Positions 1-64,000 of a DNA stretch of 64,000 nucleotides are shown one piece after another (position 1 is the first letter of the stretch; every line of letters begins with the position of its first letter). Below the pieces are notes generated by a model. That model searched no databases. It was not told where the DNA came from and saw nothing but the letters and a program-made list of their open reading frames with translations. The stretch covers positions 62,001-126,000 of the forward strand of contig DRGL01000015.1 in assembly GCA_011050085.1 (NCBI GenBank), in the 5' to 3' direction. Source of the DNA: Pricia antarctica (lineage in GTDB: Bacteria > Bacteroidota > Bacteroidia > Flavobacteriales > Flavobacteriaceae). The position numbers and the translations under genes were made by a program.

Positions 1-1650
1 TATCCGTCTGTAGTAATAAAGATTGAAATCATGTTTTTCATTGGGCGTATACTGAATCGAGGCCGATGGAAAAAGTTGTAGATAATCATTTTTATTTTCA
101 GCGCCTACATCTAGCATGCCCTTGGTTTCAGTATACTCGGCACGCAGGCCTGATTTAAATTTCCATGTATCCCATTGGGCGTTATAGGATGCATAAGCTG
201 CGAAAATGGATTCATCGTAGCTAAAATTTGCGGCCTCGGTCGGGTCGATACCCGGCCTTTCGCGATCAAAACCTTGTTGTGCTACCTTACTTTCTGAAGT
301 TATACCGGCATATCGCAGACCAGACTCGAAGTTCGCGGATTTTCCCAGCGGGGTAAAGTAATCCGTCTGTAGGCTGTAAAGGTCGATGCGTTGGTCGGTA
401 TTGGTTGTAAAATTGTCACGGTCTATTTCGTCTCCATTCAGATTTAAAAAAATGGTGTTCAGCGCCTGTCCGCGTTCATTGTCGTAATGGGTATAGTGAG
501 AGCTTATCGAAATTTCAGCGCCTTCCTTCTCTAGCTCATGAACATAATCTAGATAAAAAGAGGTGTTCAGTTGCTGCTCTTCGGAGTTATTGATTGTATT
601 GAAACCTGACAAAGTGTCTCCGACTACAGCTGTTTCCGCATTATAATGCCTTTCTATTTCGGGTTGATAGACTGTTATTGAGCTGAGGCTTAATCTATTT
701 TTTGAGTTGAAGTCATAATCAAAAAATGCGGAAACGTTATGACTTTTTCGGCGTCTTACGTTTTCTTGCTCTGCTGTCCAGGTTGCTGCTACGACATTAT
801 CTTCAATAAAATTTGTTATGTCGGTATATTTAATGACATCTCTGTTATGATTAAAACTATAATTAACGGAAAACGCAACTTTGTTTCCCTTGAAATAATG
901 ATCGGTGCCTAAGGTGTGGCGCGGTAAAATACCTTGCGTATATCGGTTGTAAATAGCCCCATTGTATCCCGCAATCAAGTTCTTCTTCTTTTGAATATTT
1001 ATAAGAATTCCATTTTCAGCTCCATATTTTGAAGGTGGATTGGTAATGACCTCAATGGCTTCGACATCGCTGGCAGAGGTTCCTGATAAGAGATTAATGA
1101 CATCTTCTTTAGGCAAGTTAACTTTACGGCCGTTTATTAAAATTCCAATGGAGCCGCTACCTTTAACGGTCAGTTTATCATTAATGATAATAACGCTTGG
1201 CGTTCGTTTGAGAACATCCCAAATATTATTATCTGCCAATGCCGTATTCTCAATATTGAAAACAATCCGGTCTACCTTTCTCTCCAATCTTGGTCTTTGT
1301 GAGGTTACCACCACTTCATCTAAAACCTGTGCATCTTCACTCAAGCGAACGGTTTCGAGAAATACGTCTGAATTTACATCAATTTTAATTAGTGTAGACT
1401 CGTTTTCGATATAACTTGCCTTGATGAAATAGCTGCCTTTAGGAACCCTATCTATTTTAAAATGACCATTGTTTTCTGAGGATGTACCATTCAATAAGGT
1501 AGTATCGGAGACGGTTAAAAGCTGAATATTAGCAAAAGATACAGGTTGGTTCTCCTCATTTTGCACAGTACCGGATACGCTATATTCCTGAGCCGAAAGC
1601 ATGCCGAATGAGCAAAAAAACAGTAAAAAGGGGGAAAGCGTGATTTTCAA
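1..1650 (-). CDS. Outer-membrane beta-barrel receptor (TonB-receptor-like), 3' end outside window
   Basis: The frame is open from a TTG start at 1650 to the window edge, so at least 550 residues are present and the C-terminus is missing. The N-terminus is a signal peptide (MKITLSPFLLFFCS... ending LSAQ). Next comes a carboxypeptidase-regulatory-like beta-sandwich (SGTVQNEENQPVSFANIQL), then a plug-like segment with LDEVVVTSQRP and VITNPPSKYGAENG. That pattern is typical of the Bacteroidota outer-membrane beta-barrel family related to TonB-dependent receptors. The visible barrel part is rich in alternating aromatic and polar strands. No ATG lies in frame upstream of residue 17, and a good -7 box ends about 27 bases upstream, so TTG is the best start. 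No SusD or other partner gene is visible on this side. The substrate is unknown; a role in outer-membrane uptake is inferred from the family. Confidence 0.8.
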   Translation of the reverse strand, partial: MKITLSPFLLFFCSFGMLSAQEYSVSGTVQNEENQPVSFANIQLLTVSDTTLLNGTSSENNGHFKIDRVPKGSYFIKASYIENESTLIKIDVNSDVFLETVRLSEDAQVLDEVVVTSQRPRLERKVDRIVFNIENTALADNNIWDVLKRTPSVIIINDKLTVKGSGSIGILINGRKVNLPKEDVINLLSGTSASDVEAIEVITNPPSKYGAENGILINIQKKKNLIAGYNGAIYNRYTQGILPRHTLGTDHYFKGNKVAFSVNYSFNHNRDVIKYTDITNFIEDNVVAATWTAEQENVRRRKSHNVSAFFDYDFNSKNRLSLSSITVYQPEIERHYNAETAVVGDTLSGFNTINNSEEQQLNTSFYLDYVHELEKEGAEISISSHYTHYDNERGQALNTIFLNLNGDEIDRDNFTTNTDQRIDLYSLQTDYFTPLGKSANFESGLRYAGITSESKVAQQGFDRERPGIDPTEAANFSYDESIFAAYASYNAQWDTWKFKSGLRAEYTETKGMLDVGAENKNDYLQLFPSASIQYTPNEKHDFNLYYYRRI

Positions 1651-1676
1651 AACAATATATAGGTCAGGTTCTTATT

Positions 1677-1684
1677 CAAATCTA
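1677..1684 (-). promoter_or_regulatory. -7 promoter box (TAGATTTG) for the outer-membrane receptor
   Basis: On the minus strand this reads TAGATTTG, a perfect match to the Bacteroidota -7 consensus TAnnTTTG. Transcription would start about six bases downstream, leaving a leader of roughly 20 bases before the TTG start at 1650. No clear TTG was found at the -33 position. Confidence 0.45.
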
Positions 1685-1764
1685 ACCCTTTTTAAGTAAA
1701 ATCTTACGCTTGTCGTACGTTTTTTACAAAATAAATATCGTTTTTAAAAACCAATAAATAGGTT

Positions 1765-2130
1765 TTAAAGTAGCTTGTCGACCAAGACTTTTGAATATTT
1801 GCCAGACGCATTTTTGAGCGGTTGGTCAGATTCGAAAAGTACGAACTTAACTTTAAGTCCATTAGCATAATCGACAAGAACAACCTGTTTTTCTTCGTCA
1901 CCCGTCAAGCCATGACTTGCGGATTGACCAAAAAAATTAACCCAATATAATTTTCTAGTAAACTCATAACAGTCGTTTACAACGGCCGAAACGGTATAAT
2001 CGAAAGGCGGATTTTTAATATTGTCAGTAGAGTGGTCAGTGTATAAAAGAAATCTCACCTCAGGGTGTAAAGTTCCCCATTTTTTAATTTTATAAAGAAA
2101 TTTTTTCGAATCGTATTCCCAATCGATCAT
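1765..2130 (-). CDS. Small protein resembling part of an AadK/AadE-type nucleotidyltransferase, catalytic motif lost
   Basis: This 121-residue protein starts at ATG 2130 and has no signal peptide or membrane segment. By eye it follows the N-terminal half of aminoglycoside 6-adenylyltransferases (AadK/AadE). A segment like their 'DERIR' region (HPEVRFLLY) is followed by a D-Y-x-V-x-x-V-V strand, then a WVNFFG element matching their W-L-x-x-F-G. A DYANGLKVKFVLF strand matches their 'DGNK-DLTLI' strand. The catalytic G-S of that family is replaced by T-D, and the first D-x-D is not preserved, so enzymatic activity is unlikely. The protein has less than half the usual length of about 280-290 residues. 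It could be a degenerate remnant or a small regulatory or antitoxin-like derivative. The similarity is remote and not confirmed by any search. A second reading frame over its 3' half is treated as a shadow. Confidence 0.45.
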   Translation of the reverse strand: MIDWEYDSKKFLYKIKKWGTLHPEVRFLLYTDHSTDNIKNPPFDYTVSAVVNDCYEFTRKLYWVNFFGQSASHGLTGDEEKQVVLVDYANGLKVKFVLFESDQPLKNASGKYSKVLVDKLL

Positions 2131-2680
2131 CTAAGTAGTTTAAAAACTGAAATTACGTTAATTTTAACATTATTCACGAACAATTAGTTATGACTCTGAA
2201 ATTGTAACAAAACAACCTTTCAGTGCTACATTTTTATGCTTATTTGACGTTTTAATTCAAATAAGCATATACTATTTATATCTAACTGTTTTCCTGATTC
2301 ACATTCAATTTATACCAACGCCTTTTTCTATACGTCGCCCTTCATCAAAAAAACCGTCTTCCTAAGACCTCGACCTGAAAACATACTTGTTCTCTCAAAC
2401 TGTTTCTCTCAATAGGTCAAATTTACTGTTATATATAACCTAAATTCCTTATAAGTTGCGAAATGATAATTTCAATCATAACATCAACCAACTGCGCGTT
2501 AATTATGTAACAGACCATATCCATAATCGGTACTTGCATCAATATGCTGTAAATGCTCTTTCAAAAGATTAGGGTTTCACTCCAAGAACGCTTTCTACAG
2601 TGCTTTCAAAAAAGCCCATGGCTGCAGACCTGGAAAATTCGCTACACAAAAAGCTAGCGTTTCCACATCCTAAAATAAAC
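2131..2680. other. Intergenic region with a 13-bp inverted repeat
   Basis: No convincing gene is present. The stretch is AT-rich and separates the divergent small nucleotidyltransferase-like gene from lepA. It holds the hairpin at 2235-2269, and the lepA promoter box follows directly. Confidence 0.6.
2235..2269. repeat. Perfect 13-bp inverted repeat (TATGCTTATTTGA), 9-nt loop
   Basis: TATGCTTATTTGA at 2235-2247 is the exact reverse complement of 2257-2269, with loop CGTTTTAAT. Neither strand has a T-run after the hairpin, so it is not a typical intrinsic terminator. It may be an operator or structured RNA between the two divergent genes. Confidence 0.6.
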
Positions 2681-2688
2681 TATCTTTG
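2681..2688 (+). promoter_or_regulatory. -7 promoter box (TATCTTTG) for lepA
   Basis: TATCTTTG matches TAnnTTTG exactly. The predicted transcription start is about 2694, some 20 bases before the lepA ATG and four bases before a short upstream ATG at 2698. The -33 element is weak. Confidence 0.5.
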
Positions 2689-2697
2689 CAGGTTCAA

Positions 2698-2718
2698 ATG
2701 CAGTACGCCCTACTATGA
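2698..2718 (+). CDS. Possible six-codon leader ORF overlapping the lepA start
   Basis: ATG at 2698 reads M-Q-Y-A-L-L and stops at TGA 2716-2718. That stop overlaps the lepA start as ATGA. The ORF begins only a few bases after the predicted transcription start. Such an arrangement could couple translation of the leader to lepA, but an ORF this short can arise by chance. Confidence 0.25.
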
Positions 2719-4511
2719 AGAACATTCGAAATTTCTGTATCATCGCCCATATCGATCACGGTAAAAGTACTTTGGCCGACCGGCTCTTAGATTTTACCGG
2801 TTCCGTTACTGCCCGTGAAAAAAAAGAACAGCTACTTGATAGTATGGATCTCGAGCGCGAACGAGGTATTACCATTAAAAGCCATGCTATTCAGATGGAT
2901 TATATTCATAATGGTGAAGCTTACGTCTTGAACCTCATCGATACACCGGGGCATGTCGATTTTAGTTATGAAGTATCCCGATCTATTGCGGCCTGTGAAG
3001 GCGCACTTCTTGTTGTCGATGCGGCGCAAAGCATTCAGGCGCAGACAATTTCTAACCTATATCTAGCCTTGGAAAATGACCTTGAAATCATTCCCGTTTT
3101 AAACAAAGTTGACTTGCCTAGCGCCAGTCCGGAAGAGGTTACTGATGATATTGTGGATTTATTGGGATGCAATCACGAAGACGTAATTCCTGCCAGCGCA
3201 AAAACTGGTCTTGGTATTCAAGAGATTCTGACCGCAATAATTGATAAGGTGCCAGCGCCCAAAGGTAATCTTGATGAAGCCTTGCAGGCATTGGTTTTTG
3301 ATTCTGTCTACAATCCGTTTCGTGGGGTAGAAACCTATTTTAGAGTTATAAATGGGGAAATCAAAAAAGGGCAAAAAATTAAATTCGTTGCAACAGATAA
3401 GGATTATTTTGCGGATGAGGTAGGCACCCTGAAATTGACCCAACATCCCAAACAGAGTATTAAGGCTGGTGATGTAGGCTATTTAATTACGGGTATCAAG
3501 GATGCTCGGGATGTCAAGGTCGGTGACACTATTACCGATGCGGCAAATCCCACTAAAAATCCTATTGCAGGCTTTGAGGATGTAAAACCGATGGTTTTTG
3601 CGGGCATCTATCCCGTTGACACCGAAGATTTCGAGGAATTACGGTCTTCCATGGAAAAACTTCAACTTAACGATGCTTCACTAGTCTTTCAGCCCGAAAG
3701 CAGTGCTGCACTTGGCTTTGGCTTCCGTTGCGGATTCTTAGGGATGTTGCACATGGAAATTATACAGGAGCGCCTAGAGCGGGAGTTCGATATGACCGTA
3801 ATAACTACGGTCCCCAACGTTAGTTATCATGCCTTTACCAGAAAAGATCCAGAGGTACCCCAAGTCGTCAACAACCCAAGTGATTTGCCCGATCCTTCGA
3901 CCGTAGACAGAGTAGAAGAGCCCTATATTAAGGCAACTATTATCACTAAAGCTGATTTTGTGGGCAATGTGATGTCGCTGTGTATAGAAAAAAGGGGTAT
4001 AATAACGAATCAGACCTATCTTACCACAGAGCGGGTCGAGCTGAGCTTTGATATGCCATTGGCAGAAATCGTATTCGATTTTTACGACCGTTTAAAAACG
4101 GTATCCAAAGGATATGCCTCTTTCGATTATGCGCCCATAGGTATGCGGGTCTCGAAACTAGTGCGTGTAGACATTCTGTTGAACGCCCAGCCAGTAGATG
4201 CCTTATCTGCCCTCATCCATTCTGACAATGCACACAATATTGGAAAGAAAATGTGTGAAAAGTTAAAGGAACTAATTCCTAGACAGCAGTTCGATATTCC
4301 GATACAGGCGGCAATTGGCGCAAAAATCATATCTCGTGAAACGATAAAGGCCCTTCGTAAAGATGTTACCGCGAAATGTTACGGTGGTGATATTTCCCGA
4401 AAACGGAAACTTTTGGAGAAACAGAAAAAAGGAAAGAAACGCATGCGGCAAGTCGGAAATGTAGAGATTCCACAGCAGGCCTTTATGGCTGTACTTAAGT
4501 TGAACGATTAA
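2715..4511 (+). CDS. lepA: Elongation factor 4 (LepA), ribosome back-translocation GTPase
   Basis: This 598-residue protein has the full length expected of LepA. The GTPase domain shows G1 AHIDHGKS (11-18), the switch I segment RERGITIK (about 48-55), G3 DTPGH (76-80) and G4 NKVD (130-133). The middle has the conserved [14 protein letters not shown] segment. The C-terminus carries the LepA-specific lysine/arginine-rich tail ([21 protein letters not shown] in part) that contacts tRNA and ribosome. The protein binds GTP on the ribosome and is thought to rescue stalled or mistranslocated complexes and to help 30S biogenesis. It stands alone: the upstream gene is divergent and the downstream lipoprotein gene is convergent. 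A consensus -7 box lies 27 bases upstream of the start, and an ATGA overlap with a tiny leader ORF is noted separately. Confidence 0.98.
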
Positions 4512-4588
4512 ATCCTATTCGTTTTAAATTATAAAAAACAGCACTGGCGAATTGGCCCTATTTCCATAAATGATTAAGATAGATTCTC

Positions 4589-4960
4589 TTATTCGCGAAC
4601 GGCTATATGATTTCCTTCCCTATCCTCCAACGCTATTTCCCCCATTAATTCACCAATGCTAAACGTGTCATCGGAAATTGCACCCTTGGCATAATCAATT
4701 TGATAAAGGGAATCCATTTTTATCCATACAAATTTTGATTCCAGTTCAACCATGTCCTTAGAGGATTTGGTGTATGCCCCCGAAGTATCGTCATTAAATT
4801 TCCACACTTCCAGACTGGTTTGTTCAGAGCCAACATTTTCCCCTACTGTAGATTGAGAAACCCAGGTGCCGATAATGACATCTGAATCGTCATTATCCTT
4901 AGAACAACTTATACACACTACTGTTCCGGCCAAGGCCAAACTTAAAATTAATTTTTTCAT
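4589..4960 (-). CDS. Small lipocalin-like lipoprotein
   Basis: The preferred start is ATG 4960, which places a signal peptide (MKKLILSLALAGTVVCIS) directly at the N-terminus and gives 123 residues. A longer in-frame reading to 4996 adds residues before this signal and is unlikely. The signal ends at Cys19 followed by SKDNDDSD, an acidic stretch typical of Bacteroidota lipoproteins exported to the cell surface. The mature part begins with IIGTWVSQSTVGE and contains W-K-F-N-D-D-T-S-G, the pattern of small lipocalin-like Bacteroidota lipoproteins. The ligand and role are unknown. The gene is convergent with lepA and divergent from the fasciclin gene. Confidence 0.75.
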   Translation of the reverse strand: MKKLILSLALAGTVVCISCSKDNDDSDVIIGTWVSQSTVGENVGSEQTSLEVWKFNDDTSGAYTKSSKDMVELESKFVWIKMDSLYQIDYAKGAISDDTFSIGELMGEIALEDREGNHIAVRE

Positions 4961-5349
4961 AAAAGCAAAATGAATATTTAGGGTATCAGTTTTCAAACCG
5001 TACGTTAAACGTTTATCAGTTCGGCAATCGTATAAAAAATGCTGAATCTTATCTTCATGACATCAATGAAGGAATATTAAGATGTTATTTTAAAACTCCT
5101 TACCGTTTGTTCATACTTTGCAAGTAATAGATTACCAATCTACACATACAAAAAAAGCTCTAAACACTTACAATAGCCTTTTAAGTGTTAATAGGAATCT
5201 CCGCTAGTCATTAGAAATCAGCAAGTAAGAAGTATTAATCCCACAAAGTTAAATTTAGCACTAATGCTATCAATATTTGATTTGAATACAATAAACAAAT
5301 ATTGATGACGTTTTTAAAAAAACTCTTTATAACCAAAACAATTACGATT
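4961..5349. other. Intergenic region between divergent lipoprotein genes
   Basis: The region is AT-rich. It includes 15 possible upstream codons of the fasciclin gene (from ATG 5305), which I do not regard as coding. A TACTTTG sequence at 5114-5120 resembles a -7 box but is one base short, and no -33 element was found. Nothing else is recognisable. Confidence 0.5.
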
Positions 5350-6996
5350 ATGACAAAATTTAGGCCATTAATAATCATTCTGTCAGCTTTCGCTCTGTCT
5401 TCACTTAATTCTTGTGATAACGATGATGAGGGAAATACATTGAGCCCTTCATTATTAGAAACTCAAACAATAAACGAATTAATCGTTAAAAATGGATCTT
5501 TATCTTCATTGGAAGCAGCTTTGGGAGTCGCATCAGGAGATTTACCAGGAACTTTAAGCGGTTCAGAAGCATATACGGTATTTGCCCCCAATAACGAAGC
5601 TTTTAGTGCCCTTGCCAGTTTGGCGGGTTTTGAATCAAGTGATGATATGTTAGCCGAAATAAGCCCAGAGCTGCTCGCCAAGATTTTGTCTTATCATGTT
5701 GTAGCCGGTGAAAGCGATATCGCAGACCTTACTGACGGAAAGTCCCTTTCTGCAGTCGCAGGTGGCAATCTTACGATAACCAGCTCTATTGATGGCGACA
5801 ATAAGATTGTACAAATTCTCGATGCCACTAAGGTAGAACAAACCAATCCGGTTGCTTCGATTAAGGGAACTTTGAATTATGGCAAAAATGGAATCGTACA
5901 TATCATTGATAAAGTTCTATATTCTCAAGAGATAATAACTGCACTTGAAATCGATACACGACCCAGTATCTTAGAATGGGCAACAAGCACTGAGGATTTA
6001 AGTTCTCTAGTAGATGCCCTGAAAAAAGCAGGTTTGGCCGATACAGTAACAGGGCTTGAGGAATCAACGGTTTTGGCTCCAAACAATGCTGCCTTCACAA
6101 ACCTTTTTTCCACTTTAGGGGACGATTACAATAGCCTTGAGGATTTTGACAATGCCGCTGAAATAGCATTCTTGGGCGATATTCTGAAATACCACATAAT
6201 CACCTCCCGCATTGAATCGACCGAATTAACTGCTGGACCCGCAGAAACAGCACTACAAGATAGTTCCGTTGATGTCATTTCTGAAGGTGGATCTTTCACA
6301 TTTGGCGATGCGAGCACAACGAATGCTAGCATTGTAACGGCGGACATTGACGGAAGAAATGGATTTGTTCATATTATCGATAAGGTTCTCGTTCCTCAAA
6401 CGGCCGTAGATTTTTTAGCTAATTTAGATTCAGGTGATATAGCAGCTGTAGTTGGAAGAACGCTAGAACTTAGCCTTTTGGAGGAAGCTTTAATAGCTAC
6501 GGATCTAGTCGAGACATTTACAGATCTTAGTAATGAAAGTTTCGTTCAGGGCGCGGACGAAAAGGATGAGGATTTCGAAAAGCGCAGAGCTCCTGAAAAT
6601 TATACTTATTTCAATCTTGCAACGGTATTTGCACCTTCCGACGCTGCCTTTATTGAACTATTGGATTTATTAGGTGATGATTACACCGGTATAGATAGCT
6701 TTGATACGGAAGAAGAAAAGGAGCTTCTTAAAGAAATTATCATGTACCATGTGGTACCTGGCAAAACAAGTAGCGCAGATTTAACTGCGGGAGTCTTGAC
6801 AACTGCTTCAGGAGAAGATATAGAGGTCATAGAAGTTTTCGGAACCGACACCTTCAATATAGGAAATTCCAGAAATAATGTGATTGCCAATATTGTTACA
6901 CCGGATGTGGCAGCAAGAAATGGTCTAGCACATGTTATCGATAAGGTATTACTACCCGAAAATGCGATTATTTTTATACGGTCGTTAGATAAATAG
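5350..6996 (+). CDS. Fasciclin (FAS1) domain surface lipoprotein, three domains
   Basis: The start at ATG 5350 (MTKFRPLI) is chosen because the downstream paralogue begins identically with MTKFR; an upstream in-frame ATG at 5305 exists. The 548-residue product has a lipoprotein signal ending at L-N-S-C followed by DNDDEG. Three FAS1 domains follow (about 35-180, 190-360 and 370-548). Each shows the family's H1 motif (YTVFAPNNEAF, STVLAPNNAAF, ATVFAPSDAAF) and ends in the H2-type motif (VHIIDKVL or AHVIDKVL). The third domain has an insertion with SFVQGADEKDEDFEKR that is conserved in the paralogue. FAS1 domains mediate adhesion or matrix association, so a cell-surface adhesion role is inferred. 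The gene ends in its own strong terminator. Tandem duplication with the next gene is evident. Confidence 0.9.
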   Translation: MTKFRPLIIILSAFALSSLNSCDNDDEGNTLSPSLLETQTINELIVKNGSLSSLEAALGVASGDLPGTLSGSEAYTVFAPNNEAFSALASLAGFESSDDMLAEISPELLAKILSYHVVAGESDIADLTDGKSLSAVAGGNLTITSSIDGDNKIVQILDATKVEQTNPVASIKGTLNYGKNGIVHIIDKVLYSQEIITALEIDTRPSILEWATSTEDLSSLVDALKKAGLADTVTGLEESTVLAPNNAAFTNLFSTLGDDYNSLEDFDNAAEIAFLGDILKYHIITSRIESTELTAGPAETALQDSSVDVISEGGSFTFGDASTTNASIVTADIDGRNGFVHIIDKVLVPQTAVDFLANLDSGDIAAVVGRTLELSLLEEALIATDLVETFTDLSNESFVQGADEKDEDFEKRRAPENYTYFNLATVFAPSDAAFIELLDLLGDDYTGIDSFDTEEEKELLKEIIMYHVVPGKTSSADLTAGVLTTASGEDIEVIEVFGTDTFNIGNSRNNVIANIVTPDVAARNGLAHVIDKVLLPENAIIFIRSLDK

Positions 6997-7082
6997 GATG
7001 ATAATTAGTGACATTGGCAATCTATTTATAATAATTACTAGACTATTCCATCGCACTTAATTAATGAAATATTTTAACTGAA

Positions 7083-7113
7083 AGACATCCCAAAGTTGGG
7101 ATGTCTTTTTTTT
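7083..7113 (+). terminator. Rho-independent terminator after the first fasciclin gene
   Basis: AGACATCCC at 7083-7091 pairs with GGGATGTCT at 7098-7106. The loop AAAGTT can pair further. An uninterrupted run of eight T follows. Confidence 0.9.
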
Positions 7114-7348
7114 CTTTAGAAGCTGACGTAAGTAATGAACTTGGTATAACCCTTTTAGAAAAATCTAATCAACTAACAAATAAAAAAATATCTCCTTTCC
7201 ATTTAATTCCAAGACTACAACTGAAAATTTTGCCAAGTAAAATGTGTTTTTAGTACTGAAATGTTATAGGCTACATACAAAAATTGAAAACTGTGGATGT
7301 AAAAATTTAAATTGAAACCGCGGCATTAAAAACTAAATTGTAAACTAT

Positions 7349-7377
7349 TTGGGAAGCTATTTCCTACATTATCTTTT
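7349..7377 (+). promoter_or_regulatory. Candidate promoter of the second fasciclin gene
   Basis: TTG at 7349-7351 (within TTTG) is separated by 18 bases from TATCTTTT at 7370-7377. This is close to the Bacteroidota pattern TTG-N19-TAnnTTTG, with the last base of the -7 box replaced. The predicted transcription start near 7383 leaves a leader of about 105 bases carrying a stable hairpin at its 5' end. The rest of 7114-7348 shows nothing recognisable. Confidence 0.4.
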
Positions 7378-7391
7378 GACGATTTCCATAT

Positions 7392-7415
7392 AAATCCTAC
7401 AAAAATGTAGGATTT
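7392..7415 (+). repeat. 5'-leader hairpin upstream of the second fasciclin gene
   Basis: AAATCCTACA (7392-7401) and TGTAGGATTT (7406-7415) form a perfect 10-bp stem with a four-base AAAA loop. It lies within about ten bases of the predicted transcript start. It could stabilise the mRNA 5' end or be a protein-binding site. A T-run is absent, so it is probably not a terminator. Confidence 0.55.
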
Positions 7416-7488
7416 TAATTTTAAAATGTAATAATCAAGTGGTTAAGCCGTTTTAAAACAATGTTATTAACCAAAAAATAATTTTAAA

Positions 7489-9108
7489 ATGACAAAATTC
7501 AGGACTTTACGTGTTTTTCTCATGGTGTTTTCCGTATGCGCCTTGAGCTCCTGCGAAAATGAGGACGATGGTACACCGCGTTATGCAGTAACCGAAATAA
7601 ATTCGGTAAATGATGTAATTAATTCAAACGGTAGCTTGTCTTCTTTAAAAGCATCCCTTACGGTTGCTTCTGGCGACTTGACCACTACATTAGAGGGTTC
7701 AGGGCCATTTACAATTTTTGCGCCTAGCAACGAAGCCTTTTCCGCATTGGCCAAAGAAGCAGGCTATGAAAGTTCAGCGGCATTGTTAGCAAACATTGAC
7801 CCAGCCTTATTATCAACCATTCTGACCTATCATGTTGTAGCAGGTGCAAATGGTACTGACGCCCTTACCCAAGATAAAATGCTAGCTACCGTAATGGGAG
7901 ACGAACTTTCTGTAAATATCGATACTGATAGTAACATCGAAATATTGGATGCAACAGAATTACCGCAGACCAGTACCGCCGCTATCGTTTCTTTTAGTAA
8001 CCCCTCTGCGCCGAACGGTATAGTTCATTTCATCGACAAGGTGCTTTTACCACAATCCGTTATTGAAACCTTAAGTATCGACATCCGACCTAGTATCTTA
8101 GACTGGGCAACAAATGATGAAGACCTAAAGACATTAGTAAGCGCCCTCAAAAAAACAGGTTTAGTTGATACGGTATCAAAATTAGATTCCGCAACCGTAT
8201 TGGCACCGAACGATGAAGCTTTCGAAGGACTTTTAGAAATGCTCGGAGATGATTACGATAGCCTTGATGATTTCGATAACGCAACCGAAATCGCTTTGTT
8301 GGGTAATATCCTTAAATACCACGTATTAACATCTAACGATTTGATGGCGGGTGAAGCTGAAACCGCTTTTGAAGATAATACTGTTTCTGTTGTTGCGGAT
8401 GGTGAAGGTTACACATTCGGTGACGCAGAAACTGTAAGCGCCGTTACCGAAGCTAAAAACGGTAATTTTCAGATTATTGACAAAGTACTTTTGCCACAAG
8501 CTGCCTCTGACTTTTTGGACCTGCTAAACTCTGAAGATTTAGCGACATTGGTTACAAGGGAATCCAATTTAAGTATAATGGAAGAGGCTTTGATTGCTAC
8601 GGAACTAAATACTCCTTTTGTTGACATTACCAACGAAAGCTTCGTTCAAGGTGAAAATGAAAAGGATGATGCCTTCCAAAAGCGAAGTGCCCCTAAGAAT
8701 TTCACTTATTTTAAGCCTGCTACTGTTTTCGTTCCAACCAATACCGCTTTTCAAGAGTTATTGAATGCTTTAGGGGATGACTATAACAGTATTGAGGACT
8801 TTGATACTGATGAAGAAAAAGCACTTCTTCAAGAAATCTTGCTGTTTCACGTAGTAGAAGGAAAAGTAGAAAGTGATAATTTGACCGAAGGAAACTTAAC
8901 TACCGTTGCTAAAAGTGATATTAGCATTATCAGCGTTGTCGGAACCGATACTTTTGTAATCGGCGATGCCACTAATAATGTGAATGCAAATATTGTAGCT
9001 TCAGATCAAACTGCCAGAAATGGAGTTGCTCATTTCATCGACAAGGTATTACTGCCTAAAAATGCTATTGCATTTATAAACGCTTTGAATCAAGATACTA
9101 TTGATTAA
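7489..9108 (+). CDS. Fasciclin (FAS1) domain surface lipoprotein, paralogue of the preceding gene
   Basis: ATG 7489 opens a 539-residue protein with a lipoprotein signal (MTKFRTLRVFLMVFSVCALSSC) followed by ENEDDG. It has three FAS1 domains in the same order as the upstream gene, with H1 motifs FTIFAPSNEAF, ATVLAPNDEAF and ATVFVPTNTAF. Domain ends read VHFIDKVLLPQ, FQIIDKVLLPQ and AHFIDKVLLPK. The third domain carries the same insertion (SFVQGENEKDDAFQKR) as its neighbour. Similarity extends over the whole length, so the pair arose by tandem duplication. A surface adhesion or matrix role is inferred from the fold. The gene has its own leader with a hairpin and its own terminator, so the two copies are probably expressed independently. 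Confidence 0.9.
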   Translation: MTKFRTLRVFLMVFSVCALSSCENEDDGTPRYAVTEINSVNDVINSNGSLSSLKASLTVASGDLTTTLEGSGPFTIFAPSNEAFSALAKEAGYESSAALLANIDPALLSTILTYHVVAGANGTDALTQDKMLATVMGDELSVNIDTDSNIEILDATELPQTSTAAIVSFSNPSAPNGIVHFIDKVLLPQSVIETLSIDIRPSILDWATNDEDLKTLVSALKKTGLVDTVSKLDSATVLAPNDEAFEGLLEMLGDDYDSLDDFDNATEIALLGNILKYHVLTSNDLMAGEAETAFEDNTVSVVADGEGYTFGDAETVSAVTEAKNGNFQIIDKVLLPQAASDFLDLLNSEDLATLVTRESNLSIMEEALIATELNTPFVDITNESFVQGENEKDDAFQKRSAPKNFTYFKPATVFVPTNTAFQELLNALGDDYNSIEDFDTDEEKALLQEILLFHVVEGKVESDNLTEGNLTTVAKSDISIISVVGTDTFVIGDATNNVNANIVASDQTARNGVAHFIDKVLLPKNAIAFINALNQDTID

Positions 9109-9150
9109 TCAATAGAAAACAATAAACTAATATAAAGTTATTAGATAATA

Positions 9151-9176
9151 GGCATCCTGAAATAAGGATGCCTTTT
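9151..9176 (+). terminator. Rho-independent terminator after the second fasciclin gene
   Basis: GGCATCCT (9151-9158) pairs with AGGATGCC (9165-9172) around a GAAATA loop, and TTTT follows. The stem contains the same CATCC core as the terminator after the first copy, suggesting it was duplicated with the gene. Confidence 0.85.
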
Positions 9177-9310
9177 GCATTTAAATCATCAGTACATTTT
9201 CTTATCCCGTTCATCGGAATTAACAGTTTATCAAACAATTTTTAAAGCCTAATTCAGTTTTAGCCTGGTACGCATTAGTGTATTCATTGTAAACTAAGTT
9301 TCTCCAAACC

Positions 9311-9544
9311 ATGACAACTTATATAGCCCATTTCACGGCAAAACATCGTATCGTCGAAATTGAACAGCACTCTATTTTTATTTGGCAACAAGAGAGCGGT
9401 GAAATCGATGAGTCCCTTATATCCGATAAGATAAAGCGAGAGTCTGCGGTACATTTCTTTCGACTCGTTTCCGAAGAAAATCACGCTATCGATCAAGAAG
9501 ATATTTTGATAAACGTATCGAGAACCATGCCTTTTTCTGGGTAG
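9311..9544 (+). CDS. Small hypothetical protein (77 aa)
   Basis: ATG 9311 opens a 77-residue protein (MTTYIAHFTAKHRIVEIEQ...) without a signal peptide or membrane segment. It is acidic and reads like a folded cytoplasmic protein, with no family recognised. A weak -7-like box (TAAGTTTC) lies about 20 bases upstream. The opposite strand carries an overlapping frame that looks less protein-like. The gene is convergent with the antiporter gene. The coding call rests only on its composition and on its filling the gap between two transcription units. Confidence 0.5.
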   Translation: MTTYIAHFTAKHRIVEIEQHSIFIWQQESGEIDESLISDKIKRESAVHFFRLVSEENHAIDQEDILINVSRTMPFSG

Positions 9545-9605
9545 AACGCATTGTTTACCTCTCAGGCAGATATAGACAAATTAAATACAGATTTTTTACA
9601 AAATC

Positions 9606-11519
9606 TCAATCATCTACGTTTTCATCCCTGGTTCTTAATTCCTCGTCTGGTCGTTCAAGATCATCGTCATAGGAATCATCATTGCCAATAGATTTTTCAA
9701 CATCTATTGTCTTGCCTAAGTAGACTAGTTTAGAACCTTCTATGATGTCTTTAAATTCCGTACTGTAGGAAGAAATGACCTGTAGATCACCTGTAGGCGA
9801 TTTCAAAAGGATGGGTATCGTAAAATTTTCAGCCTTAATCATTTCGATTAGCCCTTCATAATGTTCTTCGTCTTTCAGTTCGATTTCGTGCATGGCCGGA
9901 TACCTTCTTGCGGTCTCGGTCATTTTGATATAATCGTCGGTATGGGAGAAGAGACCTGCTTTAGGATTGTTCTCGGGATCGTTCATCTCTTCCGCATTGA
10001 CAAGGCGAAAGGATCCGTTCTCACCAAATTGTTTTGTAAACTTTTCAATAGCGTATTTATTGATATCGGAGTTGCCGGTTAGGGCCATTAAATACCCGAT
10101 ATCATTTAATTCAATATTATCGGTCAAGCTATCGGAATAGATGTTGGCCGTCATGGCTTCCAAGCCTAATTTTTTAGCCTTGTTGACGTTGTTTTGATTA
10201 CTGTCGATCAAGACAACGTGGCGATTATTTCTATGGATATAATCAGCGATAAGGCGCGGTGCTTTCGATGCCCCTAGAATGAGGATCCCTTCCGATTTGG
10301 TCAAAAACACCCCAATCATTTTTGCAAAAAACCGAGCAGTTGTAGCGTTCAACAATACCGTGCCCAACACAATCATGAAAACAAGAGGGGTAATATATTC
10401 TGCACCTGGTTCACCCTTGAGAATCAATTTAGAACCAAAGAGTGATGCAATACCTGCCGCAACGATACCTCTTGGCCCTACCCATCCTATGAAGAGCTTT
10501 TCGTTCAATTTCAATTTAGAACCGTAGGTGCTAAGAAACACGCCCAAAGGCCTTATGATGAAAACGATAATACTAAATAAAATGACCGTATTCCAGTTAT
10601 AAATCAGTTCAAGATCTTGAAGGTTGATATTTGCCGCCAGTAATATAAAAAGTATCGAAATGAGCAATATGCTCAACGACTCCTTAAAATAAAGCAATTC
10701 TTTAAGGTTTGGCAGGTTAGAGTTGCCCATCACCATTCCCATAATTACCACAGCCAAAAGACCTGATTCGTGGGCAAAAGCATCTGAAACTACAAAGACC
10801 AACAGAACGGCCGAAAGGGAAGCCACATTTAGTAAGTAGTGGGGAATGAATTTTTTCTTTATTGAAAACATAAGGGCATGAGCGAACGTAAAGCCGAAAG
10901 CAAAACCGAACAATAATATTTTACCGAACTCAACAAAAGCTGTTTTGGTATAGGCCTGCCCCTCTCCAACACTAATGAACTCAAATACCAAAACCGCTAC
11001 CAAAGCCCCAATGGGATCAATTAGAATACCTTCCCACTTCAACACGGCGGAAACATCCTTTTTTAATGGAATATTTCTAAGAATAGGTGTTATTACTGTA
11101 GGGCCGGTTACGATAATTAATCCAGAGAAGAGAAACGAAATTTGCCAGCTGAGTCCAAAAAGGAAGTGGGCGGCCATTCCGGCGCCAAAAAACGTTACAA
11201 TAGAACCGATGGTAATCAATTTGGTGATTACCGGCCCAATGTTGGCGATTTCCCCACGCCTTAGCGTGAGCCCTCCTTCAAAAAGAATGATTCCAATGGC
11301 CAGAGACACAAAATAATAGAGGCTTTCACCAGGAAATAAACCCTTTGAACCCGTCCAAATGGGTTCTATTAATTTAGAACCATCTTCAGTATAGATGGTG
11401 GCAATAGGCCCAACCAAAAGACCTATTAAAATTAAGGGTAGAATAGCCGGCAACTTCAAGCGCCATGCCACCCATTGGGCAATGATTCCGAGTATAACTA
11501 TTCCAGCAATTTCAACCAT
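9606..11519 (-). CDS. CPA1-family cation:proton antiporter with C-terminal RCK (TrkA-N) domain
   Basis: The 637-residue protein starts at ATG 11519. Residues 1-395 form about a dozen hydrophobic segments with CPA1/NhaP signatures: FEGGLTLR, TGPTVITPILR and EGILIDPIGA. The Asp of the last motif is the expected ion-binding residue. GWVGPRGIVAAGIASLF is the conserved late-helix motif. Residues about 400-520 form a Rossmann-like RCK/TrkA-N domain (GILILGASKAPRLIADYI) expected to bind a nucleotide and gate transport, and a TrkA-C-like part follows. The C-terminus is a strongly acidic tail. The protein should exchange Na+ or K+ for protons across the inner membrane, in pH or salt homeostasis. It is a single-gene unit. 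Confidence 0.9.
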   Translation of the reverse strand: MVEIAGIVILGIIAQWVAWRLKLPAILPLILIGLLVGPIATIYTEDGSKLIEPIWTGSKGLFPGESLYYFVSLAIGIILFEGGLTLRRGEIANIGPVITKLITIGSIVTFFGAGMAAHFLFGLSWQISFLFSGLIIVTGPTVITPILRNIPLKKDVSAVLKWEGILIDPIGALVAVLVFEFISVGEGQAYTKTAFVEFGKILLFGFAFGFTFAHALMFSIKKKFIPHYLLNVASLSAVLLVFVVSDAFAHESGLLAVVIMGMVMGNSNLPNLKELLYFKESLSILLISILFILLAANINLQDLELIYNWNTVILFSIIVFIIRPLGVFLSTYGSKLKLNEKLFIGWVGPRGIVAAGIASLFGSKLILKGEPGAEYITPLVFMIVLGTVLLNATTARFFAKMIGVFLTKSEGILILGASKAPRLIADYIHRNNRHVVLIDSNQNNVNKAKKLGLEAMTANIYSDSLTDNIELNDIGYLMALTGNSDINKYAIEKFTKQFGENGSFRLVNAEEMNDPENNPKAGLFSHTDDYIKMTETARRYPAMHEIELKDEEHYEGLIEMIKAENFTIPILLKSPTGDLQVISSYSTEFKDIIEGSKLVYLGKTIDVEKSIGNDDSYDDDLERPDEELRTRDENVDD

Positions 11520-12144
11520 ACCTGCAAAATTTGCTGAAAATTACTCTTTTTATTTTAATAACAAATTTTGCAGTTAGTCTCCTACCAGTACGGTAAAAGG
11601 CAAATAATACATTTTTTTGTCACTTTGGCCTCTCATTCTTGAGCAAGATATATCCATTCATGAATTCAAAATTGATTTTATCTTATGTTTCTCCATTTCA
11701 ATCAATAGTGCCGTTTAGGCTTAAGCTACTAATTTATCCCTTTGCTTCGGAACATGCTTAATTCTATTGCTTTCGGAAATAAACGAGATAAAATAGGCTT
11801 AAATCGATATTGCTTTTAACGGGTTACAACCATTCGAGTTTAAAATAGAAGTCTGTATATTAATTTTTATAAAAATTTTCAAAATCACCACAGGTTTATT
11901 TATGCTGATACACTAAAGCTCGATTTTATAATAGAACACTCTTTTAACCCTGTCTAGATATGTCTTTTATAGGCTATTGCGACTTTCCCAATACTGTGAC
12001 AATAGGTACGTGGCTAAAGTTTTCGATTTTAATCTCGGGAGCGGTGGTCACCTTTATTTAGAGAGCCTTATACCATTATTACTATGGCATTTGGTATTTT
12101 CACAATGTTAATACTTTACGTAATTTGCGTTATTGATATTGAAA
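11520..12144. other. Intergenic region between divergent antiporter and hydrolase genes
   Basis: This is about 620 bases of AT-rich DNA with no plausible ORF, hairpin terminator or RNA gene. A TAATTTG sequence at 12121-12127 resembles a short -7 box for the hydrolase gene. Confidence 0.5.
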
Positions 12145-13050
12145 ATGAAACTATACCCCATAGAAACCGGAAATTTTAAACTTGACGGCGGAGCTATGTT
12201 CGGCGTGGTGCCCAAAACCATTTGGCAAAAAACCAACCCGGCAGACGAAAAAAACTTAATAGATATTGCCGCTCGTAGTCTTCTAATCGAAGATGGAAAT
12301 CGATTGATTTTGATCGATACCGGAATGGGTAATAAACAGTCGGATAAATTCTTTGGATATTATTACCGATGGGGCGATTTCACATTAGATGGTTCATTAG
12401 CGAAACATGGCTTTCATCGTGACGACATTACCGATGTATTTATGACCCATTTACACTTTGACCACTGCGGTGGAAGTATCCAGTGGAACGAAGACCGTAC
12501 CGGTTATGAACCTGCTTTTAAAAATGCCAACTTCTGGACGAACGACGCCCATTGGAAATGGGCAACGGAACCTAATGCGCGCGAAAAAGCTTCATTTTTA
12601 AAAGAGAACCTTCTGCCTATGCAAGAGAGCGGGCAGTTAAAATTTGTACCGCTGCCCTCTTTAATCGGAACCCATAGCAGCGAAAATGAAACCTTGGTCG
12701 ATTCGGAAAGATTCATAACGAAATCTGGGTTAGGTTTTGACATATTTTTGGCAGATGGCCATACCGATAAACAAATGCTGCCTTATGTCGATTACAAAGG
12801 TAAAAAGCTGGTTTTCGTGGCTGATTTAATACCTACTGTTGGCCATATACCATTGCCCTATGTTATAGGATATGACACTAGGCCCTTACTTACCCTATCT
12901 GAAAAGGAACTTTTCTTAAATGAAGCCGTAGAAAAAAAGTACTTTCTTTTTTTTGAACATGATGCGCACAACGAAATCTGCACGGTCAAAAATACCGAAA
13001 AGGGTGTACGGCTCGACAAGGTGTTCTCCTTTAATGAACTTTTTCAATGA
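12145..13050 (+). CDS. Metallo-beta-lactamase-fold hydrolase (lactonase-like)
   Basis: The start chosen is ATG 12145 (MKLYPIETGNFKLDGG); a TTG four codons upstream is less likely. The 301-residue protein has no signal peptide. It carries the binuclear zinc signature H102-x-H104-x-D106-H107 (THLHFDHCGG), with further candidate ligands in DGHT (D204, H206) and in a later EHDAHNE segment. Length and early strands (MFGVVPKTIW, LIDTGMGNKQ) match the cytoplasmic MBL hydrolase group that includes N-acyl-homoserine lactonases. That substrate is only a possibility. The gene is followed after 126 bases by an SMP-30-type lipoprotein gene in the same direction. Confidence 0.85.
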   Translation: MKLYPIETGNFKLDGGAMFGVVPKTIWQKTNPADEKNLIDIAARSLLIEDGNRLILIDTGMGNKQSDKFFGYYYRWGDFTLDGSLAKHGFHRDDITDVFMTHLHFDHCGGSIQWNEDRTGYEPAFKNANFWTNDAHWKWATEPNAREKASFLKENLLPMQESGQLKFVPLPSLIGTHSSENETLVDSERFITKSGLGFDIFLADGHTDKQMLPYVDYKGKKLVFVADLIPTVGHIPLPYVIGYDTRPLLTLSEKELFLNEAVEKKYFLFFEHDAHNEICTVKNTEKGVRLDKVFSFNELFQ

Positions 13051-13176
13051 AAAGGCACCAAGAGCTTTCGATAATCAGTTTTTTAAAATTCTACAATTAT
13101 ACACTTTCAATCTCGAATCATATTTAGGTAGAGTATCCTTGAATATTAAAATAACATCTAGCGAAAAATCGAAATT

Positions 13177-14049
13177 ATGAAGGTAAAAATACTATACGTT
13201 ATATTTTTAATCGGAATGGTATCCTCATGTAAATCATCAAAAGTAGATACTAAAGACCTCTTACCCGAAGGGACCTTTACAAAGGGTATTGAAGGGCCTG
13301 CGGTAGACTCGAAAGGTAATCTTTATGCGGTTAATTATCAGGAAGAAGGAACCATAGGAATCGTATACGAAAACGGTCAATCAGAAGTATTTGTAAGGCT
13401 TCAAGGCGAAAGTATCGGCAACGGCATCCGGTTTGATTCAAAGGGTGATATGTATATTGCAGATTATGTAGGCCATAATGTGTTGAAGGTCGAAAATGGC
13501 ACTCGAGAGGCAATGGTTTGGGCACATCAAAAAGATATGAGCCAGCCAAACGATCTGGCCATCTCCCCGAACGGAACCATTTACTTAAGTGATCCCAATT
13601 GGGAAGAAGGCACGGGTCGCCTTTGGATGGTCGACGCATCCAAAAAAATCATCCTTTTAGAAGATAACATGGGAACGACCAACGGTATAGAGGTTAGTCC
13701 CGATGGTAAACAACTCTATGTCAATGAATCGGTACAGCGCAAGGTTTGGCGCTACGACATTGATGTTGACGGGGGTATTTCCAACAAATCCCTATTCATG
13801 AGCTTCGATGATTTTGGTATGGACGGCATGCGTTGCGATTTGGCAGGGAATTTGTACATTACCCGCTATGACAAGGGTAGTATAGCAATACTATCTCCCG
13901 CTAAAAAAATCATAAAAGAAATACAATTGAAGGGTAAAAAGCCGTCAAATATTACCTTTGGCGGGCAAAACGGCAAAACTTGCTTTGTGACCATGGCCGA
14001 CCGCGGATGCTTTGAAACGTTTGAGGCCATTCATCCAGGTGCTTTTTAA
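13177..14049 (+). CDS. SMP-30/gluconolactonase-type beta-propeller lipoprotein
   Basis: ATG 13177 gives 290 residues. A lipoprotein signal (MKVKILYVIFLIGMVSSC) ends at Cys18 followed by KSSK. The mature protein is a six-bladed-propeller type with repeats such as EGPAVDSKGNLYAVN, NGIRFDSKGDMYIADY, NDLAISPNGTIYLSDP, NGIEVSPDGKQLYVNE and MDGMRCDLAGNLYIT. These carry the Asn/Asp metal-site residues of the SMP-30/gluconolactonase/LRE family. It is probably a periplasmic or surface lactonase or related hydrolase; the substrate is not evident. It lies between a lactonase-like MBL hydrolase and a secreted protease, and could be co-transcribed with either. Confidence 0.85.
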   Translation: MKVKILYVIFLIGMVSSCKSSKVDTKDLLPEGTFTKGIEGPAVDSKGNLYAVNYQEEGTIGIVYENGQSEVFVRLQGESIGNGIRFDSKGDMYIADYVGHNVLKVENGTREAMVWAHQKDMSQPNDLAISPNGTIYLSDPNWEEGTGRLWMVDASKKIILLEDNMGTTNGIEVSPDGKQLYVNESVQRKVWRYDIDVDGGISNKSLFMSFDDFGMDGMRCDLAGNLYITRYDKGSIAILSPAKKIIKEIQLKGKKPSNITFGGQNGKTCFVTMADRGCFETFEAIHPGAF

Positions 14050-14104
14050 GAGCATACTTAAACCTAAATGTTACAACACATACACTAAATAATTTCTATT
14101 GCAT

Positions 14105-15736
14105 ATGACACTACGAATTCCAAAAATCAGTATCGCCCTTGCAGGCTCTATTCTTTTCATGGGCTGCGGCGCTACCGCTTTGGTCTCTACACCCATTGAA
14201 AACATCGATAGTACTCCCCTAAAAATATCGGACCTCACCGATGCCGAAAAGAAACACTGGGGCCATTTAGACTTAGTTGCAGATACTATTCCAGGCATGA
14301 GTGTTGACAAAGCCTACTCCGAGATTATTAAAAATAAGAAAGGCGATAAAGTGATTGTTGCGGTCCTCGACTCGGGCATAGACCTTAAGCACGAAGATAT
14401 CGCAGAAGTGCTTTGGACCAACAAGGGCGAAAAACCCGGTAACAATAAAGACGATGACAATAACGGCTACATTGACGATATACACGGTTATAATTTTCTA
14501 GGTGATTCTTATAATGAACAGCTTGAGGCTGCCCGTATTGTTAAGTTAAAACTTGGAGATGCAGCGACACAAGCCAAGGCAAAGGCATTGGTCGACCAGA
14601 AATATGCAAAGGCACAACAAGAAATACAGCGGTATACCCAAATACAGCAGGTCGTAAAAGATGCGGATGCTGCAATCAAGAAACAACTTGGAAAGGATTC
14701 TTATACCCAAAAAGACCTTAGCGGCATTAAAACTGAAGATGCCGCCATGCAGCAAAATATAGGCATACTGACCCAAATGCTATCATACGGTGAAAGTATT
14801 GATTCCGTTATAGAACAAATGGGGCAAGCTGTTTCTTATTACAACGATCAAATCGAATATAATTATAATGTCGATTTTGATGGAAGAAAGGCAGTTGGTG
14901 ACGACCCTTATGACATTACGGACACAAAGTACGGAAATGGAAATCCGCAAAGTAGCTCAGAAGATGAGAGCCATGGCACCCATGTGGCCGGTATCATTGC
15001 CGCAAAACGGGGCAATGGAAAAGGTGTCGATGGGGTAGCAAATAATGTTGAAATTATGAGTATTCGCGCCGTTCCTAACGGCGATGAATATGATAAAGAT
15101 ATTGCTTTAGGAATTCGGTACGCGGTTGATAATGGGGCAAAGATAATCAACGGAAGTTTCGGAAAAGCCTTTTCACCCAATGCGGAATGGGTTTATGATG
15201 CCATAAAATATGCCGCCGCAAACGATGTGCTTTTCGTACATGCTGCAGGTAATGACGGTGTTGATCTTGATGACCCGACCAATACCAATTTCCCCAACGA
15301 CCAAACAAAAAATGGGCCTGAGATTTCAGATAATGTAATTACTGTAGGTGCTCTTAGCTCAGATTATGGGGGTGAGATGTTAGCCTCGTTTTCCAACTTT
15401 GGTAAAGTAAATGTAGATGTCTTTGCTCCTGGCGATGCCATTTACTCTTCAATGCCCGGTGACAATTATGAATTTCAGGGAGGCACCTCAATGGCCGCAC
15501 CGGCAGTTGCGGGAGTAGCCGCCTTAATACGGTCGTACTACCCAAAACTCACCGCCTCACAGGTCAAACACATTTTAATGGAATCTGGTTTGGCCCCACA
15601 GGCAAAAGTGGTATTGGGAGGTGATGCATCAAAAACGTCTAAATTTAACGACATTTCTACATCAGGAAATATTGTGAATGCTTACAATGCCCTAATTATG
15701 GCAAGTAAGGTTTCGGCAGGTGATATTACCTTGTAA
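14105..15736 (+). CDS. Subtilisin-family (S8) serine protease lipoprotein with large insertion
   Basis: ATG 14105 gives 543 residues; a TTG two codons upstream is ignored. The signal peptide ends at Cys21 (LFMGCGA), so this is a lipoprotein. The catalytic triad is Asp89 (VAVLDSGIDLKHEDI), His290 (SHGTHVAGIIA) and Ser462 (GGTSMAAPAVAG). The oxyanion Asn lies in HAAGNDG. About 200 residues separate Asp and His, where classic subtilisins have roughly 30-70. The extra segment (about 140-250) is helical and rich in Ala, Gln and Lys, probably a coiled coil. A calcium-like DDDNNGYIDD loop follows the Asp. No T9SS C-terminal domain is seen; membrane anchoring by lipid is expected. The protein probably degrades proteins in the periplasm or at the surface. 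It lies 53 bases before a secreted M1 peptidase gene, likely the same operon. Confidence 0.93.
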   Translation: MTLRIPKISIALAGSILFMGCGATALVSTPIENIDSTPLKISDLTDAEKKHWGHLDLVADTIPGMSVDKAYSEIIKNKKGDKVIVAVLDSGIDLKHEDIAEVLWTNKGEKPGNNKDDDNNGYIDDIHGYNFLGDSYNEQLEAARIVKLKLGDAATQAKAKALVDQKYAKAQQEIQRYTQIQQVVKDADAAIKKQLGKDSYTQKDLSGIKTEDAAMQQNIGILTQMLSYGESIDSVIEQMGQAVSYYNDQIEYNYNVDFDGRKAVGDDPYDITDTKYGNGNPQSSSEDESHGTHVAGIIAAKRGNGKGVDGVANNVEIMSIRAVPNGDEYDKDIALGIRYAVDNGAKIINGSFGKAFSPNAEWVYDAIKYAAANDVLFVHAAGNDGVDLDDPTNTNFPNDQTKNGPEISDNVITVGALSSDYGGEMLASFSNFGKVNVDVFAPGDAIYSSMPGDNYEFQGGTSMAAPAVAGVAALIRSYYPKLTASQVKHILMESGLAPQAKVVLGGDASKTSKFNDISTSGNIVNAYNALIMASKVSAGDITL

Positions 15737-15789
15737 GCAAGGGGTAGTCCATAATTTGCCTTAACATATCAATATTCAAAAAAAACACC

Positions 15790-17661
15790 ATGCAGAATAC
15801 TACATCACTGTTTGCCATCTTTTCTCTTCTTGCCTTTTACGTCCCGAGCGTTTCTACGGCGCAGAATAATACGTCGTATTGGCAGCAACACGTAGACTAC
15901 ACTATGGAGGTGGATATGAATGTCGAGAACTACCAATATACAGGTTCTCAAAAATTGGAGTATACCAATAATTCGCCCGATTCCCTATCGAGAGTTTACT
16001 ATCATCTTTTCTTCAATGCTTTTCAACCGGGAAGTGAGATGGATATGCGTTTGCAAAATATTAAAGATCCCGATGCCCGGATGACCACGGAGGACAAAAA
16101 AAGCAGAATAGCTACGCTATCTAATGAAGAAATGGGATTCTTACACCCTTCTTCCCTTTCCCAAGATGGCCAAAAGTTAGATTATAATGAAGAAGGAACC
16201 GTATTGGTCGTCAATTTAGCGAAACCGATACCTCCAGGAGGAAAGACTACTTTTGAAATGGCATTCGATGGTCAAGTACCCTTGCAAATTCGTCGTTCAG
16301 GACGAAACAGTGAAGAAGGTGTTGCCTTATCAATGAGCCAATGGTATCCGAAATTAGCGGAGTATGATTTTGAAGGATGGCATGCAGATCCCTATATAGC
16401 AAGGGAGTTTCAAGGTGTTTGGGGTGATTTCGATGTAAAATTGACCATCGATAAAAAATATGTTGTCGGTGGAACCGGATATTTACAGAATCCACAAGAA
16501 ATCGGTCATGGCTATGAAGCCCCGGGCACAAAAATCAAAAAGGAAAAAGGAAAAACCTTAACCTGGCATTTTAAGGCTCCCATGGTGCATGATTTTATGT
16601 GGGCCGCCGATCCTGAGTATCTCCATGATACTTTACAAGTAGAAAATGGGCCTATGCTACACTTTCTTTACAAAAATGATAAAGAGATTATTGAAAATTG
16701 GAAAAAGTTACAGCCTAAAACGGCAGAAATAATGCAATTTTTCAATAAAAATATCGGCGATTACCCTTATGAACAGTATTCGGTGGTACAAGGAGGAGAC
16801 GGTGGTATGGAATATGCCATGTCGACATTAATTACCGGTAAAAGAAAATTTGGTAGCCTCGTAGGCGTTACGGCCCACGAAATGGCACACTCTTGGTTTC
16901 AACACGTCTTGGCCACCAATGAATCAAAACACGAATGGATGGACGAAGGTTTCACGACCTTCATTTCTACCCTCGCCATGAACCAAATTATGGACGAGAA
17001 CAAGGATAATCCGTTTGAAGGCACTTACAAAGGTTACTACAGCTTGGTAAATTCCGGTCTGGAGCAGCCGCAAACTACACACGCCGACCGGTATGACAAC
17101 AATTATGCCTATAGCATTGCCGCTTATAGTAAGGGATCTATTTTTCTCTCTCAACTTGGGTATATTATAGGTCAGGATAAACTTATGCAGACCATAAAGA
17201 ACTATTATCGGGATTTCAAATTCAAACATCCTGTGCCTAATGATATTAAAAGGGAAGCTGAAAAAACTTCGGGTATGGAGCTTGATTGGTATCTAACTGA
17301 TTGGACCCAGACCACGAATACAATTGATTATGGTATAAAAGAAGTTGTAGCGGACAGTGGAAAAACAAAAGTAAATTTAGTTAGAAATGGCTTAATGCCT
17401 ATGCCTTTGGACATTTTGGTCGTTTACCAAGATGATACTAAAGAAACCTTTTACGCACCGCTTAGAATGATGCGCGGAGAAAAAGAAAACCCTTATCCTC
17501 AAATAAACCGAACAGTATTAAAAGATTGGCCTTGGGCTTTTCCAGATTATGATTTTACTATAGATAAACCTATTGAGAGCATAAAAGCTATTGTTATAGA
17601 TCCGTCTCAACTTATGGCCGATGTTAAGCAAGAAGATAACGTTTGGCAAAATGAACAATAA
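15790..17661 (+). CDS. Secreted M1-family zinc aminopeptidase
   Basis: ATG 15790 gives 623 residues with a signal peptide (MQNTTSLFAIFSLLAFYVPS, cleavage near VSTAQ). The N-terminal beta-saddle domain is followed by the gluzincin motif H363-E-M-A-H367 with the third zinc ligand Glu386 in KHEWMDEGF. The preceding exopeptidase signature is GGMEYAM, the family's GxMEN variant with Tyr-Ala in place of Asn. The helical C-terminus is shorter than in full M1 enzymes, as in other Bacteroidota members of about 600 residues. It should remove N-terminal residues from peptides in the periplasm. It follows the S8 protease gene closely, which suggests a joint role in peptide use or protein turnover. Confidence 0.93.
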   Translation: MQNTTSLFAIFSLLAFYVPSVSTAQNNTSYWQQHVDYTMEVDMNVENYQYTGSQKLEYTNNSPDSLSRVYYHLFFNAFQPGSEMDMRLQNIKDPDARMTTEDKKSRIATLSNEEMGFLHPSSLSQDGQKLDYNEEGTVLVVNLAKPIPPGGKTTFEMAFDGQVPLQIRRSGRNSEEGVALSMSQWYPKLAEYDFEGWHADPYIAREFQGVWGDFDVKLTIDKKYVVGGTGYLQNPQEIGHGYEAPGTKIKKEKGKTLTWHFKAPMVHDFMWAADPEYLHDTLQVENGPMLHFLYKNDKEIIENWKKLQPKTAEIMQFFNKNIGDYPYEQYSVVQGGDGGMEYAMSTLITGKRKFGSLVGVTAHEMAHSWFQHVLATNESKHEWMDEGFTTFISTLAMNQIMDENKDNPFEGTYKGYYSLVNSGLEQPQTTHADRYDNNYAYSIAAYSKGSIFLSQLGYIIGQDKLMQTIKNYYRDFKFKHPVPNDIKREAEKTSGMELDWYLTDWTQTTNTIDYGIKEVVADSGKTKVNLVRNGLMPMPLDILVVYQDDTKETFYAPLRMMRGEKENPYPQINRTVLKDWPWAFPDYDFTIDKPIESIKAIVIDPSQLMADVKQEDNVWQNEQ

Positions 17662-17800
17662 TCAAATTGACTTACTTAAAAATATAGCCAAAATTTAAGA
17701 TTGTCTCTAATTGCTGAGTGTTTATATTATAAAATTGAACGATTCCCTTTTACCTGAAATTTGGTTTTGTGGTCGAAGTACATCCTTGTGAAACAGCATA

Positions 17801-18178
17801 ATGAACTTTACGTATTCCAAAAAAGAGAAGCTCAAAAGCAGAAAGCTTATCGATAGCCTATTTGTAAAAGGCAAGTCCGTATCAAAATATCCCATTAAAC
17901 TTATATATCTTAAAACCGAAGTCCAGGAGAATGCTATTATACAGGCCGGGGTTGCGGTTCCAAAAAGGAATTTTAAAAGTGCAGTTAAGCGCAATCGCAT
18001 CAAGAGATTGCTCAGAGAAGCGTATCGACTGAACAAACATCAGGTTTTTAACAATAGCGAAGACGCTTTTGCGTTTCTATTTTTATACCTTGGAAAAGAG
18101 ATGCCCGACTTTGTCAACATTGATCGCGACATGAAAGCGGTTCTTTCTAAATTTCTTGAAAGAGAAAAACTATCGTAA
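17801..18178 (+). CDS. rnpA: Ribonuclease P protein component
   Basis: This 125-residue basic protein has the RnpA pattern: an N-terminal KKEKLKSRKLIDSLFVKGKS segment (starting from residue 7) and the RNR-like core AVKRNRIKRLLREAYR (about 62-77) that binds the P RNA. It assists 5' maturation of tRNAs. In Flavobacteriaceae, rnpA is commonly followed by an S41 protease gene rather than lying beside rpmH, and that order is seen here with a 62-base gap. Confidence 0.95.
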   Translation: MNFTYSKKEKLKSRKLIDSLFVKGKSVSKYPIKLIYLKTEVQENAIIQAGVAVPKRNFKSAVKRNRIKRLLREAYRLNKHQVFNNSEDAFAFLFLYLGKEMPDFVNIDRDMKAVLSKFLEREKLS

Positions 18179-18240
18179 AACGATTTTTGATTATAGAGGT
18201 ATACGGTACGCCATAACGTACCTCAAAAAAGTATTCTTTG

Positions 18241-19872
18241 ATGAAAACAATTTTTAAAAAACGATTTCTGATTCCAGTAGTGGCCGCAATACTGTTTATC
18301 AGTGGTACAAGCTTCGTCAAAAGCGATTTTTTTGAAATAGCAAAACAGATCGAGATTTTTACGACCTTGTTTAAAGAGCTAAACATGAATTACGTAGACG
18401 AGACCAATCCTGCGGATTTGATGGATACTGCGATTAAGAATATGCTCGAAGATTTAGATCCCTATACCACATTTCTCAACGAACAAGACGTAGAAACATA
18501 TCGTATCAACAACGCGGGAGAATATTCCGGCATTGGGGCCTTAGTGCGCTCTTTTGATGATAAGTTATTGATAATTGAACCCTACAAAGACTATCCGGCA
18601 GACAAAGCGGGACTAAAAGCAGGCGATGAAGTCCTGAAAATTGGCGATATATCAGTGGCCGAATTTAAGGATAATGCGAGCGAAATGTTGAAAGGGGCCA
18701 ATGACACCTCCGTAGAAGTTACATATATACGCCAGGGCGAGACTAAAACCACAACGATAATACGCGGAGCGGTAGAGGTCGATGCCGTACCCTTTTACCA
18801 GATGATCGATGATAAGACCGGGTATATCGTGTTAACAAGATTTAACGCAAAGGCATCTAACCAGACGAAAGCGGCACTGATCGACCTAAAGGCTAAAGGT
18901 GCCAAAAAAATCGTTTTAGACCTAAGGGATAATCCCGGCGGATTATTATCGGAAGCGATTAACGTCACAAATCTTTTTGTAGATAAGGGCGAATTAATTG
19001 TCACCACGAAGTCAAAGGTCAAAAAATTCAATAGCGAGTACCGTACCCAGAATAAGCCGGTCGACACTGAAATTCCACTTGTAGTTTTGGTCAACGGCAA
19101 CAGTGCCTCTGCCAGTGAAATCGTTTCGGGAAGCTTACAAGATTTAGACAGGGCGGTTATCATGGGGGCGCGTAGCTATGGAAAGGGGTTGGTTCAAAGA
19201 CCCCTGAAACTAACCTATGGCACACAGCTAAAGGTGACCATCAGCCGATATTACACCCCTTCTGGAAGATGTATACAGTCGCTTGACTATTGGCAACGCG
19301 ATGAAAATGGCGATGCTGTCAAAAAAACGGTTTTCAACGATTTTATGACCCGTAATGGCAGAAAGGTGCAAGACGGTGGCGGAGTGTTGCCAGATATTGA
19401 AATAACCTCCACTAAGGCCAATGAATTAACTACGGCCTTAATGAACAATAATATCATCTTTGATTACGCAACGCAATATTACTACAAGCACCAGCTACAA
19501 GACCCTGGCAGTTTTAATTTTTCTGAAAGCGATTACCAAGATTTTAAAACCTATGTGTCTCGCAGCGACTTTTCATACGAGACTGAAACTGAAAAAGTCT
19601 TAAATAAAGCCATGACCGATCGTGAAGAGGTTATTTTCAACGACGCTATAGAAAATGATTTTAAAGCCTTGCTATTAGATATCGAAAAAAGTAAGATTAC
19701 CGCATTGGAGGATTTTCAAAAAGAGATCCAACAAAAATTGGAAGATGAAATTATAAAACGTTATTTCTATCGTGAAGGCCTATACGATTATTATCTAAAA
19801 AACGATGAGGCCATCTTGGCGGCATCCGGGCTGTTAGTAGACGAAGGGAAGTATTTTGAAATACTGAAGTAA
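18241..19872 (+). CDS. S41-family C-terminal processing protease
   Basis: ATG 18241 gives 543 residues; a TTG one codon earlier is ignored. A signal/anchor helix (FLIPVVAAILFISGTSF) is followed by the S41 N-terminal helical region with NMLEDLDPYTTFLNEQD. A PDZ domain (about 95-175) contains SGIGALV and PADKAGLKAGDEVLKI. The protease core follows. The catalytic dyad is Ser290 (NGNSASASEIVSG) and Lys315 (GARSYGKGLVQ), spaced 25 residues as in E. coli Tsp. A long helical C-terminal extension follows the core. The protein should cleave periplasmic proteins from their C-termini. It is probably co-transcribed with rnpA. Confidence 0.94.
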   Translation: MKTIFKKRFLIPVVAAILFISGTSFVKSDFFEIAKQIEIFTTLFKELNMNYVDETNPADLMDTAIKNMLEDLDPYTTFLNEQDVETYRINNAGEYSGIGALVRSFDDKLLIIEPYKDYPADKAGLKAGDEVLKIGDISVAEFKDNASEMLKGANDTSVEVTYIRQGETKTTTIIRGAVEVDAVPFYQMIDDKTGYIVLTRFNAKASNQTKAALIDLKAKGAKKIVLDLRDNPGGLLSEAINVTNLFVDKGELIVTTKSKVKKFNSEYRTQNKPVDTEIPLVVLVNGNSASASEIVSGSLQDLDRAVIMGARSYGKGLVQRPLKLTYGTQLKVTISRYYTPSGRCIQSLDYWQRDENGDAVKKTVFNDFMTRNGRKVQDGGGVLPDIEITSTKANELTTALMNNNIIFDYATQYYYKHQLQDPGSFNFSESDYQDFKTYVSRSDFSYETETEKVLNKAMTDREEVIFNDAIENDFKALLLDIEKSKITALEDFQKEIQQKLEDEIIKRYFYREGLYDYYLKNDEAILAASGLLVDEGKYFEILK

Positions 19873-20486
19873 AGCACCGTCTTTACTCCATTTTCGTAAA
19901 TTAATGATTTCTATTACTCCAAAGCTAAAACAACGTATAACAAGTCTTTTTTACACTAATAGAAAAAGCGATAGTGATTTTTCAAACCTTACAATACGTC
20001 TTGGCAAGTATTGAAAAATCTCTATAAAGGACAATAGTAAATCGAGATAGATAAAACCATATATCGATTGAATCATTACAAACTAACTTCGCATAGTTAA
20101 GTCACGTAGTTTTACTTAAGGTATTTTTGGTTGGATTCTTCTAAATGTGCTATACGCTATCTTGCATATTACCATCATTATATAAACTTTCGAAATTTTA
20201 AGAAATTTGACCCTTTACGTACTAAAGAACGGGTTGATAAACTATTGCCGAACTGGAACCTACCAGAAAATTGCCTATTTTAGAAGTTTAAGTTGTTATA
20301 TTTTATATAAGTGTTTCCGTCCTTTACAGCGTTGGGCATCAATGTGAATAGATAAAAGAAATTGTGCACTAAAATAAGTAAAACAACAAGTGCACTAAAA
20401 TACAATATTGAAAGTACGGATGATCGGGCCAACATTTGAGAAAGAAACGATTTCCGTAGTTTCAAAATGAGATTAGTAATCTAGTA
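19873..20486. other. Intergenic region after the S41 protease gene
   Basis: The region is AT-rich. It contains a weak nested inverted repeat (TTTTTCAA at 19978 with TTGAAAAA at 20011, inside it CAATAC with GTATTG), which may be a poor terminator. It also holds a doubtful small minus-strand membrane ORF at 20280-20435. No RNA gene was recognised. Confidence 0.45.
20280..20435 (-). CDS. Doubtful small single-span membrane protein
   Basis: From ATG 20435 the frame encodes 51 residues with one strongly hydrophobic stretch (VLSILYFSALVVLLILV). A TTG at 20465 would add ten residues. It is divergent from the lactonase gene. AT-rich DNA often produces such frames by chance, so this is a weak call. 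Confidence 0.2.
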   Translation of the reverse strand: MLARSSVLSILYFSALVVLLILVHNFFYLFTLMPNAVKDGNTYIKYNNLNF

Positions 20487-21371
20487 ATGAAGAAAAATAA
20501 AGCCGAACTCTTTTTCAATATCAAATCAATTCTGGGCGAAGGGCCCGTTTGGGATTGGCGAAAACAAAGGCTCTTTTGGGTCGATATTGAAGGCAGGAAG
20601 TTATTTTGCCTAGATCCATCTACTCAAAAGCATTTATATTGGGATTTTAAAAGCATGATAGGCGTAGCTGTGCCTACCGAATCGGGAAGCTTCGTTTTGG
20701 CGTTAGAACAAGGTTTGTCGAAGTTCGATGTGGAGACCGAAAAGCTAACTCCACTCAATGTCTTAGAAAATCATCCTCACAAAATACGATTTAACGATGG
20801 TAAGGTTGGGCCCGATGGGAATTTTTGGATTGGCACTATGCACAAAGAATTCGTTCCCAAGGCTGGAAATCTCTACTGTGTTGATCAAGCATTACATGCC
20901 AGTATAAAAATTCCGGAAAATACAATTTCGAATGGTATGGCATGGTCATCCAATACAAAAACCTTTTATTTTATTGATTCTCCGACCTATGAAATCTCTT
21001 CGTACGATTTCGATATCGAAACCAGTTCTATTTCCAATAAAAAATCGATTATTAATGTTCCTGAAAGCTATGGCACTCCAGATGGTATGAGTATCGATGC
21101 AGAGGGTATGTTATGGATTGCGCATTGGGGCGGTAATTGCGTTCGCCGTTGGAACCCCGATACGGGTATGGTTCTCGAGACCGTTGAAGTCGAGGCCCCC
21201 AATGTAACCTCTTGCTGTTTTGGCGAAAAAGATTTGGATACTTTGTATATCACCACCGCAAGAAGCGGTCTTTCTCAAAGTGAATTGCAAGAATATCCTT
21301 TGAGCGGAGGTCTGTTCGTATGCCGGCCCGGTGTAAAAGGAATGCCCATTAACTATTTCAAGGATAACTAA
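20487..21371 (+). CDS. SMP-30/gluconolactonase family sugar lactonase
   Basis: The 294-residue protein has no signal peptide, so it is cytoplasmic. The metal site of SMP-30/regucalcin lactonases is complete: Glu18 (LGEGPVWD), Asn103 (RFNDGK), Asn149 (SNGMAW) and Asp199 (GTPDGMSID). It should hydrolyse aldonolactones. Its stop overlaps the start of the following SDR gene by one base (TAATG), so the two are translationally coupled. The pair fits an oxidative sugar pathway, in which the SDR oxidises a free sugar to its lactone and this enzyme opens the ring. The exact sugar cannot be told from sequence. Confidence 0.92.
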   Translation: MKKNKAELFFNIKSILGEGPVWDWRKQRLFWVDIEGRKLFCLDPSTQKHLYWDFKSMIGVAVPTESGSFVLALEQGLSKFDVETEKLTPLNVLENHPHKIRFNDGKVGPDGNFWIGTMHKEFVPKAGNLYCVDQALHASIKIPENTISNGMAWSSNTKTFYFIDSPTYEISSYDFDIETSSISNKKSIINVPESYGTPDGMSIDAEGMLWIAHWGGNCVRRWNPDTGMVLETVEVEAPNVTSCCFGEKDLDTLYITTARSGLSQSELQEYPLSGGLFVCRPGVKGMPINYFKDN

Positions 21372-22153
21372 TGCAATACTCGGGTTTAAAGAACAAAACA
21401 GCAATTATAACCGGCGCCGGTACAGGCATTGGCTATGCTATTTGCGAATTGCTTACCATAGCTGGAGCGAATGTAGTACTCAATGATGTAGACAAGGAAC
21501 TGGCCACCAAAGCAGCTAAAAACTTAGATGCCCAGCATTCGGGAAATTGTCTACCCTTTGACGGGGATGTTGGGGATGTTCATATCATAGATAAAATGGT
21601 CGATTTTGCTCTAGAAAAATTCGGTCGAATTGATTTCGTTGTGCCCAACGCGGGCATTACCTTATTTGGAAATTTTTTAGAATTTACCCCAGCCTCTTTT
21701 CAAGAAGTAATGCGGCTCAATTTACAAGGTGCATTTTTCTTGGCACAGCGTGTGGCAAAGGAGATGATAGCTCAAGGCGATGGTGGCCGAATGGTCATGA
21801 TGTCGTCGCAAGTCGGTATTCGCGCCTATCAGCAATTAGCCGCTTATGGAATGACCAAAGCAGCATTACGCATGTTCGCCCAAAATTTAGCTTTTGAGCT
21901 AGGCCAATACGGTATAACCGTAAATGCCGTAGCACCGGGTGCGACATTAACCGAACGTACAGAAGAAGAGCAACCGGACTATAAGGGCACTTGGGCCAAA
22001 CTGAACCCCAACGGAAGGGTCGGTAAACCCGAGGACGTCGCCAAAACCTGCCTATTCTTACTATCCGATGAGGCTTCACATATAAATGGACAAACAATAC
22101 CAGTTGATGGGGGTTGGACCACGGCTGGAAAGTATCCTGAGGATCTTTTATAA
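21371..22153 (+). CDS. Short-chain dehydrogenase/reductase (sugar dehydrogenase-like)
   Basis: This 260-residue classical SDR has the NAD(P) motif TGAGTGIG (14-21), the NAG motif in VVPNAGIT, catalytic Ser146 in MSSQVG, and Tyr159-x-x-x-Lys163 (YGMTK). The C-terminal VDGGWT is typical of the glucose/rhamnose/fucose dehydrogenase branch. Asp at the end of the second strand (LNDVD) suggests NAD preference. It is translationally coupled to the upstream lactonase, supporting oxidation of an aldose to its lactone. No transcription terminator is visible before the convergent DUF1080 gene. Confidence 0.92.
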   Translation: MQYSGLKNKTAIITGAGTGIGYAICELLTIAGANVVLNDVDKELATKAAKNLDAQHSGNCLPFDGDVGDVHIIDKMVDFALEKFGRIDFVVPNAGITLFGNFLEFTPASFQEVMRLNLQGAFFLAQRVAKEMIAQGDGGRMVMMSSQVGIRAYQQLAAYGMTKAALRMFAQNLAFELGQYGITVNAVAPGATLTERTEEEQPDYKGTWAKLNPNGRVGKPEDVAKTCLFLLSDEASHINGQTIPVDGGWTTAGKYPEDLL

Positions 22154-22322
22154 ATACCTGTGGTTGGGTGGAATCCCTGCTGGAAAGAATCCAAATAAGC
22201 TGTTATCCTCTTTATTATGAACGTGTGGCCGAAATTGGTCAAACCTGAATAGCTAAAACCTATCTTCTACGGCCTAAAGGATAAGGTTACAGGCTAAAAC
22301 ACCCTTTCTTGACTTTAGCAAT

Positions 22323-23141
22323 TCATTGTGCCTCCAGATTTTTAATCTTGACGTTTCTAAAATCAATGGGCTGCCCTTCGCTTTGTAATGCTATAAATCC
22401 TTCTTTCAATAACTGCCCATCATTTTTACTTTTCGGATCAAATCCTTCGACAACCTCGCCACCAATTTGGGGTTTCGTATATTCTAAAACTTTTTTGCCA
22501 TTTATAAGGTGGGTAACCAGTGAATCGCCTAGAACAATCAGTTCTGCCTTCACCCACTGGTCGCCATAATATGTATCTGAGGTTGAATTGAGGCAATGAT
22601 CGGGATACATTTTCCCTCCATATTCTATTTCAGTGCCAGGGGAACACATATTGCCCGTGGGCCTCGCTTCGCCTTCGTTTATACCTGCCAAAAATTGCAT
22701 TTCTACCGAAATCGGCCAATTTTGCTCCTTGGGCATGGTGCGGGGGTCTTGGGAATGGAACATAACTCCGCTGTTTTTTAGCGTATAGGACGGTGCTCCG
22801 GGATACAGTTCGCCCACAAAACGGTATTCCATAGAAAGGTGGAATTTAGAGTAGGGCGTATCAAAATAAAGGTGTCCGAACCGGTCATTAAAGTCTCCCT
22901 TGTATTTGTCATAGCGCACTTTGATTATACTATCCTCGACCCGAAAGGTGTCACCAAAATTATCGCCTGTATCATAGTGGTGTATTTTTGCAGTCCATCC
23001 GTCTAAATTTTTTCCGTTAAACATGGGTTTCCAATCTCCGTCAGCTACGGTGTTTTTCTGAACTCCACATTGCGTGAAAAAGAGTAATCCAAACATAGCA
23101 CACAATGTGGATAACAACCCGGAAATTTTCTTTTGGCTCAT
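22323..23141 (-). CDS. DUF1080 lipoprotein (3-keto-disaccharide hydrolase family)
   Basis: ATG 23141 gives 272 residues. The signal peptide ends at Cys25 (FFTQCGVQ), so it is a lipoprotein. The mature domain is the DUF1080 jelly roll: MFNGKNLDGWTAK at the start, NSGVMFHSQ in the middle, SVEMQFLAG, and a C-terminal GFIALQSEGQPIDFRNVKIK. The last motif is the most conserved of the family. Members studied in Bacteroides cleave 3-keto-glycosides produced by Gfo/Idh/MocA dehydrogenases, and one such dehydrogenase lies 7 kb away here. The protein probably acts in the periplasm or at the outer membrane. It is a single minus-strand gene convergent with the SDR gene. Confidence 0.9.
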   Translation of the reverse strand: MSQKKISGLLSTLCAMFGLLFFTQCGVQKNTVADGDWKPMFNGKNLDGWTAKIHHYDTGDNFGDTFRVEDSIIKVRYDKYKGDFNDRFGHLYFDTPYSKFHLSMEYRFVGELYPGAPSYTLKNSGVMFHSQDPRTMPKEQNWPISVEMQFLAGINEGEARPTGNMCSPGTEIEYGGKMYPDHCLNSTSDTYYGDQWVKAELIVLGDSLVTHLINGKKVLEYTKPQIGGEVVEGFDPKSKNDGQLLKEGFIALQSEGQPIDFRNVKIKNLEAQ

Positions 23142-23835
23142 ACGTATATAGCTTTTAAGTTACAGGGAAAGATACCATAAGATTTTTGAATTTAACCCCG
23201 CAGGAAGCTCTAGTATCCTTTTCTTGATTTTTAGAAGGATGTTTTTTTACTCCTTTCCTATCTTACCTTTTTCGGAAATTTTGAATTAGAAAGTATTGCA
23301 TTATATAGTATGTACATCTTAATACAAGGATATTCTTTATATGGGATTATCCAACAAGAATCTTGGCACTAGTATAAAAATAAAATCAACAGACTATCTA
23401 CACCTGTTCGGTTTCTGTGCGAAATAGCGGGATCATCCACCTGCCGAAAATTATTCTCTATGATGGTTTCGTTAATGCTGTCAGTGTATTTAAGGTTAAT
23501 TCTACTTTTTTACACTTAATAGAAGCCTGTTACTAACCGTATCACTTAGCATTGTACTGTATCTTCCTTAAAGATTAGTAAGGAGGTTAAAGTGGGCTGG
23601 ATTATGCCTATACTATGAAAAAGTATTGTGAATACGGCATCGTTAAACCTCAACTACCAAAGTTCGATACCCATGTCTTTACCAAATCTAAAGGCGGAGG
23701 TTCCAATAAGCGGGCGAAGAACATTTTTTTAAATTTTGTAACCCTAACGGTGAAAAACTAATAGAACCCCAATGCTTTATCGGATACGGAAATAGTACTG
23801 TATTCCAACAATTATACCGTACAAGAGCGCGTATC
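23142..23835. other. Intergenic region of about 700 bases
   Basis: No supported gene. A 48-codon frame (23615-23761, starting MKKYCEYGIVK) is preceded at 23581 by AGGAGG and could be a gene remnant; no family was recognised. The rest is AT-rich with many stops in all frames. Confidence 0.45.
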
Positions 23836-24942
23836 CTAGACCTTAAAATATACCTTGTGCTTGTCTAAAAAGTAGGTGATGTACCAAAAGATAAATAACA
23901 CTAATAAAGCGTTCAATACGGCGATGACCTGCTCCGAAAGCCCTAATGGTCCGAGTAAACCTTCCGACCATATCATTCCGAACCCTCGAAACCATTGTGC
24001 ACCGACCGTTTCCGCGAAAAGATAAATGAAGATGGAGTTAGTTCCAACCACTGAGAAAATCTTCAGCCACTTTGGGGCATTTCCCTTGACATCGATTACC
24101 CAATAAAAAAATGCTAATGTCAAAATGGCAAAGCCTCCGGACGCCAAGGTGAAGGAGGAGGTCGCGATGCGCTTGATGATAGGCGTAATGTTTAAAAAAT
24201 CCAATGTAAATCCCAATACCAATATTACACTGCCCCAGATAAGAAATGGCTTTAATTTTTCTGTAGCAGGTAAGTTTGACAATAGTAATTTTCCGCAGAC
24301 AACCCCCCAAATCGTATGTGCGGCAGTCGGAATAAAATTGACGAATACCCAATACCCGTCATTGACCTGACCCATTACTATCATATCGATATAGGCGCCA
24401 AAACTATTATGATCTTGGGCATATGGAGCAGCAGGATTATAGGTGCGATACAGTAGCTCTGTAAGTAACAATAATCCTACTGATATACCAATCTGTATTT
24501 TGCTAGGTAGTTGCATGATTGCATAAGCGATTAGAATGGTAAAGGCAAGCTGCACCAATACGTTCCAAAGTTCCCAAACCAAAGCATGGCTGTACACGCA
24601 GTGCAGTAAAACGCCAAACGTGAACAGCAATAAGCATCTTCTAAAAATGTGCTTGTTTACGTCGCTACGTTGGCCCGATGCCAAACGTTTTCGTAACGAA
24701 AAGGGCATGGCAACGCCGACAATAAACATAAAGAATGGTTGAATCAAGTCCCAAAACCGGAGTCCGTTCCAAGGGTGGTGTTCCAGTTGCTCTGCAAGTC
24801 CAAAAAACGCTGTACCCTCAGTCAATTCTACAAAATTATGATGAAAACCCGCAGCCTCTGCAATCAATAAGAACATGGTCAAGCCCCGAAAAACATCAAG
24901 GGAATATAAGCGTTTCGTAATATTTGAGGCTAATTGTGACAT
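23836..24942 (-). CDS. Inner-membrane acyltransferase, HGSNAT/DUF5009 type
   Basis: The 368-residue polytopic protein begins with the conserved RLYSLDVFRGLTMFLLI element and has about ten hydrophobic segments. The arrangement FWDLIQPFFMFIVGVAMPFS, then WGVVCGKLLLS and FSVVGTNSIFIYLF, is characteristic of heparan-alpha-glucosaminide N-acetyltransferase-like (DUF5009/DUF1624) proteins of Bacteroidota. In the human homologue an acetyl group is moved across the membrane to an amino sugar. A similar transmembrane acylation of a glycan is inferred. The gene stands alone on the minus strand inside a carbohydrate-related block and is divergent from the dioxygenase gene. Confidence 0.88.
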   Translation of the reverse strand: MSQLASNITKRLYSLDVFRGLTMFLLIAEAAGFHHNFVELTEGTAFFGLAEQLEHHPWNGLRFWDLIQPFFMFIVGVAMPFSLRKRLASGQRSDVNKHIFRRCLLLFTFGVLLHCVYSHALVWELWNVLVQLAFTILIAYAIMQLPSKIQIGISVGLLLLTELLYRTYNPAAPYAQDHNSFGAYIDMIVMGQVNDGYWVFVNFIPTAAHTIWGVVCGKLLLSNLPATEKLKPFLIWGSVILVLGFTLDFLNITPIIKRIATSSFTLASGGFAILTLAFFYWVIDVKGNAPKWLKIFSVVGTNSIFIYLFAETVGAQWFRGFGMIWSEGLLGPLGLSEQVIAVLNALLVLFIFWYITYFLDKHKVYFKV

Positions 24943-25108
24943 AAAACGGATTGGCTTGATGGTGAAAATTATCGGTTAGATTTAGCGACATGCGGCCTGT
25001 AAACCAGATGCTTTGTAATTTCGAATGTAGTAAAAAAAGGCTTTATCTGAACCTCGTTTGCCAGTTTTCATTTCACCATATTATACCTACCTTGGTTACT
25101 TGACTACT

Positions 25109-25852
25109 ATGGATACACCTATGGCCTTGCTAACGCAAAAACAAAAACTTTTTTTTAATATCGAAGGCTATTTAGTCTTTGAGAACCTGATATCGTCTAG
25201 CGAGGTAGAATACTATAGTGACCTATACACGGCTTTTTTAAGCAATACCATAGATGCTTCCCGATTTCGTTCCGACCTTTCCGGTACTAACGGAAAAGAA
25301 GAAAAAATCACACAAATCATGGTTCCTAGTAGGTTGGTTCCTGAACTGACTACAAAAAACATCCACAAAAAATCCTTGCAAATTGCTAAGGAACTTCTCG
25401 GAGACGATATCGAGCTCGATTTCGATATGCTCATCAATAAAGCACCGTATTCGAATACGCAAACGCCTTGGCATCAAGATGCTGCATATTGGATCGATAT
25501 GCCCGACAAACGGGCGGCGAGTTGTTGGGTGGCCATCGACAACGCTTATAAAGAAAACGGCTGCATGTGGTATACGCCAAAATCTCATTTAAAACCAGTA
25601 TTATCACATTCCCAGACGGGAAACAAAGGCGCCTTGCAATGTAAGGGTAGCGAAGCAAATTCAGTATGTATCGCATTGAAACCCGGGAGTTGCGTTTTCC
25701 ATCAGGGCGGTACCTTACATTATAGTCGGGGAAATTCTACCTCAAATAATCGAAGGGCACTAATTACAAATTTTCGCCCCAAAGCAATGATCGAGCTTGA
25801 ACGCAAACAGGGCGTAGACCATACAGGAGAACGAAAAGTAAAGAAAGCGTAA
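25109..25852 (+). CDS. Phytanoyl-CoA dioxygenase family Fe(II)/2-oxoglutarate oxygenase
   Basis: The start at ATG 25109 (MDTPMALLTQKQKLF) is preferred to a TTG 17 codons upstream, giving 247 residues. The iron facial triad is His122-x-Asp124 (TPWHQDAAYW) and His204 (TLHYSRGN), and a downstream Arg (NNRRALITNF) would bind 2-oxoglutarate. The N-terminal FFNIEGYLVFENLIS is the usual PhyH opening. In marine bacteria such proteins often hydroxylate small metabolites; the substrate is unknown. It begins a run of five same-strand genes (dioxygenase, esterase, kinase, PQQ enzyme, oxidoreductase) with short gaps of 3 to 59 bases, probably one operon. Confidence 0.85.
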   Translation: MDTPMALLTQKQKLFFNIEGYLVFENLISSSEVEYYSDLYTAFLSNTIDASRFRSDLSGTNGKEEKITQIMVPSRLVPELTTKNIHKKSLQIAKELLGDDIELDFDMLINKAPYSNTQTPWHQDAAYWIDMPDKRAASCWVAIDNAYKENGCMWYTPKSHLKPVLSHSQTGNKGALQCKGSEANSVCIALKPGSCVFHQGGTLHYSRGNSTSNNRRALITNFRPKAMIELERKQGVDHTGERKVKKA

Positions 25853-25880
25853 AGCAGCCTGACTACACTAAAAAATCGCC

Positions 25881-27029
25881 ATGATTGTAGCGTACCAAAA
25901 AGGAATTGAATATACTTTAACTACGAAATCGTGTATAATCAGCCTGATTATTTACTTTTTGACTGTTATCTCGGTTTTCGCACAAAAGCCTGTCGGATAT
26001 ACATGGTATGAGCCTTTAAAATCTGTAACACGGTTTTCAGGGCAAGGTTGGGAAAATATAGGCTTTGGCCGTTTACCGAACAAATCGGAAAAAACGGTTA
26101 GGGAGCCGGTATGGGAACTTTCGAAGCATGCTGCAGGTTTGGGCGTGCATTTTGAAACCGATTCAGATACACTCGTTATTCAATATCAGGTAGATGGCAA
26201 CTTGGCAATGGATCATATGCCTTCCACCGGGGTGAGCGGAGTCGATCTGTACGTTAAAAATAACGACGAATGGCTTTGGGCGAGAGGGCAACGTTCGTTT
26301 AACGACACTATCCGTTTTATGTTCAGCCTTGATGCCTTGCCCAAGGTTGGTAAAGAATACCAGCTGCTTTTTCCCTTATACAACAATATTAAGAATCTTC
26401 GGATAGGGGCGGTAGAAGGGTCTTCTTTTCACTTTCTCCCGCCAAGAAAAGAGAAACCAATTGTTGTTTATGGTACTTCAATTGCACAAGGTGCCTGCGC
26501 TTCACGGCCAGGGATGGCATGGACGAACATTCTTTCCAGAAAACTTGATTATCCTGTCGTAAATTTGGGTTTTTCGGGTAATGGAAAATTAGAACCTGAA
26601 GTCATCGCGCTCATCAATGAAATAGATGCATCCATCTTTGTCATCGATTGCTTACCCAATCTTTCTCCAAACGAAAAGCAATCCAAGGAAGAGGTAAAGA
26701 AGCGTATACGTGAAAGCGCAGTATCGCTTCGAAAAAAACATCCAAGGACTTCAATTCTAGTAGTTCAGCACGCCGGTTATTCCGATGGAAATGTAGATTC
26801 GGGGAGAAAGCATATCTACGAAACTTTGAACTTTTGGTTGGCGGAAACTTTTGCTTCCTTAAAAAAGGAAGGTTTTCAAAATTTGTATATGTTGACTAAA
26901 GACGAAATCGGTTTGACTAACGATGCCTTCGTTGATGGTACCCACCCCTCTGATTTGGGTATGCAGCAATATGCAGAAGCCTATATGTCGGTGCTGAGGC
27001 CCTTGACACTAGAATCGGAACAAAACTAG
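25881..27029 (+). CDS. Secreted SGNH/GDSL hydrolase (carbohydrate esterase-like)
   Basis: ATG 25881 gives 382 residues with a late signal peptide (SCIISLIIYFLTVISVFAQ). An N-terminal beta-sandwich (about 40-195) precedes an SGNH domain. The nucleophile is Ser200 (YGTSIAQG), block II Gly lies in NLGFSGNGK, block III Asn is in CLPNLSPNE, and Asp352/His355 sit in DGTHPSDLG. This two-domain layout resembles Bacteroidota acetyl-xylan and other sugar esterases, so removal of acyl groups from extracellular or periplasmic glycans is likely. It is separated from the next gene by three bases. Confidence 0.88.
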   Translation: MIVAYQKGIEYTLTTKSCIISLIIYFLTVISVFAQKPVGYTWYEPLKSVTRFSGQGWENIGFGRLPNKSEKTVREPVWELSKHAAGLGVHFETDSDTLVIQYQVDGNLAMDHMPSTGVSGVDLYVKNNDEWLWARGQRSFNDTIRFMFSLDALPKVGKEYQLLFPLYNNIKNLRIGAVEGSSFHFLPPRKEKPIVVYGTSIAQGACASRPGMAWTNILSRKLDYPVVNLGFSGNGKLEPEVIALINEIDASIFVIDCLPNLSPNEKQSKEEVKKRIRESAVSLRKKHPRTSILVVQHAGYSDGNVDSGRKHIYETLNFWLAETFASLKKEGFQNLYMLTKDEIGLTNDAFVDGTHPSDLGMQQYAEAYMSVLRPLTLESEQN

Positions 27030-27032
27030 TTT

Positions 27033-27896
27033 ATGAAAAAATCCATCAAAGAACACATTGAATATTTACTTTGTGTCAGTATTAATACCGTACGGTCGAT
27101 ATCCGGTGGCGACATTTCACAGGCCTTTCTACTGGAAACCGAATCGGAACGTTTTTTTTGTAAAGTAAACCCTGATGTAGATTCTCATACCATGTTTCTA
27201 GCTGAGAAAGAGGGCTTGGAAGACATTCGCAAAACCAAAACAATCGCAGTTCCAAAGGTATTGTTTTGTGAGCCTTTAGAAAATGGAGGGCTACTCTTAA
27301 TGGAGTATGTTGAACCCAAAAAAGCTTCTAAAGCAGATATGGAAAATTTTGGAAATCGGCTTGCTGCATTTCACCAACATGCGGTTGGAACTGAGTTTGG
27401 AGCAGAAACCGATAATTTTATAGGTAACCTTCCGCAGTCAAACAAAAAACATTGTGATTGGTCAGAGTTTTACGTTGAAGAGCGAATATTGCCCCAACTT
27501 AAATTGGCAAGAGATAATAGTCGCCTCCAGGACAGCGAAATACCTACTGATCAAACACTTTTAAGGGTGTGCAAGAACCTTTTCCCAAAAACTCGGCCGT
27601 CACTTTTACATGGCGACCTTTGGAGCGGTAATTATCTGATTTCCCATGACGGAACCCCTTACCTTATCGACCCAGCCGTTTACTACGGACATCACGAAGT
27701 CGATATTGCCATGACCCGTCTGTTTGGTGGCTTCGGCTTAGCTTTTTACAATGCCTACAATGAGCATTTCCCAAAAATCACTGGTGAGGCGGAACGTAAC
27801 GACATCTATCAATTGTATTATCTACTCGTACATTTAAATCTTTTCGGCAATTCATACTATCAGAATGTGAAGCAGATTTTGGATAGGTATTTTTGA
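27033..27896 (+). CDS. Fructosamine kinase family protein
   Basis: This 287-residue cytoplasmic protein has the aminoglycoside/fructosamine-3-kinase signature HGDLWSGNY (His193, Asp195 as catalytic base) and the following metal-binding DPAVYYGHHEVDIAMT. The N-terminal lobe has the SGGDISQAFLLETESERFFCKVN segment (starting about residue 23) with the ATP-site Lys. FN3K-type enzymes phosphorylate ketoamines formed by protein glycation, while some bacterial members phosphorylate free sugars or sugar-amines. Its position between an esterase gene (3 bases upstream) and a PQQ sugar-dehydrogenase-like gene would also fit the latter. Confidence 0.9.
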   Translation: MKKSIKEHIEYLLCVSINTVRSISGGDISQAFLLETESERFFCKVNPDVDSHTMFLAEKEGLEDIRKTKTIAVPKVLFCEPLENGGLLLMEYVEPKKASKADMENFGNRLAAFHQHAVGTEFGAETDNFIGNLPQSNKKHCDWSEFYVEERILPQLKLARDNSRLQDSEIPTDQTLLRVCKNLFPKTRPSLLHGDLWSGNYLISHDGTPYLIDPAVYYGHHEVDIAMTRLFGGFGLAFYNAYNEHFPKITGEAERNDIYQLYYLLVHLNLFGNSYYQNVKQILDRYF

Positions 27897-27927
27897 TTAA
27901 TTTTAAACGAACCGTGGCTTAAAACCT

Positions 27928-30066
27928 ATGTTATCAAAAAATAATCTTCGGATGCTCCTATTGTCCGCACTCCTTTTTTTGGGATGTACTACTTTTGAAA
28001 AAGAATCTTCAAAAAAGCAGTATACCACTTGGTCATCGTATTTAGGAGATTCAGGCCGTAGCCACTACTCTACCCTATCGCAAATAACGCCTGAAAATGT
28101 AAAGGATCTAAAGGTAGCATGGCGCTATGAATCTCAGGATTTCGGGCAAATGCAGATGAATTCTATTGTCGTAGATTCGTTACTTTATGGTGTTTCGGCC
28201 GCTTTGCGTGTCTTTGCAATTAATGCAGCAACAGGCAAGCAAGTATGGCAGTTCGGCGATTCTGTACAGGTATCGCATTCCACAAGTCGCGGAGTGTCAT
28301 ACTGGGAAAAAGGAGACGACAGGCGTATTCTTTGCACAAAGGGCCCAGATCTTTTCGCCCTTGATGCCCTTACCGGTAAACCGATAGAAAGTTTTGGTAT
28401 CGGGGGAAAAGTAGATATGCGTTCGGGGATGCCAAAATCTGCCGAAGAAAAATTCGTGATTTCCAATACGCCCGGTACCATTTATAAAGATTTTATCGTG
28501 ATGCCCCTACGGCTCTATGAAGGGGTAGGTGCGGCGCCAGGTGATATCATGGCTTTTAATATCATCACCGGAGATGTCGAATGGACTTTCCATACTATAC
28601 CTGAGAGCGATGAGGCTGGTGCAGGTACCTGGGGTGATAAAAATATCCGCAATAGTGAGTTAGTAGGTGCCGCCAATAACTGGGCTGGAATGGCCGTTGA
28701 CGAAGAAAAAGGTGTTATCTACGTTCCAACCGGTTCTGCCGCCCCTGATTTTTATGGCGGCATTCGTAAAGGCAGCAATCTATACGCCAACAGTCTTTTG
28801 GCCCTTAATGCCGATACTGGCGAATACATTTGGCATTTTCAATTTACCCATCATGACCTTTGGGACCGAGACTTACCTGCACCCCCAAATCTTTTGACAG
28901 TCGAGCGTAACGGCAAAAAAATAGACGCTGTTGCACAGGTAACCAAACAAGGTTATGTCTTCGTTTTTGATAGATTGACCGGAGAACCGCTCTTTGACAT
29001 TGAAGAGATAAAAGTACCTGCTTCTAATTTAAAAGGTGAGGAAGCATGGCCCACACAGCCTTTTCCTAGTTCGCCAAAACCCTTTGCGCGACAGTCTGGC
29101 GAGTTGACCGAAAATAGTGTGAGTCCGCAGGCTGAAAATCCTGAGGCATTACGACACCTTTTAAAAACTGCGGATTCACGAATTTATGCACCCCCAAGCC
29201 TTGAACCTGTTTTATTATTGCCAGGTTACGATGGGGGGGCAGAATGGGGTGGTGCCTCGGTAGACCCCGAAAACGCTATTCTATACGTGAATGCTAATGA
29301 AATGCCATGGATTTTACAAATGGGAGAGCAAACAGCAGACTATAGCGGAAAACCTCTGGGGGAGGCGACCTATCAAAAATACTGCGTTACCTGCCATCAA
29401 TCAGATAGAAAGGGATTAGCGGCTAGCGGATTTCCATCGCTCATTGATTTGCAGTTGAGAAAAGATAAGAATGAAACTTCTAACATCATAGACCAAGGAA
29501 GAGGAATGATGCCTGGTTTTCCCCAAATTACAGATAGTGAAAAAGAAGCTCTTTTACGGTTTTTGTACAATCAAGAAATCCAGTATACCGTTGTTGATAA
29601 AGAGGCAAAACCTGATGAGGATACCAAATCAAACCCATTACATGTTCCCTATAAACATTTGGGATATACCAAATTTTTAGATAGCAAAGGTCTTCCAGCA
29701 ATTGCGCCGCCGTGGGGCACACTACACGCTATCGATTTAAATACCGGAGAGTATAAATGGTCGGTTCCTTTAGGCAATACGCCCGAACTCGGTGAAGACG
29801 GCATCGGAACAGGCACAGAAAATTATGGTGGAGCGGTTATAACCGAAAATGGGCTGTTGTTCATAGGTGCGACACGCGACGGTTTCTTCCGTGTATTCGA
29901 TACGCAGAACGGAAATTTATTATGGGAATATAAACTGCCTGTGCCGGCTTTTGCTACACCGGCTATGTACGAAGTCAATGGCAAACAATATATTGCTATT
30001 GCCTGTGGAGGCGAAAAATTGGGAACGGAAAAAGGAAACTTGGTTTTAGGCTTTGCCCTTGACTAA
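27928..30066 (+). CDS. PQQ-dependent dehydrogenase lipoprotein with internal cytochrome c domain
   Basis: ATG 27928 gives 712 residues. The signal ends at a lipobox Cys (LFLGCTTF). Residues about 35-460 form a PQQ eight-bladed propeller with tryptophan-docking repeats (LKVAWRYES, GKQVWQFG, GDVEWTFH, GEYIWHFQ). A cytochrome c domain follows, with heme motif Cys486-V-T-Cys489-His490 and a probable axial Met527/528 in GMMPGF. Propeller blades resume from about 590 to the end (TGEYKWSVPLG, NGNLLWEYKL). The protein should oxidise a sugar or alcohol in the periplasm and pass electrons through heme to the respiratory chain. No PQQ biosynthesis gene is in the window, so the cofactor may be imported or made elsewhere. 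It lies 31 bases after the kinase gene. Confidence 0.92.
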   Translation: MLSKNNLRMLLLSALLFLGCTTFEKESSKKQYTTWSSYLGDSGRSHYSTLSQITPENVKDLKVAWRYESQDFGQMQMNSIVVDSLLYGVSAALRVFAINAATGKQVWQFGDSVQVSHSTSRGVSYWEKGDDRRILCTKGPDLFALDALTGKPIESFGIGGKVDMRSGMPKSAEEKFVISNTPGTIYKDFIVMPLRLYEGVGAAPGDIMAFNIITGDVEWTFHTIPESDEAGAGTWGDKNIRNSELVGAANNWAGMAVDEEKGVIYVPTGSAAPDFYGGIRKGSNLYANSLLALNADTGEYIWHFQFTHHDLWDRDLPAPPNLLTVERNGKKIDAVAQVTKQGYVFVFDRLTGEPLFDIEEIKVPASNLKGEEAWPTQPFPSSPKPFARQSGELTENSVSPQAENPEALRHLLKTADSRIYAPPSLEPVLLLPGYDGGAEWGGASVDPENAILYVNANEMPWILQMGEQTADYSGKPLGEATYQKYCVTCHQSDRKGLAASGFPSLIDLQLRKDKNETSNIIDQGRGMMPGFPQITDSEKEALLRFLYNQEIQYTVVDKEAKPDEDTKSNPLHVPYKHLGYTKFLDSKGLPAIAPPWGTLHAIDLNTGEYKWSVPLGNTPELGEDGIGTGTENYGGAVITENGLLFIGATRDGFFRVFDTQNGNLLWEYKLPVPAFATPAMYEVNGKQYIAIACGGEKLGTEKGNLVLGFALD

Positions 30067-30125
30067 AAGCACTGAATGTATATGCGTAATAGACTTTACG
30101 GCGCTAAGAATAAATTCAATTTAAG

Positions 30126-31187
30126 ATGCACACAATAAGAATATTAGTGGTCGGCTGCGGTAATATGGGAACTTCGCATGCACGTGCCTATCATCAAATG
30201 GGCGGCGTTGAAATCGTAGGTCTTGTCAGTCGAACACCCAAAAGTAGGGAACGTCTTTCAAATGAGCTGGGCGGTTATCCTACTTTCAGCGACTATAGAG
30301 AGGCATTAAATGCTACAAACCCCGATGCCGTTTCCATCAACACCTACCCTGATACGCATGCCGCCTATATTCGAGAAGCCCTAGATGCTGACGCACATGT
30401 TTTTGTAGAAAAACCATTGGCTTTGACCGTCGATGAAGCGCAAGGCTTAGTCGATTTGGCGCACAAAAAAAATAAGAAACTGGTTGTGGGATATATTCTG
30501 CGAGTTCACCCGGCCTGGACAAAATTCGTGGAATTGGCTAAAACCTTAGGTAAGCCTTTGGTAATGCGTATGAACCTGAACCAGCAAAGTTCGGGAGCCC
30601 ATTGGCATACGCACAAGCAATTAATGAACAGTATGTCGCCTATAGTAGATTGTGGGGTGCACTATGTAGATATCATGTGCTTGATGACCGAATCGGTTCC
30701 GGTAAGTGTGAGCGCTATCGGGGCTAGGCTCTCCGATGAAATCGATACTAGAATGTACAATTACGGACAGTTACAGGTGCGGTTCGAAGACGGTTCGGTG
30801 GGCTGGTACGAGGCGGGCTGGGGACCAATGATGAGCGAAACCGCTTTTTTTGTAAAGGACGTTATCGGACCAAAAGGCTGCGTCTCGATAATGGATGAAG
30901 CTAAAGGTGAATCTGACGATGTGGATAGTCATTCCAAAACAGGTGCTTTAAAGCTGCACCATTCCGAAATCGATGAAAACGGTATATTTATAAAAAAAGA
31001 TGAATATATCGACACCTCTGATGAGCCCGACCATGATGGTCTATGTAGGTTGGAGCAAGACTTTTTTTTGACTGCTATTACAGAAAATCTAGATGTAAGC
31101 GAGCATATGCGCGATGCGGTGAATAGTTTGCGTATCGTTTTGGCTGCCGACGAGTCGTTTAGAACCGGAAAGACCGTTAGTCTTTAA
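30126..31187 (+). CDS. Gfo/Idh/MocA family NAD(P)-dependent oxidoreductase
   Basis: The 353-residue protein begins with a Rossmann fold (ILVVGCGNMGTSHARAY). It carries the family's EKPLAL motif, whose Lys takes part in catalysis, and a GVHYVDIM motif with the catalytic-site His in the second domain. There is no Tat signal, so it is cytoplasmic. Family members oxidise or reduce sugars and cyclitols; some make 3-keto-glycosides that DUF1080 proteins cleave. It is the last gene of the block, 59 bases after the PQQ enzyme. Its 3' end overlaps the convergent NlpC/P60 gene by 11 bases. Confidence 0.92.
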   Translation: MHTIRILVVGCGNMGTSHARAYHQMGGVEIVGLVSRTPKSRERLSNELGGYPTFSDYREALNATNPDAVSINTYPDTHAAYIREALDADAHVFVEKPLALTVDEAQGLVDLAHKKNKKLVVGYILRVHPAWTKFVELAKTLGKPLVMRMNLNQQSSGAHWHTHKQLMNSMSPIVDCGVHYVDIMCLMTESVPVSVSAIGARLSDEIDTRMYNYGQLQVRFEDGSVGWYEAGWGPMMSETAFFVKDVIGPKGCVSIMDEAKGESDDVDSHSKTGALKLHHSEIDENGIFIKKDEYIDTSDEPDHDGLCRLEQDFFLTAITENLDVSEHMRDAVNSLRIVLAADESFRTGKTVSL

Positions 31188-32367
31188 ATAATGGTGTCTC
31201 TAATAAGCTAGTCAATCCAACGTCCTTTTCTTTTAAAATTCGCTTGGTACGCAAATAACGGTTACGGTTAAATGTATCGAAATTTGTAGCATTCTCATCC
31301 ATACTGCTTATACGCACCATTTCGGAAGCGTGTATAAATTCGTTGTTTCCCATCCAAATACCAACATGAACTACTTTTTCCGGTAACGTATCGTTAGCCT
31401 TCCTTCCAAAAAACAATAAGTCCCCTTTTTCAAGATTTTCAAAGTTAGCTACTGAATCTACGGCCTTACCGGTAAGCACCTGTTGCGAGGCATCCCTTGG
31501 AATAACCATACCGTTGAGGAAATACACCGTTTTAGTAAAACCACTACAATCCATACCTTTCGTTGAGGTACCTCCCCATAGATACGGTACACCCATCAAA
31601 GTTTTCGAAGTGGCAATCAAACTATCTGCGTTAGGTTTTAAATTTTCCAACCAAGTGTTATACGGCTCCGCTTCATCCATGGAAACATAGGCCTGTCTAC
31701 CATCGGGATAGCTAACCTTATAAAAACCGTCGCCAGATTCGATTATTTCCAGAATATTGCCCGCAACCAAGTCTGATACGGGTTGCTTTCTATCCAGCCC
31801 TTCATATGAATGTCCATAGGTTTTAGTGAAAATCAGCTTTGGGGTAGACTTCCAATGAGCCATAATTTGGTCATCCATGAGTTCGATACCTCCGTGATCT
31901 ACCCATGAAAGGTAATTATCGGGCGTTTGAATATAATACCATTCCTTTTCCTTCTTAAGAACTTTTACGGGTGTTCCCAAGGTGGCCTGGGTTGCCAACT
32001 CCGCCGAGTGTTTCGGTTCACTTCGCAAGTTGGCTACCGATATATTTATAAGCGCCTGTACCTTTCCATTCAGTTTTTCGGACGGTAATACCTGAATATT
32101 ATCTTCAAAAACGATGTTATCGGAATCCAACTTTGCCTTAAGGGCTTCAGCGGCTTTTGGCATATTAGTTTCTCCCGATAATACATATGCATCTGAACCA
32201 TCGATAACTGTAATATCGAAAAGTGCGGTACGCTTATCAGGTGCAAATTCGGAACGCGTTTTTTCTATTTCAGTGAACAATTTACGCTTATCATCCATTT
32301 TTCCGCAATTGGTAAGTGATAGGATGACCACCAGTACGGACAATACTTTCAAAAAGGGTCTAAGCAT
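31177..32367 (-). CDS. NlpC/P60 peptidoglycan endopeptidase lipoprotein with SH3 domains
   Basis: The start chosen is ATG 32367 (MLRPFLKVLSVLVVI), giving 396 residues with a lipoprotein signal ending at L-T-N-C. A longer reading to 32433 would bury the signal and overlap the methyltransferase start. Two SH3-like segments (about 110-180 and 185-240) precede the NlpC/P60 domain with catalytic Cys274 (MDCSGFTKTVYF) and His334 (VVHVGIWMGNNEFIHASE). The family cleaves gamma-D-Glu-diaminopimelate bonds in peptidoglycan peptides, here in the periplasm. It is divergent from the DNA methyltransferase (46 bases apart) and overlaps the oxidoreductase gene tail to tail by 11 bases. Confidence 0.92.
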   Translation of the reverse strand: MLRPFLKVLSVLVVILSLTNCGKMDDKRKLFTEIEKTRSEFAPDKRTALFDITVIDGSDAYVLSGETNMPKAAEALKAKLDSDNIVFEDNIQVLPSEKLNGKVQALINISVANLRSEPKHSAELATQATLGTPVKVLKKEKEWYYIQTPDNYLSWVDHGGIELMDDQIMAHWKSTPKLIFTKTYGHSYEGLDRKQPVSDLVAGNILEIIESGDGFYKVSYPDGRQAYVSMDEAEPYNTWLENLKPNADSLIATSKTLMGVPYLWGGTSTKGMDCSGFTKTVYFLNGMVIPRDASQQVLTGKAVDSVANFENLEKGDLLFFGRKANDTLPEKVVHVGIWMGNNEFIHASEMVRISSMDENATNFDTFNRNRYLRTKRILKEKDVGLTSLLETPLFKD

Positions 32368-32400
32368 GATTCCATTAGTTTTATAGGATTGTAAATTATG

Positions 32401-32408
32401 TAAATTTG
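32401..32408 (+). promoter_or_regulatory. -7 box (TAAATTTG) for the DNA methyltransferase, possibly leaderless
   Basis: TAAATTTG fits TAnnTTTG exactly and ends five bases before the methyltransferase ATG at 32414. The transcript would therefore begin at or next to the start codon. No -33 TTG at the right spacing was found. Confidence 0.4.
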
Positions 32409-32413
32409 GTACA

Positions 32414-33676
32414 ATGAAAAAATTAAAGGTCATCGAACTTTTTGCTGGTGTTGGCGGTTTTCGACTGGGGCTAGAAAAAAAGGGATGCTATAAAGTAGTT
32501 TGGAGCAATCAATGGGAGCCGAGCACTAAGAAACAACACGCCTCGGAGGTCTACACAGCACGTTTCGGTAATCAAAATCACAGCAATCAAAATATCGCCG
32601 AAGTGAAAACTAGCGATATCCCCGATGCAGATGTTCTGGTCGGCGGCTTCCCCTGCCAAGATTATTCTGTGGCTACTAATTTAAAGGACTCGAAGGGATT
32701 GATTGGCAAAAAAGGAGTTTTATGGTGGAGCATCCATAGAATTCTATCCGAAAAAGAAAATCCCCCGAGCTATTTAATCTTAGAAAATGTTGATCGTTTG
32801 CTGAAATCTCCTTCTATACAACGAGGCCGAGATTTTGCAATCATTTTAAAAAGTTTGGATACTTTGGGTTATGCCGTGGAATGGCGGGTAATCAACGCTG
32901 CAGATTACGGAATGCCGCAACGCAGACGTAGAGTATTCATCGTAGCCTATCATAAAACAACATCGATTTTCAAACGCCTGAAAGTTACCGATCCCTTAGA
33001 TTGGATGCACGAATCAGGGGGCATAGCCTCAGCGTTTCCGGTACAAAACTCAAAAAGATATTTACTCGATACGTCTATTAATAAAAGTGCCAACTCTTTT
33101 CCGCTTACTGATTCCCTTGTGTCTATCTCAAAGTATTTTAATGAAGGCAAAAAGTTGTCCCCTTTTGAGAACACAGGGGTTTGTATCGATAGTAAGGTCA
33201 TAACGATCAAATCAAACCCAAATTATCATGGGCAGCACGCCGTTCTAGGTGATATTTTACAAAAAAAAGAAGTGGATACCACATTCCACATCCCTGAAGG
33301 GGATTTTCCGAAATGGGAATATTTAAAAGGAGCAAAAAAAGAAATCCGAACCTCCAAAAATGGTTTTGAATATCACTACAATGAAGGAGGGATGATTTTT
33401 CCAGATCCTTTGGATAAGGCATCCCGTACCATAATCACAGGAGAAGGAGGTAGATCACCATCACGGTTCAAACATGTTATCCAAACCGAAAAAGGTTTGC
33501 GTAGATTAACGCCTTTAGAGTTAGAACGCTTGAACATGTTCCCAGACAACCATACCCTACTTGAGGGTATCAGGGATACCAAACGTGCATTCTTCATGGG
33601 CAATGCTCTGGTTGTTGGCGTCATTGAAAAATTAGGTGCTGCCTTAATTAATAAAATTCAAAATCGAGAATTTTAA
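32414..33676 (+). CDS. DNA (cytosine-5) methyltransferase
   Basis: The 420-residue protein has all the main C5-methyltransferase motifs. They are motif I ELFAGVGGFRLGL (8-20), motif IV with catalytic Cys81 in GGFPCQDYS, motif VI ENV (124-126) and motif VIII QRRRRVFIV. Motifs IX-X lie near the C-terminus (RRLTPLELERLNMFP, FFMGNALVVGVIEKL). The stretch of about 190-350 is the target-recognition region, so the recognised sequence is not predictable. No recognisable restriction endonuclease is adjacent. A small protein 300 bases downstream has a possible nuclease-type motif but is short. It may be an orphan methyltransferase or part of a degraded restriction system. Confidence 0.95.
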   Translation: MKKLKVIELFAGVGGFRLGLEKKGCYKVVWSNQWEPSTKKQHASEVYTARFGNQNHSNQNIAEVKTSDIPDADVLVGGFPCQDYSVATNLKDSKGLIGKKGVLWWSIHRILSEKENPPSYLILENVDRLLKSPSIQRGRDFAIILKSLDTLGYAVEWRVINAADYGMPQRRRRVFIVAYHKTTSIFKRLKVTDPLDWMHESGGIASAFPVQNSKRYLLDTSINKSANSFPLTDSLVSISKYFNEGKKLSPFENTGVCIDSKVITIKSNPNYHGQHAVLGDILQKKEVDTTFHIPEGDFPKWEYLKGAKKEIRTSKNGFEYHYNEGGMIFPDPLDKASRTIITGEGGRSPSRFKHVIQTEKGLRRLTPLELERLNMFPDNHTLLEGIRDTKRAFFMGNALVVGVIEKLGAALINKIQNREF

Positions 33677-33941
33677 AACTACGTTTTACCGACTCGTTGG
33701 TTTGAAACATAAATATTATTTTTTGATGTTGCCAAATAGCTGTCGTTGGTCAAACCATAACTGCATTATATCGTTCATTAAAATAGCTATTATGTTTACC
33801 ACGTTAAATTTACGGACCGGTGGGTATGTTTAAGGTACAGTCTACCAATTCAGGTTATTTTACAATAGGGTAACTATTGATTGATTTCGATGGCCTTATT
33901 TAAATACTAAAAGTCAATTCTTTAAATTTTATAATTTAGGT

Positions 33942-33970
33942 TTGGAATTTGGATTTTTTGTCGTATCTTG
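33942..33970 (+). promoter_or_regulatory. Promoter of the small PD-(D/E)XK-like gene
   Basis: TTG at 33942-33944 (within TTTGG) is followed after exactly 19 bases by TATCTTG at 33964-33970. This is close to the Bacteroidota promoter pattern. The predicted transcription start coincides with the ATG at 33977. The remaining bases from 33677 show nothing recognisable. Confidence 0.45.
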
Positions 33971-33976
33971 TCATTT

Positions 33977-34351
33977 ATGGTAAATGTAGAAAAGTCAGAG
34001 AATCAAGAGTTCCTAGAAAAGTCCATCCACCACTTGGAAGCCACTGGCTTTGAAGATATTAAGGCTGATATGGAAGGGTATGAAACCCCAAAATCCTATA
34101 TCCGAAAGGGTCATGAGGAAAAAATTACACCGGATATTGTTGCATTAAAGAACGGTCGGAAGTATTATTTTGAAATAAGTTTAAAATCGGATAAGCCAAG
34201 ATTGTTGAAAACCAAATGGCTTTTCTTGGATACATTAAGCCGAATGAACTCTAATCGTTTTCGTATTATAACCACGAGAGGGCATTACAAGTTTACGGAT
34301 ACTATGCTAGAGGATATCAACCTTAGCAATAAAGAGCCTATTAAAATCTAG
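33977..34351 (+). CDS. Small conserved-looking protein with possible PD-(D/E)XK nuclease motif
   Basis: ATG 33977 gives 124 residues (MVNVEKSENQEFLEK); a TTG three codons upstream is unlikely. There is no signal peptide. After a helical start the protein reads KITPDIVALKNGRKYYFEI, then SLKSDKPRLLKTKWLFL. An Asp after a Pro, a beta turn, then a Glu strand with a Lys nearby resembles the restriction-endonuclease-like (PD-(D/E)XK) core. The fit is partial, because the motif reads E-I-S-L-K rather than E-x-K. It could be a nuclease-fold protein without activity. The gene ends at a strong shared terminator. Confidence 0.7.
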   Translation: MVNVEKSENQEFLEKSIHHLEATGFEDIKADMEGYETPKSYIRKGHEEKITPDIVALKNGRKYYFEISLKSDKPRLLKTKWLFLDTLSRMNSNRFRIITTRGHYKFTDTMLEDINLSNKEPIKI

Positions 34352-34391
34352 ACCTAAGGCGATGATTTTCGTCATGCTATAATAAATGTTG

Positions 34392-34421
34392 ATAGAGCCA
34401 CGATTTTTATCGTGGCTCTAT
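34392..34421. terminator. Bidirectional terminator between convergent genes
   Basis: ATAGAGCCACGAT (34392-34404) pairs perfectly over 13 bp with 34409-34421 around a TTTT loop. It sits between the end of the PD-(D/E)XK-like gene and the stop codon of the minus-strand acetyltransferase, and overlaps the latter. The plus-strand tail TGTTTT is short but T-rich. Confidence 0.75.
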
Positions 34422-34864
34422 TGTTTTCTGACCATACCGATGTGCGGTATACCATCTTCCAAATAACCATCACCAATTTGGTTAAAACCAAGTTCGTGGT
34501 AGAACCGCTCCAAATACATCTGCGCCGATACCCGAACGACATTTTCATTAAAATATCTCTGTATGGCTCGTATAGCGTCTTTCATGATAATTTTTCCATA
34601 TCCAAACTTCCGATACTCTTTTTTTACCACTACTCTACCAATACTTGCTTCTTCGGCATAATCACCTGGTTTAAAAATACGGGCATAGGCAACAATCTTG
34701 GTGTCTTTTCTTCCGATGACATGCATCGCTTTTTGATCCTTACCATCCATATCAGGATATACACAATCTTGCTCTATAACAAAAACCTCGCTTCGCAGAC
34801 ACAATATGCCGTAAAGCTCACTGATGGTCAAAGCGTCGAATGGTTTAATTTCAATCTGTAACAT
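34418..34864 (-). CDS. elaA: ElaA-type GNAT N-acetyltransferase
   Basis: The 148-residue protein has the GNAT acetyl-CoA loop (VVVKKEYRKFGYGKIIMKDAI, Q/R-x-x-G/A type, about 83-103 with the glycines in KFGYG). ElaA-specific features are LYGILCLRSEVFVIEQDCVYPDMDG near the N-terminus and FYHELGFNQIGDGYLEDGIPH at the end. It probably acetylates an amine of a small molecule or protein; the substrate of ElaA is unknown. An equally long frame on the plus strand is its shadow. It is a single-gene unit between a terminator and the CDF exporter gene on the same strand. Confidence 0.92.
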   Translation of the reverse strand: MLQIEIKPFDALTISELYGILCLRSEVFVIEQDCVYPDMDGKDQKAMHVIGRKDTKIVAYARIFKPGDYAEEASIGRVVVKKEYRKFGYGKIIMKDAIRAIQRYFNENVVRVSAQMYLERFYHELGFNQIGDGYLEDGIPHIGMVRKQ

Positions 34865-34934
34865 AAATAATGTATTGACAGTTGGAGAACTTACTAAATA
34901 ACTGATGCGAAATTAGTCTGCAATTTGGGGCATA

Positions 34935-35852
34935 CTAATCTTGAACAATAACCTGCTTACTGTCCGGTTTATTAAACTCTGGTTGTATATTAACGTGATT
35001 AATACCGAAATTATGAAACGCCACTTGCTCTATTTCCCCTAAAATAATATCAAACTCAGATAATCGAATGTCTTCGTTAAAATCGACGTGTGCCTCAAAA
35101 TGGACTTCATCTTCGTTCAATTGCCATATATGTACGTGATGTACGTTCTTAATGGATGTTATTTCTTCAATGGCTTCCACGATTTGCTCTACCTGTATGC
35201 TATTTGGCGTGAATAGCATCAATACACGAGTGGAATCCTTCAAAAGGTCATAACCCATATAAATAAGGTAAAGTGCTATGGACAGTGTCAATGCAGCGTC
35301 TATCCAATAGATTTGATAAAACTTCATTAACAGGCCGCCAATTAAAACGGCTACCGAAGCCATCATATCGGTCAGTAAATGCAAATACGCCGATTTCATA
35401 TTCATATTACTATCAGCGTCTTTTTTTAACAATAAAACACTAAAGCCATTGGCAGCAATACCTAATAATGAAAGCCAAATAACCAAATCGGATTCGATTT
35501 CCTGTGGTTCCAAAAAACGTTTTGAAGCCTCTTTAATAAGAATAACGGCCACTACCATCAAGGTTGCGGCATTTACAAAAGCGGCTATAATCTCGGCCCT
35601 TTTATATCCAAAGGTTTTCTTATCTGAAGCTTGTTTTTTTGAAAGTAAATTCGCAATGTAACTGACCACAAGTGACATCACATCACTGAAATTATGAAGG
35701 GCGTCCGACAATAGTGAGAGACTTCCTGAAATAAGACCACCTATTACTTGCGCAACAGTTATCAGAATATTTAAAAATATGGAGATAATGAGATTTCTTC
35801 CCTTAAGATCAGGATGGGAATGAGTGTGCGAATGCTTATGGGAGTGAGACAT
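34935..35852 (-). CDS. CDF-family divalent metal cation exporter (zinc-type)
   Basis: The 305-residue protein opens with a His-rich cytosolic tail (seven His in the first 13 residues), followed by six membrane segments. The transport-site residues Asp50, His53 and Asp57 (SDALHNFSD) in helix 2 and the HLLTD motif in helix 5 match zinc-transporting CzcD/ZitB proteins. The C-terminal cytoplasmic ferredoxin-like domain contains HHVHIWQLNEDEVHFEAHV. It should export Zn2+ or similar metals in exchange for protons. It shares direction with elaA (70 bases apart) and is divergent from rnr across a 700-base gap. Confidence 0.93.
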   Translation of the reverse strand: MSHSHKHSHTHSHPDLKGRNLIISIFLNILITVAQVIGGLISGSLSLLSDALHNFSDVMSLVVSYIANLLSKKQASDKKTFGYKRAEIIAAFVNAATLMVVAVILIKEASKRFLEPQEIESDLVIWLSLLGIAANGFSVLLLKKDADSNMNMKSAYLHLLTDMMASVAVLIGGLLMKFYQIYWIDAALTLSIALYLIYMGYDLLKDSTRVLMLFTPNSIQVEQIVEAIEEITSIKNVHHVHIWQLNEDEVHFEAHVDFNEDIRLSEFDIILGEIEQVAFHNFGINHVNIQPEFNKPDSKQVIVQD

Positions 35853-36081
35853 GTAGGTAGTAAAATTTCAGTTTCAGGACATTATAAAGCTAAACTAATA
35901 AAGGTAAGCCATCTTGTATGAAAGTCCTTAAAAATTTAATATCGGTACATTATCCTATGACCCTTATTACTCTAAATATACAAATAGTAGACTTTTACAA
36001 CAAAGTACATACCCTTCACAACAAATATTTCTAATCGTATAAAAAGGAGTGTTCATTTGTAGGGAACAACTTAGTCATTAG

Positions 36082-36100
36082 TGTTGATAACCTATCAACA
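36082..36100. repeat. Perfect inverted repeat TGTTGATA-ACC-TATCAACA
   Basis: The two 8-base arms are exact reverse complements with a three-base spacer. This is an operator-like dyad made of two DnaA-box-like half sites. Confidence 0.6.
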
Positions 36101-36184
36101 GAAAAGCAATAGATAATTAGGTTTTCCGATTCCAATTTCCGTTTACGAAACGAAAAACAATTAGTAGAAAATAGTTGTTGAAAC

Positions 36185-36202
36185 TTAACAGTGATCTGTT
36201 AA
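36185..36202. repeat. Perfect inverted repeat TTAACAG-TGAT-CTGTTAA
   Basis: Seven-base arms are separated by four bases, about 100 bases from the first dyad. Related AACAGTTAT sequences recur at 36237 and at 39721. Confidence 0.55.
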
Positions 36203-36558
36203 AAGAATACGCTCCTTAATCAACATATAATTTATAAACAGTTATCAAAAATAGGATGTTCATAACGGATATTAACCTGTTTTCATAACCTCTTTAACTA
36301 TTTGATTTAGAATAGTAGACAAGCTGTACAATTTGTCAACAAAATTATTATACGGTTCAAAGCAAGTTTTATTTGAAATTTTTATACCGCTATTCACACA
36401 CTATAGTAACCATCATTTTTTATTTAAAATTTTAAAAAAAGAAATGGACTATATAATAGATGTTGATAACCTTGCCCTATCCGACAACTTAACGTCTGAA
36501 ACTACGTATACTAGCTGTATAATTCGTAATTTTCCGAACAAATAGATAAACAGTATTA

Positions 36559-38820
36559 ATGTCAAAGAAGAAAAAGAAAGCCAAAAACCATAGAAAGAAC
36601 GAGATTACGAAAGGCATCTTCACTACACTTGAAAAAGAACCCAACAAAACCTTCGATTATAAACAGATAGCTACAAAGCTTGAATTGACCGATACCCAAG
36701 ACCGCAATCAACTTATTAAAAGACTAGGGCAGTTAAAGGAGGAAAATCGAATCGATGAAGAAGACCGTGGACAATATAAGGCTGTCAGTAACTCCAGATC
36801 TAAAACGCAAAAAGGCGAAGGTCAAAATAATGAAAACCGTAGTGGCGGAAGTACGCTTACCGGAAAAGTAGATCTTACCAGCCGTGGAAATGCCTATATC
36901 GTTGTTGAAGATATGGATGATGATATCTTCATTCCCGCAAATCGCGTTAATAAAGCTTTTCATGGTGATACGGTAGAAGTAAATGTATTCAAACCAAGAA
37001 AGGGTAAAAAGCTCGAGGGGGAGATTATCAACATTATTGAAAGAAAGAAAACCGAATTTGTCGGTATTTTAGATATTCAAAAAACCTTTGCCTTTGTGCG
37101 CCCAACCGATTTTCGGATGTATACCGATTTTTTTGTGCCCATTGGTAATATAATGGATGCCAATGATGGTGATAAAGTTGTTGTTACCTTTGAGGAATGG
37201 TCCGATAAAGGCGGTTCGCCTACCGGACGCGTCACCGAAGTATTGGGAAAACCTGGGGATCACAATACCGAGATACATGCAATTCTAGCAGAATACGGAT
37301 TACCGTATGACTTTCCTACAGAGGTAGAACGTTATGCTGATTCTTTAGATACATCGATAACACCTGAGGAGATTGCTAAGCGTAGGGATATGCGCGACGT
37401 ACTCACGTTCACTATCGACCCTAAGGATGCTAAGGATTTTGATGATGCGCTTTCTTTCGAAATTTTACCGAATGGAAATTATGAGATAGGAATTCATATT
37501 GCCGATGTATCCCACTACTTATTGCCCGATACGATATTGGACGATGAAGCCTATGAACGCGCTACTTCAGTTTATTTAGTCGACCGAGTGGTACCAATGC
37601 TACCGGAAGTGTTGTCCAATAACGCTTGTTCTCTGCGTCCAAACGAAGAAAAATATACATTTTCCGCCATTTTTGAAATAGATAAGGATAATGCTGGAAT
37701 AAAGAACCAATGGTTCGGTAAAACCGTCATCAATTCAGATGAACGATTTGCCTACGAAGAATCTCAAGTGATTATTGAGACTGGAAAAGGTTATGTTCCA
37801 GAGGATATTTCAATTAGGGGCGATGCGTATTCGGTAGCTGATATAGTAGTTGAGGCAACCCTTGAAATGGACCGTCTTGCCAAAATCATGCGCAATAGAC
37901 GCATGCAAGATGGGGCTCTATCTTTTGATAAGTTGGAGGTCAAGTTCATTTTGAACGAAAACAGTGAACCTGAAGGGGTTTATTTTAAGGAATCGAAAGA
38001 TGCCAATAAGCTGATAGAGGAATTTATGCTATTGGCCAACCGAAAAGTAGCGGAATTTGTCGGGAAGCAAAAGCCTAAAAAAACATTTGTCTACCGTATT
38101 CATGATGACCCCGACCAAGATAAATTAGCAGCATTAAACGGAATTATTTCACGTTTTGGGCATAAGTTGGATTTTAAGGATAAGAAATCTATTAGCAGCT
38201 CTTTAAATAAGCTTTTAAGCGATGTAAAGGGTCGAAAAGAGCAGAATTTGGTCGATACGTTGACCATACGAAGTATGAGTAAGGCGATTTATACCACTGA
38301 TAACATTGGACATTACGGACTTTCATTTGATTATTATAGTCACTTTACGTCTCCGATACGTCGTTACCCCGATGTGATGGTTCACAGGTTATTACAACAT
38401 TATCTTGACGGAGGTAAGTCTGTTAATGCCGAAGCTTATGAGAAAAAGTGTAAGCATTCTTCCGATATGGAATATTTAGCATCAAGCGCCGAACGTGATT
38501 CCATAAAATACATGCAAATCAAATTCATGCAAGATCATCAAGATCAAGAGTTTGTAGGTGTTATTAGCGGTGTCACCGACTGGGGTATCTATGTAGAGAT
38601 AGTGGAGAATAAATGTGAGGGAATGGTACGTATCAGTGATATTAAAGGCGATTATTATATCTTTGACGAAAAAGAGTACGCTGTTGTAGGAGAACGTACG
38701 AAGAAAAAATATACGCTGGGCGATGAGGTCGTAGTGATGGTCAAAGATACCGATCTTATTAAACGGCATCTCGATTTCGTCCTATTGGGCAAACATGAAG
38801 GTGAAGGTATAGTATCTTAA
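36559..38820 (+). CDS. rnr: Ribonuclease R
   Basis: The 753-residue protein begins with a lysine-rich tail and a winged-helix segment (FDYKQIATKLELTD). Two cold-shock domains follow (for example GKVDLTSRGNAYIVV). The RNB catalytic domain has the Asp cluster D287-P-K-D-A-K-D293-F-D295-D296 that binds Mg2+. An S1 domain (VGVISGVTDWGIYVEI) closes the protein. It is a processive 3'-5' exoribonuclease that degrades structured RNA and acts in rRNA and tmRNA quality control. The length and domain order are those of full-length RNase R. The long upstream gap holds inverted repeats that may regulate it. Confidence 0.97.
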   Translation: MSKKKKKAKNHRKNEITKGIFTTLEKEPNKTFDYKQIATKLELTDTQDRNQLIKRLGQLKEENRIDEEDRGQYKAVSNSRSKTQKGEGQNNENRSGGSTLTGKVDLTSRGNAYIVVEDMDDDIFIPANRVNKAFHGDTVEVNVFKPRKGKKLEGEIINIIERKKTEFVGILDIQKTFAFVRPTDFRMYTDFFVPIGNIMDANDGDKVVVTFEEWSDKGGSPTGRVTEVLGKPGDHNTEIHAILAEYGLPYDFPTEVERYADSLDTSITPEEIAKRRDMRDVLTFTIDPKDAKDFDDALSFEILPNGNYEIGIHIADVSHYLLPDTILDDEAYERATSVYLVDRVVPMLPEVLSNNACSLRPNEEKYTFSAIFEIDKDNAGIKNQWFGKTVINSDERFAYEESQVIIETGKGYVPEDISIRGDAYSVADIVVEATLEMDRLAKIMRNRRMQDGALSFDKLEVKFILNENSEPEGVYFKESKDANKLIEEFMLLANRKVAEFVGKQKPKKTFVYRIHDDPDQDKLAALNGIISRFGHKLDFKDKKSISSSLNKLLSDVKGRKEQNLVDTLTIRSMSKAIYTTDNIGHYGLSFDYYSHFTSPIRRYPDVMVHRLLQHYLDGGKSVNAEAYEKKCKHSSDMEYLASSAERDSIKYMQIKFMQDHQDQEFVGVISGVTDWGIYVEIVENKCEGMVRISDIKGDYYIFDEKEYAVVGERTKKKYTLGDEVVVMVKDTDLIKRHLDFVLLGKHEGEGIVS

Positions 38821-38823
38821 AAG

Positions 38824-38928
38824 ATGGCTGAACGCTATTTGAAAGTGTATCTTACCGTTAAAGACGGGCTGGTAACGAAGTATTATAATTTTTCGGAACG
38901 GCTTTTGTTTATACATAGACCGGTTTAA
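38824..38928 (+). CDS. Possible 34-residue protein directly after rnr
   Basis: ATG 38824 lies three bases after the rnr stop and reads MAERYLKVYLTVKDG..., ending FSERLLFIHRPV. The composition is protein-like and the spacing suggests co-transcription. No family was recognised, and a frame this short may be accidental. Confidence 0.3.
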   Translation: MAERYLKVYLTVKDGLVTKYYNFSERLLFIHRPV

Positions 38929-38947
38929 ACGTTGAAATAACAATAGA

Positions 38948-38955
38948 TACGTTTG
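38948..38955 (+). promoter_or_regulatory. -7 box (TACGTTTG) for the GIN-domain gene
   Basis: TACGTTTG fits TAnnTTTG and lies 21 bases before ATG 38976, which gives a leader of about 15 bases. TTTA about 21 bases upstream may serve as a weak -33 element. Confidence 0.45.
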
Positions 38956-38975
38956 ACCGACCTAAAATTGACATC

Positions 38976-39653
38976 ATGAAACAGCTCATGTTTTTTTTGA
39001 TACTTGGGCTTGGGCAACCTGTTATTTCGGCTCAAGAAAATAGTACACAAGACCTTACTCCATTTACAGAAATCAAAGCCTTTGATGGGATATCCGTAAA
39101 CTTGATAAAATCGGATGTTAATAAGGCAGTTGTTTCTGGAGAAAGTGCAGAAAAAGTAGCCATCGTAAACAATGATGGTGTTCTTAAGGTACGCATGCAG
39201 CTCGATAAAATTTTCAGTGGCTATCGAACCTTTGTAGATATTTACTATACTGAAAAACTCGTTATCATCGATGTTAACGAAGATGCACGTATCAGTTCCA
39301 AAGAGACTATAATTCAAGATGTGTTGGAGCTAAAAGCGCAAGAGGGTGGCGAGATAACTATTGATGCCGATGTGGAGCAATTGCTTATAAAAACAGTCAC
39401 TGGAGGTGTTATTATAACCACCGGAACTTCAGATCTTCAAGATGTAGCCATCAATACTGGGGGCGTTTATGAGGGCAAAGCATTGAAAACCAAATTTTCT
39501 ACTATCAATGTCAACGCTGGCTCCCGGGCCGAAATTTATGCCTCCGATTATGTTAAGGCAACAGTCAAGGCAGGTGGCGAAGTCATGGTATATGGTGATC
39601 CAAAAAAGATGGATGAAAAAACGGTCTTTGGTGGTACTGTGACGAGAATGTAG
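38976..39653 (+). CDS. Secreted GIN-domain (DUF2807) beta-helix protein
   Basis: The 225-residue protein has a signal peptide (MKQLMFFLILGLGQPVISAQ). The mature part matches the 'putative auto-transporter adhesin, head GIN domain' family. It opens with PFTEIKAFDGISVNLIK, then short beta-strand repeats with conserved Gly-Gly turns (AQEGGEITID, VTGGVIITTG, NTGGVYEGKAL, AGGEVMVYGDP). Despite the family name no autotransporter barrel is present, and its function in Bacteroidota is not established. It is expected in the periplasm or on the surface. It is preceded by its own promoter box. Confidence 0.88.
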   Translation: MKQLMFFLILGLGQPVISAQENSTQDLTPFTEIKAFDGISVNLIKSDVNKAVVSGESAEKVAIVNNDGVLKVRMQLDKIFSGYRTFVDIYYTEKLVIIDVNEDARISSKETIIQDVLELKAQEGGEITIDADVEQLLIKTVTGGVIITTGTSDLQDVAINTGGVYEGKALKTKFSTINVNAGSRAEIYASDYVKATVKAGGEVMVYGDPKKMDEKTVFGGTVTRM

Positions 39654-39709
39654 TTTGCCTACGATTAAATTGTTTCTAGAATTATTTGAGGTATACTTCC
39701 TATAAAAAA

Positions 39710-39769
39710 TGTTAACTCTCAACAGTTATTCGTTAATAGCGATTGTTTTTCAGTTTTTAACTGTTAACT
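39710..39769. repeat. Direct and inverted repeats upstream of the LysE-family gene
   Basis: TGTTAACT occurs at 39710-39717 and again at 39762-39769. AACAGTTA (39721-39728) is the reverse complement of TAACTGTT (39758-39765). The cluster ends about 40 bases before the start of the exporter gene, a plausible operator position. Confidence 0.45.
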
Positions 39770-39810
39770 TTTAACCCTGTTTACCAAGTAGCAGCTATTA
39801 ATTTCTACTA

Positions 39811-40488
39811 ATGATTGAAGATGTACGGGCAGCGATTCCTTTAGGCTTTTTACTAAGCTTTATGATTGGGCCTGTTTTTTTTGTACTTCTAGAGACTAGT
39901 GCTACAAGAGGTTTCAGGGCAGCGGTTGCCTTTGACGTAGGGGTAATCTTTTCGGATATACTTTTTCTGCTCATTGCCTATTTTAGTAGTTTTCAGCTTT
40001 TAGAAAACCTAAGCAACCAACCAGGTCTATTCGTTTTTGGAGGCGTCATCTTATTTGTATATGGCATTGTCACTTTCTTCAAAGAACCGCCTGAAAAAAA
40101 GGAGACCAACGTTGAGTATAGCAAAAGTGATTTTTTCAGCTTGGTCGTAAAAGGCTTTCTACTCAATTTTATAAATATCGGGGTCTTGATTTTCTGGTTG
40201 GGAATTATCATTGTGGTAGGCCCAAGTCTTGACAACGAACCGCAACGCATCATGGTATTTTTTTCCACCATGGTAGGCGCCTTTTTTATTACAGATATCT
40301 TCAAAATACTTCTTGCCAAGCAGTTGAAGAAAAAACTAACGACAAAGCGAATATATTACGTCAAAAAAGGTTTGGGCATTATTCTCATGATTTGTGGTAT
40401 TGTACTTATTGTCAAAGGGTTTTTACCGAAAGATCAATTTAATATTGAAGAAAGTATAGAGAATATTGAGCTGGGTTTTTTGCATTAA
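39811..40488 (+). CDS. LysE/RhtB-family amino-acid exporter
   Basis: The 225-residue integral membrane protein has about six hydrophobic segments. The N-terminal family signature AIPLGFLLSFMIGPVFFVLLE includes the conserved G-P-x-F. A central cytoplasmic charged stretch (EPPEKKETNVE) precedes the second half (NFINIGVLIFWLGIIIVVGP), where LysE proteins show a similar N-P-x-x-W-like motif. It probably exports amino acids or related small molecules. Its stop codon lies next to a hairpin that terminates the opposing tRNA transcript. Confidence 0.88.
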   Translation: MIEDVRAAIPLGFLLSFMIGPVFFVLLETSATRGFRAAVAFDVGVIFSDILFLLIAYFSSFQLLENLSNQPGLFVFGGVILFVYGIVTFFKEPPEKKETNVEYSKSDFFSLVVKGFLLNFINIGVLIFWLGIIIVVGPSLDNEPQRIMVFFSTMVGAFFITDIFKILLAKQLKKKLTTKRIYYVKKGLGIILMICGIVLIVKGFLPKDQFNIEESIENIELGFLH

Positions 40489-40514
40489 AAAACCCTCACG
40501 TATAATGAGGGTTT
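40485..40514 (-). terminator. Terminator of the tRNA-Cys transcript (minus strand)
   Basis: AAACCCTCA (40490-40498) pairs with TGAGGGTTT (40506-40514). Read on the minus strand, the hairpin is followed by a run of T (complement of the A run at 40487-40492). It lies directly after the tRNA 3' end and overlaps the end of the LysE-family gene. Confidence 0.8.
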
Positions 40515-40517
40515 AAG

Positions 40518-40588
40518 AGGCATCGAGCGGATTCGAACCGCTGTACAAGCTTTTGCAGAGCTGCGCCTAGCCACTCGGCCACGATGCC
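40518..40588 (-). tRNA. tRNA-Cys (anticodon GCA)
   Basis: The 71-base minus-strand gene folds as a full cloverleaf. The acceptor stem GGCATCG/CGATGCC has seven pairs. The D-stem is GCC/GGC. The anticodon loop CTGCAAA contains GCA. The T-arm is AGCGG-TTCGAAT-CCGCT. The discriminator base is U, the identity base of tRNA-Cys. The outermost anticodon-stem pair is a C-U mismatch. CCA is not encoded. Confidence 0.95.
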
Positions 40589-40600
40589 ATTTTCGAAGTG

Positions 40601-40608
40601 CAAAGATA
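40601..40608 (-). promoter_or_regulatory. -7 box (TATCTTTG) for tRNA-Cys
   Basis: On the minus strand TATCTTTG ends 13 bases before the tRNA 5' end. It is identical to the lepA box. No TTG is seen at -33. Confidence 0.5.
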
Positions 40609-40676
40609 GTTTTTTTAGAGGAAACCCGTTTTAAGTATCGTTATTTTTTCAAAATTTACGGTTGTGATTTAGTAAT

Positions 40677-41057
40677 CTAAGAAGCTTTTATCGAACTTAC
40701 TTTACGGCTTTCTCCCAGTACTACGGTAACTTTCTCAACGTCTCCACCTATAGGTGGATTGATTTTCGAGACCCAGACCCTTGCCTTTTCAACAATTTCG
40801 ATTTCTTTAAAAATACGATCGATAATTCGCTGGCCAACGTGCTCTAAAAGTTTTGATGGGGTTTCCATCTCTTGCTTCACAATATGGTTGATATGCACAT
40901 AATCTACTGTATCGGATAATGCATCTGAAAGAGAGGCTTTTGAAAGGTTGGCAGTAACAGATACATCTACCCGATATTCGCTACCTATTGCCGTTTCCTC
41001 CTTAAGACATCCGTGATGGGCGTACACCCTTATATTGTCGATCCTTACTTTTCCCAC
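40677..41057 (-). CDS. folB: Dihydroneopterin aldolase
   Basis: The start is taken as GTG 41057, because the protein then begins MGKVRIDNIRVYAHHGC. That matches the usual FolB N-terminus and gives 126 residues, close to the family's 120-125. A TTG at 41123 would add 22 unlikely residues. Diagnostic elements are YAHHGCLKEE near the start, DTVDYVHINHIV in the middle with the Tyr of the active site, LLEHVGQRI, and VWVSKINPPIGGDVEKV at the end. FolB converts dihydroneopterin to hydroxymethyl-dihydropterin and glycolaldehyde in folate synthesis. It precedes tRNA-Cys on the same strand and follows the surface-protein operon. Confidence 0.9.
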   Translation of the reverse strand: MGKVRIDNIRVYAHHGCLKEETAIGSEYRVDVSVTANLSKASLSDALSDTVDYVHINHIVKQEMETPSKLLEHVGQRIIDRIFKEIEIVEKARVWVSKINPPIGGDVEKVTVVLGESRKVSSIKAS

Positions 41058-41160
41058 AATAAAAGTTTTGGTAAAGTTAATCGAATCTCTAATATCAGCG
41101 CCTGCTAAGCGTCTATCTTTCAAAAGGCATTAGGAAACTGGCTTATATTGTATGTAGGTA

Positions 41161-42114
41161 TTAATACGTACAACGACAATTACTGAGTCCTTGGAAGAGG
41201 TCGACACCTATGGTAACCACATGTGTACCCGTACTATAGTTAAGTATTTCGTTGAGAATGATTTGGTAAGAATAGCCTAGGTAGAAATTGCTCTTTTTTA
41301 AACCTGCAAATGGAGCAATATATAGGGGATTTCCAATTTGATCGTTCAAAAATCGGTAGTTAACTCCTGTATAATAGTAATCCTCAAAATCATAAAATCT
41401 AAATTTTAGGTTCAGGTCCGTTTCGGAACGGCCATCACTCTCAAACATTTTATATAAAATCGAAGGCTCGATTTCTAAATTTGAATTCTTGTTTTTCCGG
41501 TAGCGATAACCCGTATACGCATAATAATTTCTCAATTCATTAGGCTCGCTTGCATCAAAGGTAAAATTACTGGGATCTTTACCTAAAAGGTTAGAAGCAT
41601 TCGCACTAAAATAGAATTTACCATACCGATACATTGCGCCTACATCAAAATTATGGTTAGTAGTCTGTCGATTATTTACGACTCCTGGGTCTAGATTGGC
41701 ATCTATAAATTCGTCGATATCGATGCGGAACTGGTTAAAATTATAAGACAATCCGAACGATAAAAATTCGTCGTCATAGCGATCTAATGTCAGGTGATGT
41801 GCAAAAGATATTCTAGCCCCTTGTTGTTTGGTATAACCGTTCTTATCGTTATATAAAAAGAGACCAAGACCTGACTTTTCCCCGATACGCATATCAGCCG
41901 CCAGCGATTGTGTCTGTGGGGCATCCTTGATACCTACCCATTGCGTAAGTCCGTTTAACCTAATCTTTACATGATCCCCGATACCTGCGTACACGGGTGA
42001 TAACACAAACGGGTTATCTGCCAAGTATTGAGATAACTGGGGCGAGTTAAGCTCTTGCCCCTTCGCAGAGTAAAGGCCGCCTAGGCACAACAGAATCAGT
42101 AAAAGTTTACGCAT
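41161..42114 (-). CDS. PorP/SprF-family type IX secretion outer-membrane protein
   Basis: The 317-residue protein has a signal peptide (MRKLLLILLCLGGLYSAKGQ) and the PorP/SprF opening: SPQLSQYLADNPFVLSPVYAG, followed by RLNGLTQWVGIKDAPQT. The rest is an outer-membrane barrel of alternating strands that ends with an aromatic-rich segment. SprF proteins are needed for surface delivery of cargo with the gliding-type C-terminal domain, and sprF normally lies directly after sprB. This gene lies 19 bases after the giant SprB-like gene, so it is most likely the dedicated partner of that adhesin and the last gene of its operon. Confidence 0.93.
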   Translation of the reverse strand: MRKLLLILLCLGGLYSAKGQELNSPQLSQYLADNPFVLSPVYAGIGDHVKIRLNGLTQWVGIKDAPQTQSLAADMRIGEKSGLGLFLYNDKNGYTKQQGARISFAHHLTLDRYDDEFLSFGLSYNFNQFRIDIDEFIDANLDPGVVNNRQTTNHNFDVGAMYRYGKFYFSANASNLLGKDPSNFTFDASEPNELRNYYAYTGYRYRKNKNSNLEIEPSILYKMFESDGRSETDLNLKFRFYDFEDYYYTGVNYRFLNDQIGNPLYIAPFAGLKKSNFYLGYSYQIILNEILNYSTGTHVVTIGVDLFQGLSNCRCTY

Positions 42115-42133
42115 GGTTTAGTAGGTTAAGATT

Positions 42134-42397
42134 TTAGCGATATAGGGTAAAGTGTCCGACGAATTCACGATCATCGTTCTCTCCTTTCAATTTTATAATG
42201 TACCAGTAATCTCCAGTCGGCAATGCGGTCTGTTGGTAAAAACCGTCCCATCCACGGTCACCTTGTCTCATTCGATATACCTCCCTACCATAACGATCGA
42301 AAATGATGGTTAGTATTTGTGGGAAGCCCTCATCGTTGCGTGGTTTCCAATATTGATTTTCGCTATCTCCATTTGGGGAGAAGAAATTAGGAATCTC
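42134..42397 (-). other. Gliding-type (type B) T9SS C-terminal domain of the giant adhesin
   Basis: These codons encode about residues 6184-6271, from IEIPNFFSPNGDSEN to the terminal GHFTLYR. The domain includes the conserved FSPNGD, IFDRYGREVY and GWDG-TGDYWY elements. In the SprB system this class of domain needs a SprF-type partner for export. Confidence 0.9.
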
Positions 42398-45300
42398 AAT
42401 ATCGATGAACTCGATAAAGATATTGGCCGTAGCCTCGCATCCGTTTTCATCTACTACCCGAACAACATAGGTATCGGTTCGGTTGACCATGAAGGTATTG
42501 TCTTCACCATTGTTTACGTCTCCGAAATAAATGGTATAGTCATCCCGTCCCCCGTTTACGGTCGCCGTTAGTTCGTTAACGTTGCTCTGTGCAACGCTTA
42601 TGGTCAAAGGCTCATAATCTTCGGTTTCAAAACTATGGGTTACAATGCATCCGTTGGCATGTGATATGGCGATATAATGTGATCCGGGCAGGGTATCACG
42701 GAAGAACGGATTAAGCTGCATATCGGCTGGATCAGTAGAATCTAGAGCATAAAGCACATCATTGGCTATACTGTTGTCGTCTAGCACAATGTTGATGTAA
42801 TTGGTCGGACTATTATTCTCACAACCATATATCGTCTCTACCGTAGCATTGAGATTGACCCCTGCTTCGATAGTGACAACTATATTCTCGTCACACCCCA
42901 TGGCATCCCTTATAAATAGAATATAATCACCTGCCGCCAAATCGGATAGCACTGTTCTATCTTGAACAAAATTACTTTCGAAACTGAAACGGGTACTATA
43001 CGGTGCAGTACCTCCGGAAATCGTAAGGTCGATGGAGCCATTTTCCTCACCTGCGCACAGTTCGGGAAGTGCTGTAGCGGTTACTGCCAATACTTCTGGC
43101 TCGGTAATGGTATATTGCATCGTTATAAAACAACCGTTCCGGTCTTGAGCGATTATGGTATATGTTATGCCAGTGGGCGAACCAGCGAGATCTGTGAATA
43201 CGTTTTCATCGCTGAATTGGTTCAGGTTGGGCGAAATAGCATATTGATAAGGTCCAACACCTCCTTCTAGTTCCACAGTGATTGTGCCGTCACTGGAACC
43301 ATTACAGCTGACATCGGTGAAATTATTGGGGTCAAGCAAGGATAACGCGTCCGGCTCATTTATGACCACTCTTTGTGGCTGGGTAGTACAATCATCACTC
43401 AATACATTAACGTAATATGTTCCTGCCGATAGATTATCAAACGTTCCATCAGAAACAGGGCCTGCAATACGGTCTGCTGCGTTTAATTGCGTATAATCAA
43501 GACTGTTTTGGTTTGAACCTCGGTAGTTGTCGTAAAGTTCGAACCTATAATTCCCTAATCCTCCTGCGGCCCTGGCAAAAATTAGGGCCGTATTGTCCCC
43601 ATTACAGTTGATAACTGCCGCAGATGTGTCTAAGGTCAATGTCAATGGTATGATACTACTTTCCACAATGGTGTTCGAAGCTACTGCGGGGCAAGAATTA
43701 ACGGCATCCCTAACTTCATAGCGATAACTATCAGCATTAAAAACTCCGGTAGTTGGAAGAATGACACTGTTTCCGGTCATGGCTATCCAAGTTGAAGTGC
43801 CTACACGTCGGTATTCGTAAGAACCGCTTATACCTCCAGAGGCGGAAAGTTCAAGCTCAACCCCGGTAGTACAAGTCAACGGACTTGTACGGATCAAATC
43901 CGCTACCACTTCTGTCGGGTTTGTAATGTTTTCAATCGGTGTTTCAAAGCTACAGCCAAAGTCATCGCTAATGGTAATGCTATAGAAACCAGTATTAAGA
44001 TTATTGAACGTAGCCCCGGTTTGAATGACCGAAGTTCTTATCAGTGTTGTTCCGGATGCATCATTATAAACATTTAGACGATATCGATAGGTTGGCGAAA
44101 CGTTTCGTACGGTATTGACCGTTGCCGTTACACTGGCCGTATTTCCATTAAAACAGCTAAGTGGTGTTGCTGAAATGGTAGCCGCGATATCTTCTGGCCG
44201 TATCAAGGTAATCGAACTTGTTTCTACACAATTTTTGGTATCTGTTACCACAACGGTATAGTCACCAGCGGCCAAGTTTTGGAACACGAATCCCTCGACA
44301 TTAGTCTCGGTATACACTTGTGTTGTAGTGGTATTGTTCAATTCGATGGTATATGGCCCGTATCCGCCTGATGGGTCAATAAAAATGACGCCTTGGTCAT
44401 TGGTACAACTTGGGTTTTTCAGTTCGTTTTGAACAATAGTTATTGGAGTTGTCGGGGCAGAAATCGTAATAGTGTTTGATTTCTTTTCACATCGAGGCGC
44501 ATCAGTTTGTATAATATTTACATAGTAACTACCACCTACAAGGTCGTTCACAGTAAAGGATGCTGCCGTATTTCCGGTTATCAAAGCTGAAACAGGAGTG
44601 TCATTACTATCGAACACTTGATAATCATAGCTGCCCGTATATCTATCGATTGTAACCTCAAAACGTCCACCAGAGGTCGCATCGTTCAAACATTCCTCAT
44701 CGGCAAGTTTGGTAGCGCTGACGAGCATAATTTTGGGGTCTGCAACCGAATGCACTGTATCAATTCGACAACCGGTATCCAAATTCGTGATTGCTATCGC
44801 ATAATTCCCAACGCCAAGACCAGTAAATACACCGGTGTTATTGGTCTGGTTGTAAGTTACATTGATTCCGGAAATAACATACTCCAAGTTCGGCGTAGCA
44901 AACGCTGGAACAACGGTTACGGATACTGTTATATTTTCATCGAACGTAGCACAACTTACAGGTTGATCAACATTTACAACTGCATCGCTGATACTTACAA
45001 ATGGCGCAATACTTGTAGTGGTAGAGCTCATACAGCCCTTGCTATCATAGATGTTTATGGTATAATTGCCACCCGCAAGATTTGTTTCGGTATACGATGA
45101 GTTTGAACCGTTCTGAACGGTTATCGCATCACCTACTGCAACCGTTGCCGGATTATCGTTGTTGATGAACTCGTAACGTACATATATCCCTGAACCTCCT
45201 GTTACTCCAATAATATCAATAATCGGATAGTCGGTTTTATTGCCTGTAGTACAGCTGAAGGTTACAGGTGCGGGTGCAGGAACGCTAACAGCCGACGCCG

Positions 45301-48300
45301 GTTGGTCTATGGTTTGGGTTGTCATTGCCTGACAATCATTGGACCCGGTTGCCGTTATGGTATATCCAGCTGATGTTGTCGTTTGGGCCAGCCCTGTAAA
45401 TTCGGCCGATGTATTTGTAGAACTTGTCGGATTTATAGTAACCACACCACCATCCCGATCGGTAATTTGGAACGTGTAAGGTCCTACTCCATTATCGAGC
45501 ACACTTACTGAAATGGTGCCGTTAGCATCGCCGAAACAAACTACGTCAGTGAAGCTATCCACACTTAATATGGGATCTACTTGCGGCTGTAACGATTTTC
45601 GAATCGTTTTTGAACAAGATTGGTCGTCGGTTATTGTAAAAGTATATTCCCCTTCTTGGGTCAGATTATTGAAAATACCAGTAGTATTCGATGGTTGTGG
45701 CGTTGAACTATCTGGGAAGACGACCGTGTAGGTAAAGTTTCCTGAAGACCCACCGGTTTGCGTAATAGTAATCTGCCCACCAGGGTCTGTTGTACAATCG
45801 ATAGGTTTAACAACAGTTGCCAAAGGCATAATTTCTTCATATAGATTAACTGAAAAAGAGGTTGTATTGGTACAGTTCCATTGGTCGCTTACAAGCACTT
45901 GATATTGACCAGCTCCAAGACCGCCGAAAATAGTGCTGACCTGTAAGGCTCGCAGATTTTCAAAGGCCGATGTGCCAGTGTTGAACCGCTGCAGTTGATA
46001 GCTATAGTTGCTGCCTTGCCCGCCCAACACATTGACTACCTGAATCTCTCCTTCAAAATTTGTACAGTTCTCCACATTCACTTGAAGGTCTGCGGATATT
46101 GGAGTCGGATCGATCAAATTCACGTTCGGCAATTGTTGTAAACAGCCATTGCTATCGGTAACCCATATTTGGTAATCGGTTCCTGTCGCACTACCGGAAA
46201 GATTTTCGAACAGTGGACTATTTTGGAAAACGCTGGCATCGGCTGGAGCGGGATTAGTTGCAATATCAACGAAATATGAATATCCGCCCCATCCTCCGAG
46301 CACATCAATTACTTCAATGCTACCGTCATTCAGCGCACAGGTAACATCGGTTTTATAGGTGTCTCCAGTAATAGCTGCTGTGGGTCCTGATATTGTAAAG
46401 TTTTCCATGTTTTCACAAGTCGGCGCGTTATTTTGGCTTATTATGACATAAAAGGCTCCTGCAGGCAGAGTAATTCCTGCGGTCGGACCATTGGATGCCT
46501 CGGTCCCTATTGAAACGGATGTGTCATCACCGGTATTTGCAGGAGTTCCGTTGGTATTGAAAATTTCCCAATCGAAACCTCCTGGATAAGTTGCATCGAC
46601 AAGTTCTAAAGTAATTTCCCCAGTTGCCGTACCGAAACAGACCACATCGCTAATTTTGGTAATATCGATAGTAAAGGTATTTGGATCTAAAAGTCTTTCG
46701 GATGTGGTGGTGATACACCCCGTATCTAGATGTCTGACCAAGAAATTGTGGGTTCCTATGCCTAGATTTGGGAATACATTAGATGTCTGGTAAGTGGCAC
46801 CGTTATCTATACTGTACTCAAATTTCGATGCATCGCTGTTCGTTGAAATAACGCTAACGGTAATTTCTCCATCATTCCCAGGGCTACAGCTAATGAAATT
46901 AGTAATTGCAGCAGAAGCCGATAACAATTCATCGTATGTGTTTATAGTCGCTGTCTGGGTACCTACACATCCTTTATCGTCATAGACATTGATGGTATAG
47001 GTTCCACCCATAGCATTGGTCTCGATATACTTGCTGTTCGATCCTTTATATACTTGTATCGGATCGGCCGGGCCGGTCGTGGTTGTCGGGTCATCGTTGT
47101 TGATGAACTCATATGTAACAAAATTGTTCGAACCACCGTTGGCCCCTGTTATTTCAATACTGGCATTGTTCGGATTGTTCCCAGAAGTACACCCAAACTG
47201 CACCACTATTGGCGCATCCGCAATAATAGCGTCGGGTTGTGTAATGGTTTGCGTAATTTCCGTTGTACAGTTATTATCGCCTCTGCCAGTAATCGTATAG
47301 GTGATTCCTGTAGCGCTTCCTTCAAGACCTGTAAATGTGGCGCTCAAATTGGTCGCAATACTAGGTGCATAAGGTAAGGTCAATGAACCTCCTGTGGCTG
47401 CCGTAATTTCGAAAGTATAAGGTGAAATACCATTATCCGTTGTACTTACCGTAATCGTACCGTCATTATCCCCGATACAAGTAACATTAGTAAAAGTATC
47501 TATCTGTAAAACAGGTTCTACCCTTGGGAATAATTCTTGTGTTATGGTCTTTGCACATTCATGGCCAGCGGCCTGGTCAGTAATAGTAAACGTATACACA
47601 CCAACTTCGGTCAAAGAGGCAAAAACACCTGTTGTATTCGAAGGCTGCGGCGTTGTACCATCAGGGAAAGCAACGGTGTACACAAAATTGCCGGAGCCAC
47701 CGGATTGCGTAACTGTAATTTCCCCACCGGGGCTTACGACATCACAATCGATAGCTTTTACCACGGTTGCCAATGGTTTAATTTCATCGTACAATACTTG
47801 CTCAGCGGTCGTAAAAGTACAGGTCCACTGGTCGTTGATCACTACTTGATATCTACCTTCACCAAGACCGTTGAAGATTGTAGTATTTTGTGCACTTCTC
47901 GTGTTTACAAACGTGGTACCATTGAATTGCTGTAATTGATAGGTATAGTTACTTCCTTGTCCGCCCGCAACATTGAAGACTTCAAGTACGCCCTCGATAT
48001 TGTCACAATTCGCCACGTTGACTCTTAAGTCTGCAGAAATTGCTGTAGGATCGATAAGGTTGACGTTCGCAAATTGCGCCAAACAACCCTTGGCATCCGA
48101 AACCCAAACTTGGTAGTCGGTGCCGGTAACACCGCCTGAAAGGTTACTGAAAGATGTTGTTGTTACAAAACCCGAATTGTCCGTTGGAGCTGGTGCAGTA
48201 GCATCTGCAACATAGTATGTGTAATCAGCCCAACCACCTGAAACGTTACTTATTGTGATGGTACCATCATTTAGGGCGCAAGTGACATCGGTTTTGTCCA

Positions 48301-51300
48301 CAGTTGCATTTATGGCATTGCTCGGGCCGGCGATAGTAAAGAAATCCATGGCCGTACAACTCGGATCCGAACTTTGCGTGATATCTACACGATAGCTGCC
48401 GGCAGGAAGTGCAAACGGTACAGTTGGTCCAACGTTGGACGAAACAAGTGGTGTTGTGGTAATTATTGTGTCATCGCCTAAAGCTAGTGTACCTTGAGAA
48501 TTATATACCTGCCACGTAAAACCTCCGCTATAGGGTTTTACAGGGTTATTTATTTCAAAAACTACCGTTCCATTGTCTCCAAAACAAACAACATCTGTAG
48601 TGGTGCTCGTAATTTCAAAAGTATTCGGATCTTTGATTTCAAAAACGGTCTCGACGATACATCCGGTATCATGGTTCGTTATTCTTCCTATATAATTTCC
48701 GACTCCTAAGCCCATGAATAGATCAGATGCCTGATTCGGTGCGTTGTACGCATTATTTGTGCCCTGAACGGAATAGGAAAGGTCAGGGGTAGCGCTCGAT
48801 GGGGAAACGGTAACCGCAAGAGTGACTTCGGCGTCGTCTCCAGGTGCGCAGGTGACATCACGAGTAATAGTAGATGTCGGATTGCTTATTTCTGTATAAG
48901 TAGCTATAGTCGCTGTAGTTGTACCAATACAGCCTTTATCATCATATACGTTTATGGTATAGTTGCCACCAATGATGTTGGTTTCTGTATAGGAGTCATT
49001 CGTACCGTTTTGTACGACAATGGCATCGCCTATTGCAGGGCTAGTTGGGTCATCGTCATTGATGAACTCATAGCGTACGAAAGTACCAGAGCCTCCGCTT
49101 GCGCCGGAAATGGTGATAGTGGCATTTCTAGGACTGTTCCCTGTGGTACAGTTAAATTCTACGACCGTTGGAGCCGGTACGGTAATAATCGTAGGCTCAG
49201 AAATTACGATTCCGAAAATATCGGTGAAACAATCATTGTTTCCTGTCCCCCTTAGGTCATAAGTGCCAGCAGGAAGGTTTTCGAAAACGGTTCCATTCAA
49301 GACGGCGCTCGCGGGCATAGGAGTTAAAGTATAGGTTAATGGATTAATGCCGTTATTCGTTTCCGATACGGTTATACTACCATCGGCACCACCGTTACAG
49401 GTCACATCAGTATGGACTTCGCTAAATTCCGGAAGAACCGCATCAGGCACATCGATTATAATCGATTTTACACAGTTCGGAGGACTCGTGCTGATATCAT
49501 AAATATTTACATTATATGCTCCGGCAGCACTTGCGTTTGGCCAAGCATGAGGGTTAGAGGGCAATGCGGCTCTGGGTTCGTCCACGGATCCCGGGCCGTC
49601 GATTTCATACTCGTAATTTCCCGATCCCGAAGTTACTTCGATAGTAATTTCTGCATAACCCGCCGAGCCTATTTCACAATCCAACAAAGCAGTTTGTCGT
49701 ATCGTAAACTGTAATGGCGGTTGAATATCGAAAGTCTCCATGTCGGAACATCCGTTCAGATCACGTATTTCTATGGTCTGCCCCAATCCGGAGCTTAGTC
49801 CACTTACTGTATACTCATTACTTCCATTAAAGGTGATATTTTGGAACGCTCCTCCGTTCAAACTGATTTGATAAGGCGATATTCCAACGGCATCCAAAGA
49901 AACCAACACTTCAAAATTACCTTCGTTGACACATTCGTCAACAATGGATAGTGAAATATCCGGCGTTGGGTCGAGGGCTACAGTTACCGTATCTGATTGG
50001 ATACAATCGTTGGCATCCTTAACGTAGACGATATAATCACCAGATTCTACATTTGCGAAAGAAGTTACTACCCACCCTACAGAGGAAGCGGTCGGCGCAG
50101 GTTCCGTGTCCAACAAATATTGGAACTCATATGGCGCGGTACCGAATTGTGCACGTGCGTCAATTGCTCCGGCATCCACATTACAGTTATCATTTTTAGG
50201 GGATGATGCGGTAATGGCCAATACGTTGGAAGATTCGATAATCGTAAAATCGGGACTACTAATAGAACAGCCATTATTGGTTCCACCAATTTCTTTGAAT
50301 AGGATGTAATATACCCCTTGCGTCAACGTCCCAAAGTTGGTGATGGAAATCGCTCCAGTAGGAGGGTTAACGGTAGCGCTACCATTAAAACCGACCGGGA
50401 CGTTCGATTGGGCATTGAAAATTTCATATTCAACACTGGTAGCTAACACATCATAATTTTCGAATGTAAAACTTACGTTACCGTCTGCGGCTCCCTTACA
50501 GGTTACATTGGATACAACATCTAAACTTGCAGTCATCTTTGACGGCGAATTTATAGGCGTCGCAGCTGTTTCAAAATAATAACAGTTAGTGGTAATGTCA
50601 TGTACTACAAAAGTATAAGTGATACCAGGGGTAAGACCTGTAAAAATTGTTGTATCGCCACCAGGAGTAGATGCTGGTTGGTACGTAGATGAATATGGAC
50701 TTGAATAGGTTTCCAAAGTTGCAAATTCATAATTGCCACTACCGACTGTCGATGATACGGTTACTGTCGCCATACCGCCTGTCGTACAGTCCATGGTCAA
50801 TGCACTGACATCGATATCAAGATCATCTGGCGGTGACGCGATGATGTTGGTAGTACGTGCCGAACAACCGTTGGCATCCACAACATCAACCTCATAAATA
50901 CCGAATTCTAAAATAGCGAAGGTATGATCCTCTCCTCCTGCCGTAGTAACGTAAGTATCTGAATAACCGTTGTTACCGGTAAGGTGATAGGTATATTCCG
51001 CAGTTCCTCCGCCTAAATTTTCAACAGTAATGGATCCTGGATCCGTTCCAGAGGATGCATTACATGTGATCGGCACTAAATCCACATTATAAGTGATAGC
51101 GTTCGGTTCGGTAATGGATATTGGGTAAGGTACTGAAGTACATCCCTTGTCATCGGTAACCCGCACTTCATAGTCCCCTGCAGGAAGGCCTGAGGTTTGC
51201 GTACCATAGTTTGTAGAGGTATTGGTCTCGATAATCTCGATCGTATATCTTGGGTTTCCGATTCCTGTATCGATAACGACATTCAAAGAGCCTGTCATAT

Positions 51301-54300
51301 CACCGTTACAAAAGATATTTGTAGCAGAAATGGAGGTAATTATAGGAAGTTCCGCTGGAGTTACCATAACGGGCGATGTTATAACTGTACAAACGGTAGG
51401 GGCACTAGTATCGGTAACCCGGAAAATATATGTGCCATCCGTGGTCGTACTGAAAACGTTACCCGTAAAATTCGTTGTAGCGTACGTAGATCCATTGTCG
51501 TCTGACCATTCGTAGCTATAGGTTCCTGAACCGCCGTTGGCATTCACAGTGACCTCACCGGGGGCTATACAGGTCAAGTCAGGGTCAAGAACCGCATTTG
51601 CGGTCAGTTGCGGTGCTATAGTTACGGGTATTGCCGTTCCGATACAACCAAATCCGTCTTTTACGTTTACGGTATAGGAACCGTTCGATAGATTCTGAAA
51701 ATTATATGAAGTAGCTGTTGAAGGGCTAGGCGTTAACCAAGGACCACCGTTCAAGCTAAATTGATAGCCTCCGTTACCAGAGGTAACAATAAGCTGAATC
51801 GCCGCATCATTATTTCCGGAATAACAAGCGGTCGGAGTAACATCGAATGTTGGGTTTGCCGGTGCCGCAACTACGATGGCCGCATCGATAAGGTCATCGC
51901 AGCCATTGGCATCAAGTCCACGAACGAAATAGGTGCCATCAGTAACAATGGTGAAGGTGTTATTGTTTTGGTAGGGTCGTATGACCGCACCTACATTGTC
52001 CTCGAGTCGGTATTGATAAGTAGGTGTACCCCCACTAATGGAAGCAGTGAGTGTTGCACCGCCATTGTCACACGTATATGCTGTAGTGATATTGGCTGTC
52101 GTTACCAGTGCGGCAGGTTGCGAGATGACTGCATCAAAAGGAATCGAGCATGAGGTACTTAATACATCTCGAACCACAAGATTCACTGTTCCTGCCGAAA
52201 GACCTGAAACGGTCACAGTAGCGGAAGTTTCTGGACCAGTGAAGCTAGTACCGTTATCAATGGAATATTCAAACCCATTTACAGGATCGAAATTTGTAAC
52301 CATAAAAGTAGCTGTACCATCTGAAAGTCCGTTACAGCTTACATTCGTTGAACCTGTGAGTGTTGCCGTGAAAGTATGGCCAGGCTCGACAATCACATCT
52401 GTATCAACAGTACAGCTTTTGCCATAATCTACTGTTATGGTGTGGGTGCCTACGGCAACATTATTAAAAACATTGGATGCCTGTACAGTTCCGCCATCGA
52501 TACTGTAGGTATACGTCGAATCGTTTGGTGATACGGTGATATTTCCTGTCCCGTCGCAATTGAAGTCCGTTGAGGTGATCAACGTTGGTTCTGTGGGCAG
52601 GGTGTCGATAATCACCGTTGTTGGTATGGTATACACACAATTGATGGCATTCGCATCGCGAACTTCTATTATGTACGAATCATCATCTAGATCAGTAAAG
52701 GCAATGCCGCCCGTGGTCGAAACTGACCAAGCGCCTCCATTTATGCGATACTGATAATTGCCAGAACCACCTGTTGTGGCGATTACGCTGCCCACAGTAA
52801 TCTCACCAAGCTCGAGACAGGTATAGTCCTTAGTAATTTCCGCCTCCGCTACGATGGAATCCGGTTCCGTAATCGTTATTGGCAATGTCGAATCACAACC
52901 ACTTGCATCCCGTACACGTACCACATAATCAGCGCCTGCCAGCAGGTTTTGGAAGGATGTATTTATCTGGTAGGCAACCAATATAGTTGATGATGTGTTC
53001 TCCAATTGGTATTGATACGGTGCGTTGCCACCAGTTATTGCTACATCGATGGCCCCTGTAGATGCTCCGTTACAGGTTACATCGGTAACCGTTGGCATAA
53101 TGACAATCTGAGGACTTTGAATTATGGTAATATCGGTTACTTCTTCGCAAAACGGTACCGTTCCAGAGTTGTCCCGAACATACACATCGTAATCTCCCGC
53201 TGTTTGTGCTACGGGGTTGCTGTTCGAGAAATCGGTTGCTGTTGGCGTGGCCCCATCTGCAACAACGGCATAAACGTAATTACCATCACCGCCAGTGGCC
53301 GCAATAATAATATCTGTAGTTGTTGCGCAGGCCGTAATGTTGGCGGCGGTTGCGGAAACTGTGATTTCGGGCTCGATAATGTGTTGAATAGGTGTTCCTT
53401 CACATCCATACGCATCTTTTACGTTTACATTGTATGTTCCTGACCCAAGAGCAGTAAAGGTATAGGTGGTCGCGGAGCTTGGCGATGGCGCAATCCATGG
53501 CCCACCGTTGATGTTGAACTGATACGAACCGTTTCCATCAGTGACATTGATAGTAATCTCAGCATCGGCATTTCCGGAATAACAATCAGTTTCAATAGTC
53601 GTAAATGCAACGGTATCTGGGGCGCCCACCGTAATCGGAACGGTCGTTTCACAGGAATTGATATCCCGCACCCGAATTATATAGTCACCCGGGGTAAGGC
53701 CGGTAAAGGTGTCTGAAGTCTGAAACGCTTGTAGTACTATAGGAGTTGCGGAGGTATCTTCCAATTGATAGGAGTATGCGGGCGTTCCTCCGGTCGGTGT
53801 TGCTTTGATTGTAGCATCATCCAAACAAGTACTTGGTGAGATGATGGTAGCTGTCGCCGTTAGAGTGTTCGGTTCTGAAAGGTTTGGCGATATGGTCACG
53901 CTACAGGTGGAATCGGCCACATCACGTATCGTGATATTGGTTGTACCGGCACTTAGACCCGTTAATGTTAAGGGAGATGTAGTTTCAGGTCCGATAAAAG
54001 TGGCGCCGTCCGTAGTATATTCGTATCCGGTCGTCGTGTTGAAGTTTTCTACATCAAAGGTAACAGAGCCGTCGGATGCGCCATTACAGCTTATGTTCGT
54101 AGTAGCGGTAATATTGGCTTCCAATGCCCTTCCGGCTTCTACTAGCACATCAACCGATACTTCGGCAGGGCATTTTGCAGGTGGCTGTGTAGCCAATAGA
54201 TCATCAATAGCAAGGTCGTTACCGTTGATTACGGCAGAATTGGTTCTGATAACTATATCAAGGTTTGGATTACTACCGGGATTGAGGTCTACAGAGTAGT

Positions 54301-57300
54301 TTCTCCAGTCATTAGGGCCGGAGTTTTTAGGAACAAAGCCAGTAGTTGTACTTGCAATAATAGTTCCACTGGGATCTACCAGTTGAATTTCAAAAGAGGG
54401 ATCTCCACCAGATGTGCCCTGGCGCAAAAGGTTCATTGCCCATAAGGAAATGGAAATATCTTGATTCTGCAATACTTCAATGTTCCTTTTGGCATAAACG
54501 ATTCCACCGACGCCAGCGACGCCACCTACATTTATAGCCAGATAGCGGCCATCTGTGTTTCCGGTATGGTCATTAGGGCTTATCCAGGTACCATATATAT
54601 TGGTCAGTCTATTCGTAACCACATATTCACCATCCTGTAGATTGGGATTTGTTCCAAAGGCAGGGCATGATTCTGTTCCGTCTTGGGGCTCATAGCAATA
54701 TACCGGGTCAATTTCCGTGATCGGCGTATTGTTACCAAAACCGAAGTCTTCCGTTAATAACGTGCTAGGCGGAATTACAGTAGTAATTACGTAGTTCACG
54801 GTAACAATATGGGTACCGGCTGAAACATCCGTGAAAACGTTGGAATCCGCAGGTGTGTTTAGTACATTATCAATTTCATAGGTATAGTCGTATAACGGAT
54901 CGTCAGGATTGACCGTGATGGTTGCATCACCGTCACAGAAATAATCGAGGCTGGTCGTTACGCCCGGCGGGGTCTGAGCTGGTAGCACGGTAAGATCCAT
55001 AGGAAGCGAACAATTGTTTGCATCTCTTACGAATACGGTGTAATCTCCTGGGAATAGATTTGAAATATTACTGGCTTGGTAGGTAGCTCCTCCATCAAAA
55101 CTATATGCATATGGCGCAGAACCTCCCCGGGCATTTACAATACGGACCTCTGCCCCCATCGAAGGATTACATTCGATAAGTTCGGCGACCAATGCCGATG
55201 CCGATAAGGTAAACGGTTCGGAAATAGTATGAACCTGCGAAATTTCACAGGAGCTGCTGTCCTGTACCCGTATATTATAGCTACCTGCCGGAAGATTCGG
55301 AAAGGTGTTGGTTGTTTGATAGGTAAAACCATCGTTAATACTATAACGATACGCAGTGCTCCCCCCGGTAGCATCAATGGTTATGGTAGATTGTGAAGTG
55401 CCGCTACATAGAACCGGAGTGCTGGTTACCGTAACCGCCAATGGATCATCTTTGCTGATATTGAGGTCGTAAACTGCCTCACAGAAATTGGTCCCTCCGT
55501 TTTTGTCCCTTGCATAGACGTCATAATCGCCGATAGCTGATATCGTTCGGGTAGTGGCAGCACTAAAGTCACTTGGACTGGGGGTTGCTCCATCAGCAAC
55601 TATAGCATATACAAAGCTATTGTCCCCACCCGCAGCAATTAAAGTTGCCTCGGTAGTGTTGCTACATTCCGGAATTGGGGGTGCCGATGCTGAAACGGTT
55701 ACAGCGGGTGAAATTACGCTAGTCTGCGTTCCAGCGGTACAGCCAAATTGATCTTGTACATTAATAGTGTAAGAACCTGAACCTAAATTGTCGAAAACAT
55801 ACGAGTTCGGCGTAGCCGAATCAGGAGATTCAAAGGGATTGCCGTTAATACTGAATAAAAGTCCGCCGTTGCCGCCAGACACTGTTACTGTAATAGTTGC
55901 ATCGTTGGCGCCTGAATAACACTGTGTAGCTACAGTGGTGTATGTGAAAGTTGCTGGAGCCGTGATATTTATAGGGGTGTCGATTTCATCGTCGCAGCCG
56001 TTATTATCAAGCACTCTTACAATGTAACTGCCATCGGTGACATTAGTAAACGTCGTTTCAGGCTGATAGGTTCTTATGACACCGCCGGATGTATCTTCCA
56101 ATCTATACTGATAGGGAGCTATTCCATCATTCGCGCTGGCCGTTATTGTAGCACCGGTATTATTACAGGTCCAAGCTGTGGTAATCGCTGCCGAAGCAAC
56201 TACAGCCGCAGGCTCGGTGATGGTTCTATCGATACTCACACTACATGACGGTTCGTCTACTTTTCTTAGGATAAACGTATAAGCTCCCGGACTTAATGGT
56301 GTAGCCGTAGTAACGGGTGATACGGTTGAAGTTGTAAAAGTAGTACCACCATCGGTAGAGTATTCAAAACCGGAGGAAGTATTAAAATTAGTCGCTGTAA
56401 AGGTTACGCTGGCATCGTTTTCGCCGTTACAACTTGCATTTGTAGTACTTGTTATGTTTGCCTCAAATCGGTTTCCCGCTACAACAGTTACTGGAGTTGA
56501 TACAGTTTTAACACAGACTTCAGGAGTCTGAAAAATTTGTATGTCGTCGATGGCGACATCGTTACCGCTGTTGCCCACCTTTTCGGTTCTGACCACGAAG
56601 TCTAAGGTGGTGTTGCTTCCGGGATTTAAGTTGGCGGTAAATTGGTGCCAGTCATTGGCGTTTTGGTTTTTAGGAATGTCGCCTGTTCGTATTGATTGTA
56701 CGATGGCATCCGTGCCGGGATTTCTGATTTCTATAGTTAGGTCAGGGTCAAGTTGGTTGCCACTACGAAGAAGATTGAACAACCATAATTCTATACTAAT
56801 CGGCCGGTTTGGAATAATATCGTTGATGGCCTTTCGATAAATAATCTGGCCTGGGCTGGGCGTACCGACATTAATGACCAAAAAACGGCCATCGGTACCG
56901 GATGGGTTCGTATGGTCGTTGGGGTTCCGCCAAGCGCCAAATGGGTTTACTATTCTTGGTGTCACCGCATATTCGTAATCGTTGATTTGATTGTCGGTGT
57001 CGTTCGGTCTTCCGCCCGGTATCGTATTAGAAGTCTGGTCTTCATAAAAATAGCCAGATGTGTTCGGGTTGGAAATGGTTACACCGGTGCCAAAATCTTC
57101 CAACAAAAGTATACTAGGCGTTGGAGGGGTTTGCGAAATATAATTTGTACTTACCGTATAGGTGCCAGGTTCAACATCTGAGAAAATATTGCTAGTTGGG
57201 TCTGGCGAATTTGTTATTCCGTCCAAAGCAAACGTATAATCGTAAGTGGTGATGTCCGGGGTGGCGGTGACTACAGCGTTCCCATCACATAAATAACTTA

Positions 57301-60300
57301 CTTCAGGGGTAAGCACTACGGTTGGAGGCACGGGTTCATTGACCACGGTAATATCCATAGGAAAAGAACAACCTACATCATCACGCACGATAACGATATA
57401 GTCGCCCGGTGGCAAAATAGCCACTGTACTCGTTCCGTAATTTGCTCCGCCGTCGAAGCTGTACTCATATGGTGAGGTACCGCCCACAATATTTGTAATG
57501 CGTACCTCGGCACCATTGGGGTCACAGGTTGCATCCCTCGAAACACCGGCAGAGGCGGATAACGGGAAAGGTTGGGTAATGGTATATGATTGTGTAAGCT
57601 CGCATCCCGAAGCATCCGTTACCCGAAGGTTATAAGTGCCTGCCATTAGGTTTGGAAACGTATTGGTCGATTGGGTAGTGGCACCATCATCAATACTGTA
57701 TACGAAAGGCCCGATTCCTCCGGAGGTCCCTATATTAAGGGTCGATGAATTTGAACCGCTACATACGATGGGCGTATTTGAAGGTGTAATGGTCATTGGC
57801 CCGTTGTCCATAATGGTAACTTCATTTGAAAAAGCGAAGCAGTTGTTCGAATCAACGATTACAAAAGAATAAGTGCCATCTTCCCCTACTATATATTCGT
57901 CGATTCCGTCACTGTCGGTATCTCTCCACCCAAAGGAAAAAACAGGGTTCGTATCATATGCGTCACCGGGTATGGAGGCAACATCAGGGTATAAATTTGT
58001 TCCGTTTTTGCTCCAAATAGCAAACGAGTAATCAGGATTCGGAAAACCGTTGCTTCCAGTAAGTTCAATGGTGCCGGCCGTACAGCCAATATCCTTTGTG
58101 GTCAGTGCTGAAATAGTGGGGTCTAAAATTCTTGTTACGGTTACGTTTTCGTCGTAAGAACATCCATCATCCGTAGAAACTTCGACAATATAATTCCCGG
58201 GGTTTACATTGAAAGAATAGGTGTTGTCTGGTTGGGCTGTTTCTTCGTCAATCAATGTGCCATCGGGCCTTTTTAGAATATAGGTATAGTTTGGCCTAAC
58301 GTTTAAAACATCTATTTGTAATATACCTTGCGCATTACAATTAGCAGGAGTGGTAGTAATGTCAACCTGAAAATCCCGATCGCGAATACCAATGGGATCA
58401 GTGCTAAAGATACAGGCGCCAGGAATAGCATTGCCAGCACCGTCTAATTGAACCACCTCGACCCGGTAAGATCCATTTTGGCCTGAGGAGAAATCAAAAA
58501 TGGGCCCGTTTCCAGCGGTAAAGGGTATTAGAATACTGTTGTTTGCATGATCAATCAGCTGATACCCATATCCACTGCCTAGATTTGTAATGCGAATTTG
58601 TCCATCACTAGAACAAATTATATCTCTATTGTTATACAGAATTTCAAGATTATTTTGAAAAACATCAAAATAAAAGCGGCTGAAACAACCATTTGTATAG
58701 TTAATCACCAAACGAAATTTTCCGGCCGTATTGGCGGTGTAATTATTTCCTGTTGCTACTGAATTCCACGAACAACTCAAATTTTTGTTGCCACAATCAT
58801 CCGAGGAGCCCGTACAGCTACTTTCATCCAGCTTTTCCCAAGTAAGGCTTTGGGCATCTGTTATATTTATTTGAAGCGGTTGTGTATCAGTGGCACCGCA
58901 AAGAAAAATCTTTGGCAAAAGGTCTCCATCGACACTACAGGTTACGATTTCGCCTTGAATATCGTTAATGGGGTCGGCATCGCCATTTAACATATTAAAA
59001 TAGTCAACCAATGGGTTGGTCTGTGTAGCCCCAAAGCGTTCGACCGTGATGATTTCCTTAAAGCCTTTACAAGGGTCGGCTACAATTTTATCAACAATAT
59101 AAGTGCCAATGTCAGTTACCATTAATGTAGATGGGTCTCCATCGGGATCACCATCATTCTGAACCGGATCAGAGGCATCAATCTCGCCATTTGAATTTGC
59201 ATCCAAAACCCATATATACGAGTCAAAGTTATCCCCCGCGTTCAAAACAACGTCATCTCCACAAAGTTGAACGGTTCTGTCGAACGTACAATCTGAAAGA
59301 TCGTCCAACAAAAAGTTTGTGGCACCAGGCGTTACAAAACCACAATTATCAAAATCGGATACACTTGGATCATCTGTGATCTCATTATCGTTGATTACCC
59401 CTTGATATGTAGAATAGGCTATGTTTTCAATAAGGTCGCTACAAGCGTTTACGAAATCAAAGCAGTTGCTAGCCACATTGACCCTCATCCTGATAGTAGA
59501 AGCTGGCCTTCCCATTCTAACCAAAGAGTTCGGTATGGAAAAAACCACTAACCCTGCGGCTTCATCATAAACATAAGTCACTCCTGCCGGCAATGTGAGA
59601 TTGGTTTCGTCTAAAAAAACATTGACAGGTAATACATCCCTTATTATATAGCTGTCACCATCGTCATTACCAGTATTCCTGAAAGTAAGCACGTAGTCCA
59701 AGGTTTGCCCAAGGTTTACCCCTTGTCCTGTGATATCATTGCCGGCAATGTCTTCTACCCTCTTTTCAAGGACAATATTCGGTTCAATGATTTCTACGTT
59801 GAAAGAATTAAAAAAAGGATAATATTGATCTCCCCGCGATTCGAATCGAAATGTTGCCGCAGTTTCGGCATTGGGTATAACAGAATTCGTTGGGTTGTTT
59901 AGTCGAAAGATATCGGTGTCATAGCCTAGGGTATTTCTACTGTTGGGTGTTCTATTTGTAGTAAGTGCCCCATTAAGAGTAATATTGCTATTAAAAAAAT
60001 TGTCCGCTGGATTGGTAGCGTTGCTCATAGTTGTAAAGCCGCCATTACTTGCAGCACTTATAAGCATGCGGTCTCCACTTATCCTAAAATCTCCTTCTAG
60101 GGCTGCCGCTCCGATATTGGCACGTACCGGACCGGAAGGAACAGTGTTAAAGCCGGTGTAGTCTACATCAAGTCGACGATCTGAACCTGAATCCCTAACC
60201 CGGGCAAAACCATCGAAAGTAGTAATCAATTTACCGCTTAGGGTGGGGTTTTCGTAGACAATGACTAAAGTCCAACCTGCCGCCGCACCACCTCCTGGGG

Positions 60301-60949
60301 AAAGTGGTCCGGTGACCGAACGCACATTGGCAATAGTATAGTTCCCCTCAGGATTCGCTAATGGGGTGATTAAATTGGTGATATCTGCATAACAGGCGTA
60401 GGGACTATTCTGTAGCATTGCTGTTTCGGTACTCGTGAAACCGTCGTAAAGAATTTCGTCGGCGGTAACGTCGATATAAGAACCGCCGGGAACCTTTAAT
60501 TTTACCTGATTAAAGTCGTTTTGTCTACCCGTTCCCAAGTTTTGTCCAGCTCTTGCGCTCGGATAGGTTGCCGACCAATATAAACCGGCGTATCGTATTA
60601 AATTACAGTCTGGTTCTGGGTAGCTAAAGGTTGCGGTACTGGAACTGAATGTGGAGGTATCTCCGTCCACATCGATGTACTGCATGCTTTTAAAATCATT
60701 ATAATTGTTATTGCCACCGGTCTCTGTGTTGTTGTTATTGGAAGTGCTAATATTATCGTAGGCAGCATTAGGCCCAGTGGTTGCTGTACCTCCGTCCCTA
60801 TTCAAAATGTTGTTCGAAATAAAAGTCAGGTCACCCTTGATGTTGTTTTGGTATCGAACATCGAAGTCGTTATATTCTTGTGAAAATCCTTGAAAAGCTA
60901 GGATAAATAGGCTTCCCAAGAATATTTTTTTAATGAAATTTTGTTTCAT
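42134..60949 (-). CDS. Giant SprB-like surface adhesin (6,271 aa) with gliding-type T9SS C-terminal domain
   Basis: ATG 60949 opens one uninterrupted frame of 6,271 codons. A signal peptide (MKQNFIKKIFLGSLFILAFQ, cleavage near GFSQ) is followed by an N-terminal region of about 850 residues. That region includes a DUF11-like domain near 389-500 (NIVLEKRVEDIAG). About 50 SprB-type repeats of 80-100 residues follow. They have the pattern C-x-G-x-x-D/N-G, GG-x-x-P-Y-x-Y, L-x-x-G-x-Y and D-x-x-G-C, so each repeat carries two cysteines. The last 88 residues are the gliding motility-associated C-terminal domain (IPNFFSPNGDSENQYWKP, FDRYGREVY, GDYWYIIKL). Type IX secretion to the surface is therefore expected, with a role in gliding or attachment as for SprB. 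The start codon directly abuts the stop of the preceding PorP/SprF gene. Confidence 0.95.
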   Translation of the reverse strand: MKQNFIKKIFLGSLFILAFQGFSQEYNDFDVRYQNNIKGDLTFISNNILNRDGGTATTGPNAAYDNISTSNNNNTETGGNNNYNDFKSMQYIDVDGDTSTFSSSTATFSYPEPDCNLIRYAGLYWSATYPSARAGQNLGTGRQNDFNQVKLKVPGGSYIDVTADEILYDGFTSTETAMLQNSPYACYADITNLITPLANPEGNYTIANVRSVTGPLSPGGGAAAGWTLVIVYENPTLSGKLITTFDGFARVRDSGSDRRLDVDYTGFNTVPSGPVRANIGAAALEGDFRISGDRMLISAASNGGFTTMSNATNPADNFFNSNITLNGALTTNRTPNSRNTLGYDTDIFRLNNPTNSVIPNAETAATFRFESRGDQYYPFFNSFNVEIIEPNIVLEKRVEDIAGNDITGQGVNLGQTLDYVLTFRNTGNDDGDSYIIRDVLPVNVFLDETNLTLPAGVTYVYDEAAGLVVFSIPNSLVRMGRPASTIRMRVNVASNCFDFVNACSDLIENIAYSTYQGVINDNEITDDPSVSDFDNCGFVTPGATNFLLDDLSDCTFDRTVQLCGDDVVLNAGDNFDSYIWVLDANSNGEIDASDPVQNDGDPDGDPSTLMVTDIGTYIVDKIVADPCKGFKEIITVERFGATQTNPLVDYFNMLNGDADPINDIQGEIVTCSVDGDLLPKIFLCGATDTQPLQINITDAQSLTWEKLDESSCTGSSDDCGNKNLSCSWNSVATGNNYTANTAGKFRLVINYTNGCFSRFYFDVFQNNLEILYNNRDIICSSDGQIRITNLGSGYGYQLIDHANNSILIPFTAGNGPIFDFSSGQNGSYRVEVVQLDGAGNAIPGACIFSTDPIGIRDRDFQVDITTTPANCNAQGILQIDVLNVRPNYTYILKRPDGTLIDEETAQPDNTYSFNVNPGNYIVEVSTDDGCSYDENVTVTRILDPTISALTTKDIGCTAGTIELTGSNGFPNPDYSFAIWSKNGTNLYPDVASIPGDAYDTNPVFSFGWRDTDSDGIDEYIVGEDGTYSFVIVDSNNCFAFSNEVTIMDNGPMTITPSNTPIVCSGSNSSTLNIGTSGGIGPFVYSIDDGATTQSTNTFPNLMAGTYNLRVTDASGCELTQSYTITQPFPLSASAGVSRDATCDPNGAEVRITNIVGGTSPYEYSFDGGANYGTSTVAILPPGDYIVIVRDDVGCSFPMDITVVNEPVPPTVVLTPEVSYLCDGNAVVTATPDITTYDYTFALDGITNSPDPTSNIFSDVEPGTYTVSTNYISQTPPTPSILLLEDFGTGVTISNPNTSGYFYEDQTSNTIPGGRPNDTDNQINDYEYAVTPRIVNPFGAWRNPNDHTNPSGTDGRFLVINVGTPSPGQIIYRKAINDIIPNRPISIELWLFNLLRSGNQLDPDLTIEIRNPGTDAIVQSIRTGDIPKNQNANDWHQFTANLNPGSNTTLDFVVRTEKVGNSGNDVAIDDIQIFQTPEVCVKTVSTPVTVVAGNRFEANITSTTNASCNGENDASVTFTATNFNTSSGFEYSTDGGTTFTTSTVSPVTTATPLSPGAYTFILRKVDEPSCSVSIDRTITEPAAVVASAAITTAWTCNNTGATITASANDGIAPYQYRLEDTSGGVIRTYQPETTFTNVTDGSYIVRVLDNNGCDDEIDTPINITAPATFTYTTVATQCYSGANDATITVTVSGGNGGLLFSINGNPFESPDSATPNSYVFDNLGSGSYTINVQDQFGCTAGTQTSVISPAVTVSASAPPIPECSNTTEATLIAAGGDNSFVYAIVADGATPSPSDFSAATTRTISAIGDYDVYARDKNGGTNFCEAVYDLNISKDDPLAVTVTSTPVLCSGTSQSTITIDATGGSTAYRYSINDGFTYQTTNTFPNLPAGSYNIRVQDSSSCEISQVHTISEPFTLSASALVAELIECNPSMGAEVRIVNARGGSAPYAYSFDGGATYQASNISNLFPGDYTVFVRDANNCSLPMDLTVLPAQTPPGVTTSLDYFCDGDATITVNPDDPLYDYTYEIDNVLNTPADSNVFTDVSAGTHIVTVNYVITTVIPPSTLLTEDFGFGNNTPITEIDPVYCYEPQDGTESCPAFGTNPNLQDGEYVVTNRLTNIYGTWISPNDHTGNTDGRYLAINVGGVAGVGGIVYAKRNIEVLQNQDISISLWAMNLLRQGTSGGDPSFEIQLVDPSGTIIASTTTGFVPKNSGPNDWRNYSVDLNPGSNPNLDIVIRTNSAVINGNDLAIDDLLATQPPAKCPAEVSVDVLVEAGRALEANITATTNISCNGASDGSVTFDVENFNTTTGYEYTTDGATFIGPETTSPLTLTGLSAGTTNITIRDVADSTCSVTISPNLSEPNTLTATATIISPSTCLDDATIKATPTGGTPAYSYQLEDTSATPIVLQAFQTSDTFTGLTPGDYIIRVRDINSCETTVPITVGAPDTVAFTTIETDCYSGNADAEITINVTDGNGSYQFNINGGPWIAPSPSSATTYTFTALGSGTYNVNVKDAYGCEGTPIQHIIEPEITVSATAANITACATTTDIIIAATGGDGNYVYAVVADGATPTATDFSNSNPVAQTAGDYDVYVRDNSGTVPFCEEVTDITIIQSPQIVIMPTVTDVTCNGASTGAIDVAITGGNAPYQYQLENTSSTILVAYQINTSFQNLLAGADYVVRVRDASGCDSTLPITITEPDSIVAEAEITKDYTCLELGEITVGSVIATTGGSGNYQYRINGGAWSVSTTGGIAFTDLDDDSYIIEVRDANAINCVYTIPTTVIIDTLPTEPTLITSTDFNCDGTGNITVSPNDSTYTYSIDGGTVQASNVFNNVAVGTHTITVDYGKSCTVDTDVIVEPGHTFTATLTGSTNVSCNGLSDGTATFMVTNFDPVNGFEYSIDNGTSFTGPETSATVTVSGLSAGTVNLVVRDVLSTSCSIPFDAVISQPAALVTTANITTAYTCDNGGATLTASISGGTPTYQYRLEDNVGAVIRPYQNNNTFTIVTDGTYFVRGLDANGCDDLIDAAIVVAAPANPTFDVTPTACYSGNNDAAIQLIVTSGNGGYQFSLNGGPWLTPSPSTATSYNFQNLSNGSYTVNVKDGFGCIGTAIPVTIAPQLTANAVLDPDLTCIAPGEVTVNANGGSGTYSYEWSDDNGSTYATTNFTGNVFSTTTDGTYIFRVTDTSAPTVCTVITSPVMVTPAELPIITSISATNIFCNGDMTGSLNVVIDTGIGNPRYTIEIIETNTSTNYGTQTSGLPAGDYEVRVTDDKGCTSVPYPISITEPNAITYNVDLVPITCNASSGTDPGSITVENLGGGTAEYTYHLTGNNGYSDTYVTTAGGEDHTFAILEFGIYEVDVVDANGCSARTTNIIASPPDDLDIDVSALTMDCTTGGMATVTVSSTVGSGNYEFATLETYSSPYSSTYQPASTPGGDTTIFTGLTPGITYTFVVHDITTNCYYFETAATPINSPSKMTASLDVVSNVTCKGAADGNVSFTFENYDVLATSVEYEIFNAQSNVPVGFNGSATVNPPTGAISITNFGTLTQGVYYILFKEIGGTNNGCSISSPDFTIIESSNVLAITASSPKNDNCNVDAGAIDARAQFGTAPYEFQYLLDTEPAPTASSVGWVVTSFANVESGDYIVYVKDANDCIQSDTVTVALDPTPDISLSIVDECVNEGNFEVLVSLDAVGISPYQISLNGGAFQNITFNGSNEYTVSGLSSGLGQTIEIRDLNGCSDMETFDIQPPLQFTIRQTALLDCEIGSAGYAEITIEVTSGSGNYEYEIDGPGSVDEPRAALPSNPHAWPNASAAGAYNVNIYDISTSPPNCVKSIIIDVPDAVLPEFSEVHTDVTCNGGADGSITVSETNNGINPLTYTLTPMPASAVLNGTVFENLPAGTYDLRGTGNNDCFTDIFGIVISEPTIITVPAPTVVEFNCTTGNSPRNATITISGASGGSGTFVRYEFINDDDPTSPAIGDAIVVQNGTNDSYTETNIIGGNYTINVYDDKGCIGTTTATIATYTEISNPTSTITRDVTCAPGDDAEVTLAVTVSPSSATPDLSYSVQGTNNAYNAPNQASDLFMGLGVGNYIGRITNHDTGCIVETVFEIKDPNTFEITSTTTDVVCFGDNGTVVFEINNPVKPYSGGFTWQVYNSQGTLALGDDTIITTTPLVSSNVGPTVPFALPAGSYRVDITQSSDPSCTAMDFFTIAGPSNAINATVDKTDVTCALNDGTITISNVSGGWADYTYYVADATAPAPTDNSGFVTTTSFSNLSGGVTGTDYQVWVSDAKGCLAQFANVNLIDPTAISADLRVNVANCDNIEGVLEVFNVAGGQGSNYTYQLQQFNGTTFVNTRSAQNTTIFNGLGEGRYQVVINDQWTCTFTTAEQVLYDEIKPLATVVKAIDCDVVSPGGEITVTQSGGSGNFVYTVAFPDGTTPQPSNTTGVFASLTEVGVYTFTITDQAAGHECAKTITQELFPRVEPVLQIDTFTNVTCIGDNDGTITVSTTDNGISPYTFEITAATGGSLTLPYAPSIATNLSATFTGLEGSATGITYTITGRGDNNCTTEITQTITQPDAIIADAPIVVQFGCTSGNNPNNASIEITGANGGSNNFVTYEFINNDDPTTTTGPADPIQVYKGSNSKYIETNAMGGTYTINVYDDKGCVGTQTATINTYDELLSASAAITNFISCSPGNDGEITVSVISTNSDASKFEYSIDNGATYQTSNVFPNLGIGTHNFLVRHLDTGCITTTSERLLDPNTFTIDITKISDVVCFGTATGEITLELVDATYPGGFDWEIFNTNGTPANTGDDTSVSIGTEASNGPTAGITLPAGAFYVIISQNNAPTCENMENFTISGPTAAITGDTYKTDVTCALNDGSIEVIDVLGGWGGYSYFVDIATNPAPADASVFQNSPLFENLSGSATGTDYQIWVTDSNGCLQQLPNVNLIDPTPISADLQVNVENCTNFEGEIQVVNVLGGQGSNYSYQLQRFNTGTSAFENLRALQVSTIFGGLGAGQYQVLVSDQWNCTNTTSFSVNLYEEIMPLATVVKPIDCTTDPGGQITITQTGGSSGNFTYTVVFPDSSTPQPSNTTGIFNNLTQEGEYTFTITDDQSCSKTIRKSLQPQVDPILSVDSFTDVVCFGDANGTISVSVLDNGVGPYTFQITDRDGGVVTINPTSSTNTSAEFTGLAQTTTSAGYTITATGSNDCQAMTTQTIDQPASAVSVPAPAPVTFSCTTGNKTDYPIIDIIGVTGGSGIYVRYEFINNDNPATVAVGDAITVQNGSNSSYTETNLAGGNYTINIYDSKGCMSSTTTSIAPFVSISDAVVNVDQPVSCATFDENITVSVTVVPAFATPNLEYVISGINVTYNQTNNTGVFTGLGVGNYAIAITNLDTGCRIDTVHSVADPKIMLVSATKLADEECLNDATSGGRFEVTIDRYTGSYDYQVFDSNDTPVSALITGNTAASFTVNDLVGGSYYVNIIQTDAPRCEKKSNTITISAPTTPITIVQNELKNPSCTNDQGVIFIDPSGGYGPYTIELNNTTTTQVYTETNVEGFVFQNLAAGDYTVVVTDTKNCVETSSITLIRPEDIAATISATPLSCFNGNTASVTATVNTVRNVSPTYRYRLNVYNDASGTTLIRTSVIQTGATFNNLNTGFYSITISDDFGCSFETPIENITNPTEVVADLIRTSPLTCTTGVELELSASGGISGSYEYRRVGTSTWIAMTGNSVILPTTGVFNADSYRYEVRDAVNSCPAVASNTIVESSIIPLTLTLDTSAAVINCNGDNTALIFARAAGGLGNYRFELYDNYRGSNQNSLDYTQLNAADRIAGPVSDGTFDNLSAGTYYVNVLSDDCTTQPQRVVINEPDALSLLDPNNFTDVSCNGSSDGTITVELEGGVGPYQYAISPNLNQFSDENVFTDLAGSPTGITYTIIAQDRNGCFITMQYTITEPEVLAVTATALPELCAGEENGSIDLTISGGTAPYSTRFSFESNFVQDRTVLSDLAAGDYILFIRDAMGCDENIVVTIEAGVNLNATVETIYGCENNSPTNYINIVLDDNSIANDVLYALDSTDPADMQLNPFFRDTLPGSHYIAISHANGCIVTHSFETEDYEPLTISVAQSNVNELTATVNGGRDDYTIYFGDVNNGEDNTFMVNRTDTYVVRVVDENGCEATANIFIEFIDIEIPNFFSPNGDSENQYWKPRNDEGFPQILTIIFDRYGREVYRMRQGDRGWDGFYQQTALPTGDYWYIIKLKGENDDREFVGHFTLYR
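44460..45550 (-). repeat. Partial third copy of super-block B in the adhesin
   Basis: The first four of seven sub-repeats of block B recur here, each closing at N-D-C, D-S-K-G-C, D-T-G-C or P-R-C. The order then breaks and unrelated SprB repeats follow. Boundaries are approximate. Confidence 0.7.
45551..47490 (-). repeat. Super-block B, copy 2 (seven SprB sub-repeats)
   Basis: A unit of about 1,940 bases begins at VTCIGDNDGTITVS and ends at QPQVDPILSVDSFT. Its seven sub-repeats correspond one to one with those of copy 1, including the CVGTQTATI, CALNDGSIEV and NVNLIDPTPISADL landmarks. Boundaries are approximate. Confidence 0.8.
47491..49412 (-). repeat. Super-block B, copy 1 (seven SprB sub-repeats)
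   Basis: A unit of about 1,920 bases begins at VTCNGGADGSITVS and ends at FPRVEPVLQIDTFT. Landmarks shared with copy 2 include CIGTTTATI, CALNDGTITI, NVNLIDPTAISADL and TTPQPSNTTGVF. Confidence 0.8.
51370..53110 (-). repeat. Super-block A, copy 3, without inserted domain
   Basis: It corresponds clearly to copies 1 and 2 from sub-repeat 3 to 6 (FNCDGTGNITVSPNDSTY, CNGLSDGTATF, CDNGGATLTAS, CYSGNNDAAI). Sub-repeats 1, 2 and 7 are more diverged. The domain found inside sub-repeat 3 of the other copies is absent: the junction runs directly from HTITVDYG to KSCTVDTDVIVEPG. Confidence 0.7.
53111..55442 (-). repeat. Super-block A, copy 2 (seven sub-repeats plus inserted domain)
   Basis: A unit of about 2,330 bases begins at TPVLCSGTSQSTITI and ends at PFCEEVTDITI. 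It matches copy 1 sub-repeat by sub-repeat. Boundaries are approximate. Confidence 0.8.
54165..54775 (-). other. Inserted jelly-roll-like domain, copy 2
   Basis: About 200 residues (roughly 2059-2262) run from STLLTEDFGFGNN to DLAIDDLLATQPP. They contain PNDHTGNTDGRYLAINVGG, ISLWAMNLLRQG and a closing N-D-L-A-I-D-D. The pattern resembles a MAM/CBM-like beta sandwich, with the conserved acidic end (AIDD) typical of such folds. It interrupts sub-repeat 3 of block A. Confidence 0.6.
55443..57795 (-). repeat. Super-block A, copy 1 (seven sub-repeats plus inserted domain)
   Basis: A unit of about 2,350 bases begins at TPIVCSGSNSSTLNI and ends at NFCEAVYDLNI. It closely parallels copy 2, including the NTFPNLMAGTYNLRV and YAYSF/YEYSFDGGA landmarks. 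Boundaries are approximate. Confidence 0.8.
56510..57125 (-). other. Inserted jelly-roll-like domain, copy 1
   Basis: About 200 residues (roughly 1276-1480) run from SILLLEDFGTGVT to DVAIDDIQIFQTP. Landmarks shared with copy 2 are PNDHTNPSGTDGRFLVINVG, ISIELWLFNLLRSG and the AIDD end. It may bind a glycan or another ligand; that is inference from the fold-like pattern only. Confidence 0.6.
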
Positions 60950-63223
60950 TTAAGCAAGCTGGTTTGGTCTAACCCGCATAATCCACATTTTTTCGGAATA
61001 CGAGTCGTTTAGGTTGGTATAGTAAGACAGCAAGGCACTGTTCCAAGAGGCGTGTTTTTTCAAGTATACATACCTCCAGTTGTTTTCGGGATTTATAAAG
61101 TATCCAGCGCTCAGGCCATACGAATTCAATTGCTTTACAAAACGGTTGGCATTTTTTGGGTTCGCGAATACATTGGCAATGATATAATAGCCCGATCCGA
61201 TACCCTCGATTTGAAAGGTTTTGGCTGAAAGCTCTTTGTCCGCCACTTGGTCTTTCACGATGACATTCTGCTGAAGGGCATCGTTGCTGTATTTTGCTGA
61301 TTTTGTCTTGAGCTTATCGACATTGCTTGCGTAGGCCTCGTTGCTATATCGATTGTCGACGTTCATAATCCATAGATTATTGTTGTAGGCCCCGTTCATT
61401 CCGGATTTGTGGGCATCGAGTGCTTCTTGCCACGTATCATAGCGTTCTAGATAGACGTATTTTAGTCCGTTTTCGGGGTTGTCGATGTAGTCGGGATTAA
61501 AGCCTTGGTTGGCCATTTCGTTGATGAACTTTTCCATGTACTTGCCACCCTTGTAAACGTTGGCTACGACATAGTATCCATCTTTGGTGCCTTCAAGGTT
61601 TCTGAATTTTCTCCCTTTTACGCTGCTACGTTTTGCGGTCGCTGCGAAGTCATCTTTTTCTACGATGTTCTGGGTGTTGTCTTTTGCGGATGTAGGGCGT
61701 GTTTTACTAGCGTAATTTCCTGTTGCGTTAGGGTTGCGTCGTTCAGTTGTTAGAGTATTTATGGTAACTGCATCTTTGTTTTGCTCTGCGATTTCATTGG
61801 TTCTGGAAATATCGTTAAGACCGTTTTCGGCAAGGTCTTTCCGGTTGCTGCCTGGTCGCTCGTTCCTATTTTGGGCAATAGCGATATTATTGCCGTTTGG
61901 AGCACCCGTACCGGTCGTTATATTCTGGTCTTTTCCGTTAGAATTGTATGCTACAGATGAGCCATCCTCTTTTCCTAAAAAGAGATTTTCAGCACGTTTT
62001 TCTAGGTCGGGACGTTCGCCGTTGGTCTGGTTGCGTACCATGCTCATGACCATATCGAAACGACGTTCCAAATCTTTTTGGCGTCCGTTTTCGAGGGAAT
62101 CTTGACGAAACATCAATTCTTGGATGATGGCATCGTTCTCCGCAAGCTTCCTTTTCAGTTCCGCAATTTCTTCGTTTGCAGCTAAATCACCAGTTTTAGT
62201 TTCTTCGTCATTTTCTACTAAACTATCGTCATAATCATCCTCTAACATGACCCGGTCTTCGGTAAGGTTCGGTGTAAAGGAGAAGGCAAAGGATATTTCA
62301 TGGGTCACGCCCAAATTGTTGAAATCGTTGGAAAATCCCTTTTCCATAGTATATCCTAAGGATAATCTCCTGTTGATATTGAAGCCTGCTCCAGCAGATG
62401 CGCCATAGAAACTATCATAACCTCCCTGTAGCCAACCTAATTTAGGAAGGTCGAGAATCATACCGCCACCATAGGAAATTTCTTGTGATACTTCGGCATC
62501 CGAAACACTTCGATTTTGGCCGTTCATTCGAACTCTGGCCAAAGGCATTAGGCGGCTTCCTTCTAGTATACCGTCTCCGTTCTGAAAGGGATAGGTATAT
62601 TGTAAATGGCTTGAATAGGTCTTATTTCCGAATGCGGTCAAAGATGTACTCGTCTTTAAATTATAATCGAAGAGGTTTTCGGCAAAAACACCGAAATCGA
62701 ATTTTCCAAAGGAAATGTTGAAACCAGGCTGAAATGAAAGAACATTACTGTCTTCTAAACCATTTAAACGGAAATCGTTGTTATCAATTACGTCGACGCT
62801 ATTACGGTCTAGTCCGGTGCTGTAGTAAGCCAGGTTACCGCCAAATGTGAAATTACTTTTGTCGCTTAGTTTTACGCCATAGGCATAATTTGCCAATACA
62901 CCGATATTAGAAACCGGTCCTAGTTTTTGAGTATACGCACTTAACCCCAATCCGCTTCTATCACCCACTCTACCGCTGTAACTTAGGAAATAGGTTTGAT
63001 CGTTGTCCTGAAACTGTACCGATTGGTTTCGGTGCAGTAAGTTAACATACGACTTGTCTTCCTGAACTGTAGAGAACGTCGGATTTATCAAAAACCGATT
63101 AAATTTCAGTAGGTTTTGAGATTGCGGACTATATAGTAAAATAGGGTCGTCTTCTTGTGCCCGAACATTGGTAAATGCCAAAACAGCAATAAGCGCTAAT
63201 GCGATATGTTTCACAAATTTCAT
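60950..63223 (-). CDS. PorP/SprF-family T9SS protein with two C-terminal SPOR-like repeats
   Basis: The 757-residue protein has a signal peptide (MKFVKHIALALIAVLAFTNVRAQ). Its N-terminal PorP/SprF barrel (about 25-320) contains LLKFNRFLINPTFS and YGVKLSDKSNFTFGGNLAYY. An acidic and coiled-coil segment follows (about 325-400, EEIAELKRKLAENDAIIQEL), then a long Asn-rich linker. Two related repeats of about 75 residues close the protein (starting GYYVVANVYKGGKYM and GYYIIANVFANPKNA, each ending in LWIMNV or MWIMRV). They resemble SPOR peptidoglycan-binding domains. The family normally has only the barrel of about 300 residues. The layout suggests an outer-membrane SprF that also reaches the cell wall. 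It lies 6 bases after a cargo gene and abuts the giant adhesin gene. Confidence 0.9.
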   Translation of the reverse strand: MKFVKHIALALIAVLAFTNVRAQEDDPILLYSPQSQNLLKFNRFLINPTFSTVQEDKSYVNLLHRNQSVQFQDNDQTYFLSYSGRVGDRSGLGLSAYTQKLGPVSNIGVLANYAYGVKLSDKSNFTFGGNLAYYSTGLDRNSVDVIDNNDFRLNGLEDSNVLSFQPGFNISFGKFDFGVFAENLFDYNLKTSTSLTAFGNKTYSSHLQYTYPFQNGDGILEGSRLMPLARVRMNGQNRSVSDAEVSQEISYGGGMILDLPKLGWLQGGYDSFYGASAGAGFNINRRLSLGYTMEKGFSNDFNNLGVTHEISFAFSFTPNLTEDRVMLEDDYDDSLVENDEETKTGDLAANEEIAELKRKLAENDAIIQELMFRQDSLENGRQKDLERRFDMVMSMVRNQTNGERPDLEKRAENLFLGKEDGSSVAYNSNGKDQNITTGTGAPNGNNIAIAQNRNERPGSNRKDLAENGLNDISRTNEIAEQNKDAVTINTLTTERRNPNATGNYASKTRPTSAKDNTQNIVEKDDFAATAKRSSVKGRKFRNLEGTKDGYYVVANVYKGGKYMEKFINEMANQGFNPDYIDNPENGLKYVYLERYDTWQEALDAHKSGMNGAYNNNLWIMNVDNRYSNEAYASNVDKLKTKSAKYSNDALQQNVIVKDQVADKELSAKTFQIEGIGSGYYIIANVFANPKNANRFVKQLNSYGLSAGYFINPENNWRYVYLKKHASWNSALLSYYTNLNDSYSEKMWIMRVRPNQLA

Positions 63224-63229
63224 TTTGGG

Positions 63230-64000
63230 TTATCTAATGACGGTTATGGTACCTTGCTTTAGGGTTTCCGTAGCATTCTTGATAACGTAATAGAATACTT
63301 GGTTTTGTGCATTGAAAGCGGTTGAAGACTCCGGCCAATTGTTCTGGTAATTTGTGTTATTTAATACCTCTACACCTTTGGCATTATAAATAGTTACCCT
63401 AACATCTGATTTGTTCGAATAGGAATTTGGAATTACCCATTGATCGTTCGATCCATCGCCATTCGGAGTTATTACGTTTGGAATGTTGAATAGGTCGAGA
63501 TAGGTAACTTCAATCGATTTGCTTATTTCACAGTTATCGATATTGGCAATTAGCACATAATTACCTTCCTCTGTAAAGGTCACGGACGGGCCAGTTGCGA
63601 TTTCGACGCTGTTGGCATTTAACCATCGGTATGCAGTACCGCCGTTGGCATTAACTGTTTTGGAACTTCCTTCAGGGAAGATTACGTCTCCGTCAATGTC
63701 TAACGTAATTAGGTTTGGATCTAATGGGGCAATGGTGATTTCATTAGAGGTTAGCGGACAAATTCCTTTTTCAACTACCAATCGGTATGTGCCCGGTTGA
63801 GTTGCTATTAATTCAATTTCCGTATTGTTAACGGTAGTACCATTTCTTTCCCATACAAAATCCTCTCCTGTCAAATTTGTCGTTGAACTCAAAACGATAC
63901 TATCTGAAGCACTGCAATACACTGTGCTTGTACTTGTAATGGTCAGAGTTTCGTTAGTTCCTAATTGAACAGGTAGCGAGTTAGAGGTGGCGTTAAAACT
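63230..64000 (-). CDS. T9SS cargo protein with gliding-type C-terminal domain, 5' end outside window
   Basis: The frame is open from the window edge to the stop at 63230, giving at least 256 residues. A GTG at 63922 is internal, not the start. The visible part shows Ig/PKD-like repeats (CSASDSIVLSSTTN, TQPGTYRLVVEKGICPL, TEEGNYVLIANIDNCEI). It ends in a gliding motility-associated C-terminal domain: NIPNVITPNGDGSNDQWVIP, IYNAKGVEVL and VFYYVIKNATETLKQGTITV. It is therefore probably exported by the type IX system to the surface. The next gene, six bases downstream, encodes a PorP/SprF protein, its likely secretion partner. The true N-terminus and size are unknown. Confidence 0.9.
   Translation of the reverse strand, partial: SFNATSNSLPVQLGTNETLTITSTSTVYCSASDSIVLSSTTNLTGEDFVWERNGTTVNNTEIELIATQPGTYRLVVEKGICPLTSNEITIAPLDPNLITLDIDGDVIFPEGSSKTVNANGGTAYRWLNANSVEIATGPSVTFTEEGNYVLIANIDNCEISKSIEVTYLDLFNIPNVITPNGDGSNDQWVIPNSYSNKSDVRVTIYNAKGVEVLNNTNYQNNWPESSTAFNAQNQVFYYVIKNATETLKQGTITVIR

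Follow-up and report, generated by a model that had tools for sequence, protein, structure and literature searches.

The window analysed here (the whole 64-kb stretch of Pricia antarctica DNA) carries on its minus strand a gene for a giant protein built from long series of repeated units, and the question that this locus raises is how such a protein is arranged and by what route it has grown. The genes in and around this locus are listed below.

63230..64000 (-), end of a CHU_C protein encoded upstream, probably SprC, truncated at the window edge
60950..63223 (-), sprD-like gene with PorP_SprF and SPOR
42134..60949 (-), sprB, predicted giant gliding adhesin; ORF of 6271 aa with PF13573 and CHU_C matches
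42170..42400 (-), T9SS type B C-terminal signal (CHU_C, PF13585; E 7.8e-17)
41161..42114 (-), sprF, PorP/SprF family

SprB is the giant surface protein used by gliding bacteria to grip surfaces. The order sprD-sprB-sprF is the same in relatives, and the 6271-aa ORF contains many copies of the SprB repeat (PF13573) above cut-off, together with a CHU_C match of 61.6 bits against a cut-off of 27. The C-terminal tail of the window's SprF reads ...GLSNCRCTY, with two cysteines, and two conserved cysteines in this tail are a described motif (PMC12635249). By operon, domains and partner, the predicted 6271-aa protein is the gliding adhesin SprB. It resembles Flavobacterium johnsoniae SprB (6497 aa) in gene order, type B CHU_C domain, SprB repeats and giant size, and the F. 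johnsoniae SprF has the same two-cysteine tail. The genome also encodes a SprB-like paralogue of 2976 aa (L114; G000:C43:16917-29045) with ~28 units and no adjoining sprF. Three short tandem repeats lie elsewhere in the window (7281-7346, 20353-20402 and 38506-38537).

Fifty-six units, each starting with a cysteine, make up the repetitive part of SprB, in the arrangement N3 + A21 + M5 + B21 + C6, with two domains inserted within units of the A blocks.

57773..58624 (-), units N1-N3, base of the left arm; in the same place in relatives and conserved
55418..57772 (-), block A1, seven units
56516..57124 (-), insert domain 1 (INS1), in A1.3 = unit 6; predicted CBM4/CBM22/MAM-like jelly roll
53084..55417 (-), block A2, seven units
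54173..54778 (-), insert domain 2 (INS2), in A2.3 = unit 13
51320..53083 (-), block A3, seven units without an insert; clearly homologous to A1/A2 only in units 3-6
49943..51319 (-), central module M1-M5, putative fibre tip, from the mirror centre of arm counts and co-evolution
50510..50797 (-), unit M3, putative turn, from the co-evolution sum peak at -2, centred on M3
50195..50509 (-), unit M4, counting anchor, located by profile search
48017..49942 (-), block B1, seven units
46076..48016 (-), block B2, seven units
44165..46075 (-), block B3, seven units
42593..44164 (-), right-arm base, units C1-C6

The first-pass annotation had described seven sub-repeats recurring three times with a period of about 2,340 bases in what is here block A, and had predicted a self-comparison off-diagonal of about 780 residues. 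Self-BLASTP of SprB in 400-aa fragments yielded this off-diagonal between A1 and A2 (785, 786 and 782 residues; E 1e-84 to 1e-100). Between A2 and A3 the offset dropped from 778 residues before the insert to 584 after it, as expected if A3 is without an insert of ~200 residues, and the A1-A3 off-diagonals stood at 1560 and 1365 residues. Each of the three copies comprises seven Cys-started units, with periods of 2355 and 2334 bases. When the units were compared one at a time, A1 and A2 matched in all seven positions (46-59% identity), whereas A3 is clearly homologous to them only in units 3-6: A3.2 and A3.7 are at background, and A3.1, whose match to A1/A2 is weak, is nearer to A2.5 and A1.5 than to A1.1. 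The threefold recurrence therefore holds in full for A1 and A2, and is clear in only the four middle units of A3. The domain described inside sub-repeat 3 of the first two copies was found in A1.3 and A2.3, and A3.3 joins the flanks directly, as had been noted.

Growth by duplication of blocks, which the same annotation had proposed, is borne out by the spacing of similarity among SprBs with at least 20 units per arm, in which units seven apart share 41.5% identity on the left and 38.0% on the right; each of the other spacings tested gave 23-29%. A search for DNA repeats in the window with a 14-base seed and a 60-base minimum returned no family, so the window's own block copies are old. Block B (44165-49942) is a second seven-unit block in three copies, at offsets of 636-654 residues, lying across the central module from A; the first-pass annotation had not described this parallel tripling. 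We rejected the idea that A and B are one block in different phase, as no phase stands out, and likewise the idea that the unit total is a simple multiple of seven, since totals of 22 and 48 occur while the matching of the arms holds. In two congeners and the sister genera SprB has 42 units, with A and B present twice each, and hence within the genus each arm varies in length by seven units.

The relation between the two arms was followed in about 138 long SprB-like ORFs belonging to one family, 112 of which are SprF-linked and were used for the rule. Units were marked by profile and cysteine pattern, M4 was found with its own profile, and units were counted to its left and right; in all proteins, a pre-domain that carries an FLCG motif was kept out of the unit counts. 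The right arm equals the left arm plus one in 103/112 SprF-linked SprBs automatically, and in 107/112 after four hand corrections, which concerned one extra inserted domain and three near-tied or weak M4 anchor scores, in proteins that have 42 units each. The matched states are 10/11, 13/14, 20/21, 23/24, 27/28 and 34/35, the last of these occurring in the longest SprB counted (6854 aa). The window's SprB is in the 27/28 state, and a congener in 20/21. When the right counts were shuffled, 47% matched on average and 62% at most, as compared with the observed 96%. On a tree built from N- and C-terminal regions, left-arm length has undergone at least 27 changes, and in phylogenetically independent pairs on supported branches the arms agreed in 6/6, 10/10 and about 8/9 cases and were never opposite. 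Among 49 proteins counted after the rule had been written down, 43 fit outright and 46 after correction. In a sprF-less paralogue family of 4100-4300 aa (L044, L045, L047, L051, L062, L063, L069-L071 and others) the arms are likewise 13/14, unit 6 holds an insert, and the mirror centre is again M3.

Five SprBs break the rule (L105 13/17, L078j 13/20, L129 27/19, L130 25/18 and L138 27/21), as do the divergent relative L100j (34/10) and L109, which is without a complete end and counts 13 and at least 17. In L105, L078j and L109 the right arm has extra units, apparently of ~80 aa, near the C-terminal base. The changes in L129, L130 and L138 are one-sided, with an odd-length unit in L129 (117 aa) and L130 (110 aa), and assembly collapse is a possible cause.

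Recent events in the family are also paired. Four SprBs (L042, L048, L145 and L146j) carry copies at a seven-unit shift with 97-100% DNA identity, in both arms and at mirror positions, the duplicated runs being as follows.

L042, left -21..-9, right 8..20
L048, left -18..-5, right 5..16
L145, left -18..-5, right 4..16
L146j, left -27..-16, right 15..25

A left run alone was seen in two proteins and a right run alone in none (Fisher p 2e-6, with the tree ignored), and the congeners of L042 and L146j are in a shorter matched state. The duplications of L048 and L145 share their location and may not be independent, which leaves three sure lineages; the high identity in these two proteins possibly reflects recent gene-conversion homogenisation of older copies. 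Neutral unequal crossing-over in a linear repeat adhesin, with blocks A and B unrelated, would produce both block repeats and recent near-identical copies such as exist here, and it is also in keeping with the one-sided differences in L129, L130 and L138. However, the excess of matched arms over shuffled ones, and the fact that the recent duplications come in mirror-placed pairs, leave this explanation strongly disfavoured, and we hold it to be very improbable.

The mirror relation extends to sequence divergence. Patterns of between-species identity were obtained for each unit, the common tree component was removed, and the remainder was compared across opposite arms. In the 20/21 class (77 proteins), the best register had an offset sum of -2, which is mirrored about M3; the 13/14 class also gave -2 and the 27/28 class -2/-3, and the paralogues without sprF peaked on M3 as well. 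The register also holds in the three subclades of the 20/21 class, apart from one that has its peak at 0 and -2 in second place (p 0.04). The mirror signal has p ~0.001 against shuffled right arms and persists after correction for unit rate. In the short paralogues (2.8-3.0 thousand residues), represented by six sequences only, no significant mirror centre was obtained. A reduced residue coupling analysis of 78 tip sequences gave nearly the same register, weakly, at an offset sum of -1, and a tip kernel test on 113 sequences peaked, also weakly, at -3 to -1 with a z of 2.7, just short of the 2.77 set by its own null. When three principal components were removed, the mirror signal was gone, which points to a shared history of large segments rather than to proven residue contacts.

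That few large components carry the mirror signal is also what would be expected if central cassettes were swapped between species by recombination, with matched arms co-travelling without physical pairing. Unit M2 of the window is in line with such exchange: it is 87-89% identical to M2 of L048, L049 and L059 and has no match in the sister genera L031, L032 and L039, despite base units that match there at 57-84%. This distribution suggests that the tip module M1-M5 has been exchanged between lineages, the window's version differing from that of the sister genera. Cassette exchange by itself nevertheless leaves unexplained why every class is matched, why breakpoints would be mirror-symmetric and why fresh duplications are paired, and as a full account of the arms we consider it unlikely.

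The inserted domains follow the same seven-unit period. Counting from the N-terminal end, every one of the 74 inserts found (74/74) falls within unit 6 or unit 13, which is one phase of seven. An AF2 model of insert 1 (47 sequences; pLDDT 92.8, pTM 0.80) compared best in fold with CBM4-2 (Z 14.6) and the MAM region of meprin beta (Z 14.5), at low identity to CBM4/CBM22/MAM structures (7-17% among the matches listed). Curated profiles gave 18.7 bits for MAM, below the Pfam cut-off of 26.4, and no CBM family match. As modelled, the inserts are CBM4/CBM22/MAM-like jelly rolls; they have their fold in common with CBM4/CBM22 modules and MAM domains, from which they differ in being nested inside a SprB unit and in their low identity. 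They would probably be lateral ligand-binding decorations that occupy a single phase of the seven-unit step, with sugar binding predicted from the modelled fold. The SprB of L040 has a second, unrelated inserted domain (residues ~1771-2059) in unit 7 of its first A block.

The first-pass annotation had offered two histories for the insert, gain before the duplication of A1 and A2 or loss from A3, and had proposed a comparison with orthologues. In that comparison block number varies, and a single insert, located in unit 6, occurs in the two congeners and in the sister genera. INS1 falls among the inserts in unit 6 of Pricia, Zobellia and relatives, INS2 among those in unit 13 of other genera, and A2.1-A2.3 match the INS2-related genera better than the window's sister genera. 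The two inserts are thus old, separate positional lineages and A2 did not arise by recent copying of A1, so that the choice offered was too narrow. Judging by these sequence affinities, A2 with its insert may either have been kept from an ancestor and lost in the sisters, or have been acquired. An insert occupies A3's insert position in other species, indicating that its presence is labile, and the window's strain by itself does not give the direction of change.

Given matched arms, a seven-unit quantum, mirror duplications and mirror-shared history, the simplest explanation is that SprB folds back at M3 into a two-arm antiparallel fibre, a reading to which we assign a probability of roughly 0.7. 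The chain would reverse direction at M3, the central M module would form the tip, and the N-terminal arm (N1-N3 and A) would run antiparallel alongside the C-terminal arm (B and the C units), placing both ends of SprB near the cell. Seven units would constitute one register step of the two-arm fibre, which we infer to be helical, and with such a step a duplication in one arm would require a counterpart at the mirror position in its partner. The SprB filament is reported to measure ~150 nm for ~6500 aa (PMC13104615, PMC4094633); if a unit is assumed to span roughly 4 nm, this length fits a folded fibre more closely than an extended chain. An AF2 model of the tip (pLDDT 86.7, pTM 0.57 only) is compatible with fold-back at M3 and leaves the arrangement unsettled. 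We found no description of SprB as folding back in the literature covered, which consisted mostly of open-access journal papers.

Matched arms could also reflect pairing between molecules, in an antiparallel dimer or in a bundle resembling GhpA, the grappling hook of Aureispira sp. CCB-QB1 (PDB 9flp and others). GhpA is the best PDB match by sequence profile and by fold, and is likewise a giant protein of tandem beta-sandwich units. As the closest solved relative, it has 56 chains in 8 entries, an average of seven per entry, and matched arms would be compatible with an antiparallel dimer too. SprB is, however, anchored by its C-terminal signal via SprF (PMC12635249, PMC12618676), so that on one cell both anchors lie on the same side and an antiparallel dimer is disfavoured, and a parallel bundle has no need for matched arms. 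GhpA itself differs in having been solved as a multichain assembly whose overall arrangement is not superposable (TM 0.22), with matched arms not evidenced here. Intermolecular pairing is accordingly, in our judgement, quite unlikely.

Comparison with other adhesins places the folded fibre in a broader setting. We know of no matched arms in the RTX giant adhesins of the LapA type, which are similar in having a long extender of beta-sandwich repeats and a variable length. For F. johnsoniae SprB, matched arms, the seven-unit quantum and jelly-roll inserts are undescribed in the literature found. RTX giant adhesins extend linearly away from the cell, according to an excerpt of one source (PMC7493085). 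Beyond the window, we think it probable, somewhat less firmly than fold-back at M3 itself, that SprB-type T9SS adhesins in general would be fold-back fibres whose length evolves by paired mirror duplications of seven units (one register step, more rarely three); the turn would hold a variable module, and binding domains would sit at one phase of seven.

A fold-back fibre would help to explain the length of ~150 nm reported for a SprB chain of ~6500 residues. If true, fold-back at M3 would put the variable tip where contact happens. The arm-matching rule, usually in sevens, can be applied to any new genome, and paired mirror duplications within one gene would represent an unusual mode of protein growth.
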